Part shown: positions 1 to 64,000 of the stretch, one piece after another
Numbering within the stretch: the stretch's first letter is position 1
How the letters are laid out: each line of letters opens with the position of its first letter
DNA from: Apostichopus japonicus
Taxonomy: Eukaryota; Echinodermata; Holothuroidea; Aspidochirotida; Stichopodidae
DNA: 64,000 nt
Direction: 5' to 3'
Assembly: GCF_037975245.1 (NCBI RefSeq)
Contig: NC_092572.1
Location: 21,812,489-21,876,488, forward strand
Position numbers and translations under genes: made by a program
Notes under the pieces: model-generated
What the model was told of the DNA's origin: nothing
Seen by the model: the letters and a program-made list of their open reading frames with translations, nothing else
Database searches by the model: none

Positions 1-830
1 ACTGAGTTAATATTCACTGATTACTGAGCACCTACAGTACCAAATTACCATTTGCATTAGGCTAGGCCTGTCTTAATTCTTTCCTTAACAAATGACAGTA
101 AGATAAAAAACATCTATTTCAGATTAACAAAACAGATTGCATTTCCAGTCAACCACAGAAATATTTGCAGGCATCAATGCAATTCTTTTTATGGCGATGT
201 TCAATTCGTAAAATTGGTACCGCTGGTACCAAGGAAGCCTAACTTCAATTTACACTATAAGTATGAACTATCATTGTCCCTATCCTAGCCTTTGTCTACC
301 TCTAATATAGGCCTAGGCTAGTTGGACCCCAGGCTAAGTATGTAGCATTCCTTATGAATGATATACCTCTTGTGATTCTCAACAATCTTGACAGCACAAA
401 AGACAGATAATGACTGACAAACTCGAAAGCACATCTGCTCGTTTGAAAACTGTCCAACTTGTCGACAATGTTATCGGTTGCAGTTGGGAGTAACAGACAA
501 TTGTCATTATCACCCCACTTTTTTCTTCGGTATCCCACGTTTCACAGCACGCTCGATAGTCGATTGAAGATGTTTCATACGTAGTAGTAAATACCGTACC
601 ACACAGAAGGTAGTGAGTAATACTCGATGTAAACAGTAGAAACTAGTAAGGAACGCCGAAACGAGTGCGAATGTAATAATATTACGCAGCATGAAAAAAA
701 AAAGTGATTAGGGGTTGCCATTTTATCCGTGATATCATAGTGCCACTGGGATCTGAACATTTTACTTTCTTTTATGTTCCTTTTTTTCAAGGTATAATTC
801 ATCATTAGGTCATTTTAAGAGCTTTATAAT
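1..830. other. No recognisable gene
   Basis: AT-rich DNA. Both strands hold only short open frames without a recognisable domain. Confidence 0.5.
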
Positions 831-894
831 ATGTTTAGATCAAATACTTTAGAATTTTTGGTTAGCATTTGCAAAACCCATTCTCCATTACAGG

Positions 895-1240
895 AAACCC
901 ATACAAAAAAGTCCTGCACAAAATCCTGCATAAAATCCTGCAGGATCCTGCGGGATTTTATGCAGGAATTATGCCAGGATTTGGCCACATCCTGCAGGAT
1001 TTATGAAGAGATCCTACAAGAAATTTGCTGGATTTTTAAAGGACTATGCAGGATAATATACAGGATTGTACAGGACTTTTGAAAGACTATGCAAGATAAT
1101 TTACAGGATTGTACAGGACTTTTGAAAGACTATGCAAGATAATTTACAGGATTGTACAGGACTTTTGAAAGACTATGCAAGATAATATACAGGATTGTAC
1201 AGGACTTTTGAAAGACTTTGCAAGATAATATACAATTACC
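895..1240. repeat. Hairpin and 43-bp minisatellite
   Basis: About four copies of a 43-bp unit (GACTATGCAAGATAATTTAC...) run to about 1235. Just before it, 924-967 is a near-perfect palindrome built from TCCTGCATAAAATCC and its complement. The short open frame across it is a by-product. Confidence 0.85.
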
Positions 1241-1250
1241 ATTGTAACAA

Positions 1251-4200
1251 ATGAACCATATTATTTTATAAGAGACAAACCTCAGAGCCTTCAAACTCGC
1301 TACACAAAAAATGTGTACAAAGGGTATTCCTTGAACCCTAGAAAATAACTAATACATGATAAATTTGTGTTCAATTGTATTTTTGTATTCTCGTTATTAC
1401 TTCGGAACTTATGTTGAGATTGAACATTCGCCCGATTCCTGTTGCGTTGAATAAATAAATATACACGTGCGTTGAAGGGAGGTATTTATGATGGAATCTG
1501 AATAATTATATGAATAAAACTTTCAGTTCATTTTATATCATTCTGCATTACCGTGACAAAGTATTTGAAAAAAAAAATTGCTTCTTAGGACCCTATTAAT
1601 ATCCCGCATGATAACCAAATATGGCAGCGAAAAAGCTTAGTACTTGTTCTTCTTCTTTTCATTCATCCGTTCCTACAATATTGAACTTTTACCACCATTC
1701 TGATTGACCTTTTAAGCAGCAAATCCAGACATTTTACCCCATTTCAATAGTAATATTCACACATCACAATCACACTAAGTTCTGTCACGCATAATTGGAT
1801 ACCACCCTGAGCCAAACAAAGAGAGGGCAGAGAGAATGCTCATCTCTCTCTCTCCACTTTTTCACTCTCTCCACCCACTTCCCCCACCCCCATCTCTTCA
1901 CCCTTCTCTCTCTCCACCTGTCTCCACCTCTCTCTACTTTGCCCAATTCATTTTTACTTTTATTGTCTTGAGCACGGTATCCAGTTCTCCTATTTCAGAA
2001 CCTAGTACGATTATGAAGTGTGAGTATTATTTCTATTATGAGGGTAGATTTAAAGATATGCTGCTTTTAGAAAGGTTAACTGGAATGGTTAATACATTCG
2101 TTATCTATTATGCTGTATCATACGCTTCAGGGCTGATGGCGCTATTTATATATGATGCGTAAGGATGTATTATCAACCAGGTAATCATACCAGAACGCTA
2201 ATTCCGTGATCATGAACACTTTGCAAGATATTCGCTTTCCGGTGATTAAATTGACACTATGGGAACTCGCGAGGATTTATTTTATTAAAACATCAAATAA
2301 GTTAATTTTTCAAAAGTTACTGATTCACTTAATTTTGACTTGCTCTGTATTAATGATCATTACTCCGAATCATACCGGACAGACGTTGCGATTTTGGAGA
2401 ACGCTACAATTTCTAGGCACCTGAATGCAACCAGAATGTAACCAAAATGCAAAACTGCATTGTGGTTTCGATGATGTAACATAAGCAGTTTTCTTCATGA
2501 ATCTGACGTTATGTATAGTGAGGGTGTACAACATACTTGATCTTAGTAATACAGTGAAAAGCAGTGTGATGTGACAAACAATACATTCACATTTTTTTAT
2601 TTAAGCTATAGCGCCCTCACTTTGATAAGCTTTCACACACAACTTTATCATCTTCTAATTGCGCATTCTCGATATCGCTGAGCGGCCCGCGGTTTTAGAC
2701 GTAGCTCATTGCGAATGCCTCCGCACTGAGTTAACTATTTTATTTTATTTTGTTTATTTTTTGGGTAAAATAACTGTTTTAAATTGACGTGTCCATGTAT
2801 ATAGTACCGTTTAATTCGACGTGATCACGGTTAAAGCTAAGGAGTTTAAGATTTTACATTAATTTTGATTAAATAAGATGATGTTCGGAAATTTAGCGCT
2901 GCCGTTAGTTGGCAACAATAAAAGATAATAATCAGAGAGAAAATGGTAAAATTTATGCCCTACATTCGACAGTGAAATCGCATGAATTTGCTGTATATCG
3001 ACCATTTTCCGATCTAATATTCGTGAATTACGGTGTTGGAATCTTCAATGAGTATGGTATGTTGCACGTTTTGTTATTTAACTTTCGATTGATACGGTAT
3101 ATTTATGGATAAGATTAATTCGTCCTGCTCAGTATAAGCAACATTGCGACAGTATTTTGTAAAGCACTCAATGGTGAGATACTCAGGTAACGTCTTACTG
3201 GTCTTTCACTGTGTCTGCTTCGAGTGTGTACTGGCCCCTAGGACGCCCTCTAAACCGATTGTTTTCCTGCGCAATGCAATCAACAACAATGACACAGGCT
3301 GAAATGACCATTGACCACAACTACAGGCTTCTTGTACTAAATGTGATTCATCAGCATACTAAATATAACATCTGTCCTTGTTGAAACTTTGTGTAAAACA
3401 TGGTTTCCACAATTTGACCCCTGCTGAACTCAAACGACCATTGACCTCCGCCCACCTTACGCTACTTGGGCTCATTGTGGTACAATTACATACCAAATAT
3501 GCGATCTGTCCAAGCTTCCCTTGCAATATTATGTTTAGGAAGGTGTGTTAGTGTAGAAAAACAAGTAAGAGGGGAGTGAAGTAACTGTTTGGGATTCTTC
3601 TGACTTCTCTGTGGCTGGCAAAACGTTAATAAGAACGAACACCGTAAATGTGCTCAAAGTGTAGCAGCAATTTAATAACTGTATAAATTAATAGTCTAGT
3701 TATCATATATATAACCACCTCCAAAATACCTTGCCATTCGAGTTTGGTGGCAGCACAGGTGGCACATTTAGTTTTGTGTATTGTACTTAGGATTGCTCAG
3801 GTTATCCTTGGACTTTGATAGATCATATTCAGGACTCGTTTAGTGGGTTCAAAGTCCATTCTCTGGATGATTTGATTGTATGAGTAGTATGGAACAATTT
3901 GGAGAAGGTTTATTAAACTGTATCTTCTATTGTGTAACCTGAGTAGATATAACTAAGACCTATTTAACTTGGAAGTTTCACAGTTAACTTTGGAGGAATG
4001 GTGCCGCTTGTTACCGATTGCTAAAGGTACAGTTTACATAGCTTCAGACCTTTAAAAGTTGAGAAAGGGAAATAGAGGGGGTTGGTAGTGAAATACCATG
4101 GAAGTATAATGATACCACTGTTAGTAAGACATGGATCAAGATCAGCCGTGACTTGTAACTTTGAAATTAAACCGTTGTACAGGATTGCTTGCACTTTGTA

Positions 4201-5290
4201 CCTATTGAGTGAAATGCTATGGTTGAACTGGTACAGTATGTGCATTGGTCGTTGCGATGCTATCAGTTGTTTTGATTTAAAAGTATTTATTGAAACTCTT
4301 CCACAATCTTGTCAAATACAGTCAAGCTGTTTGTACTGATATGATTTTTTGTTTTCATCAATCAATGGAATTGTGCAAATTATAGCTGAAGCAATCCCAC
4401 AATACATGCCCCTGTACGGAGCGTGCATAACTTAACATTGTCAAACTTCACGAGGTCAATGAAAGTAAAAGCATCAATGATAATGGATACTTTCGTGGTC
4501 TTCAAATTTGAAGAACGTGAAGAGAACGTAGAGGCATGGGCTAAATATTGTTCTCTCTTAAAGGAGAATGAAATGTCAGATTTCTGATAATCGCTGGTTA
4601 AAGTTGATCCACTTATCCGCGAGATAAGTTATGGGGATTTGTAATGGATATAGAATTAAGTAATTAATCCCGTTTTTTATCGATTAAATTTGTTTAATTC
4701 CCCATTTGTAATTAGATATTTAAAAATTGTCCGAGTTTTAAGTACACTTCTTTTATCGATATTATAAATGGCTTATCTTGACTATGCGTAGTTAGTTTTA
4801 AATTACAAATAATTATTTTTAATTTACGTTGGGATTTGTAATTCATTAAGCTTTGTTTCGTATCCGTTGAATACATTATTTCTCAAATTGGGTCTCAATG
4901 TACGTCGATAAAATTGTTTTGAGTGCGACTTCTGCCAGTGTTATTACGACGATCCGTAACATTTAGTATAGTAAAAGTGTACTCACGGTTTTTCTTCTTC
5001 ATCTGTTCCCTCCCTCCCCCTCGGTCCCCTTACTGTCCCTAGATACTTACCACGGACCGGCGAAGTAAAAGATCAGTCGATCACCACGATTGACAAATAG
5101 AATCCGACACAACTTAGATTGGAAATAAAGATATCCCTTGAAAATATCCAGGACAAGGAAATTCAAAATGGCGCCGATTGATTGTTTTTGTTCGGTACGG
5201 CGTATAGGCAGAGAACCTCCTTATCCGGGGCAGAGGGTTGCCATTAAGCAGTTCATTGATCTACGCAAGTTCCTTTTTGAATCCAATCAC
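1251..5290. other. Unassigned intergenic DNA
   Basis: No domain-bearing frame was seen. 1836-1935 is a pyrimidine-rich (CTCTC-like) low-complexity stretch. The rest is AT-rich unique-looking sequence with only short frames. Confidence 0.45.
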
Positions 5291-5299
5291 TCCGAGAAC

Positions 5300-6262
5300 C
5301 CACGAAAATCCTGTGTTTCGTTCCGAAAATCCTGCAAATACAAACGAAAAGCTCTGAATATCTGTGGCTTACATCCCTTCAATAATAGACGAGTCTATGA
5401 TTATTTGCTTAAATATATATGGCTTAAAGTACATACGAAACACGTTTACTCTATCTATGAAAATTTATGGCTGAAACAACTGACATAGCTAATCTATTAT
5501 GAATATATGTGTGCATTACATCACTTACATAATATGTATACCTATGAATATGTGTGGCTTAGAAAACTTTTGGAGTTAACTTATTATGAATATCTGTGGC
5601 TTACATCACTTACTAACTAGATTTATCATTGAATATCTGTATACATATACGAAACAGACTAGGCCTAATCTAAATTGTAAACAAATCTACTTACAAAATG
5701 GGCAGAGAGCCTCACTATCTGGAGAAAGGGTTGATCTACGATAGTTTAGTCATTAATTCAATCACTCGATCCGAGAACGCAAGAAAACCCCGTATAAAGT
5801 TTTAAAAAATCCTGAATTTAGTTCCGAAAATCCTGGATTTAGTTCCGAAAACCCTGTATTTAGTTCCGAAAATCCTTTGTTTATTTCCGAAAATCCTGTA
5901 CACATAGTTCCGAAATTCCTGAATTTAGTTCAGAAAATCCTAAATTTAGTTCAGAAAATCCTGTATTTAGTTCTGAATTTCGTGAATTTAGTTCCAATAA
6001 TCCTGTCTTTAGTTCCGAAAATCCTGGATTTAGTTCCGAAAATCCTGTAATTAGTTCCGAAAATCCTGTATTTAGTTCCGAAAATCCTGTACATAGTTCC
6101 GAAATTCCTGAATTTGGTTCAGAAAATCCTGTATATAGTTATGAATTTCCTGAATTTAGTTCCATTAAACCTGTTTTTAGTTCGGATCCGAAAATCCTGG
6201 TTTTAATTCCTTTACGAATCCAATTAGCCTTTGAGAACGCAAGAAAATCCTGTATTTAATTC
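5300..6262. repeat. Degenerate 21-bp minisatellite, with a second one inside
   Basis: Dozens of copies of TAGTTCCGAAAATCCTGTATT run from about 5800 to 6262, with outliers at 5306-5340. At about 5350-5640 a second unit around GAATATCTGTGGCTTACATC is repeated. The frame at 5138-5488 runs into these repeats and is not credible as a gene. Confidence 0.85.
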
Positions 6263-8591
6263 CGAATTACGATAATGTGGGTTCCGAAAATATATATAGA
6301 TTCGTTTTTCAGTTCGAGAATAATTGTTATGTTACAATGACAAAGTTCATTACGAATATATTGTTGTCAACATATTTGGTATATATGAATCCATAATATT
6401 GCCGAAATCTCCGGTATGTCGAATTTTTAGTAAAATGTGCTCCATATTACGAGTTGGAATTGTTCGCATTGGCTTATACCAGACTAAATTCTCCAACAGC
6501 CTTTGTGTGGAATAAACACGATATTTTTTTCCGGTAATATTATCTGTCCATGATACGATATATCATATTGTCCTACTGGAAACCGCAATAAGGAACAGTT
6601 GTCCATGAATATTATTGGTACTAACATAAAGATAATTCAGTACCAAAACTGTGGAGAAGATAATCCATTCCGAAGTGTGCAAATGAAGTTAATATTTAAG
6701 ACAGGTCACCCAAAATAGAGCCTGTGTAACAAACAACTTGTTCCACTCTCAACCCCAGTTCGATTGAAGGAATAGTGGTGAAGTTAAGTCTGCTTATGAA
6801 GGTTATGTACTGAAAGCCCACGTACAGTGTACACAGACAGGCCTTCACGTGTAGGCCTATACAGTGGATCGACAGATCAGATATACCAGTCTTTTATCTT
6901 TCCTGTATGGGAGTATAGCTGTTTATTTAATTAACAATATAGCAGTTAAATTCCTGCATACTTTGATGAAAGCTGATTAACGCACAAGCTGGTAACGACA
7001 TTCGTGATTTTCTGAATCAAGAAGGTATACTTACCCTGCTTGATCTAGCCTTGATGCGATTAATCCGACCACTGAAAAACAGAAACACAAAGAAAAAAGC
7101 CTTTTATAACAGTTTGGATGAAAGCATCACTTGCAACAGACTGAACGAATTCCCAAGTTCCGCCGCCAAGGGAGAAAAAGGACAAAAGAATAATAAAAAA
7201 CCCCAAAACCCAAGATGATCTAGTTTTATATTGGTTATATTGTATTTACACTAAGCGATTGTGAGCAGTATACACAAACTAACATTCCCGTACCATTCTG
7301 AATATTCCGGCACGCTTTATTCATCTCGTATCATAACGATTGAAGTTATGTCTTCTGAAATTCTTTGAACAGATTTGAATAGATTAGTCTTATATACATA
7401 CCTTTGATCAGAATTTCTTTAGTTGGATTTGCCTCTGACGTCACGACTAATAACGGCGAGTTACGGAATGATATGACTGTAAGACCGACAATTCATGTAT
7501 ATGGTGACGTCACACATTTATGTGTGTTGTGAAATACCGAGGCAATACTAGATGCATGTATGCTTTTAGGGCTAAGTTTGATCAATTCATTCATTTATGT
7601 CTTTATAATGCAGAAAATATGACAATAATCTGATTTTATTTGTCCATGTAATCGGAATTTATCTTTGAAACAAAGTGGAATTGTACGGTGGCTTAATAGG
7701 GACATAAGGAAGAATTAAAGTGTCTTCAAATCTCAAAAATTTGGCTTTTTATCTTCAAATATTGACATCTAAAGTCACAAGTTTGTCTTTTTATCTCAAA
7801 AGTTTCACTTTTAAAGTCATAATTTTGACTTATTTTTACCTTGTTAGTCAGAATTAAGTCAAAAGTTTGAAATAAAAGGTCAGACTTTAGACTATTTATC
7901 TCTCTTCTTAAAAATTAAAAATGTATTTTTTAAATAATAATGTACTTAAACTGTACATCAGTTTAGATACAACGTTTTAGATTATAGAGTATATCTACCT
8001 CACAATATAAACTTATAGGTTTTCACCCAATCTTAAATCTTCATATAACAATTTGGCGCAGATTTGTTTACATGTACTGCTTTTCTCCTTCTTTTGAATT
8101 ACATTCTCCAGTTGTTTAATTATATATATTTTTTTACCATTGAATATTACGGAAGAAAACTACCCGACCATGTTCCGATGGGGTAAAGGTAATACAAATA
8201 TCAAGGGGTTCATGTTAATGCAGTTAATATCATCAATATCAGAGGTTAAAATTCAGTCAAGTGCTTTCTGAATTTGAAAGTCTGATGTAGTTTCACTACA
8301 TTTAACTTTCCCTTTCATATATGAATACCCAAGCAGTAAACTAAGTTGGGCATTGTTCAATTAGGTTAGTTATTAGTTTGGAGAGCTTTATGGGTTATTT
8401 CACACATTGTCTTTCTTTGCTTTTCTATGGCTTAGGTGCTCGGCTGAACGTTTTAAGAGTGTTGAAACTGACTTCTCGTGGTGCGCAGATTCCGGTTGAT
8501 TTCTTCTTGTGATTTTATGTCGAACCTTGTATGATTTTCATATGGAACATCGGATGCTACTCACCACTACCACACAAGTGACCAATAAACC
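6263..8591. other. Intergenic DNA upstream of gene A
   Basis: No gene recognised. 7700-7900 has loosely repeated AAAGTCA and TGACTTT words. Promoter and 5' UTR of gene A should lie at the right end; no TATA box can be assigned with confidence. Confidence 0.4.
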
Positions 8592-8658
8592 ATGTGGACA
8601 GAGTTTATCAGGACAGTGTCTGTCCTTGTGTTTGGAGTGACCTGTATTACTTATAAAG
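8592..8658 (+). CDS. Gene A exon 1: signal peptide
   Basis: The exon starts MWTEFIRTVSVLVFGVTC, with a hydrophobic core typical of a secretory leader, and ends in phase 1 at a strong donor (GGTAAGT). The upstream DNA is 5' UTR or promoter; I see no decisive TATA box. Confidence 0.8.
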
Positions 8659-11600
8659 GTAAGTGACATTAAGGGCAGTTGACCGGTTGATAGGTATTAT
8701 CAACATTACTGCAGGAACTGAAAGGAGAGAGTTATCTTGTATGTATGTATTTTGTATTTTAGATCCTCCTGTAAGCAGGAACTCACGAAGAAGCCATCAT
8801 TGGCTTATCAAAGCCGCAAGCTGACCAAAGTCAGTCTCTTACTTTCATATTTAACGTCCATAATTATGAATTGTTAATTGTCAACAACTCTGTAACTGGA
8901 CGACATACATTAATCTGGGAGTGATTCGAACCGGGGACCTAATGATTGAAAGGCACCGGCGTTAACCACTGAGCTAACACTCCTAGTCTTATCTTATGCG
9001 TCTATCTAATCTTCTATGCGTCTATCTAATCTTATGCGTGCATTTCATGAATGTATTAATAACAATGTGTATTTATGTACCCATTTTAGCAGATTATGCG
9101 TGATATGTTCAATACTGTTCTTAAATGTAACCTTTACGTGTGTCGTTAATGTTAAAATTAGACGCAACCGGTATGCACCTGAACTATGACCGCCTCATGC
9201 TAGGTCCACTACCAGAGATACAGAAGTATTTGTGTTCACTCATATTTTGTCAGACTGTTACTCTATACTATTACTGTGTGTTCTCCAGTAATCCTTCTTT
9301 CACATTTAAAGATCGGTAGCACTTCTTAAAGATTTTCAAAGTAACCATGTGGGTGTACTCTCAATCAGATCCATGGTGTTTTTCCTGTAATATTTAGTAA
9401 AATATCACATTCGTACATTACGAAACATTCGTTCTGGCCTTATTGCAGCCACCTTGCTAATCGGGTTATATTCTTGGTGATAAAGACATTGCACACTGTT
9501 TCTTATTATATATTGTTGCAGTTATACAGGTACATCTGCTTTAAATGGTATTTAGATCTAATCTACCGGTACCTTACCATTTTTTTTTTCGAAAATGAAA
9601 GGAGCCATGTACCAAACACCTTCTGTTACAATAATTTATTTTAATTATGAATATTCATTAGCCCGGTGCCTTCCAATCATAAGGTCCCCGGTTCGAGTCA
9701 CTCCAAGATTAATGTATGTCGTCCAGTTACAGAGTTGTTGACAATTGACAATTTATAATCATGGACGTTAGATATGAATGTAAGAGACTGACTTCGGTCA
9801 GCTTGCGGCTTTGATAAGCCAATGAGGCTTCTTCGCGAGTTCCTGCTTGCATGAGGATCTAAACTACATACATACATTTGTACTGACGGTGGTAAAACTT
9901 TATTTCGTAAACATACAGTACTGCTTTAAGTGTTAAATTGAATTTAAGTATCATATCTACTGACTTGCCAAATATTTCAGACATTAAATGCATTATATCT
10001 CAACCCAATAAATGAAACATCCTTTTCACAACTAATAGTTTGTTGTTGTTCTTCTTAATTATATTTGATATGTGTATATTTCTTTATGAATTGATGTTTC
10101 TCAGTTTCGTGCGATGAGATCATAAGAAGAACAGCTTTAGTAGGACAGAGGGCGGTCCTTTTGTGTGACGTCCAGTCACGCGAGTCGCTTAGTTCAGTAA
10201 TATGGATGAAAAATGAGAATGTAATCCTGCGTCTAGACGTTCGCAATCAGTTTTCATCTCAAGTGGACAGATATGATGCCGACATTGATGGATCTGATGT
10301 AAAACTAACGATATCGAATGTGACCTTCTCAGATAGTGGGACTTATTCGTGTACTTGTTATTCATCAAGAGGTACTTCTAAGGATAAAAACTTCCAGTTA
10401 CAGGTTCAAGGTTAGTAAATTGGTTTTTAATGATATACTTTGCTGCTAATATTCTCTTGCCATGGCAAAGTTAAATCATGTTGTGACATCCTACTCTTTA
10501 AATTCCTCTCCAATCACACCTCATCCAATAAAAACGACACATTATTAAGATAAAATATTGAGTAATTGTTGCAGCTTCAGAATAGATCGAAATATGTTAC
10601 GACACTGCTTTTCTGCAATAAATGAGAATTATAAACTAGTATAAAGTGAAATGCAAATTAACAAAATATCCTCTTTTCACTTACGCCCTAATGATTGTGG
10701 TATTTGTGTAACATATATGTGAAGCTTTCCTCATAATGATAGTAAAAATTATGGATGGGATTCTAAATTACTGAACGTAACAGTGTTGACGTACTGAAAC
10801 TACTTAATATAGTCTGAACTACTTTACTGACCTAATGAAACTAACTAATAGTTGTATTTTATCGTTTCACCGTATTAGTTGACTGCTGAAGTAATTAACT
10901 AGCAGGAATAAAGGGATGCTGCCGTAATGAAAACAAAATCATGAAACTATATTAATAAATGGATGGTGACGAACTAAACTGCTAGATAATGAAACTTAAT
11001 TGATGGATGGTTGTTACCATATTGAACTACACTAGAGTAATGGTGTAACTAACCTGTGGATTGAACTACTTAAATTAAATCTACTGAAATTCCCGATCTA
11101 AACTGCTGGATTACTGAAATATAAATATGGATGGTTGTTACTATACTGAACTACACCGCTGAACCAATGAAACTAGATTAATAGATGTAACTAACCTATA
11201 CTGTAGAATTATAAATTAATTCTACTGAAATTTCCGATCTTAACTGCTGGATTACTGAAATATAAATATGGAGGGTTGTTACTATATTGAACTACACCGC
11301 TGAAACTAGATTAATAGATGTAACTAACCTATACTGTAGAAATACTTAAGTTAAATCTACTGAAATTCCCGATCTAAACTGCTGGATTACTGAAATATAA
11401 ATATGGAGGGTTGTTACCATATTGAACTACACCGCTGAAACTAAATAAATAGATGTAACTAACTTTTTCTATCGAATTACTTAAATTAAATCTACTGTAA
11501 TTCCCGATCTAAACTGCTGGATTACTGAAATATAAATATGGATGGTTGTTACCATACGGAACTAAATTGCTGCTCTATTGAGAAAAAAATTAACCCGACA

Positions 11601-14600
11601 TCATAAATAAATTAATAAATATTAATTATTATTTGGCAGGGTATCCAGAGATGCGGCAAGAGTTCAGAATGTACGAGGAAGGATCAACAGCTGAATTCAA
11701 ATGCTGTGTACAATTCGGAAGTTCAAATGGCGACCAATTAGCATTCGAATGGTATATCGACAAAGAACCGCTGACCCTCGGTAAAACGAGCACCAATATG
11801 AACGTTACATCACTATGTAGCGAAACGTCTTTTTATGCAGAGCGTTGGCAAAATAACAAAAGTGTAGCTTGCCTACTCCGAAATGAGCTTAACATAACTT
11901 TGTCGAGCAGCCTTAATGTTGTATGTGAGTTTATACATTTCATTTATTTGTATATCATTCTTGTTTCATTTGTTATTCATTAAGGTAACGATAAATCTAC
12001 ACAGGTTACATATGTATGAGGTGAGAAACGAGCTTCCCATTGTTTATCATATCATCTATGTCTGGAAAGACACACAAAACAATGATATTAGGAATTATAA
12101 TTTAATGTCTTTCTTCAAATATGGATGGCTTATAATTATATGAAGAAGTCAATGTATTTTCAGCATTGTCTAAATTTCATGCCTTGAAAGAATCAAATGG
12201 CAATTATTTTTCTGTAGATTCTGCATCTGTCCAATACGACAGCAATTGGTCTAATGGAACATCTACTCATTCATGTGTAGAAGGTGAAGCATTAACCATA
12301 ACATGCGAGGCTGACGGAAATCCCAAACCAAATGTCTCAATTGAAAGATATTTAAACAACGATTGGAAGATACTCAACCACGAACCTACGATTGCTTCAA
12401 GAAATGGCTGGAAAATAACTTGTTTATTCCGTATTAATAACGTTAATCGTGATGATGCCGGTAGATACAGGTGTACGTCTATGAATGAGATTAGTCCGAG
12501 AGGTGTCAGTGACTCGGTCTACATTGATGTCATGTGTAAGTTTTAACATCTTCAAGTTCCAAGCTATATCTTTGTTTATTTTGACTAAGATAATACCCCT
12601 TGAAATGATTAGAAAGATGCATATTCGACTATTTCTTTGGCAGGTAAATACTGAAGTGTAAACCATGTAACTTGATAGCCTATTTATGGTATCACATTTC
12701 GTCCACATTTACTTTAACATAAAAATATGGGTTTCATTACAATGGGCTGAGCACATTTATGAGGGCCTAATATGAGGCTTAAATTACCATAAAATGGTTT
12801 TTTTTTTCTGTAGTGTTTATTGGTAGCGAATTCATATAAGTTTACCGGTATATACGTCGAAAAACTAGTTTTTCATATTTCGGTGACCAATACCTGGTTT
12901 CACAGAAGTGTCAGGTACAAATGTTACTTCCTTGTGATTTACATACGAATTGACACAAAGCATTTGAATGACATGTGCAATTTCGAAAGAATGACACCAA
13001 AACACATCTAGTTCATAATACCAGTGCAGAAACGTATTTTGCAAGGGAATTCGCCATAGTTCTGATACTTATTTTGTCACGCGAATGCCAAGTTTTCAAA
13101 CTTTTTGCGTGTCTTAAATACACAAAAACCGTAGGAACAATTGCAGGGGGGGGGGGGGGGCAATAGTAAACTGCCTGGATAAAAACAAGGAATTGCAACA
13201 GAAGGAATAAATCAAATTCATGACAAACTCCTGCACATGCCAATAAACGTTAATTAATTCCTAGTTACAAGTGAAAGCAAGTAAAAGTAATAAACTGAAT
13301 GAATAAATCACACTCATAACAAAAGCAACCTGCCAATAACGTTAATTAATTCCAAGTAGCAATAGATTAAAGTTTACCGAATCTTTTCCTCGTTCTCAGT
13401 TTTCTGTATAGCGATCTTTTTATCGGATTACTATATAGGTTAATTTTATACACAAATCGTGGAAAAAAATATGACCGATATTTGCAGTTGAATGTAAAAC
13501 ATATCAAGATAATTGCCTGGTATATGTCCAAAGTAGTTCAAAGAGCGCCAGGATTAGATCTCTAACCAGTTCATGTGAAGCTATGTAATGTAAACGAATA
13601 TACATATATACTGACGTAAACTTAAAGAAAATAAGTCAAACGCATATATGTGTGATAGTCACGTAAAACAGTTAACAAAACAAATTATTTACATACACCA
13701 TTGAAATGCTACACAGGAAGGTTCTTTATATTTGAAAACAAATACAGAGATATTTAGGACTGTAGTTGTAATATTTCTATTTGGCATACTTACGTAAGTT
13801 TCAGGAAGAAATGAATAACTTCTCTATTTCGCCATCACTTAGACCCAGTCACTGTACAAATGACATCACCAGAGGTGGTTAATATGAAGGAAGGGACAGA
13901 TTTCTTTATTGAATGCTGCACAGATTCAAATCCAACACCAACAGTTACACTTCAGAAAATTGTTAACGTCGATCATTGGGCCTCTCTTCTGATTGTACCG
14001 AGTGCTTCCATAGCGCGTACACAAACGAATTGGACGTGGAGGTTTGAATTCACTAACGTGACCAAGGATTATGAGGGAACTTATAAATGTTCCGCATTCA
14101 ACGGTTTTGGCGTTCCAATGTTTTCTTCTCCGAGTACTCTCAGAATTGAACGTAAGTGGTCCCGTTATGGTTTATCGAATCTTCCTAAAGTTTCTTGTTA
14201 TCCAGAAATGTGCACTTAACTGCTCTTCAACCTCACAAATTTAGTTACAACCGCGATTTGACACCGTTTTTGTTACGCAAAAATTGATTGGTATATGCGC
14301 TGTAAAACAATGGTAGATGAGATGTAGTAATGCCATGTTACTCAACATCTAATGTTGAATCACACAAAAGAAGAAAGGTTATTGGAGTATTATTATTATT
14401 TGTTGATAAACTTGTTAGCTGAATATCAATGAGATAATCTAAGAGTGAAATCAAATCGGTTCTTCTTCTTAGATTAGTACTATGTGTATGTGTACATATT
14501 ATTATATGTTTCTCTTCTTAGATTAGTATATGTGTGTATGTGTACATATTATAGTATATGTTTTCCTTCTTAGATCAGTAATTGTGTATGTGTACATATT

Positions 14601-17600
14601 AGTATATGTTCTTCTTCTTAGATTACCGTAAATGTATATGTACATATTATTATATGTTTCTCTTCTTAGACTAGTATATGTGTATGTGTACATGTTAGTA
14701 TGTTCTTCTTCTTAGATTAGTACTATGTGTATGTGTACATATTATTATATGTTTCTCTTCTTAGACTAGTATGTGTGTATGTGTACATGTTAGTATGTTC
14801 TTCTTCTTAGATTAGTACTATGTGTATGTGTACATATTATTATATGTTTCTCTTCTTAGACTAGTGTATGTGTATGTGTACATGTTAGTATATGTTCTTC
14901 TTCTTAGATTAGTATATGTATGTGTACATATTATTATATATTTCTCTTCTTAGACTAGTATATGGGTATGTGTACATATTATTATATATTTCTCTTCTTA
15001 GACTAGTATATGGGTATGAAACAATGGTAGATGAGGATGAAGATTTAATTAAATTGTAACAAAAGTTTCAACATTTCATTGGAACGATATAAGCGAAAGT
15101 ACAGTTTCAAGTGTATTAGTGACGAGAGAACTTTCTCAACCTTAATTAGTACTTTATCAAGAAAGACAACACAAACGATTTTCAGAGACGAGTCGCAATA
15201 ACCGCATATTCCTAGCTTCACATGATATGTCGGACTTCCTAGATTTACATAATATGTCGGACTTCCTAGCTTTACATGATATATCAGACTTCCTATAGCT
15301 TTACATGGTATATCGGACTTCCTAGCTTTACATGATATATCAGACTTCCTATAGCTTTACATGATATATCGGACTTCCTAGCTTTACATGATAAATCGGA
15401 CTTCCTAGCTTTACATGATATATCAGACTTCCTATAGCTTTACATGATATATCGGACTTCCTAGCTTTACATGATAAATCGGACTTCCTAGCTTTACATG
15501 ATATATCAGACTTCCTATAGCTCTACATGATATATCGGACTTCCTAGCTTTACATGATATATCGGACTTCCTAGCTTTACATGATATATCAGACTTCCTA
15601 TAGCTTTACATGATATATCGGACTTCCTAGCTTTACATGATATATCAGACTTCCTATAGCTCTACATGATATATCGGACTTCCTAGCTTTACATGATATA
15701 TCGGACTTCCTAGCTTTACATGATATATCGGACTTCCTAGCTTTACATGATATATCAGACTTCCTATAGCTCTACATGATATATCGGACTTCCTAGCTTT
15801 ACATGATATATCGGACTTCCTAGCTTTACATGATATATCAGACTTCCTATAGCTTTACATGATATATCGGACTTCCTATAGCTTTACATGATATATCGGA
15901 CTTCCTAGCTTTACATGATATATCGGACTTCCTATAGATTTACATGATATATCGGACTTCCTAGCTTTACATGATATGTCGGACTTCCTAGCTTTACATG
16001 ATATATCAGACTTCCTATAGCTCTACATGATATATCGGACTTCCTAGCTTTACATGATATATCGGACTTCCTAGCTTTACATGATATATCGGACTTCCTA
16101 GCTTTACATGATATATCGGACTTCCTAGCTTTACATGATATATCGGACTTCCTAGCTTTACATGATATATCAGACTTCCTAGCTTTACATGATATATCGG
16201 ACTTCCTAGCTTTACATGATATATCGGACTTCCTAGCTCTACATGATATATCGGACTTCCTAGCTTTACATGATATATCGGACTTCCTAGCTTTACATGA
16301 TATATCGGACTTCCTAGCTTTACATGATATATCAGACTTCCTATAGCTCTACATGATATATCGGACTTCCTAGCTTTACATGATATATCGGACTTCCTAG
16401 CTTTACATGATATATCAGACTTCCTATAGCTTTACATGATATATCGGACTTCCTAGCTTTACATGATATATCGGACTTCCTAGCTTTACATGATATATCG
16501 GACTTCCTATAGATTTACATGATATATCGGACTTCCTAGCTTTACATGATATATCGGACTTCCTAGCTTTACATGATATATCGGACTTCCTATAGATTTA
16601 CATGATATATCGGACTTCTTAGCTTTAGATGATATATCGGATGAAAATATTTCAATAGTATTTCAATATTTCATAGTATGACTCTTTTGTGTTTCACGGC
16701 TGAATATTATGTTTCATATAATCACAAAAACGTACATGTGTCACAATGAATTGCTCCATTGACTTACACATTAATGTTGTCACATTCCAAGGCCCCTAGG
16801 GCATATATATGAGCATTAAACTGACATGTCCTATCCATGGACTCACCTTGCACAATCAAATAAACCTACGAAGACTGTTTAGATTTTGATTTTAGAATTG
16901 AAAAAGGTATGATAATATTTCTCTACCCATCTGCCAGTTATTTCTCTGGAAAATTCTTCCTGTTTTACCCCAAAATTTCTAAACACCAAAAACCTTCAAT
17001 CCTTTAACATCCAAGCATAAAAATATGATGAATAGTAAAACATGCCAAAAAAGAGTCATTTTAGTAGATGCATCTGAGACTATTTTCTCATGGCTGTACA
17101 CTATACTCTAATGATCGTATGTCACCTATAACACATCGACGTTTAGCATTATTACGGTAGCTTACGTGAATTGCTGATAAAGTTAATGTTATGTCATCAC
17201 ATATGTCGGATCGCACTCGAAATATATTACCATGCTTAAAAATTATCTTTTTAATTATCTTTTTAATTGCTGCAAAGATCTTTCCAAATGGAAACTCTCC
17301 ATTATTATATTGTGTATGGTGACGCTGATTGTGTGCATCCTCTGCGGGCTAAAATATTGGAGTAAGTAAAATAGTTCATTACTAATATCATTACCTGTCC
17401 TCATATCATGTTATCATTGACTGCAAAGATAGGGGGGGGGGGGGGGATTAGTGGAGCAATCCATTACATCGCCATTCTCACGTAGAAATTACATATATGT
17501 CTAGGTTTTAACTATAATTTAATATTATATTGATACCTTTTTCAAGATGGTATCAATCTGTGATGCAGATGACGTCGACATTGAAGCGACTGTATTACAA

Positions 17601-18227
17601 TAAGCACGACTTGTTTTTATTTGCTTATTCTTAGCTAGAAAGTCCCGACCCTTCATCAACCATTGAGAAAACCTAATTTAATTGGTGATAGGGCGTTTCA
17701 TATTTGTGCATAAAATATGATTGATTTTCTGACTTTGATTTGACCATTTTATTTATTTTCTTACTCTGTATGAATCCTAGATCTTTACTTCAGTCTTAAG
17801 ATTTAACTACAGTTCCATGTAAAGCGCTATATATAAATATATATTATTATAACGACGACGATAACATTGACGACGATGACGATAATTATGACGATGATGA
17901 TGACGACGACGACGATGACAATGATTTATTCTGTGATTCCTTCTTCTTTAGAGAAACGTTATTCCGCTACAGACATGCCATATCCGATAAGATACCACAG
18001 GTAATTATACGCCCTTTGCTCATGTGTAATTGAACTGTGACTGTTACATAGTTCAATAGTAGATGAATTATGTCATTTCTGATACAGAAATTATTGTTAT
18101 GACTAATCAAACATTAGCATGTTTCCCTTAGTTAAAGAATTCATACAGTAGATTAGTTCTAGTATACGAGTAATTAATGTGTTATTCAATAATATGCAAA
18201 GAGTATATATATATATATATATGTATG

Positions 18228-18286
<59 letters not shown>

Positions 18287-21200
18287 GTATATATAGCAAA
18301 TATATATATATATAGCAAATATATATATATATATATATATATAGCAAATATATTTATCCTCTTAGGCTCAATCACATTTGGCTAAATTACTTTGGCTAAA
18401 TCACAACACAAATCACATCACTAGGAGTGTTAGGTCAGTGGTTAACGCCGGTGCCTTTCAATCATAAGGTCCCGAGTTCGAGTCACTCCAAGATTAATGT
18501 ATGTCGTCCAGTTGACAATTGACAATTCATAATCATGGACGTTAAATATGAATATTAGAGACTGACTTCGGTCAGCTTGCGGCTTTGATATATACCAATG
18601 ATGGCTTCTTCGCTATTTCCTGCTTGCAGGAGGATCTAAAATACATACAATATATACATACATACAATACATACAATACATACATCAGTTATCTAAAGTC
18701 ACGATAACTTTCAGTAAGATTCGTATTCAGAGATCACTCAAGCTTCTTAAGCCTGGAAATTCTTGATGTAATATGTGTAATGTTGTCCGTTCAATGCAAC
18801 TGAACAGTTACTTCTCGTCTCGACAATGAAAAAGATATTTATCTACCAAAGAAGACCATCACACAGCTTCCAGAAATTACAGAATACAGCAGCCCGTATT
18901 TTAACTATACACAGAAACTCTAATCATATCACCCAAGTTTTAAAAGATCTTCACTGGCTGCCTGTTACGTCCAGAAACATCTTTAACCATAACGTTGTCT
19001 GTTTAAATATTTCTAAACAATTGTGCCTGTACTTACATGGCTGGTCTGCTTCTCAAGCATTATCCTACTTGGAATCTTAGATCCTGGAATTTGTCACGCC
19101 AGAAAGAAGCAAAAACAAATCGGGTCGGGGAGGGGGATCTTTGGTTGCAGCGGCTTCACGGCATATTTGGAACACATTACCCTTTGAAGTTAGGCTGGGT
19201 CCCAAGTATCAATACGCTTAAGAAAAACTGAAAACTTAGTTAATGGCTCATGCTTTTGATGACATTTGTTAACTTCTTGATTGTTCTTGTATGCGTGTGT
19301 GTGTCTGTATGTTGGTCGTTTTTCTCTGCGCATTGGACCCTCTGCGTTATAAATCCTTTTATTATCGTTATTAATCATTATTATCATTTATATCCTTGAC
19401 GTTATTGCGTCGTCAGGTATGGATTTAATAGATCGACGAGAAACACACGTAACTACAATGACACTACAGTCAGTTCCTCCTTCAAAGCAGTCATGGTTGG
19501 CAGTCAGCCAGAGAATATGAAACTCCAGAATACAAATGATACATTGTATCAAGATATCAGTAAGTATCGCAGCTGTTTTTTATAGTATTTATTTCGTTAA
19601 AACCACAGAAAAGGGTAGAATTTAATAACAAAACATGAAATGGCAGAGTTATTAATATAATGCTTTAGATATACTTTAGTCCAATCAATGCCAATTTTAT
19701 GAAATAAGTGCAACAGGAATGACAGAAATTGGAAATACTTTTACATCCATTAACAATGGACAGCATATATATAATATTGCTATTTGCGATAAGGGTACAG
19801 CAAAGCTTTATACAAGATTACCATGGTACTATTTTATAATATGAACTTTGAACAGACAGGTGACCGTGTTCTGCTACTATACCAAGTTTGAACTTACTCT
19901 TGGTTCCGTAGTTTCCATTCCAAAGCATACATATTAGTTATCAAGTGATACCACCAGGCGTAAGAGGCGGGAATATATATTTTTGGGTGAAAATTCGGGC
20001 AATATTCTCAGAATTTTTCGGGCACCTTCTAAAAGAAAATAAATTGTAATGATGTAGCTAAAGGAAATGAATAGTTCGAAAAATTTTCTCCTTGGTAATT
20101 AAAATAAAGTTCTAAGCTTGCCCGACTAAATCGCCATTACTATTGTAAAAGCCTGTATGATATGTACATTAACATGTTGAACGCAAAAAAAATGTGGATA
20201 TATTATTCGGGGGAGTCGTTACAGCCCCCACCCCCCCCCCCCCCCCCGAAATCATATTGGGCTCCCACGCTTATATTCACCAACGTTGTGATCTACTCCG
20301 AGTCTACAGTGTTTAAAAATTTGAATCTTGCTTGAACTTGAAGTTACATTCTTCTCTGTTTCTCTCTCTCTGTCAATCTGTAGCAACCGCAGACAAATTA
20401 CAGTTTCCTGGTTCAACACAGCATGACCCAATGTATGTCTTTTCATAGCTATTTATAAAACACCCGAGTTGGCATTTTATTGCGTTTTCTCTATTAAGAT
20501 ATTTATTCTGCATAACTAAGGACACAATCGAACGCTCTACAGGAAACAATGTTACCCTTACAATTAAAGCCTCAAGATATAGACATGGCTTCCCCTTTCA
20601 ACAACAATTACTATTGCAACGGCATTCAAACAAGTGTGGCCAACGTACTGTCAGTTATCACATTTTTTATTACAGACTGCTATTCTTTCAGCATAATCAT
20701 TGAAATCATAAATCAATAAGAAACAAAACACAAGGTAGTGAAAGTAAAATAAAACTCCAGACTTAGAACTACATCAATGAAAGTTATTGTTGCTAAAGAT
20801 AAATGTTCATGTCAAAATGATCTAACATCGTTCCAAATGGGTGAATTCTGAACTGCTATATGGTCATTGCTCTTCAGGCTTTACTCATCCGCAATTAACA
20901 AATACTGCATACGAGAGGTCTGTTTCTCTGTTTAGTTCATTTTTCACTAAACACTTCCAAGTGATAAGCAGGTTACATTCAATCATTTGATTATTATCTT
21001 ATATGTAGTCCAACTCAAAGATTCGACTTTTAAGTTTGAATCCGCGTCCACAGTTAGTAAAAGTCGGTGACAATGCTGTGTTCAAAGCAACTCAGGTTGG
21101 AGACAAATCAGGTCACACAGCACTTGAGTCCCAAGTCCTAGTTCAAAGTAGATAAAACCAACCACTCCTCTCAATGACCACTGTGTACTGTCTCTTGTCA

Positions 21201-21861
21201 AACCATAACGTTGATACATATATGAGATATGACGTTAAACTGGTTAGGCGGGAGTAACAAACCAAGAAAAATACACAGCTTCCTAGGGCAGCTACGCAGT
21301 ATCAAATCAAAGTCCACGGGTTTGTTCAGGTGCAATCTCTTCAAACGTTATCGTCCTAAAGTTAATTTTGATAGTTACATATTAATTTAGTTAATTTACA
21401 CAACTGTTTATTTGTTCAGTTTCTTTCATGTAGTCTACAGAAAAAAAAAATGTTTGATAAGTCTTTACTTTTCATAAGCTCACAACTATATGTGTATCAT
21501 TTTATGATATTTAAAATGCATTTGATATTTATGGAATTCATAACTACTTGTAATTTGTATTGCTATTTTCATTTAATATTCTTCTAGGTCTGTAATTGAC
21601 GACGACATTGACGACAGCAGTTTTGATGAAAGTTCGGAATACATGGCCGAAACAGGTATGTTGAAAGTGTTTTACTAATCATAGTAGTCGGAGCAAGGAT
21701 AGTTAGTCGGGGTTCATCGCTTAGGCATTTTTTTTCCATTTCCACAGATTTATGCATTTTTATGAAATAGTGTCTATTATTATGTGACGACAGATAAAAC
21801 GAACTATGACGTAGGATCTGAAGTTGTAGATCAGAAGGATACACAATCATTTACAGGATGA
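8592..21861 (+). CDS. Gene A: four-Ig-domain transmembrane receptor with tyrosine-motif tail
   Basis: A cell-surface receptor or adhesion protein of the immunoglobulin superfamily; the ligand is unknown. I assembled it from splice sites: exons 8592-8658, 10105-10410, 11640-11924, 12164-12535, 13843-14151, 17278-17361, 17952-18000, 19417-19559, 20384-20432, 21588-21655 and 21794-21861 (stop TGA). Every intron is GT-AG and every junction phase matches; the sum is 1800 nt, or 599 residues. Layout: leader about 1-22, V-type Ig 23-124, Ig 125-219, Ig 220-343, Ig 344-446, transmembrane helix about 453-471, cytoplasmic tail 472-599. The tail carries TLYQDI (533-538, matching an ITSM-like TxYxxV/I pattern), EYMAE (Y573) and NYDVG (Y582), so tyrosine phosphorylation signalling is an inference. 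The start was chosen because it gives a hydrophobic leader ending in phase 1, as in genes B and C. An alternative 3' end exists (22412-23179). A further exon could hide in the repeat-filled 3.1-kb intron before the transmembrane exon. Confidence 0.85.
8741..8986 (-). mobile_element. tRNA-derived SINE, copy 1
   Basis: Minus-strand copy in gene A intron 1. The tRNA-like head (GGAGTGTTAGCTCAGTGG, then GGTTCGAATCACTCC as box B) is followed by a body shared with two other copies and a TACATACA tail. Full length is about 245 bp. Confidence 0.85.
9660..9882 (+). mobile_element. tRNA-derived SINE, copy 2 (5'-truncated)
   Basis: Plus-strand copy in the same intron, starting at CCCGGTGCCTTCC. It keeps box B (GGTTCGAGTCACTCC), the body with TTCGGTCAGCTTGCGGCTTT, and the ACATACATACAT tail. 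It faces copy 1, so the pair could form a long hairpin in the pre-mRNA. Confidence 0.85.
10105..10410 (+). CDS. Gene A exon 2: V-type Ig domain
   Basis: One exon, phase 1-1, holds a whole Ig domain. The B-strand cysteine is in AVLLCDVQ, the core tryptophan in VIWMKN, and the F-strand signature is DSGTYSCTCY, preceded by VKLTISNV. It ends LQVQ with donor GTTAGT. It resembles the first Ig exon of gene C, which has the same LQVQ ending and a DAGLYVC signature. Confidence 0.9.
10950..11560. repeat. About 138-bp tandem repeat in gene A intron 2
   Basis: The phrase CTGCTGGATTACTGAAATAT recurs at about 11100, 11240, 11375 and 11514. Between copies lie diverged segments with GAACTACACCGCTGAAAC and TAGATGTAACTAAC. 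It ends about 80 bp before exon 3. Confidence 0.85.
11640..11924 (+). CDS. Gene A exon 3: CC-type Ig domain
   Basis: Phase 1-1 exon. The B-strand reads FKCCVQF with two adjacent cysteines, the core tryptophan is in FEWYID, and the F-strand cysteine is in VACLLRN. N-glycosylation sites include NVT, NKS and NIT. The adjacent-cysteine pattern recurs in gene C exons 3 and 6, so this is a distinct module type within the cluster. Confidence 0.85.
12164..12535 (+). CDS. Gene A exon 4: DGNP-type Ig domain (C2/I-like)
   Basis: Phase 1-1 exon. TITCEADGNPKPNV is a classic C2/I-set start, and DAGRYRCTSMNE is the F-strand signature. About 35 residues precede the domain and include a SNWSNGT glycosylation cluster. 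Its closest relative in the window is gene C exon 4 (VSDGNPEPTV). Acceptor and donor are canonical. Confidence 0.9.
12536..13842. other. Gene A intron 4
   Basis: Intronic DNA with no further Ig-like frame. It includes an uninterrupted G run at 13147-13160. Confidence 0.55.
13843..14151 (+). CDS. Gene A exon 5: membrane-proximal Ig domain
   Basis: Phase 1-1 exon. FIECCTDSNPTPTVTLQK mixes the adjacent-cysteine mark with an SNPxPTV start, and the F-strand reads YEGTYKCSAFNGFG. The domain is probably a diverged duplicate of the DGNP module. It ends at a strong GTAAGT donor and is followed by a 3.1-kb intron full of minisatellites. Confidence 0.88.
14455..15020. repeat. About 52-bp minisatellite in gene A intron 5
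   Basis: Copies of TCTTCTTAGATTAGTA followed by TGTGTATGTGTACATATT are arranged as alternating variants. The units contain CTTCTTAG, a splice-acceptor-like word. Confidence 0.85.
15210..16640. repeat. 27/29-bp minisatellite, about 1.4 kb, gene A intron 5
   Basis: About 50 copies of CTTTACATGATATATCGG followed by ACTTCCTAG. Some units carry two extra bases (CCTATAG) and some have CAGACTT for CGGACTT; variants alternate in a higher-order pattern. There are no unique spacers, so it is not a CRISPR array. Confidence 0.92.
17278..17361 (+). CDS. Gene A exon 6: transmembrane helix
   Basis: An 84-bp, phase 1-1 exon encodes SKWKLSIIILCMVTLIVCIL followed by a lysine, tyrosine and tryptophan. The uninterrupted hydrophobic stretch is of membrane-spanning length, with a basic residue just inside. 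The flanks are CAAAG acceptor and GTAAGT donor. Three cysteines lie in or next to the helix and could be acylated. Confidence 0.85.
17850..17935. repeat. GAY-rich microsatellite just before gene A exon 7
   Basis: Imperfect (GAC/GAT)n immediately upstream of the acceptor at 17951. The preceding GCGCTATATATAAATATATA with ATTATTATAA looks like the 3' tail of a small retroposon. Confidence 0.6.
17952..21861 (+). CDS. Gene A exons 7-11: cytoplasmic tail
   Basis: Five short exons (17952-18000 phase 1-2, 19417-19559 phase 2-1, 20384-20432 phase 1-2, 21588-21655 phase 2-1, 21794-21861 to stop) give a 128-residue tail. It is basic near the membrane (KKRYSATDMPYPIRYHR) and acidic further on (SVIDDDIDDSSFDESSEYM). 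Candidate phosphotyrosine motifs are TLYQDI, EYMAE and NYDVG. No enzymatic domain is visible. Exon calls rest on splice consensus and phase, since small exons carry little homology signal. Confidence 0.7.
18196..18350. repeat. (TA)n/ATGTATA microsatellite
   Basis: Runs of TA broken by GTATG and AGCAAA. The tyrosine-isoleucine frames on both strands are artefacts of it. Confidence 0.9.
18422..18690 (+). mobile_element. tRNA-derived SINE, copy 3
   Basis: Full-length plus-strand copy in gene A intron 7. Head GGAGTGTTAGGTCAGTGG (box A), box B GAGTTCGAGTCACTCC, then the shared body and an (ACATACA)n tail. It lacks a short segment of the body found in copies 1 and 2 (GTTACAGAGTT). Confidence 0.85.
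18826..19270 (+). mobile_element. LINE relic, 3' end of reverse transcriptase ORF
   Basis: KLQNTAARILT, then HITQVLKDLHWLPV, is the conserved C-terminal region of many CR1/L2-like LINE polymerases. Downstream frames are broken. It lies in gene A intron 7, right after SINE copy 3. Confidence 0.8.
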
Positions 21862-22411
21862 GCTTTAAAGGGTCGAGATTGGCTCAATATTATATTTTAG
21901 TCCTTGAAGAAAAAATCAGTTAAAAATAGATTCGGTTTATGTCAGGCAATATCATTTTAGAAGAATTGATTTTTTAATTTTAATTTTAAATACGTTCAAA
22001 TGTTTTGAATGAAAACAAAACATAGTACCACAGCCATCTTTCTTATGGAAAAGGAAGAGAGGGTTGGGGGAGCGGATTGTTTTATTTTAACACAATTAGT
22101 AGCAACTATTGTGTTAAAGGTTCTGACGGGGGTGACAATTGTTGCCGCTGACTTTAATCTGTGATGCTTACATTGACAGGAAGACAAAAGGCAATAGACA
22201 ATGCCCATTGTTATGAACAGTAAACTTTAATGAAACTAAAGCTTGAAAGGATTACAATTCAAAATCAGCAATTAAATTCATAAACTTAATAATATATGTA
22301 GACTTATAGATAGATTTACGTACTGAACAATTAATTAAGTGTCTAGTTCTTGGTAAACAATATTTGTTTGTAGATACAACATTGACTTTTTCTTTAATAT
22401 TATTTTACAAG

Positions 22412-23179
22412 CTTCTTGTCAGCCCACCGTTAACAGTAGTGGGTACAGTCAGTGAGTATACACTCGTCTTTATCGTATTATATAATACATATTATTTGAT
22501 GCATCGAAAAAATGTCGATAGGGAAGTATGAACAAAACTATTGAAGCAGTGTAAGCAATCTCAGGTGAACTCTATACCAAGCACTAAATATACAGAACGA
22601 TTGTTTGGGTATACATATATGTGAGTAATATGTCAGGATGTAGGCCTTTGAACGTATATTCATAATTAAAATAAGGTATGAGGAAACCAAAGCACTCCAG
22701 ATAAACACAAAAACAAGAAGTTACTATTTTCAAAACATTTTACTCGAATTACGACAAATTCCAATAATGAAGTAATTGAATATGAATCAGTGGAGTTCAC
22801 GTAAAAAGTACTATGTAATGCATTTTACACTCAATGTATTTTCACGTTTCTGCTATGATGCTCTCACTTAACAGTTGTAGGCTACATGTAGGCAACATGT
22901 ACAGGCTACATGTATAGGCTTCATATATAGGCTATACATGTAGGCTACATGTATAGGCTACATGTAGGCTACATGTATATGCTACATGTAGGCTAAATGT
23001 ATAGGCTACATGTATAGGCTACATGTAGGATATATGTATAGGCTACATGTAGGCTACATGTAGGCTACATGTATAGGCTAAATGTTTTTTTTAACAACCC
23101 ATTTAACTCTTTTGTTTTCTCTGTCAGGGTATCCCGATCTGTGGACTCCGATCATACCTACTTGACAGCATTACATTAA
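22412..23179 (+). CDS. Gene A alternative 3' exons
   Basis: Exon 22412-22451 (phase 1-2; acceptor TTTTACAAG, donor GTGAGT) and terminal exon 23128-23179 (strong polypyrimidine acceptor, stop TAA) can replace exon 21794-21861. The alternative C-terminus is ASCQPTVNSSGYSQ followed by VSRSVDSDHTYLTALH. Phases fit exon 21588-21655. This would swap one tyrosine-bearing end (NYDVG) for another (GYSQ, TYLTA). A possible AATAAA poly(A) signal lies at 23538-23543. RNA evidence is needed to tell which end is used. Confidence 0.5.
22876..23085. repeat. GGCTACATGTA tandem repeat
   Basis: About 14 imperfect copies of an 11- to 16-bp unit (AGGCTACATGTAT). Each contains the palindrome TACATGTA. It ends about 40 bp before the alternative terminal exon of gene A. 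Confidence 0.85.
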
Positions 23180-25795
23180 GTGTCATAATATGTTGCCATG
23201 ACGTCGTAATGGAACTTCCAAGAAGAGGAGACACCATCGCATACACAAGTTTAATTTCAAATGTATCATAATGAGCGAGAAGTGTACAGCCTATATACTG
23301 AATAATAGCATTAACAAAATGTTATTTGAATGGACGAAATTGATATCTTAACTGTTGTTTTAAAGGCTTATCAAGGAAATACTACGTAAGATTTATCAAA
23401 GAAATACTACGTTAGGCTTATAAAGGAAATACTATGTTAGGTTATCAAGGAAATACTACGTAAGAACCAAAAGTAACTGGAATGACGACAAGACATAAAA
23501 TGAATGAATTTCACCGATACGGGCCTTTCCTTGGAAGAATAAATCTCGGTTTGCAGAAGGAAAACGAGCGCATTGTTGTATTTCCCTTAATGTATTTTCC
23601 GTACTAAGAAGAATTTTACGGTTGAATCGTTTTGCAGGAGAACTATAGTTTGTATTAAGGGTCAGGAATTCTGCACATTGTGTTGGATATGCCTCACCCG
23701 CTTTGATTATATTCGATTGACATGCAGTGAGGCTTATCAATTGACGCTCCTAAATGCATTCTTGCCTCGTACCGAATGGTTCCTTTTTTTAAGAAAAACG
23801 TCACGGAATATGAGCCTGGTAACGAAAATGAAACGGCTTAACTGGTCTACTCTCGACCCTAGCAAATCGGAACTTTCATCAACTTTTCCTCTCTGGATCA
23901 AACTGTGCACTGAAGCTGGTCAATTACACAATCCCATGGCAATTCGGTAGTGTAGTGTGATGATGCATGGGGAGGTATATAGAATTCCTGTTTGAACGGA
24001 ACTAACATTGCTTTGAATATACGGTTTGTACAAGGAAATTAAAGGAGGCAATCTTCTTTATAACGATTTCAGCATGTATTTGTGTAGCTCAAATGGCGCA
24101 TTTGGGTGATCCACCAACTAGGTGGAGGGGATCAATTGTTAGAAAAATGAGTGAGCAGTTGGGTTTTTAGCTCAGGCAACCTAGTGGGGCAACTAGGAAT
24201 TTATTTTAAGTGGCTATAAATATTACATTGATATGGAACAAGGGTCTAAGGGGAGGGGAAGGTGTCCCTTTACAATTAAAATGAGTTAGACGCAACGTGG
24301 TGCTATCTTTTGACAATGGTCCAAATATCTTACCTTCCTAAAATATTGCAATTATATGGCGAGCAAGAATTGTTTTCGAAGTTGACAAACTGATCGTCGG
24401 CGGCTTTGAGACAATAATTCAGACGATTAGCCTAGCTCTATTTTTTTTTTTTTTTTTTTGGAGAAGCTCCGAGGCTGGTTAGGGGTAACTGGGAGAGGGG
24501 AATACCTAGATGAGATTTCTTTTTATGTCCCAGTAGCGCCGTCACTGTGAGTGAGTTATATCTTACTAGCCCCCACCCCCACCCCACTTTGCTATTAGGG
24601 AGAGGCAGCTAGATATTCCCCTTCCCTGTTCCGACGATAGCTGTCATAATCAAAGTATCGTTTGTTGTGATACTCCGCTTTCAGTAAATACTGACGTTTT
24701 ATCAGCAAATAAATTAACCATTAGATGTGTATATATATATATAAGAGTCTACAATTATAGCAAAACAGTGACAGATTTCTTTCTTATAACCAATTGAAAA
24801 CACTTGTAATCGTTTCAAATTGCTATTAATGGTATCATTACAGCAAGAAATAAACTTCTGAACCACTGATAATAAAAATCGAGGTTCATGAACATTTTAA
24901 TGAAGGGTTATATGACGATACTCTCTTATATAATCGATTTGCTATATAGTTTCAAAGGAATAGTTATTTTTACAAAGAGTTTACACATTTCCAGCCCGAT
25001 GAGGTCAATATCTAGCATTTCTTCGTACAGTTCGTTTCCATTGTTACTTAGCTACTTAGCTTTATAAGACACAGATACCAAATAATTGATAATTACGACG
25101 AATAATCTACTCCGATGGAATGTAACCGAATCTCATATATGATGTTGGTTTACAATGGGGTCAAGGTGCGATTTATGAAATTAATTTTTATTTGGTGACG
25201 TAGTGTATCCTGATATCAGGTGAATTAAGTGGTACATACATGTGATTAGGTATCAAAATATTTTGGCCTTTAATATCGATCAACTGTCACGTTTTGGTTC
25301 GTTAAGGGACAATGTATGTGCAAGGCGTAGTCAGCAACAGTCCTAAGTGAATGGTTGGCATTAGAAGATTTTCACAATTAATGCTAACTGAACGTTGACA
25401 CTTGCTCTATTCCTTTCGAATATATAGATGATTGGAGACACGGCCTACATTGGTTTGAAGGCCTGATATAATGTCCTACGGTGAAATTCCGTCCCTCTTT
25501 TGGCATAAAGTATATATTACTGACATTCGGTCTTGTTGCCAGTGTAAGCTTTTGCTAGGCGAAAATCTTTGAATGATCGTTTACACAATGTGTGAATGAG
25601 ACTAGAAATAAGGCAGTCCTTTAATGAACCTTGACCTAATATTTTGCTCATTTCATAAACAAACTCGAAGTTTGATCATGTACGATTATAACTCCCTCGG
25701 TTAGAGAAGGCCCTATATATATTCTACATTGACATGTTGACTAACATCGTTCGGTAAAGTAAGAATTTAGTCAGATCACCCCGAAATATCATGGT
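23180..25795. other. Region between genes A and S
   Basis: Probable 3' UTR of the longer gene A form, then unassigned DNA. It includes four copies of a roughly 28-bp repeat (GGAAATACTACGT) at 23366-23464. 24436-24455 is poly-T. No domain-bearing frame was seen. Confidence 0.45.
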
Positions 25796-26848
25796 TTAAG
25801 AATACTTTTTTCGCAACAATTCTGTATATGAGTAACACTCCCTCTTAATATCACTGCAAAATTGAGTCCAAGTACCTTTCTCTAACGTCAGATCCGGAAA
25901 AGAGTATTCATCATCCAAAGTTATTTTATTACGAGAACAAATGTTGTTGACTTTTCCATTTAGCGATCTGAAATATGCCAAATCCTCAGTAAACATTGAG
26001 CCGTAAGCTTGAATTTTCTTCCAAAGTGTGTGATTAAAGTGGTTTAGAGGGCGCTGTCTGCGGCCGTCCATTTTCTAAGATGGGTGACGTGTTCTTCTGG
26101 AAAGTTATACTTCGTTCCACTGATTTTATTGGAGATATAAAGAATATCTTCGAATTGCCAACACATCATCTTTTTCAAAATTATAAGAGATTCATCGTAA
26201 TATTCGTTTATCAAAACAAGATCCAATTCCAGGTCCAGCTGACTTATTTTCTTGGCCACGGCATCTTCGTCATTTGATTGTGTATACGTGTCGAAACCCA
26301 ATGAAAACATCTGCCCATTGTGGAGCAACCCACTTCTAAAGGTACGCTTTGTGCCGACGACATTAAGAAAACTCTGCATTGGGAAATCGGGTGAGAATAT
26401 ATCGCCAGTGAAATTAAAAGATTTAAGTGCTTGGAAGTAAGCAATGAAAGAATAAAACGTCTTGATTGGAGCCCTCAGAATTGTTATATACTTCGTTTCT
26501 GGTCTCATTACTTCCTGAAATCCTGTTTTGTTGAATATCGCGTGGTTGTTCAGAATGTGAAATCCTGGTGGTTTCGGCATGGAAAGCAAATTCGACGTCT
26601 TTGGATTGAAAGTTGTAGTACTCAAGAACATTTCCGACTTGGGTAAAGCAAAAGAAAGGTTTCTCTCATACCCATACCTCGCAAGGATGCTTGCAAGTGT
26701 GGAACTACCAGTTTTAAATGTTTTCACGAAGGCAACACTGTTGAGTTGCTGCGTACAAGAGTTTGTGGATAGCTGCTGAGTTGCATCATGGAAACTGGCT
26801 ATGGATGGATATACTAACTCACTACTGGACTTCGAGTTTCGATCACTT
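25796..26848 (-). pseudogene. Gene S exon 2: sulfotransferase domain with -1 frameshift
   Basis: The exon carries the full catalytic domain in two overlapping frames: 26848-26044 and about 26071-25796 (stop at 25796-25798). The switch lies in the sequence reading CTCTAAACCAC on the minus strand. Both frames keep family-like sequence on their own side, so the loss is recent or is a sequencing or assembly error. No other stop or gap is seen. Confidence 0.75.
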
Positions 26849-28730
26849 CTGCAATTAAGGAAGAAATAATAATAAGCAAATATTTATAGAGCGCTTTATG
26901 CAAAGGCCTCAAAGCGCTTAAACAAGTACACAAATATGCAAGTCAAATCACTGTAAATTTTTGGAATAAATGAGTTTTTAAGAGACGAAATGCTATGTAT
27001 AGAGACTCATGGAGAATACCAATCAGTGTGCAGGTTCAAAATCAGTAATATTTGTATGGCCACTGAACAAATTCAAGGGGAGAGGTATATAGTAAGGTCA
27101 ATAGTTCATCATACGTGCTTTTTCAAACCTTTTCACTGCTACCATGTACTATGTGGCGGCAATCAAACAAATCACAATCTTTTCACGTTACACACGTTAG
27201 GGCAATCTTATTGTTAGTTTTGTTCCTTGCTTAAAAAGATAAAACAAAATATGAACTTTGACAAGACATGATGGCTTTTGGCATTCGCATGGCGTTGAGT
27301 GTATTTGTATTTCTTTCAGTATTTCGCCATATTTTTAAAACCTTGCACGAACAAACTGTTGTTTATAATTGGTCACGCCAATTAGATCTTTACTTGACAG
27401 CAACGTTATCAGTACATTAGGCTTGTTTTTTTGTTTGTTTGAATAAAACCACACATTTAAACACCAAAATTAAACAAATGTGTGTGTGTTTATTAATGAA
27501 GGGAAAATAAAGGGTTAAATGACACAAACATCACAAAATGGACAAAAGGAGCACTTCCAATGTATGAAAAGGAGCACCTAGAATGCATTAAAAGGAGCAC
27601 CTCCAATGTATTAAAAGGAGCACCTCTAATGCATTAAAGGAGCACCTCTAATGGATTAAAAGGAGCACCTCCAATGTATTAAAAGGAGCACCTCTAATGC
27701 ATTAAAGGAGCACCTCTAATGTATTAAATGGAGCACTTCCAATGTATGAAAAGGAGCACCTAGAATGTATTAAAAGGAGCACCTCTAATGCATTAAAAGG
27801 AGAACCTCTAATGTATTAAAAGAAGCACCTCTAATGCATTAAAAGGAGCATCTCTAATGTATTAAAAGGAGCACCTCTAATGCATTAAAAGGACAACCTC
27901 TAATGTATTTAAGAGGAGCACCTGTAATGCATTAAAAGGAACACCTAGAATGCATTAACAGGAGCACCTCTAGAGCATTAAAAGGAGCACCTCTGTATTA
28001 AAAGGAGCCTCTGTATTAAAAGGAGCACCTCTAATGTATTAAAAGGAGCACCTCTAATGTATTAAAAGGAGCACTTGAAATGCATGCAGGAGCACCTGGA
28101 ATACATTAACAGGAGAACCTCTAATGTATTAAAAGGAGCACCTCTAATGCATTAAAAGGAGAACCTCTAATGTATTAAAATGAGCACCTGTAATGCATTA
28201 AAAGAAGCACTTCCAATGCATTAACAGGAGCACCTTTAGAGCATTAAAAGGAGCACCTCTAATGTATCAAATGAAGCACCTTTAATGTATTAAGAGTAGC
28301 ACCTCCAATGTATTAAAAGGATCACCTCTAATGTATTAAAAAGGAGCACCTCTGATGCATTAACAGGAGCACCTCTGATGCATTAGGAAGAGTCTCGTAC
28401 TTTTGAAGTTTTATAATTAAAGCGGGTGTTTATGTGTGTAAAGGAGAGGAGTGCTACGTACCCCTTTTCAGCCGGAATAAGGATAAGAATAGACACTTCA
28501 TTGGCTTTCATTTAATTTCGATTTGACAATGAATTTTTGATTGTTTAGAGTGTGTCAACGTGTTATACATGATCTCACATTACATACCTCGAATGCTCGT
28601 CCCTCACTGTCAGTTCGGCTGGTCTACCAAAGAATTGAGTTGTTCGAGAATTCAGGCCAATGTATAAAAGGTATATGAAAAGTATGCTACCTACTGCCAG
28701 AAGTATACATTTCCGGAATACACCCATCAT
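25796..28730 (-). CDS. Gene S: galactose-3-O-sulfotransferase-like, frameshifted
   Basis: Homologous to the Gal-3-O-sulfotransferase family (cerebroside sulfotransferase group), Golgi type II enzymes that move sulfate from PAPS to galactose on glycolipids or glycans. Exon 1 (28730-28588) gives a short cytoplasmic tail MMGVFRK and a membrane anchor (CILLAVGSILFIYLLYI), then stem; it ends in phase 2 at GTATGT. Exon 2 (26848-25796) opens after GCAG in phase 2. The 5'-phosphosulfate loop is KTFKTGSST (about residues 90-98), and the 3'-phosphate site is ILRAPIKTFYSF (about 171-182). The stretch LINEYYDESLIIL followed by MMCW is also typical of the family. At 26044-26046 the frame hits TAA right after RKWTAADSAL, while the next frame continues NHFNHTLWKKIQAYG. 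This fits one lost base, so it is a pseudogene, a null allele or a sequence error. The corrected length, about 398 residues, is normal for the family. Confidence 0.8.
26870..26930 (-). repeat. Retroposon 3' tail
   Basis: On the minus strand, AAGCGCTTTGAGG and GCGCTCTATAAATATTTG end in TTATTATTATT. Such GCGC-TATAAAT-(ATT)n ends are typical of degenerate SINE or LINE tails in invertebrates. It lies in the gene S intron beside exon 2. Confidence 0.45.
27535..28390. repeat. 23-bp minisatellite in the gene S intron
   Basis: About 37 copies of ATTAAAAGGAGCACCTCTAA followed by TGT or TGC, with common substitutions (AGAACCTC, CACTTCCAA). It fills half of the single intron of the sulfotransferase gene. 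Confidence 0.92.
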
Positions 28731-28740
28731 TATATGAGTC
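28588..28740 (-). CDS. Gene S exon 1: type II membrane anchor
   Basis: The exon begins after a TTTCTCCACAG acceptor at 28741, so a 5' UTR exon probably lies upstream at higher coordinates. ATG ATG at 28730-28725 starts the protein, followed by about 17 hydrophobic residues. An upstream in-frame ATG (28853) would add 41 residues, but it lies beyond the acceptor and destroys the usual short tail, so I prefer 28730. Confidence 0.7.
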
Positions 28741-29328
28741 CTGTGGAGAAAATGATTCAATCGGAAGTTTTTATACCGATTATCAGATTGTATGGATATG
28801 GAATGCATCATAGATGTCCTGAGTGCTGGTAGAGTTACAAGACCATGGGTCAAAGGTCGGCAACATCTTCATGATGAGCGTTTCCGTGAATTACATGACC
28901 GTGTCCTAAGTGTATGTGCATTTGCAGTTACTAACGCTATAGCGTATATATACGAAGTTTGACAAAGGAATACGGTGTTGTAATTAAGTAATCATTTCCT
29001 CTTAGGAGGTCCTCCTAGGATACATTAGTTGTATACTGTAAGTCGTGTCAGTGGCATGAGACTGCTTGCAATATCGAGTTTTGCTGGGTCAGGTGGTAAT
29101 ATCCCATTGAAACTCAGACAACTTTTTGAACATTCAAACTCATCTTTGTAAATATACCAACTCTACGAAAGTAAGTCAAGGTTCCAATCTTATAAATATA
29201 GATTAAAGCAGTCAAAATTTCGATTTTGATAGCAACAGGCAACAGTAAAAGTACACAATCTACACGGGTATTATGAAGAAGGTATTCAACTACCAGGAAC
29301 CTAACGACTCATTGCTATGAACATAACT
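28741..29328. other. Upstream of gene S
   Basis: 5' region of the minus-strand sulfotransferase gene, including the likely intron before 28741. No gene recognised. Confidence 0.4.
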
Positions 29329-29884
29329 TAAAGGATTGGTTCAGGTGTTTGACATGTCTATTTTGTATGGAAGAGCACAAAAAGACAAAAAGAACAGTGA
29401 AGAAACTACCATGATAGCATGCTCTGTTAAGGAGTTATGACACTTTGAAGATATCAAAATTGGAGTAGAAAGACTTACTGTGAGGGTGTGATGTCACATC
29501 CTCACTTCCTTAACATTTGTGAATATATTTCTTTAAAAATTGTTTACATTTTGTAACACATTTGAAAATAATATCATCAAAAATTCTTCAGATGTTTAAT
29601 CTCAAATACTTCCTTTGACAAATATGAGATCTCCTGATATATCTTTTGGTTGAAAGTCATGAAATCTCACAAAATATTTAGAGAAAAAAACAAAGACTTT
29701 TCAGGAATGTGAGGATGTGACACCACAGCTAGTCAGATTTCAGCAGTTTCTACACAATCTGATAAAACTTCACACTTGAATATCTCTTTAACCGAAAAGG
29801 TTATTTTTTTTCACCATTGTGTTTCTTTTATTGTGCTCTTTCATATAACATAAACATGTATGACAACTGAACCAATCCTTTTAG
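29329..29884. mobile_element. MITE with long imperfect terminal inverted repeats
   Basis: The ends are TTAAAGGATTGGTTCAG and CTGAACCAATCCTTTTAG. Complementarity continues inward past AGAGCACAA and TTGTGCTCT for roughly 100 bp, with an inner GTGATGTCACATCCTCAC. No coding capacity, and target duplication is unclear (possibly TTA or TA). Confidence 0.75.
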
Positions 29885-30336
29885 TATATACGAAGGGAGC
29901 TGTATATGTTACCGGGTCGAATTTCTCTGATTAGAAAAAAAAGTTGCCATTGTAGTAAAAAAGGCGACACTAGTGGGTGTTTGTTTGTTTGTCAGCTTAA
30001 TCCTCGGGCCAGCGTGTATTCGATGATCTGTCAATGATAAATATGGATAATTAGCGATAATTAATACCGCCGAACGTTACCGATTTTCCCGTTTTACGAT
30101 GATATCGCATTTTCGTTTAAATTTCAAGATATTTTGGACAATTCATGCATGAAATGTTCTATCAAAAACCCAGATACAGACGCTACTCCTCCTCACGTTA
30201 GAGGAAGAACATGTAGACACTACACACGTATATTCTTGTTTTTGTTAAAAAGGTTTTGCAAACGTCCTAACTCCTCGTTTAAAAGCAAGTTTACATCCTA
30301 GCAGTCCAGGGGAGGTGGAGGTGAGAGGAGGGGGGG

Positions 30337-30701
30337 CAGTGGCGGAGCTAAGGGTATCGGTCAGGGGGGCCAGAATGGTCTGTAGGGGCGCTTTCGACAC
30401 TATCTAAGCGGAGCGCCACCACAGGTTGGCCCGGAGCGTACAGAAATTTGTTGAGTAAAGATTCTCCCTAGATCGCCGAAAATGACCCTTTCTCGGGCAT
30501 TGCTAATTTGTAGATAAACGAAGAAAAAATAGATGTCATCGCCAACAAAATGTGACAAATGTCAATAGGTAAATGAGCGCGCAATAAAAAGTCAATAGTC
30601 GCGAATAAGTAAAAAGCTGAAAAGGGCGCCAGCAGTCCATTTGAGTCCGTCAGGGGGGGGGGGGGCATCTGCCCCCTGACTGTATGGACGCTCCGCCACT
30701 G
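30337..30701. mobile_element. hAT-like MITE 1
   Basis: Ends CAGTGGCGGAGC and GCTCCGCCACTG are perfect inverted repeats; the CAGTGGCGG start is typical of hAT elements. The interior has G-rich and C-rich subterminal blocks. Flanking G-rich DNA hides any 8-bp target duplication. Confidence 0.75.
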
Positions 30702-31129
30702 GAGGGGGAAGTCCAGGGGAGGGGCAGAGGAGGTGGAAGGAAGAGGAAGAGTGCTTTTACTCTAGATCCGGATCTGATATCCTGCTTAGGATCAGCTCCA
30801 TTGATCTTGGCATGCTCACTGTGAAACGAGATGAAGAGTGACCTTACGTTACGCGTGGCCGACTTCTCACGGGAACTACACAGTGCCTTCGCGTACATAG
30901 TGTTGTATATATGTGCCTAGTGTGTACATGGAAGTTCTACAGTGAGCTACCCATAGTGCTACATGTAAATGCCCTAGTAGTCCAGTAGGTGACTGGGCAA
31001 CACACAATCATATCGTACATACCGATGTAAGTTGCATCAATGTACCAGGGACGTTGCCACGGTCTTGTGATTGGGGGTGTAAAATCATAATATTCCGACT
31101 AGAATCTTAATTTTCCAAATCATGGCGGA

Positions 31130-31673
31130 TTTAGTTTAGTTTAGTAGAAAAAAGGATCAGGAGGGACACTCAAGTCCCCATCAAGGACCCTATAAAGAGA
31201 GGGAAAAAACTGAAGACACAAACACTCAGACCCGATTACAATGCTTAAAGTGCTTGTCCAAAGCATTCTTAAACCCATTGACACTAACTGCAAGTACAAC
31301 TTTCTCAGGCAAACCATTCCACTCATTCACAACCCTATTAGACAAAAAAGTTATGCCGAATATATAATCCTACTATGCGACTTTTGAAGTTTAAGACGAT
31401 GACCTCTAGTACAACTACTGTTTGCAAACATGAAAAAGTCGGTAAAGGATAAATTGTCGAAACCATACACAATCTTGAAAACCTGGATCAAGTCCCCACG
31501 TAACCTCCTAAGCTCCAGTGTGGTGAGATTCGACAGTTGTAACCGCCTATAATAAGGAACCCTCTTTAAGGAACTAATCATCCTAGTAGCCAAGGATTTG
31601 TAAGGAGGGGTGCCATACCGCAGGTTAATAGAACTGTTGGTGACCAAACTGACCACAATTATGTTATGCAATT
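31130..31673 (-). mobile_element. LINE relic, RT C-terminal end (minus strand)
   Basis: A frame at 31671-31351 has YYRRLQLSNLTTLELRRLRG, DLIQVFKIVYG and the later TRGHRLKLQKSHSR, the hallmark C-terminus of CR1/jockey-like LINEs. A frameshift at about 31355 leads to FGITFLSNRVVNEWNGLPEK and KHFKHCNRV. 5'-truncated. Confidence 0.85.
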
Positions 31674-32048
31674 CAGGGTGGTAGGAGCCGGGGGGGGGGG
31701 AGACTGTGGGACCGTTTTTTCGAAACTAGCAAAGGCGCCCCACTGGCAAATAAAATGTGCCCCTTTGATGAAGAACTGTCATTTGGATATGTTAAGCCTT
31801 TGTTAATTTTAATATTTTATTTCAATTATTTATTTTTAGTCTGAACCTGCTATGGCATCCCATATGTTTTTGTAGCATGAATTAACAATAAACAATCTCA
31901 ATAAATAGTACTGATAGCTTACCAACACATCATATATATTTTAAGTGATATGGCCGGTGTGTTGGTGATTGGTGGTTGTGGAATGAGAAATTGCCCCTCT
32001 GGTGTTGTGCCCCCCCCCCCACACTTTTTGAAAGCTTCCTACCCCCTG
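31674..32048. mobile_element. hAT-like MITE 2
   Basis: The left end CAGGGTGGTAGGAGCCGGGG pairs with the right end CTTCCTACCCCCTG. Flanks ATGCAATT and ATACAATG match at 6 of 8 positions. Similar in size and G-rich ends to the elements at 30337 and 44710. It abuts the LINE relic. Confidence 0.55.
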
Positions 32049-32407
32049 ATACAATGACAACAACCATGTGATGTGCATAATTATATCTCATATAAGAGTA
32101 ACACGAAGAATTTACATTAAGCACTAACAGTAGTAAGGCAAGAAGCAATGCAGAACATGATATTTTGTCCCCAAACCAAGAGGAAGGCTTAACAAGCGAG
32201 TTGGCAAAACCGTGAACACTTACCAAAACACTAATTGAAATTCCAATATCAACATTTTTAGCAGCATACTACACGAATGGGTTGTCAATTCTTTGTACCT
32301 TAAATATGCTATACCGCTAAGGTGCAATAAATCGAACACCTATTTGGCCGTATTCAGACAATTTTAAAGTTAGCTTGTAGTATTTTCAACATTATTATCA
32401 GCTGTAC

Positions 32408-32465
32408 ATGGCCGAGTTGGTAGCGAGGATTGCGGTCAATTGGAAGTTCAAATTTCGTCAATTAT
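32408..32465 (+). repeat. Degenerate tRNA-like sequence
   Basis: ATGGCCGAGTTGGTAGCG resembles a tRNA box A, and GGAAGTTCAAATTTCG a decayed box B at the right distance. Likely a SINE relic; not a functional tRNA because the arms do not pair well. Confidence 0.35.
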
Positions 32466-32906
32466 TGTAGTATAATGTAAGCCTAAAATTAGTAATATTA
32501 GAAATAGCCTAAGATTATTGACTCAGAAATCAGAATTTTCCTTTCAAGAGTACGATCAGCTTAAACTATTTTAAGAGATGTTTGCATAGATCAAAATTTC
32601 CAACTGACATGTTTTTACCACCTATTTTCCAACTCCAAGTCCTCTGCGTAAGAGGGCTTCGATTTAATATCATTTAAGTACAGTCCATCCCAGTTTAGAT
32701 TTTGAGAGTAGGTTTGTTTACTGATATTAAACATTCAGTAACTAAAAAAACGTCACACAATATTACAGAATGACTCACCAAAACAAGGCACTGGATAGGC
32801 AAGTTTCAACTAAAAGCAAGTGAACCTGTACCCATATATAACCGATGAGACCAAAAGCGTTCCTCCCTACTGGCGGAGAACTTTTGTATAGGCTACTATA
32901 AAAATC

Positions 32907-33741
32907 GGTGACATCCCTATGTTCCGACGTCTCTATGTTCCGACGTCTCTATGTTCCGACGTCTCTATGTTCCGACAAATTGTTTGGACTTTATTTTTTT
33001 TTGCCAAATTTTAGTCGGACCCCATTTGTGACCCAATTTTTTTTCGGACCCCATTTTTTGGACCCAATTTTTTTGGACCACAATATTTGGAACACAATTT
33101 TTTTGGACCCATATTTTTTTGTGCAAAATTTTTACCAACATGTTTTCGGACCAAATTTTTTTCTGACCAATGTTTTTTGGGACCCCAATTATTTTGGACC
33201 AAAATTTTTCGGACCCAAATTATTTTGGGACCCAACTTTTGCACCAACATGATTTCTGACCAATTTTTCCCTGACCCCTAATTAGGTCCCAAAAAAATGG
33301 GTCCCAAAAAATTAAGTTCGAAAAATGGGTCCCCACAAATTGGGTCCACATAAATTAGGTCCAAACAAAATTGGGTCCACAAAAAAATTTGGGTGAACAA
33401 AAATTGGGCCAGAAAAAAAATTGGGTCCAAAAAAGTGGGCCCGAAAAAAATGGGTCCTAAAAAATTGGGTCCAAAAAGACTAGGGTCCAAAAAAAATTGG
33501 GTCACAAAAAAATGGGCCCGAAAAAAAATGGGTCCTAAAAAATTGGGTCCAAAAAGACTAGGGTCCAAAAAAAATTGGGTCACAAAAAATGGGTCCGAAA
33601 AAAATTTTGGTCAAAAAAAATTAAGAGTCCAAACAATTTGTCGGAACATAGAGACGTCGGAACATAGAGACGTCGGAACATAGAGACGTCGGAACATAGA
33701 GACGTCGGAACATAGAGACGTCGGAACATAGAGATGTAACC
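32907..33741. mobile_element. Fold-back element with 9-bp target duplication
   Basis: An 835-bp palindromic element. The ends are GGTGACATCCCTATGTTCCG and, inverted, GGTTACATCTCTATGTTCCG. Each arm has tandem CTATGTTCCGACGTCT units at the tip, then about 300 bp of TTTTTGGACCC-type short repeats. ATAAAAATC occurs directly on both sides (32898-32906 and 33742-33750). This organisation, with tandem repeats inside long inverted arms, is that of fold-back elements (Drosophila FB, sea urchin TU). No transposase gene inside. Confidence 0.88.
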
Positions 33742-34052
33742 ATAAAAATCAGAAACCTATCCAGCAATTACCAAGGAATCATTGTTGGCCTGTGGTCTGA
33801 CAATACATCCATCGACTTTATTCCCTTCTTTTTTTTTGTGTGTGTGCAGTGAATGTGATGGAAAATACTTAGACTACCAAACTATCAATGGTACAATGAC
33901 TCGGACACTGCCAGAATGGTCCAAAGACCTAATCCGAGCCATCAGCTTTGTATGAAGGGATTACTCGCTCCTTGCACGTCTTGTCATCTCATCTCTATGG
34001 TTGTATACCACGTACAGATCAGTGGTGTATACTCCTGTTTTATTTTGATGAC

Positions 34053-34773
34053 TATGGAACGCTAAAACGGTCATTATTCAGTAACTTTTTATGCAGCTTT
34101 AACTCCCTCTACTGTAGTAAGTCTTTTGTCACATAATGAGAAAAACAATTACAAGTCATTATGTGAGGTTCTTTTCACGGAGATTAAAGGGCCAAGGCTT
34201 GAATATTATATGTGCATTTTTTTGTCAGCTGTCAAAGAAAGGTCGCCAATTCGGACAAAAATCACACTGTCTTTATTATGCGCCGCTGCAGCGTAAAATT
34301 ATGTCCGTTTTGACAAGAACTTTAGTCATTCTACTGCAGTAAATGTTGCCGAATAACGAGTAAGTTAACGGGAGTCATTCTGCTGTAGTACTGAAAGATT
34401 GCCGAATAATGAGTAAGATTTACGTTAGACCTTATTTATCAATAATATTGCCGCATAATTAGTTTTCCCTTCTTTCTTGGTCATTATGTGACTGTAAATA
34501 TTGCCGCATAATGACTACGATTTTTCGTGAATTCAGTCATTATATGGCAGTAAAATCTGCATAACAATGACAATATGATTTATGTCCGAAATGGAGACCT
34601 TTCTGTGACAGCTGACAGACTGTTTAATAAAAATTCAAGCCTTGGTTATTATACTCCGTAAAAGGTCCATCACATAATGACTTTTCTCATTATGTGACAC
34701 ACAATTTAGTACTGTAGATGGAGTAAAAGTTGCATGAAAAGTTACTGAATAATGTCCGTTTTGGCGTTCCATA
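34053..34773. mobile_element. Fold-back or MITE element with GATGAC duplication
   Basis: A 721-bp element. Arms of about 210 bp are inverted copies with roughly 80-90% identity, from TATGGAACGCTAAAACGG to CCGTTTTGGCGTTCCATA. The centre has repeats of TCATTATGTGAC / GCCGCATAATGA type. GATGAC flanks it on both sides (34047-34052, 34774-34779). No coding frame of note. Confidence 0.85.
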
Positions 34774-34779
34774 GATGAC

Positions 34780-37700
34780 CTTTTCCCTTGCAAGGCATTA
34801 TTTACCAAGTTCCTGTGAACGTAACATCAGTTTCATCAGTAACATCAGTAGCGATAAAGAAAACTTTTTTTTTGCCGCGTTGTTTGGCAAGATCGCAGAC
34901 TGGTTGTCTGATTTTTAAGCTGTGTGTATGTCTTTTTAATATAACAATATCATACCCCTAGTAAATGGACTTTAACCTGAAAAACAAAGTTGATGCCAAA
35001 TGGTGCCATGCATTCTGGGGTTTATTTAGGCTATAAAATTATGGTTATTTTGGCTATAAGTATAACTCTAAGTGAAAGATCTAGACATGGACCTGAAGCT
35101 CCATGGGATGGACAGAGGCGAGTCAATGATTTTATAAAGGTAGAGGGGTGCTCCCCTGGGGTCATCGACGCCGACTTTCATGTAGGAAAAACAAAACAAA
35201 CTGCAGACGTAAACTGTTACATTCTGGGCATATTTATACAATAAATTAGGTCTACATTAAGCAGCTCTTAACGCAAAGCTGAGTTTATAAATACTTTGTG
35301 AACGTAAGAGGCTGATAAGGCGTGGGCGGGGGGGGGGGGCGGGGGTTGGATGGAGTGTCTTATCGTAGTTATGGTCTAATTCTGCTCCGGCTGAATGCAA
35401 ATGATCACCGACTGAACCAGTTTTCACCCGACTGACTACCGTAGGTCGGGCAGGCCTTCACCCCACCACACCTTGCGCACGTCAAAATTGGTTGATTTGT
35501 GTCTGGGTATGTGAGAAGTGTCGTAGGTGACTTATGATGTCATGGGTCAACGGTCAATGGTTAAATTAACAATATTTTTACTTCCAAACAATTTACTTTC
35601 CTGCCATAATATTCTTGTCCATTTTGAAACATTTTAAATGCTTGCTTAATTGCAGACAGTTCATGCAAATATTTTTTTTATTTAGAATTTTTTCGGCTGA
35701 TAAATTATTCAAATATTATACAAGAGAAAAACATGTTAACAGCTCATATGCCTTCAATAGCATGATTCACTTTCCTTTAAAGCGACATTCCGGTGGCAAA
35801 CAATGTAAAAAGAAATATATTCCCTCACTGTAAGTGATAACCCACCTCAAATCGAGATGTGGTATAGGTCGAATGAAACCTATATTGGTTGGCTAAATTT
35901 CTCCATTTTCCATGAAGTGGCTAAAAGTAGGTCTGTGATATCATATAAGATATAAACCAATTAATATCTCATATGACTTCATGACATAATTCAATCTACT
36001 GTTGCCAGATGCCTTCACAAAATATAAATTAATGTGTGTCTATGCCATTATACAGCGCCCTAATAGGCTCTGTTTCAAACGTCAAACAATTTGAAAGGAA
36101 GATAGTCGAATCAAAGCGTTCATCGGGAGCTTGCTGTCGAGATATGCTAATGGGCTAAACGATTTTTCATCAGGTTGGGCAGCTGAGACTAAACCAAATC
36201 TCACATAGCACAATATTTATGCTCCTTTTATGAGATACACGAGTTATCACGAGCCAGATAGGCCAAGCGCCTGCATGAGTCAGGCAATAAACCAAGAAGA
36301 ACGCCCTTCAGAATGTGGGGGACGTGTCCCCCTGTCCACCCCCATGATTGACGTCCCGTACAAATTATACATTTGCAACCATTTGCCGTCATTTACAATT
36401 GTAACCACACATTTCAATAAGTAATTGGCATACCTTTTGCATTTTGCATTTTCTATTTTTCTCTTTGATTTTCATAACAATTGTATATTTTTGTACATTC
36501 ATCTTGTATATTTTTCTACGCCATTTGATATCTTATTTTCTTATGATTGGTTTAATCTTTCTTTGTATTTGGTTTTAAAGCGCAACCGAAAACTTTGTAG
36601 GGTTTGCGCTATATAAAATTCAATAAATAATAATTTAAAAAAAAAAAATAATAATACCTGTTATATCTGTGAATTGAGGTAGACTTGTAATAATCTGCCC
36701 AACCTGATGAAAAATAGAACTTTCAACTGGGTTGAAATAAGGATAACTGATTTCATTTATAGCGTAAACAAAATGGGGAACCGCGCCCATACACCGCTGA
36801 GGACTATCTGCTAAGCCAACAGATTATGCAAGCCAGCAGCATTCGCTAATCTTCTTTCCAGTTTGTTATTGTTCATATGTTATATGTTGCATTTCTAGTA
36901 CAAGCAATTTAACACTACATGAACATTATATTGTTCAATCAGTTTGGTTAGCAATGCCGCTCATGATATGTCTAAAGTGTTTTTGAGATAATTATATATT
37001 CTTCATAGAAGTTTCGAGACAGATACATGTATGGTGCTAAGCCTGGTGGCCAAACTGCTTGTCATGATGTTGTAACCATGTTACTAATTATACGTTAAGT
37101 TCTAGTTTAGTAGTTATGTAATAATATTCACAACATGTTTTATTAGTGATAAAAGGTTTACCCATGCGAGGTATGTCAGTAGTCTGCATGGTGAAGGAGA
37201 GAGGGGCAGGGACAGGGGCAGGGGCAACTGCCCCTATGCTTCCACTTCCTATATGAAAGTAGGCATACGGTAAAGTAAACGCATGGGCAGGATTTGCTAT
37301 TTCTGTTAGTTTTAGCGGAGTTTTCATTTCATTTGTTCTGGTTTCATTAGTCATTAGTGTGCAATTTCAATATTCTAGGCATGTATCGTTGGATTGGCGT
37401 TCAAAAAGAACAAGGTTTCGTTGAACGCCCATCACGTATATATGCACCATTGCGGATGCGATGACCGTGTGTTTGATTGGTTTTAACGAGGTTTGTTAAA
37501 ATAACAATTAACGTAGAGTGCTCGTAAGATGTAACGTTTTATGTGAAACTAAGATTCAGAAATATATCTATTACGTCTATATGAAGGTCCTATATCAGTT
37601 ACATTATTAGCTCAAATATCAGTGCCTCTAATATTTTAATTAATAATATTGATGCACATGCTCCAACACGGTACATGTACAACAAATAATGATAACACAT

Positions 37701-38000
37701 ACCTAAAATTAAATTTACACCTAAATTCCGCAAATGGCTTTCCCTCAGCATATAGAATCTACGGATATGATATGATACCATATTTGTGAATGTTGTAGAC
37801 ATCTGCGTAACAAGATGATTGTATTGTTGTGTGCAAAGTTTAAGAATGTTTCCGTTCTGATATTAGTTTCAAGTCAATTGATAATGATAAGGACCCTAGG
37901 TTACACCCGGATGTTAAACAGTTCGTTTTCCTAATTAAAGTCTATCACTTGTCAGATGTGACTTTTGTTAAAATATATTTATGACTGACATATCAATTCA
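34780..38000. other. Intergenic DNA with dispersed repeat fragments
   Basis: No gene recognised. 36161-36182 (GATTTTTCATCAGGTTGGGC) has an inverted partner at 36695-36715, which may bound a 555-bp element. Inside, 36575-36655 (GCGCTATATAAAATTCAATA then AATAATAA) looks like a retroposon tail. 35329-35347 is G-rich. Confidence 0.45.
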
Positions 38001-38137
38001 GGGACCAAAGAGAAGCATACTTGAAGATTTCTAGATGTGAGTCCGCCCCCTTGGCCACCGCCGGGCTTCTCCTCTGGACCCCATCAGGGGCCATTAGTAT
38101 GGACCCGGACACTACCCGATAAAAGCTTGCGCCAAGG

Positions 38138-38230
38138 CGCTCGCGCACACTACGCGCACACGACGCGCACACTACGAGCACACTACGCGCACACTACGTG
38201 CACACTATGCGCACACTACGCGCACACTCC
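38138..38230. repeat. 11-bp tandem repeat ACACTACGCGC
   Basis: Eight or so copies with single substitutions. It is CpG-rich in an otherwise CpG-poor area. It directly precedes the LINE relic. Confidence 0.9.
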
Positions 38231-38235
38231 AGTTT

Positions 38236-38530
38236 TATGATGCCCTGAATTTGAGTAGTGATATTGAGATTTTTCGGTCATGTAGCAAGACTCCAGAAGG
38301 ACGCTCCAGCAAAGGTTGCTTTAAGAGAAGCATTGAGACATACGCTAAACCAGTGGGAAGGCCCGTGACTACCTTGCTTGGAAAAATAAAGTCGCAATTT
38401 AAGGACGTTAATATTAACAATTTCGAGGAAGCAATAGACCTTGCGCGAGATCGTGATACGTGGCGGAGGTTAATCACTGAGCATGTCGGATAGACGAGAC
38501 TCAACTTACTACTACTACTACTACTATATG
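38236..38530 (+). mobile_element. LINE relic, extreme 3' end
   Basis: The frame 38251-38493 encodes KPVGRPVTTLLGKIKSQFK, and later FEEAIDLARDRDTWRRLI. The GRPxxTWxxxI...A.DRxxWRxLI pattern is a common C-terminus of LINE polymerases. A stop and a (TAC)n tail at 38508-38526 follow, as expected for a retroposon end. Confidence 0.75.
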
Positions 38531-40120
38531 TAGAAATATCCTTACACGTAAACCCTGCAAAAGTTACGTATTATCAAAATGCATCGTCACTTGGCGCCAG
38601 AGGTCAAATATCATGTGGTAAAAGAAGAAATGCGTGAATGAGATTATGAAGTGTAAACATGATAATGTACAACCCATATTGAATTGGTCTTGAATGTGGT
38701 TTGCGATTAGCAATGCAGTGCCGTGGATTGTCTTCTTACTTGACAATCAAAGGCCCTATCTCAGTGTGAAGCCATTTGTTGATAGAAGAGTAAGAATTAT
38801 TTCACTAGACACAAATGTCAATACACTGAATGGAATATTTGTGCCATGAATACTTTTGAAATATAGTTGGTTTTCAGTTTGATGTTTGCCTTGATATTGA
38901 TGACTAACATGGACTTTGACCGTTATATTATAACTAGACACGTCTTCGAGTTTAACTAAGATCTATGTATATAGCAATATATAAAGTTAATAACGTGTAT
39001 ATATGCTACACACTTACGTAGCAAGGCACAGTCATCACAGCGGGTTGCATGAGTGCCAAGTTGACCAAAAGACGACTAACGCAGATATTATATGTGAGAA
39101 GACATCTTTGTCAGCTAAAAGAAAAGATATCTTCGCTTGGCCTTTCTGTTGGAGGTATATATGTTATTTCAGTAGTTATATGCTAATAAAACAATATCTT
39201 CTACATAATTGGATTCATACGGGATTATTTTTGTCTGAATATTCGCATAGCGGAAACCTCGCAACAAGTAACTAACAACTAAAAGATGGTTCCACTTTTT
39301 ATATGGGGTTGTTACTGTAACGTAGTATTATAGTATGCCAGTGGCGGTTCCTTAAGCATTTTAACAACTGCCACAGTAAACGTAGTATTAAGGAATATAG
39401 CTGTGAATGATATAACTGTAAATGAATTCAAACTGTATTTGCATAGTAGACTACTATTACCCCTTGTAGCAAAAGGGGACTTAACGCAACTAACACGTGC
39501 TGACAACCAGTTGTCGAGTGTTAATTGGTAATAACGTTTGCATACTGTGAATACCCGAATTTTGTAGTCCTCTGTTGTAATGCAATGTTTCGTGACAAGT
39601 TCACTTTCCATTTTTATCTTTACATATGGTGAAGTCAATGAAAATGCAGCTTAAAGTTAGCTCACTTGTGAACCAGTGCATGTTTCGTGCGTTAATTTAC
39701 AACTCTTTCTTGCGTTGCGTTGAAAGTGTATTAATTTATCTTTTATTGATCTGTTTTTGTACCCGATGACAAAGAACCTTTGTGTATAACGCCCATCCCA
39801 CCCGCTACGTAGGATTTATTGTAGACTATCTGTATACATTTGTACATAATCACACATAATACAATAGTCCCAATTATAAATCATTCCAACTTCATAAGAA
39901 GCAACTTGAAAATTGGTGTCCATTAATACATTAATAATAGGAAAACATTATTTAGGTATAGGTGTAAATGTACTATGACATACATCTTCACAAAATCCTA
40001 TTAAGTCCACTTGTGGAAGGCATCCGTCATATTGCTTTCCTTTTTTATGTTTTTCATCGTACTCCTTTTGTGTCTTACTTTTCTTCTTCAAAAGACAGGA
40101 GAACTGATTAGCGTCATACC
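38531..40120. other. Upstream region of gene B
   Basis: No gene recognised. The promoter and 5' UTR of gene B should lie near 40050-40120, after the pyrimidine-rich stretch at about 40040-40090. Confidence 0.4.
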
Positions 40121-40169
40121 ATGGCATCTTTGGATCTTATACTAATATATCTTGCAGTTTTCTCTACAA
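40121..40169 (+). CDS. Gene B exon 1: signal peptide
   Basis: MASLDLILIYLAVFST is a short hydrophobic leader. The exon ends in phase 1 at GTAAGT. ATG context is CATACCATGG. The following intron contains the giant pyrimidine tract. Confidence 0.75.
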
Positions 40170-43100
40170 GTAAGTATCTCAAATTCAAGTCCAAGAACTA
40201 TCTACAACTTACGTATAATATATAATACACACCAAATGAATGATACAATAACGACTTTCAAACCTGAGTAAGGATTTGCATGAAAATCTATAATCGATAA
40301 CTATCTATTTTACCCTGCCCAATGCAAATATTAAAATATATGTATAAAATATTCACATTCACATTCTCTCCTCTCCTCTCCTCTCCTCTCCTCTCCTCTC
40401 CTCTCCTCTCCTCTCCTCTCCTCTCCTCTCCTCTCCTCTCCTCTCCTCTCCTCTCCTCTCCTCTCCTCTCCTCTCCTCTCCTCTCCTCTCCTCTCCTCTC
40501 CTCTCCTCTCCTCTCCTCTCCTCTCCTCTCCTCTCCTCTCCTCTCCTCTCCTCTCCTCTCCTCTCCTCTCCTCTCCTCTCCTCTCCTCTCCTCTCCTCTC
40601 CTCTCCTCTCCTCTCCTCTCCTCTCCTCTCCTCTCCTCTCCTCTCCTCTCCTCTCCTCTCCTCTCCTCTCCTCTCCTCTCCTCTCCTCTCCTCTCCTCTC
40701 CTCTCCTCTCCTCTCCTCTCCTCTCCTCTCCTCTCCTCTCCTCTCCTCTCCTCTCCTCTCCTCTCCTCTCCTCTCCTCTCCTCTCCTCTCCTCTCCTCTC
40801 CTCTCCTCTCCTCTCCTCTCCTCTCCTCTCCTCTCCTCTCCTCTCCTCTCCTCTCCTCTCCTCTCCTCTCCTCTCCTCTCCTCTCCTCTCCTCTCCTCTC
40901 CTCTCCTCTCCTCTCCTCTCCTCTCTATCCTTCTATTATATTCTCCACTCCTCTCTTCAAACAAAGGATGTTTTGTCACTAGCAAAGTCTTGCCGATGTT
41001 TGTCTACGAGAAAGAAGAAACAGCCCGCATTCCTTGCATTATAAGGGGGGAATCGCAGGCATACTTCTGGAAAGTTGGTACGATGTTTAATGAGAGCAAA
41101 CCTCTTGCTAGTTTCATCCATGGCAGCCCGGACAAATTTGCTAATGAAACTTACGGAAAACACACTGTACTTGGCGATGGTACGTTGGTTATATACCGAA
41201 TGACGTACACTGATGTGGGGAATTATCATTGTCGGGTGGTTACTAAATCGTCGGAATACTATGGCAGCGCCGCAGTATACATAAAAGGTAAACACTTTAG
41301 CTTATTAAAGCACATGTTAGGTTTGCTTATTTAACATAAACATGTCATTACCGATCATCTAAGGAGTGATCGGTCAAAGGACATGCATAACTTAGGTCCA
41401 GGCTAACAAATACCATATCCACTACTGTTTCAGCTTTATCAACTCAATATTAATTTTTTTTTACTTGCTGAACAGTACAAGCAATTGTTGTTGTGTAAGT
41501 ATTCCAAATATTTCCCATCACAATGCTAGTAAATAACAAGTTAAATTACCATTTCTTTCCTTTAGCGTTTCGCAATGGTTCCACGTTTGGAATCGACGAA
41601 TGTGAGTCAAATGCAAATTGCAGATTGCAAACAAAAGTTGACTCACTGACTTGTGAAGCTGCTTTCGTTTCGTCACAACTAAGGTTGAGATGGCTTAACA
41701 ATTCCATAGAACTTGAAAGCTCTGAAATAACAGTGCAAAATGATGACGAGTCATTTAACGTTTCCAGCACTTTTTCGGTTAACGATGACAGTCCTTCAGT
41801 ACTCATTTGCGAGGCTTACGGTGAAGCAATGGAGTCAAAGCATATACTTATTGAACTCATGGACGAAACAGAACGTAAGTACAGAGAGCATCATTTCACC
41901 GATTTAACTTCAATAAGAAAATTATAATTGGTTTCCGTTCGTAACTCAACCAACTTCCATGGCTATCCCGACATATTCAAAGTCAGTCGCTCAATGACAA
42001 ATTTACAAAAGGTAGGGGACCACCACTTGAATAGTACTATGCATACAACTGGGTAATTGATTTGATAACACCCAAGATTTACCGCCCGGTCACCTCTTGG
42101 TACTAGTCATTTTGCAAATATTTGTCTTTGCCTCTTGCAAGCTTTCTTCGCTATATCGCAGTAAGTTCTTAATAAATACATCAAATGTCCTTAATTGCAG
42201 TAAGTATTGTTGATTGTGTTATTATATCCATAAAGTTTCTTAGTTTCTATCCTTCAGATAACCCATGCGTCATGTTAAATTTACCTCCTTTAATGCAGGT
42301 CCAGTCACAGAATCCCATACATCTCCATGGATGCCAGTCAGCATCGTGTTAATCATTGTGGTGATCTGCATGGTGGTAGTTCTACTCATAAAATACAAAG
42401 GTTAGTGAATAAATTCATTAATAACGTATCAGTAGTTCCATGCTGGTATACATCGTTCCATGGCTTCTAGGATCACTTATTATCTGCATTTATAAACATC
42501 GAGACACCAACGCGAAACGTGTCGCTGACAATGTTGGATGTCACATAAACAAAGTGAATCTATACGGTTACAAGCATGTTTGCAAGTTCTTTGTTGCAAG
42601 TCCTTTGTTTGTTTGGGTTTTTGTTTGCTTGTTTGTGGGGGTGGCGTGGGGTGGGGGTGGTTCTTGTCAAGAGACTGGATCATATACAAATACTGTGCTC
42701 AACTACTTTGTAAATCTCAGGAACAAATATTTAGTTTGTTATTCTTTTCATTTTGTGTATGTTAACTTGTTTATGTAAAAGTTATGCGTACCAAAATGTC
42801 TAATTCCACTAGTTCTAGAAATGCAGCCAATGTTTGTACGAAACCTTTCATCTTTTCATGCATTTGTGGACACTTTACATTATGTCTTAATGTTAAAAAT
42901 TACCTACAATATACGGTATTTCTTCATAACCAGATCAATCTAAAAAGGAAAATAAAAATACGTAAGTTCATGATTTTTCATTATTTCCTGGAATATACCC
43001 AATTAAGTCGGCCTATCACACGTTAAACAGTGAATAATATGATACCTTAGCCATGCATTCGGTAAACGATTTGAAAGAATGTTCACCTGGGTTTACATAA

Positions 43101-46100
43101 CGAGGGAGTGACGAACAACTACCCATTGCGCACATAACCAAAGAGGATCCATCTTCTGTCTCACTTCAATAAATCGAAGACTGAACTTTAAATTAGCTAG
43201 AAATTAACTAGAATACGCTCTTGGACTAAAATTATTTTGCCATAACTAAAAAAATGAAATCGTATCACGCTACGAACGGAAAACTTGCTTCAAAAATATA
43301 TGATATTACTTTTGGTGTTTTTGTCGGAAAGTATAACTATACATGAAGCTCTACTTAAGTGTGAGACAAAAATAACTTCCAAAACAGTTTGTAGAAACAA
43401 ACGATTGTTTTTTATTTTATGTATCACTGCTTCTTATACGTGTACCTGTTTCTCTTATTTCTAACAATCCAAACAGAGGGGAAGAGACACAGCTACTAAA
43501 CGAGGTACTTGGAAACTATTTACTCGATTCTGATTTGTATTTACAAAGTCAAGAATACTCTTTTCTGTTTATTGTTTCCTATCATTCTCAAATTCTCAAG
43601 TAGTGTCATGATTATCATAAGTTTATTTACGTACACATGTCAGTGTGTGTTTGAATATAATTCAGGTTATCTTTGCTAAGCTTTTGAATTAAGAAACACA
43701 ATGTCTATAGATCGTTAAGCTGCGGTACTATGCTTTAGAGTCAAGTCACTTTCCCATTTGAAGAATAATTATAATTGTTGGTAAAAACGGACGAGTCCTC
43801 ATCCAGTACTTAAAGATTGTTCACTTGGGTCTTCGAAATGTTGATTGTAGAAAGTCCTTTATTTTAAGATAAATGAGGACTGTGGATGAATATCTACAAG
43901 CCTCATAAATTTTGAATGTGTACAAACCATGATAATTTCATGTCAATTGACCAATCTGACAAATGTAGCTGTCGACAATTGCACTAAAATTGATAATGAA
44001 TTATTGATAACACGTGACTCGTTGTAGGACGCATTCGTTTCATACTTGTGCTATATATTTCCCCGCAGACGCATAAACGTGAGATTGAACAATTAAGGGA
44101 ATCTTTAGATGTAAGTATAAATACCGGCTCTCTCTTTCTCCCTCTCTCTGTTTATGGAGTCATTGATAATGCGTTTTATACAAGAGTAGACTGGAAGATC
44201 AGTTTCGATAATTAGGAATTCCGAGTATGCGCACTGCTATACACCCATACAAAACAAATCACAATTTGCTTTCATCTATCGATGCAGCACCAACATTTAG
44301 GAAACGATCGAACTATACACAATCCAAGATCGAAACAATAACAGTAGAAATTAAGAAGCACATATATGATCTATTGGAAATTTTTACCAGAGTGCAGAAA
44401 TTAATTCCCATTTCACCAGTTACATAGATTCATTCCGTATTTACACCAAAATAAATTTGCAATTTATGCTTATTCCTTCATTCATGTTACTTTTGTATCG
44501 GCATGTTCAACGTTGGTGTTCTTGATGTTTTTTGTCAATAGACCTATGAGAAGGAAATCGACAATCGCCAGAAAAGCTTAAAGGTAACTAGCTCACACTC
44601 TGTTTTACTATATATTATTAACTTGACATTCAGTTTCAATCTGATACTTTCGAAATTATAGTTGATAGGTTTTTTTTTAAAGAATAGATTTGCAAGATAG
44701 TAAAGTGTACAAGGGCGTAGGAACCGGGGGGCTGGGTGGCGCCAGCCCCCCAGTGAAAAATATGGGGGGGGGGCGGAAGTATCATTCCGCCCCCCTCTTC
44801 GCAAGTCAGAAAACCCCTTTTTCATTTCTCAATAAATGATAACAACATTTTGGCAGAAAAAATCTCATTTGGAGCACCAAATTGCATCTAAGGCCAGGTG
44901 AAAATGCAAAATTATTTACCAACTGGAGTGGGTGTTGAAGTGTGCTATATTGCACCAAATTGCATCTGAGGCCACCTGGAAATGCAAAAAAATTCCAAAG
45001 GAGAGGCGGACACCCCCTCCCCCGGCCGGCCATCAGTGTTCAGCCCCCCCACTCAAAAGTACCTTCCTACGCCACTGAAAGTATACATTTTAAATGTTCG
45101 ATTGCTTCAGCTTAATGAAGATCCGTTATTACATATAACCATTTCAAGGTTTGTCTCAGTATAGTCTTAAATTATTAGATGTTCTCTGTACCCAACGACA
45201 TACAGAATTGACTTAAGTGTCACCTAATGGTATAAGTAGGTTAAGAGACGACAACAAAGTTTCGGACAGTGCACATCACTTTCTTGCAGAGATCACAACT
45301 TTCTATCCTTTCTTGTCTCTCCAGAGAGGTGTAAGAGTCCCTGGTGCTAAGTGTTTTTGCTAGTGCATTAGCATACGAGTTAGAAGATAAATAAACAGTA
45401 TAAAACATACCCGAATTTGAATGCCTTCGAGTACATTCTAAGCGCAAGTGATTGTGTATTTTTGTCGAAACGTGAGAGGTTTTTCAATAACAGCGTTAAT
45501 CCTTTAGGAAAGTCAATGAGCTGTTGCTTAATCTGAACATTCAAGGCGAACAATGTCTGAGTCTGTATTTCCTACAATATTTCAATGTATGCAATAAGGT
45601 ATATCAAAACAATTCCATATGATTTATTTATTAATGTTCTTAAATACTTTTTTTTTTAGATGTGATAACTTTCTCCAGTTCATCGTTAAAGTTACAAACC
45701 CAGACTGATCTGTTGATAAGCATCGTATCAATATTGGAATTACCGAAAACGAATGAAATTTATGGAATTACCGAAAAAGAATGAAATTTATTATAAAAAG
45801 TTGTCAATGCATTAATTCATAAACACACTTTACATTTCACGTTAAATTTAAGCATCAGTTTATCACGATTTGTGCAGCAGCAAAACAATTTGTTACATCC
45901 GTTCGGTAAATAATATAATATACTTAGACCTGCGAATTAGATATACAGAAAATAAATAAAAGGTGAATTATTCTTTTACAGAACGTGATTGCGGAGTTTG
46001 CCGAAAGAAGCAAACGAGCGAAGTCTCTTGCCATTAAGGTCAGTTGATATTTTAAGGCAAGAAAAATGCCATGTTAACATTAAAAGAGAAACCAACAACC

Positions 46101-46181
46101 TTTAATAACCGGTTATTATATATATATATGTTTATATATATATATGTTTATATATATATATATATTTATATATCTATATAT

Positions 46182-46217
<36 letters not shown>

Positions 46218-49200
46218 GAAATTGTTTGAAAATGAATATAATCGGTGGTCCCCAGCAAACACAAAAACGTTTTTAGAACGTTATTAAAACGTTTCGTCTT
46301 TTGTTTTGATAACGTTATTTGTGGTGTAATAAATATGTCACGAAAACGTTTTCAGGCTCTTATTTCAAAACATTTTTTCGTTAAAACATGAATATAACAT
46401 TAATATCTCATAAAAACGTTATGCCGACGTTTTTATAACACTACATTTAACGTTATAAAAACATATTTTAGAGGCTCTTTTAAAAATGTTATGATAACGT
46501 TTTGTGTTTGCTGGGTCATCCGTTGAACTTGCAATGACAACCAGCTTCTTCTGCTTTATCATATATATCTGCAGGACGAACCTCAAATCTTTTTACGTAT
46601 AAGAGGTGAACAACGACAGGAGAGTAAAGAAAGCATTGATCGTCGAAAAGGGGTTCTAAAAGAAATGGTAAGACTTATTTATGAATTGCAAATTTTACAT
46701 TCAGTACTTTACGAAGTTATTATAACCTACCTAAACTATGATCGATTTTGAAACTACAATGTTACAAAGTTAAAATACGAAAATAATCCAACCGCTACTT
46801 TAAAATATGTGGAACATTAATGCTTTGCATCTTTAACATTATCGACATAATTTCTAGAATTTACAATAATTTATAAAATATATCTTGTATGAAAATTGTT
46901 ATACAACGTATTTCATTTTGCTTAAAAAACGTAGAAAATGTATGTTGATGTGCATTTGCTTAAATAACATATATTATGCTATTTAGAAAGAGACCTATAA
47001 ATTGACCAGAATTTTCGAACCGGAAGAGGAACAAGACAAAGTCTTTAGAACTCTTGAAGATATTGTGCAGGTTAGTGAATGTAATTCATGTCCTTGGTTT
47101 ATAGCAACAACAAAAAACTACTGAAAACCAACGCAAAATGTTCTTCGAAAATAAAATGAACTATGTGAGAATCGTTCTTTGTTAATCTTTGTTAACATTT
47201 ACTAACTTACTGTCTAACTTATATAATTTCGGAATTTTGAACTTCTATAGAAACATAGCATAAACGAAGATTTTGTTTTCTTGTAGATAATAACTTTATA
47301 CTTATTCCGAGGATTGTACCGTATATTATTAACTGTATTTTCTGTTAGACTGATTGTAGCAGATCAAATCATATCAAATCACAAAATACATTTGCCGTTG
47401 CTGTCGTAGTTTTGAGATTAGTTGTATTAATATTTGGATTGCTTGGATTTGAATTGGTTATGCTAAGAAAGGTTTATTGGGTATGGCTGCTTGAAAACGT
47501 TTCCTATACATTTTCAGAGCGCTGTTGATGGAAAAATGATATGCATTGTTGCAATTGGTGCTCCAAAGAGTGGTAAGACTTTTACCATGTCAAACTACGA
47601 TTCGTCGGGAAAAGATAGTCAAGGAATTATTCCACGAGCTATATCCAAAATATTCCAGTGCGAGAAAGATTTACAGGAGAAGGGATTTGAGGTAAGAATG
47701 ATGTTTTTAAGTGAAAAATAAGATTTTCTTGGTATGTTTTAGAACATCATCAATCTTATTTCTCTCAATCCTTAGATATCACTTCATATCACTTTGTCAT
47801 AAGTCCCATAATACTAAATCACCTACTAATATATTATTAATTTTTACTATAATTAGCGACGCAACTATACTTGATTTTACTATATCGAGCAACTCTTCTC
47901 ATTATCTGTAAGGCAGAAGGTTGAGCAAAGTCAATAAACAAACGTATAGTATTTCCGTATGAATACAAATTTATATCAAAGAATATACCTCCATTCAAAT
48001 CGTTCATAATCGCTTTTAACATATATCAACACAGGTAAAGATAACAGCTACTCACCTTGGGACTTATTTAAAGGACGGCGAGGAATCCTTCAGGTTTTAC
48101 GAAATGAGCAACAGCGGATCAAAGGAGCAAAATGATATCATGGTGAAGGGGCTTAAGGTTGAAGGTGTATCATATCACATCACTTCTGAAGAACAGGTAA
48201 TACAGCTTAGTGCTTTTCACGTGACCCGCGGGATCCAAAACGCCACGACCGAACGGCACTATTCACCCATCCCATTCTAACAAAGAAAACTCAAGTCACG
48301 CGAGTAAAATATGCCCACCGACCTGCAGAGACAACCCCCACTCAAACATTTACAAAACCGCAAAAGGACGACATGCACGCAGCGAAACGAAACACCCCTC
48401 CCCTCCAGTACAAAAACCCTCTCCCCTCCTAATCCAACCATCCACGAAGCACAACAGCAAAACTTAGATCTCTCTCATATCTTATGGCAAAGTGGCAGAA
48501 TATTCAATGAAATCCCAATCCCTCCGGCTTCATTTAATCTGATATATAGCAATACATGTTATGAGTTTACATAAGTGAGATGAATGCTACACTTCCCTTT
48601 CTTTGGATGTTGTTGTATTAATAAAAGGTTCTGTTATATTTGAGATATGTAATCCTTGAATATTTTAACTGATCTCGTACTTAGGCTCTTGATCTACTGA
48701 AAGGTAGCCCTGTGGAAAACGAAGAGATGTCTGCTGGCACTAAACGTGCCGATGTATTTCAGATCACTGTGGATATTTCTATCAACCAAGAAAAAGTTTC
48801 AAAAGGTATGATAAGACATAATAAGAACTTTCCTTTGTACTATGTGTTTTGAAGTGTTATTTTTCTTGAACATTCACTGTTCGTTTCCTTTTGTTTCACT
48901 ATTATACTAGGTTTATGTTTCCTTTTTTTTCTCTAAATTTTCTTTCTAGTTCACTGTTGTTGCCGTGTTAGTTGTTTCACACCTTATTTTTTCCGCCTTA
49001 AAACACAATATCCTACATTAAAATGTATAAGAACGTGTTTCGTGTTAAAGATTCCCATTGGACATGAACACTTATCATTCATGAGCTTAAAGCGTTATTG
49101 ATCTGTACTTACAGTTCTTGATAAACAAAGTCACATACAATCCAATTGTCCTCAATTTAAGGTTAAGAAAACTGCTTACCAGAGTTAATAAACGTGTCAC

Positions 49201-50150
49201 TTATGTCACCCATTAACTAATAATAACATATGCCTCATGATGTTGTTAAACATTTAAGAAAACAAAGAGCATTTACTGTTCTAGAAAGAGGTGTGAACAC
49301 AACACTAAATACTCTAAAATTACTCAAGTTCGTCTGATATTGATTTATAAGATGTATTTTAGAAAATTTTGTCATTATTAAAATATTTATATAACCCCAT
49401 TAACACTTTCAAAAACTTGATATGTTCAATTCTTGTCATTATTCTATCGTACTCTAAAGGACACGGTTTTATAGACTAAATTGCATTCTTTTCTTCTCTT
49501 TTACCTTGGAAACTACTATCATTATTTCACTTTATATTCCAAAACCATTAAGATTTCAAGGATTCCTTTCTTTCAGGAATCTTATCTTTAGCAACATTCC
49601 ATGGAGCCGATGCAACAAAACAATTGATCAACAATGAAAAGAATAGCCCAGTGATGTCATTACTTACACCACTCATCACCGACAAGTCTTGTCGAATGTG
49701 AGTTAAGCTTCACACAACCAAGATTTTTTCAAACATTTTCTATAAAATGTTATCACTACTAATTTATATTTAGACAATTTTAGTTTTTAGTTTATGAATC
49801 ATATTTTAATTGATATGATGCCAGCTTTCATATGATATATTTCTGTCATTGTGCTCCATAGGGCAATGATCGTGACAATTACTTTGGATACATCACCAGA
49901 GACGCAGGGAACGCTTCATTATATTGAAAAGGTAAAGTACTTACAGAATTATACTCACATGTTTGTATGTCCTCCTTCAACATTATAAACTTATAACATC
50001 CTTCATTGTAAACAGGAATTTGGTTAACCCGCTTCTCGATACTATTCGTATAGAGTTAAACTAACAAATGCTTTTCTTGATGGCTACTTTAATTGAAGTT
50101 ATTAATTTGATTCACAGATGAGAGAAGCAAGTGAAAAGCGATGGGTGTAA
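40121..50150 (+). CDS. Gene B: Ig-domain transmembrane receptor with intracellular kinesin-like motor domain
   Basis: Seventeen exons join in phase: 40121-40169, 40988-41287, 41566-41874, 42299-42400, 42934-42961, 43477-43504, 44069-44110, 44542-44583, 45982-46038, 46575-46667, 46987-47070, 47518-47691, 48035-48196, 48685-48805, 49577-49697, 49862-49931, 50118-50150 (TAA). The sum is 1815 nt, or 604 residues. Layout: leader 1-17, Ig about 18-116, Ig 117-219, transmembrane 233-250, basic juxtamembrane 251-262, helical linker 264-319, kinesin motor homology 320-604. The P-loop GAPKSGKT (392-399) is kept. The switch I SSRSH and the switch II DLAGSE are replaced (AGTKRAD and TFHGAD), and the region of helix alpha-4 looks shortened. 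A linker before the motor is the kinesin-14 order. By inference this is a surface receptor carrying a non-hydrolysing nucleotide- or microtubule-binding domain. The main doubt is whether one transcript spans the two 28-bp exons. Confidence 0.72.
40365..40926 (+). repeat. Giant (CTCTC)n pyrimidine tract in gene B intron 1
   Basis: About 111 uninterrupted copies of a 5-bp all-pyrimidine unit on the sense strand, ending about 61 bp before the splice acceptor at 40986-40987. A pentamer has no stop in any frame, which creates the long SPLLS and GEERR frames; neither is a gene. Confidence 0.97.
40988..41287 (+). CDS. Gene B exon 2: V-type Ig domain
   Basis: Phase 1-1 exon starting after AGCAAAG. 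It contains ARIPCIIRG (B-strand cysteine), YFWKVG (core tryptophan), GTLVIYRMTYTDVGNYHC (E and F strands) and ends VYIK. An upstream AG (40981-40982) would give the wrong phase, so 40988 was chosen. Confidence 0.85.
41566..41874 (+). CDS. Gene B exon 3: second Ig domain
   Basis: Phase 1-1 exon. It contains DSLTCEAAF, the core tryptophan in LRWLNN, and SVLICEAYGE as the F-strand cysteine, which lacks the usual DxGxYxC. An extra cysteine pair occurs near the start (ECESNANC). It ends with a strong GTAAGT donor. Confidence 0.8.
42299..42400 (+). CDS. Gene B exon 4: transmembrane helix
   Basis: A phase 1-1, 102-bp exon encodes SPWMPVSIVLIIVVICMVVV, then LLIKYK. The hydrophobic run (residues 233-250) is followed by lysines, the expected inside-positive border. 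It is the counterpart of gene A exon 6. Confidence 0.85.
42934..46038 (+). CDS. Gene B exons 5-9: juxtamembrane and helical linker
   Basis: Exons 42934-42961 (phase 1-2, DQSKKENKN), 43477-43504 (phase 2-0, GEETQLLNE), 44069-44110 (THKREIEQLRESLD), 44542-44583 (TYEKEIDNRQKSLK) and 45982-46038 (NVIAEFAERSKRAKSLAIK) give about 66 charged, helix-favouring residues. The two 42-bp exons encode 14 residues each, exactly two heptads. The 1-2 exon after the transmembrane exon mirrors gene A exon 7. The first two exons are only 28 bp each and rest on splice consensus (GTAAGT at 42962) and phase alone. Confidence 0.6.
44710..45077. mobile_element. hAT-like MITE 3, in gene B intron
   Basis: The ends are CAAGGGCGTAGGAACC and CCTTCCTACGCCACTG (inverted). 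Flanking AAAGTGTA (44702-44709) and AAAGTATA (45078-45085) are an 8-bp target duplication with one mismatch, the hAT length. The interior contains two GCATCTRAGGCC repeats. It sits between two linker exons. Confidence 0.75.
46109..46216. repeat. (TA)n microsatellite
   Basis: TA runs broken by TGTTTA and TCTATA in the gene B intron before the motor exons. Confidence 0.9.
46251..46515. mobile_element. MITE with CCCAGCAAACA ends
   Basis: CCCAGCAAACACAAAAACG and CGTTTTGTGTTTGCTGGG are terminal inverted repeats. The interior repeats AAAACGTT and its complement many times. 265 bp, inside the gene B intron just before the exon that starts the motor domain. Confidence 0.85.
46575..50150 (+). CDS. 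Gene B exons 10-17: kinesin motor homology domain
   Basis: Eight exons encode 285 residues that follow a kinesin motor from end to end. QIFLRIRG matches beta-1 and YKLTRIFEPEEEQDKVF the FDxVFxPxxxQxxVF block. DGKMICIVAIGAPKSGKTFTM is the P-loop region, followed by GIIPRAISKIF. Exon 48035-48196 covers the central sheet and IMVKGLKVEGV, and the end reads MIVTITLDTSPETQGTLHYI. Ordinary motors have about 330-340 residues; the shortfall lies mostly where helix alpha-4 should be. The neck and linker precede the motor, as in kinesin-14 (KIFC, Kar3). The catalytic switches are lost, as in the known motor-homology proteins Vik1 and Cik1. Ends at TAA 50148-50150. Confidence 0.85.
47518..47691 (+). CDS. 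Gene B exon 12: P-loop exon
   Basis: A phase 0-0, 174-bp exon. GAPKSGKTFTM keeps every Walker A residue (GxxxxGKT) and the kinesin TFTM end. GIIPRA is a near-invariant kinesin motif. This exon alone identifies the family. Confidence 0.92.
48685..48805 (+). CDS. Gene B exon 14: degenerate switch I
   Basis: ALDLLKGSPVENEEMSAGTK, then RADVFQITV, aligns with the kinesin LLxxGxxxRxxxxTxxNxxSSRSHxIFxI stretch. The asparagine, both serines, the arginine and the histidine of NxxSSRSH are replaced, so the switch that orders Mg-ATP is not conserved. Confidence 0.8.
49577..49697 (+). CDS. Gene B exon 15: degenerate switch II and shortened alpha-4
   Basis: ILSLATFHGAD aligns with LxLVDLAGSE: Asp becomes Thr537, the glycine stays and Glu becomes Asp542. 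It runs almost directly into NSPVMSLLTPLI, the counterpart of NSKLTxLLxDSL. About 25 residues that normally form helix alpha-4, the main microtubule contact, are missing. Confidence 0.75.
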
Positions 50151-53100
50151 CCAAACATGCTCCGGGATTATCAAACTGAATCCAAGACAGCTTCCGGTTG
50201 AGAGATGTAATCAATTTGGAGATCTGGCATAGCAGCATTTCACCTGAAATACACTACCCTTTTCCAACGAATTCACCATCTTAGTGTTTGAGGGATGATA
50301 TATACCTCCCCATTAGACGTCGAAGAGTTGATTATAACATACTTGTATTCCAGAACTGTATTACATACTGTGTTGTAAATATTACCTCATGTTACCGGTT
50401 ACTTTTTCTGCTTAAATTGTTTTGATAAATTGTATCGTTTGTCATTAACAGTAGACTCTTTAATATTGCACAAATTACTAATTGCCGATTTCAAGAACAG
50501 TTTTGCTGCACTTAGAAAATTGTATCAAAGATTCAATCCTTCCATTTCTTAACTTTTTAATATATTGTTCGTATCAAAATTTCATTTAATCGTCCGGACT
50601 TTACTTCTATCAAGATGTTAAGAACCCTTTATTCAGACATGTGTAAATTAATAGATCGCTGAATACTGAACTAACATATACGTAATGTATATTGATGCAT
50701 ATATATATTCATATTATAAGTGTCTAGTAAGTTAAAATGCACTAGATGACATGATATGGTTTGGATTGTAAATTAGTTCTAGATAAAATAAGTTATCGAA
50801 TTGTCTTCGGCTGCCTCTCAAGAACTTTTCGTTGACATTACAGACATATATATGTCCACTGCTATCGTTGATTTCTAATATAGGAGACAGGTAAATGCCA
50901 TAAACGCAGTGTTTTACTAAATATGGGACTGTTAACAACTGGCACCGTATTTTAATGGTATCATGGAAAGCGGAAATTAGAGAATGAGCCAACCTTCTTT
51001 AGTACATTAGTACATTTAGTTAAGTCATTTCACACAAGTTGTGAAGGACACGTTCGCCACGAAGAGAGCAGGTTTAGAGGTTAAAAAATATCAAAATGCA
51101 TAATGTTTTGACGTGATACCAGTCACTAAGACCATTTGCTTCCTAACGTATAGCAACTTATGTTACTACGAATATAGTTTTTGAATGAAATGTCCTTTAT
51201 GACTTTTGCACATAGGCGAATTGGGTCTTGTATAATCTCTTCCCTACACTTGCTAAGATACATATCAAATTTCAAAAACGTATAACTTCTTGTTTCATTT
51301 TTCTACTTCTTTCTTTCTTTTGTATTGTACAATGCTTTTGCTACCAGCTATGTACTCTCTGCAACCTCTTTGTCAGGCATAACTCCCTGTATACATGTTC
51401 TGGAGTTTGCATTTAAGACGAATATTGTCATTTTATCAACCTTAGAATGAGTTAATGGGAGAGCTCTGTATTCGTGGCAGCAGTGCAAAGAGAAGTTCGG
51501 ATTCAGATGGAGGCGAATTTTCTGTCTGTCTCTTGTATGTGGACGGCCAGCCTGCTAGGGGGTTAGTGCGTCTGCTGGTGGACCGATCATGCATTATATT
51601 GTGGGTTAGGTTGATTGGATTGCGCGGGTGGAGAAAGTGATGTTGAGTGATTCTTTTATTGTGATTTTTGTATTCTTCATTAATCTATTTGGAGTTTGTA
51701 GTGACATTATCTTAACTAGCTTGTATATGCCATCGCGAATAGCTATGTCATTGGCTACTTTTAGGTAAACATGTTAGCGTCAAATCTAATCGTAAACGCT
51801 GTGTAGAAAGGGTTCTCCTAGCGTACACCACATTGCTTAAAGTGGATGGAGGACTTTGATTAAGTAACTGTAGTTATTGTACGATCTAAGATATAATAAA
51901 GTTCATACTCTGGAAATGTTACGCGAAGGTAAAGTGTAGGCTGAGTTTAATAGCGATGAGTCATGGGTTGTACGTAACACCGCTCGGCTATACCTTAACA
52001 TTTAATTCATAAACATTTTACTATATCTAGGCTAAACCTATCTTTACTGATGGTAAACATCTATTTGATAACATTGACCAACCAAAATGACACACAGGGC
52101 ACCTATCACATAAACTAACGTGAGTATGTGTATGGCTTGTGTTAGCGAAAATTTGATATGCCTTCGACATGAGCAATTACTGGCCACAGGTGTGTAGATT
52201 AGCCTAAGATTGTATCGATCGCCAGCAGGGAAGCATACTGTTTTCATTGTGTTCTTTGTGTTCTTATTCTGTTGTTCAAATAATGTTGTCTGAAATGAAT
52301 ATACTGTCATTATTCTTTACTTCTTAAACAACATGATTTCATTGTCAACATTTACGATCTTCAACTTCCTTTATTGCATCTTCTGTTGTTGTTGAAGCAG
52401 AGAACTTTCGTCGCTGTGAAGTTACGTTAATAAATAGTTGTTGCATTTTAGCTTGTTGAAGCAACACGTGATACAAGTGATAAGACTTGATCCACAGAGA
52501 GGGGGTACGCGGCCCGTAGGCAGAACATAGAGCCCTTCACCGCATTGTGTCTGTATAGTTAAGCCCATTGAAAGGGGAGGGGGGGGGGGACATTTCCAGT
52601 TAGGAGGCACCGGAAAATATGGTTTGAGAATAAATGTATTCTCATGTTCATAATATACTTAAAAACAGAATATTTGAAAAAGGAGCCTATTCAGATAATT
52701 CTTTCCGAGGACAGACACTACGCTCCTGGTTGTAGAATATGACTACAGTGGTATTGCCACACACAAAACATCTTTCATACGGATACATAACAAATCGTTG
52801 CCGTTTAGCATCTTAGCATCAGACTTAATTTACAAACACTCTTTCAGCGTTTAGTCAGTATTGTGATGTTCTTCTATGTATTTACTGTACTTCTGTGGGT
52901 GATAACACACTCACAGCCCAAATTTAAAGTACCTCTCCTCAGAGTCGAAAGAAAAACTTCTCAGTACTTCTTCCTTACCAATGAACCAAAAGTATGATAG
53001 CATTTTATAACAGAACACAATATTGTGTGCACGAAATACGCTGTGGAAAGACGTAAGAAGAATATAAGATACATTTTGGGATTAGATATTCACCGTGACC

Positions 53101-54420
53101 AATAGGCATTATTGACAGTTTACATAACAGCTTATACCGTCATTTAGTCCATCGCTAAGAATGCTTCTAAAATGTTTGAATGTTAAACGTATTATATTAA
53201 AATCGCGAGGCATACGGTATTAAAAGTGTACTAGAGGAGCTTACTGGGGAGCTTCCTCTTTCAGTTATTTGCAATTCAGAAGGTCTTTATACAATTATGT
53301 GTTGTGCATAAAAACTAGTATTTAGCGAAGGAAATTAAGGTTGGCGACATTTTCAACCTAAAGTCATGTCTCTAAGACCAAGACGCTTGGGCACGTAGCC
53401 AGCCTACTTGGTGTAAGGGGCAATGCAAATGCTCGTTTTTTTAAGTCATGGAACTTAAGTTTAATATTAATTGATATGGCTTTTCATTACACCATAAAGG
53501 CTGTACCCTCTATTACGTATTCGGATTGATGTGGGTGTAGGGAGGTCAAGATGAGAAGACACCCTCTAAAAATATTTGGGCTGTAAGCGGGCGTAGATGC
53601 AAATGGTGCTTTTATTTCCTTCATCTGCGTATACGAATTTCCATGGGTGGGTAATAAAGGCTAACCCGTTTGGAGGCGGAGGGTAAGAGAGGATGCATGT
53701 CTCCCAATGATCTGAATGGGTACGGCGCTGTATGTATCAATGAAATCAATCATTTTTCATACCACTTTAACCTTTGATCACATGACCTTTGGCCCGTTCT
53801 GCGTAATCCAAGGATAACTATTACATCCGTACTTTGTAAGAATGAATGGCAGTCAATAAAACCCGTCGGGAAAAGGTGACAGAAATTCAACAGAAGCCGC
53901 ACGAACTCTATAGCTTAGCTAAAAGCTTTCAGTTGAGCTAGTATTATTTGTCATGATACATGCATGTTTTAAATTTCGGTTAAATGATATTGTGTAGTAT
54001 GCAAGCTATTAGACATGAGCTTTATACGGTATTGTACGGTGCTTATTTTAGAATTTCCCCCGGTCCCATCCATGCAGGGACACCCCTAAAGGAGTGCAGC
54101 AAGTCCTGACTCTCAAAGCCAGGCCATGAGGTATATTTCCCCCAATATATGTCCTGTCCGATCTCTTATCTGTAAATGTCTGCTTGATTAAACATAGCGG
54201 ACGCCAAAGTAAGGTAAGCACTATTCTACCTAATGAAGCAAAGACCAGAGAATGAATCATTAAATGTAGTGTTGAATTGGTTGATACTAAGATTGGGTGG
54301 TCGATATACAACCCCTACATTTACTGATTTTGTTTAGAGATGCATAATTTAATAAACATGGATTCAAAACAATTAATATTGACAATGTCATTTACAGAAC
54401 TGCTGATGTCATCATAAACA
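50151..54420. other. Downstream of gene B
   Basis: 3' UTR of gene B followed by unassigned DNA. A possible poly(A) signal is AATAAA at 51895-51900, but it is far from the stop, so the true one may be a variant. No domain-bearing frame was seen. 52571-52590 is G-rich. Confidence 0.4.
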
Positions 54421-54424
54421 GAAA

Positions 54425-54665
54425 AGGTAAATCAATTATTGACATACATAGCCACTCCTCCACCGGTTGAAAAATTTCGGTCCCGGTGAATAGAATTATG
54501 CCCATATATATCAAATAGCTCAACGGGACTAGAAGCATGCAGCCATGTTTCAGAAATAGCAATAACGGAAAAGTTGTGCTTGCATGAAAAATAAAAGTTG
54601 CAATAAAACTTTATAATTTTTACTTAGACTCCTAATATTTACATGGAGAAAGTTCAAATTTTCAC
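54425..54665 (-). mobile_element. LINE relic, start of ORF2 endonuclease
   Basis: On the minus strand, FLHVNIRSLSKNY is the usual start of an APE endonuclease. After a frameshift it continues SVIAISETWLHASSPVELF, DIYGHNSIHRDR and GGGVAMYV. It lies downstream of the ORF1 relic on the same strand, so both are probably one element. Confidence 0.85.
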
Positions 54666-54884
54666 TCGGTTTACCAATTGAAAAAAATCAGCAGTTTTTT
54701 CATTATCTATATATATATACTAGATAAATCCCTAGCAGCACCCAAAATCAGCAGCAGGGTAAATGTTATTTGAGTTGAGAAGGCAAGTTAATGATATATC
54801 TGTGTGATTAATACTAAACATTAAACAAGAAGAACAAATACTTACCTAAAAACGGTAACGATACTAATAAATCCAGCAAGTCCA

Positions 54885-55080
54885 GAGCAAAATAACACTA
54901 TGCAAATAACTACAAACATACAGTAACTGAGAGATAAACTAATTCAAGCGATGATTCACGATTCCATATAACAGTATACCAAAGCAAAATAACACTATGC
55001 AAATTACTACAAACATACAGTAACTGAGAGATAAACTAATTCAAGCGATGAGTCACGATTCCATATAACAGTATAACCAA
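54885..55080. repeat. Two-copy tandem repeat of about 100 bp
   Basis: The segment AGAGCAAAATAACACTATGC to CCATATAACAGTATA occurs twice in a row with few changes; a weaker partial third copy follows at 55140-55200. It interrupts the LINE relic. Confidence 0.85.
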
Positions 55081-55439
55081 AGGACGACATTCCAGTACGA
55101 GTTAGGCAACCGTGTTGAGTACTGTTTATAACTGAAACAATTCCAGCGACGTGACACTATTCCATATTACAGTACAATCAAATGACTACATTCCAGTATG
55201 TTACGCAACTGTGTTGAGTACCGTTTATAAACTATGGATCGGTTAAAGTGGTATAACTTTGCAATCAGCGATATGGTAATGATAATTACAATTTCTGTAG
55301 GTCCGATAGATTTTTTATTCGTTTAACGACACTTCAACCATCCCTATTAATGGAGACTGATACATTCCATCGATTGTCCAGGCACTAGATGTAGATTTGT
55401 GCTCCTGGGCTGCCTTTAACAGGGATTGATATAAGTTAG

Positions 55440-56040
55440 ATCCTCCTTGATGACTATTCCGGTGTGTTTGAATTTTCTACGACTGTATAGGAATTGTTAT
55501 CTGATTTGAAAAGAGTTAACCTTGATAATGACCCCCTTCGATCGTCCATCAGATCTCGCCCCGACTCTGTGACACCGATCGATGTGCTCTGTCTGAAGGT
55601 TTACCTGAAGTTTCTCCTTGGCCATGGTCACAATTTTGTGAGTGACGTTTTCTCCTAAGGTCTCAATTATACTGAACACTCTGACACAATTTCGTCGGGA
55701 GTATTGTTCTATATCATTTACTTTATGCCGAAGAGTGTCGCTGTCTGTTTGGCAAGCCGTCATGGTTGTTCTGAGTTGATCGTTCTCTAATTTAAGATTA
55801 TCAGTTTTGTTTTCCAAATCAAAGATACGCCCTTCATGTTTTTCCAGTTCTTTCTCTATTTGATTGAGTCGTTTCTGTATGACACTTTGGATGGTAACAT
55901 TAATTACATCCTTAAATGGTTTTCCTGAAAAGAGCTCGTTAATGACTTCGGTAACAATTTCTCCAGTTTGTGAGTCCGGATTTTGGCGAGTGGTACGCTT
56001 TGCTGCAGATGTAGTTGTGGCCTTATTGATATAGCTGCTT
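55440..56040 (-). mobile_element. LINE relic, ORF1 protein
   Basis: The minus-strand frame encodes a coiled-coil part (IQKRLNQIEKELEKHEGR, LENKTDNLKLENDQL) and then DIEQYSRRNCVRVFSI and EHIDRCHRVGA. This order, coiled coil then an RRM-like RNA-binding domain, is that of LINE ORF1 proteins. The frame stays open from about 56040 to 55497. 5' end not defined. Confidence 0.85.
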
Positions 56041-57344
56041 TAAGTTGTATGGCTCGTAAGTTATGTAGTTTCAACGTTATATTATATACGTACCGTATAC
56101 GTCCTTTACACGATAGGTTGTAAAGCTAGGCTGTACGGGTGTATTACATAGCTTGAATATAGGTAAATTATAACGTTCAAATAACGACAAAATCGGAATA
56201 AATTGTGCAGAATTAGACGTAGTCACAAATATAGTAGGAACCAAATGTTAAAAACCCTGAAATTTATCTTTCGAGGCTACATAATTGACAGTTTTAGTTC
56301 CAGCCTCCCCTCCATTGACAACAGTCATAAGTCCATTCATGTAGATAGATTAGCTTATATATTACACACATTAAAGATCTTTGCTTCTCTATGTCATTGT
56401 TTATCATTGCCCGTCACCACAAGTGCTGAATGGCCGAGTAAAGATAAGTCAACAATGAATGAAACGCAACACTGATATGAAAGTGAGCCAATTAGTTGCA
56501 TTATTTCAGGGAGACAGACTTGCACCCGCAAAATTTGGCAATCTTGCGGGTTACTGGAACAGGTTTCTATCGGGTTGACTTTCATGTGATGTAACTAACC
56601 TCAGAAGCTTCTCTGTACGCTTTATAATAAGAGTCACTTTGGATCTCCTAACATTAAGGTAACGTGCTACCAGACACAGAAGTGTATAAATAAAAGATTT
56701 AATTTCTTTTACTATCAGCGTTATTATCCAAGGCATATGAAGAATGCAAACAGCAAACTACCTATAGGTTTTATAAAGGCTTTAATAACTACCCTTTTGT
56801 AATTTGTTACTCTAACTTTAATTATAGTAATAAACACACTCAATCCAATAGCTCATATTAGGTCAAGTTCTGTAACACTCAGTGACATATTTTCTGCTAT
56901 GAAAGTCAGCAAGGAGTGACACACCCCTAAACAGTGAAGTTACCTTTATAATTCATAAAAAAACACGTGAACTTCCTTAAGTTGTTAATTCATTATTATG
57001 TATATAACTATTATCATAACGTTCAATTATCAATAGTAAAGATTGACTAGACGTAGACGTTCATATCGAAAACAGCAACAAATTTTCATGCTGTAAGTTG
57101 TCACTCCGATATAATGATTTCGTAGCAATAGTAAACCTTTACAATAATTCCCATACTTTACGGCCTTTATATATAACTTCAAATAATTATACCCTAATAA
57201 GAAGCTTTTGCTTTCAGTTTAATGAGCGCAGAGGTTAATGTTTACCACGTAGCCCTTGAACGCTTACATTTACATCATGCAAAGAGCTTCATAAAGTACG
57301 GAAATATGTCTACATGTTACAACGTTACCAACAGAGGAGCAGTC
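56041..57344. other. Upstream region of gene C
   Basis: No gene recognised. 57205-57217 (TTTTGCTTTCAG) looks like an acceptor, so the gene C leader exon may begin at about 57218 with a 5' UTR exon upstream. Confidence 0.4.
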
Positions 57345-57396
57345 ATGAAACATTTAACATTATGGAGCTTTGTAACACTGTTACTCTCATGCACTG
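57345..57396 (+). CDS. Gene C exon 1: signal peptide
   Basis: MKHLTLWSFVTLLLSCTG is a textbook leader ending in phase 1 at GTAAGT. Confidence 0.75.
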
Positions 57397-60300
57397 GTAA
57401 GTTAATTAATTATTCTTTACCAATTAGACTCAGGTTTCTCAATGCTTTACCAGTAATAACCTTTAAATCCCGTTAATGTAACATACTAAAATGACGACTG
57501 AAATTATGTAGGAATAGTAGCAACATATTCGAGGCAGCAAAACATTCAAAATATATCTGATAAGTTGTCGTAATTGTGTTTAAATGCTCTTGTGTTTTAA
57601 CTAAAATTACAAGCAGTGTACAAATGGGAAATTATTAATATTTTTAAAACTGTACCACTGATACTCTTTACTATAAATTAAATGTAATTTCCAGCATATA
57701 TAACAATGCCAATGTAGCAGTTTATGTCAATCGAATATGAAATAAGTAGCCTATCTGGACTAGCGTTAAAAGTTAATGTTGAGCTTGATCAGTAACCTCT
57801 TTACTGATACGAGGACCCAGACAGGGTGTAAGACACATGCTAAATAGAGACAAAGAACTCAACTGGATTGGCATATAATAAAACGTGTAATGTACAAACC
57901 GATATATAAAGGAATTCGAATCTTGGGCTCAAACGAATCATATCATACACAATCATGTACTTATTAAATTAATTAAACTGGCATCGTGTCTTACTGTTAC
58001 GTTTAATTATTACTTGATGGTTAAGGTACCCCTAAGTGATGTTATCGTCGGTGGTCGGTGTTCCTGCAGAGGTTGATCCGTTCAGTGGCTAAGTGGCTCC
58101 AGCGGTATCGTTAGGATTCAGATTCTTGAACAACTCCAGATAGAAGTTGTGTTGCATTATTCCCTTTATTTGCTATATACTTTATACTGTGTGGCGAGAC
58201 CGATATAACTATATTGATCCACACGTTGTTTCCAAAAAGTTAAATGCGTTCCTTTCAGGCAAGCTCTAAACTATGATACACTGTATGAACAAAAGGCTGG
58301 TGAGAAATATAATTTATGTTCTATTCAGAACTACAATATGGGTCTCATTCGGTATCTAGGTTTAGTCCCAAAATTTCTGTGATTGAGAATAAGCATCTCA
58401 CAGAATGTTGGTTACTTTCAAACCTACAACTTTGAGCACCGTAAATTTGGGTTTTAACACTTTTAATCTTTAGCTAATATCGAATAATGGGTAAACTTCT
58501 TTGAGTATGATACTTTCTTACTCTGCTTGAACTTGTTGTTCGTCTAATACATTAATACCGGTTATTACTTTCACAAAACTATCTTTGTTGGGTTGCTGCA
58601 GTTAAATGGCTTGAAACAAGATGTGTCGTCATTTGTAATAGTCTAATGTATACTGCAGGTATCCTATCAGATTTGAAGTAAAGTTCTAGCAGATTTTGCT
58701 GAGTTGAGTACTATGACAAAAATACTATCAAAGTCATGTGCAACAAAGCAATGGCTTATCCAGTCTGCAGTTTGAAAATGAAAAAAAAACCCTCGTCCTT
58801 CAGCATTTTAACAACAATTTTGTTTTTGAAGCGCAATCGGTGATCAGTGAATCTAAAATTACCCAACTTGGGGACACAGCCGAACTTGAATGCGTTATTG
58901 ACATTTCAAGGACCTTGTACACAATCATTTGGAAAAGAAATGACGAAGATATCATCAGATTGGATTCACCTACAACAACCGTCGAAAAAGACAATTTTGA
59001 GCTCGCATTAGTGAATGAACAGTCTACTTCCTGGTTAAAGTTAAGGACGACTTCATTTCCTGATGCTGGACTATATGTATGCCTAACGTATTATGAAAGT
59101 GGAAGCAATGAAAAGCAATCCATACATCTCCAAGTACAAGGCTAGTACATTGATTAAATTTTATAATATCTAACGAGAGTAACCTGTTTTTATACTGCAA
59201 CTACCCAGTACATCTATATTTAGATTTTTCCACTTCTTCCAAATTGATTGTCTGTAGCAATGCTGCTGCTTTTGTTTCAAGTAGAAATTTTAGCTCATTT
59301 GTAAGAACTGTACCCAAAATATCATTTGTTCGTCATCGTGTGTAAATACACAAGTAAACTATTATGGATCTAATCGATAAAATTGGCAAATCGGAATCAA
59401 ATTATCTTGCCTGAGACTTTACATATGTATTAGGAATGAACTCGAAAATGCAAGGTGCATCTTTTTGACTGCAATTGCGGCGTCACCGCCTTTGATCGGA
59501 TATGAACACAAACTGTCAAAAACTTTTCATTTATGGTTTGCACTTTCTCTTCTTTCATACAGCACAGCCTAACATAACAAATATCCGAAACACATACACA
59601 GAAGGAGAGGTTGTTACAGCAGAATGTTGTGTAGAATTTGCATTGGCACCAGACCAAACCAAGATAATATGGTATATTAACGAGACACGACTCAACCATC
59701 AAACGGTTGACACAAATGACTCAACCATTTCATCCTTAACACACACAGTCTGCAGACAGACTTTGTTCCGTGTCCACAAGGGACACAATAACGTGACTCT
59801 GCTCTGCCTAGTTAACAACGTCCTTAACCTCACCAGCGCCTCTTCGTTACACGTGACATGTAAGTATACCAGAAAAAAACTAGGAATCAATTATTTATCA
59901 TCGTAACGTCAGTAAACTGCATCTAATGATTGCGTTCACTGTCTTCTTTCGTATTTCCCCACCGCCTCCACTTCTTTTTCGTCGCATTGTGTCATAATTC
60001 ACTCGCGATGCCCATTGTTAGATGCCTTGCATGTTACATGATTGGTGATCTGTGTCAAGGTGGGATTCTAAAATTCCAAGGAAACAAACACACCAATCAA
60101 CACCATTTTCTTTGGGTCAGAATATGCTCATGTTTTCAAACTTCCTTACAGACAACATACTTGCATTACTTTTGATTATCGTTAGTACTTCATTATCTGA
60201 TATGCTGATCCCAGTTGTCCCAACCCCATCCAGAGGGAATATAGACTTATCAATTGACTGAATGAACTTTTCTTCAACAGATCCATCGAGTGTTGAACTT

Positions 60301-62120
60301 ACCTTTTCAAGTCTTTTACACAAAGGAAATATATTATTAACCGAAGAACACAACGACGTCCACATTGAGTGTGTATCAGACGGAAATCCGGAACCTACCG
60401 TTACACTGCTGAAGAAGGTTAATAGGAAGTGGCTGAAGCTAGATCAGTCACCTGACAAACTACCGGCAGAAAGAGGTCAAGTAAAGTGGGTTTACATCTT
60501 TGAAAACGTGACCGAGGAATTTACAGGCGACTACAAGTGTGTTGCGTCTAATAATCATGAAGCCGTTGCAATCAGCGAAGGATTCATTTTCATCTTCGGT
60601 AAACGTTGCATCTTTCTTTTTTTTAGTTCTGTTGACCTTAACTATGAAATTTTCCTCTAATACGGATATCGTTTTCACCAAATGATATATGTACGTTTGA
60701 AGTAGTGGTTTTAACATGCTTACTTCTTGAGTTACAGTCTTTACCTCCAATTAAGTGATACGCATGATACAACCCTAGCATCGTCAAACATTCATCGGGA
60801 TCACATAATTATTTCTGCGTGCCATCGAGGGAATATACAAAATTGTTTTGAGGCACTGATAAATTTTAATTAATGCGAGAAAAGATATCCCAACAAATAC
60901 AGAAAAGCCGGAAAAAATGTGATTTGACATGATGAGTTCTTACGTATAATCAAAGGAATTTGACAGAAGTATATGAAATTCTTCACAAGTATAAAAAACA
61001 GCACACACTAAACCGTATCACTTGAAATAAGAAATACTGTTAATTTACAGGTGGCAATGATGACTTCATAACGCAGACAAACGCCATCGGGGATTCTGTA
61101 CAAGTAGACTGCAGGAGTAACTTTACCGAACTCGGCATTATTTCGATGTGGTTCTTCGAGAATAATTTGTTAGTCAAACCACTACGTCAAGGCTCGAATC
61201 ACATACAAGACTCTCGATATACACTCACGCTCTCGGATGATGGGGAAAAATCCAGGTTGGAAATTACCAGTATTTCATACAGTGACGCAGGAATGTACTT
61301 TTGCGTTCTATCAACAGGATCTAAGTTTTGGAAAGAAGATTTTCTTCTTCAGACTTACGGTAATGTTAATAAGGTGGTCATAAAGGTGTTTCCCAATGGA
61401 TTGATAAAACCAGAGTTTTCTTATGCCCAAAAACCGTTTCATTTGCATTTCAAAATAATGTCCCTTCTCAAAAAGAGCAAGAATAACATCCATAAAGGCA
61501 AAAGGTGCACAAAGGATTGCACATTGTAGCGACACAAATATTTTATTACCCTCGGGGGGAGGAGGATCGAAGACAAACTCGAATTTTTAAGTGTTCCTTT
61601 GCATACATTAAATGTGCCATTATTTTTCCTTTATTTTTATTTTTTAATGGAAAGTCGAATTAATTATCATTTTTAATGAGGAATTTCGTGCATTGTTATA
61701 TGACTGATTATCATTTCTTGATCCATGAATATATTATTCATGGAAATTACAGAAAATACATAGAATCAATGTACCATCGTTATATGTTGCTAAACCAGTG
61801 TTTTTCAATTATTATTGTTTTGGCAGGTAAGCCTGAGCTAACAACAAACAGAACCATCGTTGCGAACGACAAGATTACAGCAGTATGTTGCGTTCAGGTT
61901 GCGCCTGCACCGAAATTGGAATTTTCTTGGGCTTTAGACTACAACACGTTTTCTCCAAAAGACGTAATGAATGAATTTCACGCTACAAATGATAACAATG
62001 GTACAATTCAATGTCAGGTGGTAGCCTTTCCAACTGATCGTAAACACAATGATAAGGATTTACTTTGTGCCGTCCAAGACGACCACAGAGCTGTATCCAA
62101 AGCGACCTTAAATGTGTGGT
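57345..62120 (+). CDS. Gene C: multi-Ig receptor, 3' end not found
   Basis: Same plan as gene A. Exons 57345-57396 (leader MKHLTLWSFVTLLLSC), 58832-59140, 59563-59859, 60281-60598, 61051-61359 and 61827-62120 are all joined in phase 1. Together they give 526 residues and five Ig domains: V, CC, DGNP, V, CC. The series is a V-CC-DGNP module that starts a second time, so a third-type domain, a transmembrane exon and a tail are expected further on. None is recognisable between 62121 and 64000. The donor of the first Ig exon is GC rather than GT. An upstream in-frame ATG at 57222 would put 41 polar residues before the leader, so 57345 is preferred. Role: a cell-surface or secreted receptor in the same cluster as A and B; ligand unknown. 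Confidence 0.78.
58832..59140 (+). CDS. Gene C exon 2: V-type Ig domain with GC donor
   Basis: The exon starts after TTTTTGAAG; this is the only acceptor nearby that gives phase 1 and sits just before the domain. It contains AELECVID, the core tryptophan in TIIWKRND, WLKLRTTSF and DAGLYVCLTYY, and ends LQVQ. The exon end CAAG is followed by GCTAGT where gene A has GTTAGT. Confidence 0.82.
59563..59859 (+). CDS. Gene C exon 3: CC-type Ig domain
   Basis: Phase 1-1 exon. VVTAECCVEFA has the adjacent cysteines, IIWYIN the core tryptophan and VTLLCLVNN the F-strand cysteine. It contains several N-glycosylation sites (NET, NDS, NVT, NLT). Paralogous to gene A exon 3 and gene C exon 6. Confidence 0.88.
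60281..60598 (+). CDS. Gene C exon 4: DGNP-type Ig domain
   Basis: Phase 1-1 exon. VHIECVSDGNPEPTVTLL is the C2/I-set start, and FTGDYKCVASNN is the F-strand signature. It parallels gene A exon 4, and the WLKLDQSP stretch matches WKILNHEP there. Confidence 0.88.
61051..61359 (+). CDS. Gene C exon 5: second V-type Ig domain
   Basis: Phase 1-1 exon. It contains SVQVDCRSNF, the core tryptophan in SMWFFENN, RLEITSISYSDAGMYFCVLS and the end LLQTY. It opens a second copy of the V-CC-DGNP module. Confidence 0.88.
61827..62120 (+). CDS. Gene C exon 6: second CC-type Ig domain
   Basis: Phase 1-1 exon. ITAVCCVQVAPAP has the adjacent cysteines, FSWALD the core tryptophan, and DLLCAVQDD the F-strand cysteine. 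Donor GTGAGT. Confidence 0.87.
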
Positions 62121-64000
62121 GTGAGTATTTATAGTATCACTAACATAATAAAATTGTCGTTATCACACTTGTTCACATATTAAAAGTATCATCTGTAATA
62201 CTTCTAATTGGCGAGTAAGGTTATTTTCTGACATAGCTGGTGAGTGGCTACAGTAAATATAATATCATGCTGCGTATTTGTGGCATGTACAGCGACCCAC
62301 AAAGAGAAACAAAGACATATTTGGAATGCAAACATGAAGCTTGTCGATTTTTTTGATAACTAACTAAAATACATTGCATGTAGATACTCAGATTGAAAAC
62401 CGATTAGTGTAGCCTACTGTACTTCAGGTTTTGATATAGACATGATTCCCCTCACGTATTTATATCTCATCGCTTCCATAGTGACGATGAGATATTTTAG
62501 TTCCTTTGCCAATTGAGACATTTTAACTATGTTAGTTGCCATAGCCACAGTTGCCGTGTAACCATAAGTGAAAGTTCATAGGTCAAATTGATTAAATGTG
62601 TAGATGTATTCAGTGACCCCACGGGTCGATCGTTCCTATGGTCATAATGAATCATTATGATATCTCGACACATTACTTCAGGAATCATTACTTACCGTTT
62701 GCCTGTCAGGACAGGCTTCAAAAGTGCTTTAAAACTTGACTTTCGTTGCACCTATTTAGTACCAAGGTTTTCTAGTTGAGATTTGTAGAGGGATGTCCTT
62801 GGGTATATTTTTAGACATGTATGATGATCGAAGAGGTGTTTGTTTTCGAGGAAACAACAAATGGCGTCACATTTCACAGTGTGTAATATTTATTAAAGGC
62901 AGCAATGACTTTTCAAAGCAACATGATATACTTGTAAATGACTTCAGATAACACACAGATCTTCCTTGGGCAAACAACTTGGACAGCATTCACCATTAGG
63001 ATTTAAAAATTAAGGTAATACCTTCAGAGGTACAAAGTCACATATTGTAAAAGGCAGATAGAGGTAATGCTTAATGGTCATCAATGCCATTTTCTATGAG
63101 AAACTGTCAATGTTCACCGAGGTAACACGCCTAACGTTAGACCGTGTCTCAGGTACCAATCAACTAAAACAGTCTCAAAAGATAAACAGGTAAGTGAACC
63201 AGGCCCATAGCCACAGGGGTTGGTGGCAAGGTAGCTTTGTGATATTCTGAACATTGCTGAATGCCTTAAATGCAAGGACAAGAAAACAAATACTACAGTG
63301 TAAAAGAAGCCATAAATATTGTATACTTTCAACATTTTATTTATGGTATTAACAGCAATATAAAATTTTTAATGATGTGCGTACCATGAAAACCACAGTA
63401 CTGAACATGAAAAAGAGAAATCAGCAGTTTATATAGCTAATTTCGTTATACCCTCAATTCAGAGCCTTACAAAACTTAAACTTAGACATTGTTGGTTATG
63501 TTCGGCATAGAACACCTTACAGCGACAGAGATTACTTACATATTAAGAAAAAATGCTCTTCAGTATTTTATTAGGTTTAGAAAAGACTCGAATAGGCTAC
63601 GCACTACTCATTGTTTTGTGGGGATGGAGGGGGGGGGGGGGCTAGTGCTAGGCGCCCAGTGCATAGTAGTGCCTACATCGCAAATCCTCGTATTCAGTCG
63701 TGGACCGAGGCTAAGCCTAGGTGTATTATATTAGTTGCTATCGGAGTTTCGGCTGGTATAATATTCAGAGAGTTCAAGATACATGCACCAAATTCAAATC
63801 AAATTACCTTCATGCTTCGTCCTTTGGTAACACCCTTTATTGTGCTTTTCAATTGTAAAATTCTGGTAACCATGATGCTATTCAAGTTTTCGTAGTTACC
63901 GTCTTCAATAGACTTTGACCAGATTGGTTCTTTTCCCAGGAATATTGAGCTGAAACGGCCAACCTCGGACTCTTTCCAATATTTGACACATCTGACATAA
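62121..64000. other. Downstream part of gene C or intergenic
   Basis: After the last recognised Ig exon I see no further Ig, transmembrane or motor exon. Either a long intron of gene C runs out of the window or its 3' exons are too short to recognise. A G run lies at 63630-63641. Confidence 0.4.

What the first reader, a model, noticed from the sequence alone, without database searches (positions are those of the whole stretch)
40121..50150. Ig receptor fused through the membrane to a kinesin-like motor domain
Sequence shows a phase-consistent chain of 17 exons: leader, two Ig domains, transmembrane helix, helical linker and a full kinesin motor homology region, 604 codons with no stop. Ig receptors normally carry tyrosine tails, kinase or phosphatase domains; I know of no described family with a kinesin motor behind the membrane. 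It could tie a surface recognition event to microtubules or cargo. This is the best candidate for an undescribed system in the window.
Basis: partly seen in the sequence, partly recalled or inferred. Interest (0 to 1): 0.95.

Follow-up and report, generated by a model that had tools for sequence, protein, structure and literature searches.

The report
Ig receptor with degenerate kinesin tail
A sea cucumber gene appears to join an immunoglobulin-type cell-surface receptor, through the membrane, to a worn-down copy of a kinesin motor domain; a relative in another annotated sea cucumber genome shows the same join, but no transcript was seen here and the motor has lost parts it needs to walk.

Summary
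The 17-exon chain is real: all 16 introns are GT-AG, phases match, and it reads 611 aa plus stop. It gives two Ig-type domains (the second by pattern only), one transmembrane helix, a helical linker and kinesin motor homology (Pfam Kinesin E 1.2e-20). A kinesin-only profile finds exons 11 and 12 with no splicing assumed. The fusion is not unique to this window: the annotated Apostichopus japonicus protein BSL78_02070 has the same Ig-Ig-TM-linker-motor order and is 92% identical where aligned. Of 119 hits of the motor search scanned with Pfam, it is the only one with Ig families among the 25 of 33 families shown. Best reading: an Ig receptor with a kinesin-14-like pseudokinesin tail, probably a non-catalytic scaffold or tether, not a walking motor. 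Against it: no transcript evidence; an A. japonicus paralogue is annotated as ending in the linker without a motor; between the species exons 8-17 differ more (32 of 230 residues) than exons 2-4 (6 of 235).

The parts
40121..40169 (+). exon 1: start codon and leader
   Evidence: GT donor, phase 0 to 1; aligned with the leader of A. japonicus P0009, 5 of 17 residues identical
40967..41287 (+). exon 2: Ig domain 1
   Evidence: Pfam ig / Ig_3 match at residues 31-114; 96 of 98 aligned residues identical to P0001
41566..41874 (+). exon 3: second Ig-like domain (no Pfam match of its own)
   Evidence: 101 of 103 residues identical to P0001, 88 of 103 to P0009; Ig-like by its Cys/Trp pattern (by eye) and by weak PDB hits (E 0.01 and above) to CEACAM and Fab light chains that run on to residue 200-209
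42299..42400 (+). exon 4: stalk and single transmembrane helix
   Evidence: hydropathy peak residues 239-257; reading through its donor gives a stop after one residue
42934..42961 (+). exon 5: 28-nt linker exon, phase 1 to 2
   Evidence: 8 of 9 residues identical to P0001, 7 of 9 to P0009
43477..43504 (+). exon 6: 28-nt linker exon, phase 2 to 0
   Evidence: 7 of 7 aligned residues identical to P0001, 8 of 9 to P0009
44069..44110 (+). exon 7: helical linker
   Evidence: 9 of 14 residues identical to P0009; 12 of 14 residues have no counterpart in the P0001 model
44542..44583 (+). exon 8: helical linker
   Evidence: 7 of 11 aligned residues identical to P0001
45982..46038 (+). exon 9: neck-like helix before the motor
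   Evidence: 17 of 19 residues identical to P0001
46575..46667 (+). exon 10: equivalent of the first kinesin strand (IFLRIRG)
   Evidence: aligned with IRVFCRIRP of kinesin-14; absent from the P0001 model
46987..47070 (+). exon 11: kinesin motor homology
   Evidence: found by a kinesin profile with no splicing assumed, E 0.0011
47518..47691 (+). exon 12: kinesin motor homology with P-loop GAPKSGKT at 47557-47580
   Evidence: found by a kinesin profile with no splicing assumed, E 1.5e-17; 54 of 58 residues identical to P0001
48035..48196 (+). exon 13: kinesin motor homology
   Evidence: aligned with kinesins; absent from the P0001 model
48685..48805 (+). exon 14: kinesin motor homology, switch I remnant SAGTKRAD
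49577..49697 (+). exon 15: kinesin motor homology, switch II remnant TFHGAD, then the 33-residue deletion
49862..49931 (+). exon 16: end of motor homology (IVTI strand, last helix)
50118..50150 (+). exon 17: last coding exon and stop
   Evidence: 8 of 10 residues identical to P0001

Best explanation
This is one gene of a sea cucumber close to Apostichopus japonicus that encodes a single-pass Ig receptor whose cytosolic tail is a short helical linker plus a degenerate, kinesin-14-like motor homology domain (a pseudokinesin). It probably arose when Ig-TM exons took the place of the N-terminal tail of a kinesin-14, a class whose motor sits at the C-terminus. Shown: the exon chain, the homologies, the same order in A. 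japonicus, loss of switch I and II and of 33 residues, and a retained P-loop. Inferred: the protein is made as one chain; the linker pairs two receptors or pairs the receptor with a real kinesin-14; the tail does not hydrolyse ATP productively; it works as a scaffold or passive link to microtubules or motor complexes at the membrane, in the manner of the non-catalytic kinesin-14 heads Cik1/Vik1 or the ATPase-less KIF26A that damps Ret signalling. In-frame exons 10 and 13, absent from the A. japonicus model, and a motor-less paralogue suggest alternative tails.
For: Phase-consistent chain; Pfam hits; best PDB sequence relatives are kinesin-14 (KIFC1 E 3e-14, Ncd, Kar3); profile hits on exons 11 and 12 without splicing; A. 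japonicus BSL78_02070 has the same order, 92% identity where aligned, and by its tag (recalled) comes from gene models of which 92.73% had transcriptome support (PMC5638244, passages; support for this particular model not seen); linker exons 5 and 6 are shared by window, P0001 and P0009, and exon 7 by window and P0009; no in-frame ATG from the TM exon to residue 357; neutral simulation of exons 8-17 gives a mean of 2.7 stops by 86% identity (none in 6% of 400 runs) and 5.9 by 70% (none in 0 of 200 runs), so an open frame in a motor this far from ordinary kinesins points to long constraint; shared loss of switch motifs and a 51- versus 84-87-residue spacing in both species; non-catalytic kinesin precedents (passages).
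Against: No transcript or protein evidence was available. P0001 is a computed gene model: it starts inside Ig1 with no leader, lacks exons 10 and 13 and nearly all of exon 7, so it is not full proof of splicing. P0009, an A. japonicus paralogue, ends by reading on past exon 7 without a motor. Exons 8-17 (198 of 230 aligned residues identical) differ more than exons 2-4 (229 of 235), and 6% of neutral runs at this distance show no stop, so the recent history of the motor could be near neutral. The motor tree does not settle the kinesin-14 origin. The structure models are poor overall (mean pLDDT 49.5 and 39.6).
Confidence: 0.66

Rival explanations
1. Two neighbouring units: a short Ig receptor that ends in or after the linker (alternative polyadenylation or intron retention), followed by a decaying kinesin remnant that gene predictors wrongly join to it.
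For: P0009 ends by reading on past the exon-7 donor; reading through exon 4 gives a stop after one residue, and AATAAA sequences lie in introns 4 and 7 among others; exons 8-17 differ more between species than exons 2-4; 6% of neutral runs stay free of stops at this distance.
Against: Ten exons on the motor side with intact splice sites and no stop in the window; P0001 joins Ig and motor in another genome; the linker exons are shared with P0009, so they belong to the receptor; no motor-only model of this type among the 120 listed of 168 hits of the motor search, where after P0001 (E 4.5e-153) the next hit is E 3.1e-16; no start codon for a separate motor before residue 357.
Confidence: 0.22
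2. A working membrane-anchored motor that walks on microtubules and drags the receptor.
For: P-loop GAPKSGKT retained in both species; kinesin homology significant.
Against: Switch I (NxxSSR) and switch II (DxxGxE), given as active-site motifs of kinesins (PMC5076506, passages), are lost; of 77 other hits with at least 200 residues after the P-loop, 74 keep a switch I pattern and 73 a switch II pattern. 33 residues between switch II and the last helix are missing, where alpha4 and loop 12 of ordinary kinesins align (element names recalled).
Confidence: 0.04
3. The tail is a nucleotide-binding domain reused for signalling with no link to microtubules (this overlaps with the best explanation, differing only in the role of the tail).
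For: The P-loop exon 12 is among the better conserved motor exons between the species, 54 of 58, while the part that aligns with the microtubule-binding segment is cut.
Against: The Q and T of the kinesin P-loop consensus are changed to A and P; nothing is known about partners.
Confidence: 0.3

Closest known systems
Apostichopus japonicus BSL78_02070 (P0001)
   Same: Same order Ig-Ig-TM-linker-motor, 92% identical where aligned, same P-loop, same lost switches, same 51-residue spacing
   Different: The model lacks the leader, exons 10 and 13 and nearly all of exon 7, and ends with 10 more residues, which the window's DNA shows in another frame (the last by eye)
Apostichopus japonicus uncharacterized protein P0009
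   Same: Same leader, Ig-Ig-TM and linker exons 5-7
   Different: 68% identical; annotated without a motor, ends by reading past exon 7
Kinesin-14 (KIFC1, Ncd, Kar3, KCBP)
   Same: C-terminal motor after a helical stalk (recalled); nearest PDB relatives by sequence and by Foldseek (Kar3, KIFC1, KCBP, on a weak model made from a kinesin-rich alignment)
   Different: No membrane span or Ig domains; intact switches and alpha4
Cik1/Vik1, non-catalytic kinesin-14 partners of yeast Kar3
   Same: Motor homology domain without catalysis, partner of a kinesin-14 (PMC4338441, passages)
   Different: No receptor part; soluble fungal proteins (recalled); no sequence test made here
KIF26A
   Same: Divergent kinesin without ATPase that acts on receptor (GDNF-Ret) signalling (PMC7862435, passages)
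   Different: Another kinesin class (N-11 group), binds microtubules, acts through Grb2, not fused to a receptor; no sequence test made here

Membership tests
Ig superfamily receptor (type I) | leader, Ig domain(s), single TM helix | tested here: met
   Pfam ig above cut-off for domain 1; hydropathy peak at 239-257. Leader judged by eye and by alignment with P0009, no signal-peptide program run. Domain 2 has no Pfam match of its own.
Ig superfamily receptor (type I) | known signalling tail (tyrosine motifs, kinase, phosphatase) | tested here: not met
   No kinase or phosphatase in the Pfam scan; no ITIM- or ITAM-like match in the tail (its single match lies in the leader)
Kinesin superfamily | motor domain homology | tested here: met
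   PF00225 E 1.2e-20; profile hits without splicing
Kinesin superfamily | P-loop GxxxxGK[TS] | tested here: met
   GAPKSGKT in window and P0001
Kinesin superfamily | switch I NxxSSR and switch II DxxGxE | tested here: not met
   No match after the P-loop in window (205 residues) or P0001 (161 residues). Control: of 77 other hits with at least 200 residues after the P-loop, 74 have the switch I pattern, 73 the switch II pattern, 3 neither (P0052, P0057, P0065)
Kinesin superfamily | alpha4 / loop 12 microtubule-binding segment | tested here: not met
   Switch II to last helix 51 residues in window and P0001 versus 84-87 in the five kinesins measured; alignment
Kinesin-14 subfamily | placement in a motor tree | tested here: inconclusive
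   Long shared branch, outside the 17 reference rows; best PDB hits are kinesin-14
Kinesin-14 subfamily | motor at the C-terminus behind a helical stalk | tested here: met
   Order in the gene; the coiled coil itself was not tested with a predictor
Non-catalytic kinesins (Cik1/Vik1, KIF26A type) | microtubule binding without ATPase | not testable with these tools
   needs biochemistry

The most novel reading that the evidence does not exclude
A receptor lineage in sea cucumbers in which outside recognition is wired in one polypeptide to a kinesin-derived pseudo-motor, so that ligand binding or clustering directly tethers the membrane to microtubules or recruits a true kinesin-14 partner; alternative splicing (exons 7, 10, 13) and motor-less paralogues set whether the receptor is coupled.
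Probability: 0.3. Interest if true: 0.88.

Novelty: new variant of a known kind. Interest (0 to 1): 0.66.

Why it matters
I know of no described Ig receptor with a kinesin-derived tail (recall), and the paper searches named in the report found none in the held library. If the protein is made as one chain, it shows that a motor domain was taken over as a receptor tail, and it gives a ready test of whether pseudokinesins can act as direct membrane-to-microtubule links. A. japonicus is a farmed animal (recalled; its genome paper's abstract calls it economically important), so transcripts should be obtainable.

Tried and rejected
Chance or gene-finder artefact: rejected for the homologies, because a kinesin-only profile found exons 11 and 12 at adjacent profile positions with no splicing assumed, and Pfam agrees. 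A second copy in the window: none seen, tblastn of the protein at E up to 0.01 gave only its own exons. Retrocopied kinesin: disfavoured, since exons 8-17 are parted by nine introns. Vertebrate relatives named si:dkey-96l17.6 looked promising as possible Ig-kinesin proteins, but the six fish and shark proteins scanned show no Ig domain in Pfam. Other Ig-kinesin proteins: in a Pfam scan of 119 of the 120 listed hits (P0007 was not included; 48 of 168 hits were never listed), only P0001 had Ig families among the 25 of 33 families shown; eight families were not shown. Subfamily tree: inconclusive. Structure: two AlphaFold2 runs on P0001, both weak (mean pLDDT 49.5 and 39.6). In the first, blocks of the motor core reach 82-87 while the P-loop itself lies in blocks of 72 and 52. 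Only the first was searched: the best Foldseek matches are kinesin-14 motors, with TM-scores of 0.29-0.36 by query length in the 50 rows shown, from a model guided by kinesins. The window's own genome could not be searched: nine identical requests were unanswered. Paper searches gave nothing on the fusion (0, 0, 0, 2 and 5 papers listed, the last two sets judged by title and abstract start, not opened). One search, for the gene-model source, gave 0.

Full report
OBSERVATION. I rebuilt the gene on the + strand from 40121 to 50150. Seventeen exons with 16 GT-AG introns give 1836 nt, 611 codons plus a stop (in one search exon 15 was first ended one base too far and the frame broke; it ends at 49697, before a GT seen, and the frame is open). 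Exons 2-4 have the phase-1 borders typical of Ig exons (typical by recall), and exons 7-13 are phase 0 on both sides. The protein has a leader, Ig domain 1 (Pfam ig E 1.3e-4, above its cut-off; Ig_3 E 3.9e-5, below its cut-off), a second Ig-like exon without its own Pfam match, a strong hydrophobic stretch at about 239-257, a helical linker and kinesin homology at 341-550 (PF00225 E 1.2e-20; PF16796 E 4.1e-19).

IS IT CHANCE? A profile from 16 kinesins, excluding both sea cucumber proteins, was run on all 2095 reading frames of at least 20 aa in the window. It lists the exon-12 frame (E 1.5e-17) and the exon-11 frame (E 0.0011), lying next to each other in the profile (128-190 and 102-128); one further frame is E 0.65. 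The 16 had been found by searching with this protein, so they are not a blind choice; the Pfam model is. By tblastn, 9 of 9 kinesins hit exon 12 (E 1.9e-12 to 0.002).

RELATIVES. A search with residues 250-611 gave 8 proteins at E <= 1e-3 among 3434 candidates; the best is A. japonicus BSL78_02070, 495 aa, E 9.8e-112, the next E 5.3e-8. A search with the two-sequence alignment of the whole protein gave 7, adding A. japonicus P0009, 332 aa, E 8.2e-147. A search with the motor part alone gave 168, of which 120 were listed: P0001 at 4.5e-153, then other kinesins from 3.1e-16. Two searches scored only the 7996 and 7989 candidates sharing most words, and all three limit candidate length, so absence elsewhere is not proven. 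Of 119 of the 120 listed proteins scanned with Pfam, the four Ig families shown occur in one member each, P0001, which has all four; 25 of 33 families were shown. The window therefore most likely comes from a sea cucumber close to A. japonicus (inference; the source is not given).

THE SAME FUSION IN A SECOND GENOME. P0001 begins inside Ig1 and runs through Ig2, TM, linker exons 5 and 6, and the motor to the end; Pfam finds Kinesin (E 1e-19) and ig (E 4.3e-5) in it. Per exon it is identical in 229 of 235 aligned residues for exons 2-4, 15 of 18 for exons 5-7 (12 of the 14 exon-7 residues are gaps), and 198 of 230 for exons 8-17; exons 10 and 13 are absent. The A. japonicus models of PMC5638244 were built by EVM from homology, ab initio and RNA-seq evidence, and 28,144 of 30,350 were said to be supported by transcriptome data (passages). 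Whether this one was is not seen, and that the BSL78 tag belongs to that paper is recalled. Kinesin and immunoglobulin do not occur in its main text.

COUNTER-EVIDENCE. P0009 shares leader, Ig-Ig-TM and linker exons 5-7, then reads on after SLD with VSNT..., which resembles the start of intron 7 in the window (VSINT...). So at least one paralogue is annotated as a short receptor without a motor. This fits either a short isoform or a paralogue that lost the motor. In the window, reading past exon 4 stops after one residue, and AATAAA occurs in introns 4 and 7 among others, so a short form is possible here as well. On the other side, no in-frame ATG exists between the TM exon and residue 357, so a separate motor gene would need a further first exon or would lose its first strand.

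A PSEUDO-MOTOR. Aligned with kinesins, the P-loop is GAPKSGKT (mostly GQTGSGKT there), switch I has become SAGTKRAD (kinesins NxxSSRSH) and switch II TFHGAD (kinesins DLAGSE). As a control, of 77 other hits with at least 200 residues after the P-loop, 74 keep NxxSSR-like and 73 DxxGxE, and 3 (P0052, P0057, P0065, unnamed metagenome proteins) have neither; window and P0001 have neither. In a first, stricter count over all 130 hits, fragments included, 129 had the P-loop, 86 the switch I and 82 the switch II pattern. From switch II to the last helix there are 51 residues in both sea cucumber proteins against 84, 84, 84, 87 and 85 in P0015, P0030, P0035, P0010 and P0013. The missing stretch is where alpha4 and loop 12 align; those names are recalled, the motif consensus is in PMC5076506 (passages). 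In a tree the two sea cucumber motors sit together on a very long branch outside 17 reference kinesins, so the subfamily is not settled by tree; sequence search against PDB puts KIFC1, Ncd and Kar3 (kinesin-14) first.

CONSTRAINT. Neutral substitution of the window's exons 8-17 produces a mean of 2.7 stops by 86% identity (none in 6% of 400 runs), 5.9 by 70% (none in 0 of 200 runs), 8.8 by 50% (none in 0 of 100) and 10.8 by 33% (none in 0 of 60). The simulation has no indels and one simple rate scheme. It argues that the frame was kept over most of the motor's divergence, but does not exclude near-neutral change since the split from A. japonicus.

HOW IT MAY WORK. Shown: anatomy, homology, shared order, lost switches. 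Inferred: one polypeptide, cytosolic tail, linker pairing, no productive ATPase. Precedents make a non-catalytic role plausible: Cik1/Vik1 have a motor homology domain with a microtubule-binding site but without the elements to bind and hydrolyse ATP, and serve as a foothold for Kar3 (PMC4338441, passages); KIF26A binds microtubules, lacks ATPase and suppresses GDNF-Ret signalling through Grb2 (PMC7862435, passages). A kinesin-14 normally has its tail in front and its motor at the end (abstract start of PMC9474454, gives the N-terminal tail); here the receptor takes the place of that tail. I rate a made fusion with a non-catalytic tail at 0.66, two separate units at 0.22, and a walking motor at 0.04; the nucleotide-signalling rival (0.3) overlaps with the first.

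NOVELTY. In the held library (5.39 million open papers), searches for combinations of kinesin, immunoglobulin, transmembrane and echinoderm or sea cucumber terms, for the locus tag, and for transmembrane-kinesin phrases found no description (the 2 and 5 papers listed were judged by title and abstract start only). The holothuroid genome preprint PMC13228809 has no mention of kinesin, immunoglobulin, Ig-like or fusion in its main text (term search). The two parts are known kinds; the combination appears undescribed in what was searched.

Noticed in passing
about 40363-40925: A run of CCTCT repeats of more than 500 bases in intron 1, just before the first Ig exon.
   Followed up: no
10095-14219 and 58717-62134, + strand: Two further clusters of Ig-domain exons flank the gene; Pfam Ig-type matches at E up to 0.01 in 7 of the 8 reading frames tested there. 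Their tails were not examined.
   Followed up: partly
26044-26883, - strand: Reading frame with galactose-3-O-sulfotransferase homology (PF06990 E 3e-38).
   Followed up: partly
50138-50180: Window and P0001 differ in frame at the C-terminus: the window stops at 50150, while the sequence after it resembles the last residues of P0001 in another frame (read by eye).
   Followed up: partly
window exons 2-4 versus 8-17: Between the two species the Ig and membrane exons are far more alike (229 of 235) than exons 8-17 (198 of 230), the reverse of the fast outer part one expects of an immune receptor (expectation recalled).
   Followed up: partly
proteins P0052, P0057, P0065 (related proteins, not in the window): Unnamed metagenome proteins of 303-407 aa with kinesin homology and a P-loop but neither switch pattern: possible pseudokinesins elsewhere.
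   Followed up: no
15932-16431 and 5757-6259: Short-period repeats that keep long frames open on one or both strands (by eye).
   Followed up: no
55497-56039, - strand: Coiled-coil-like frame that looks like a LINE ORF1 remnant (judged by eye).
   Followed up: no
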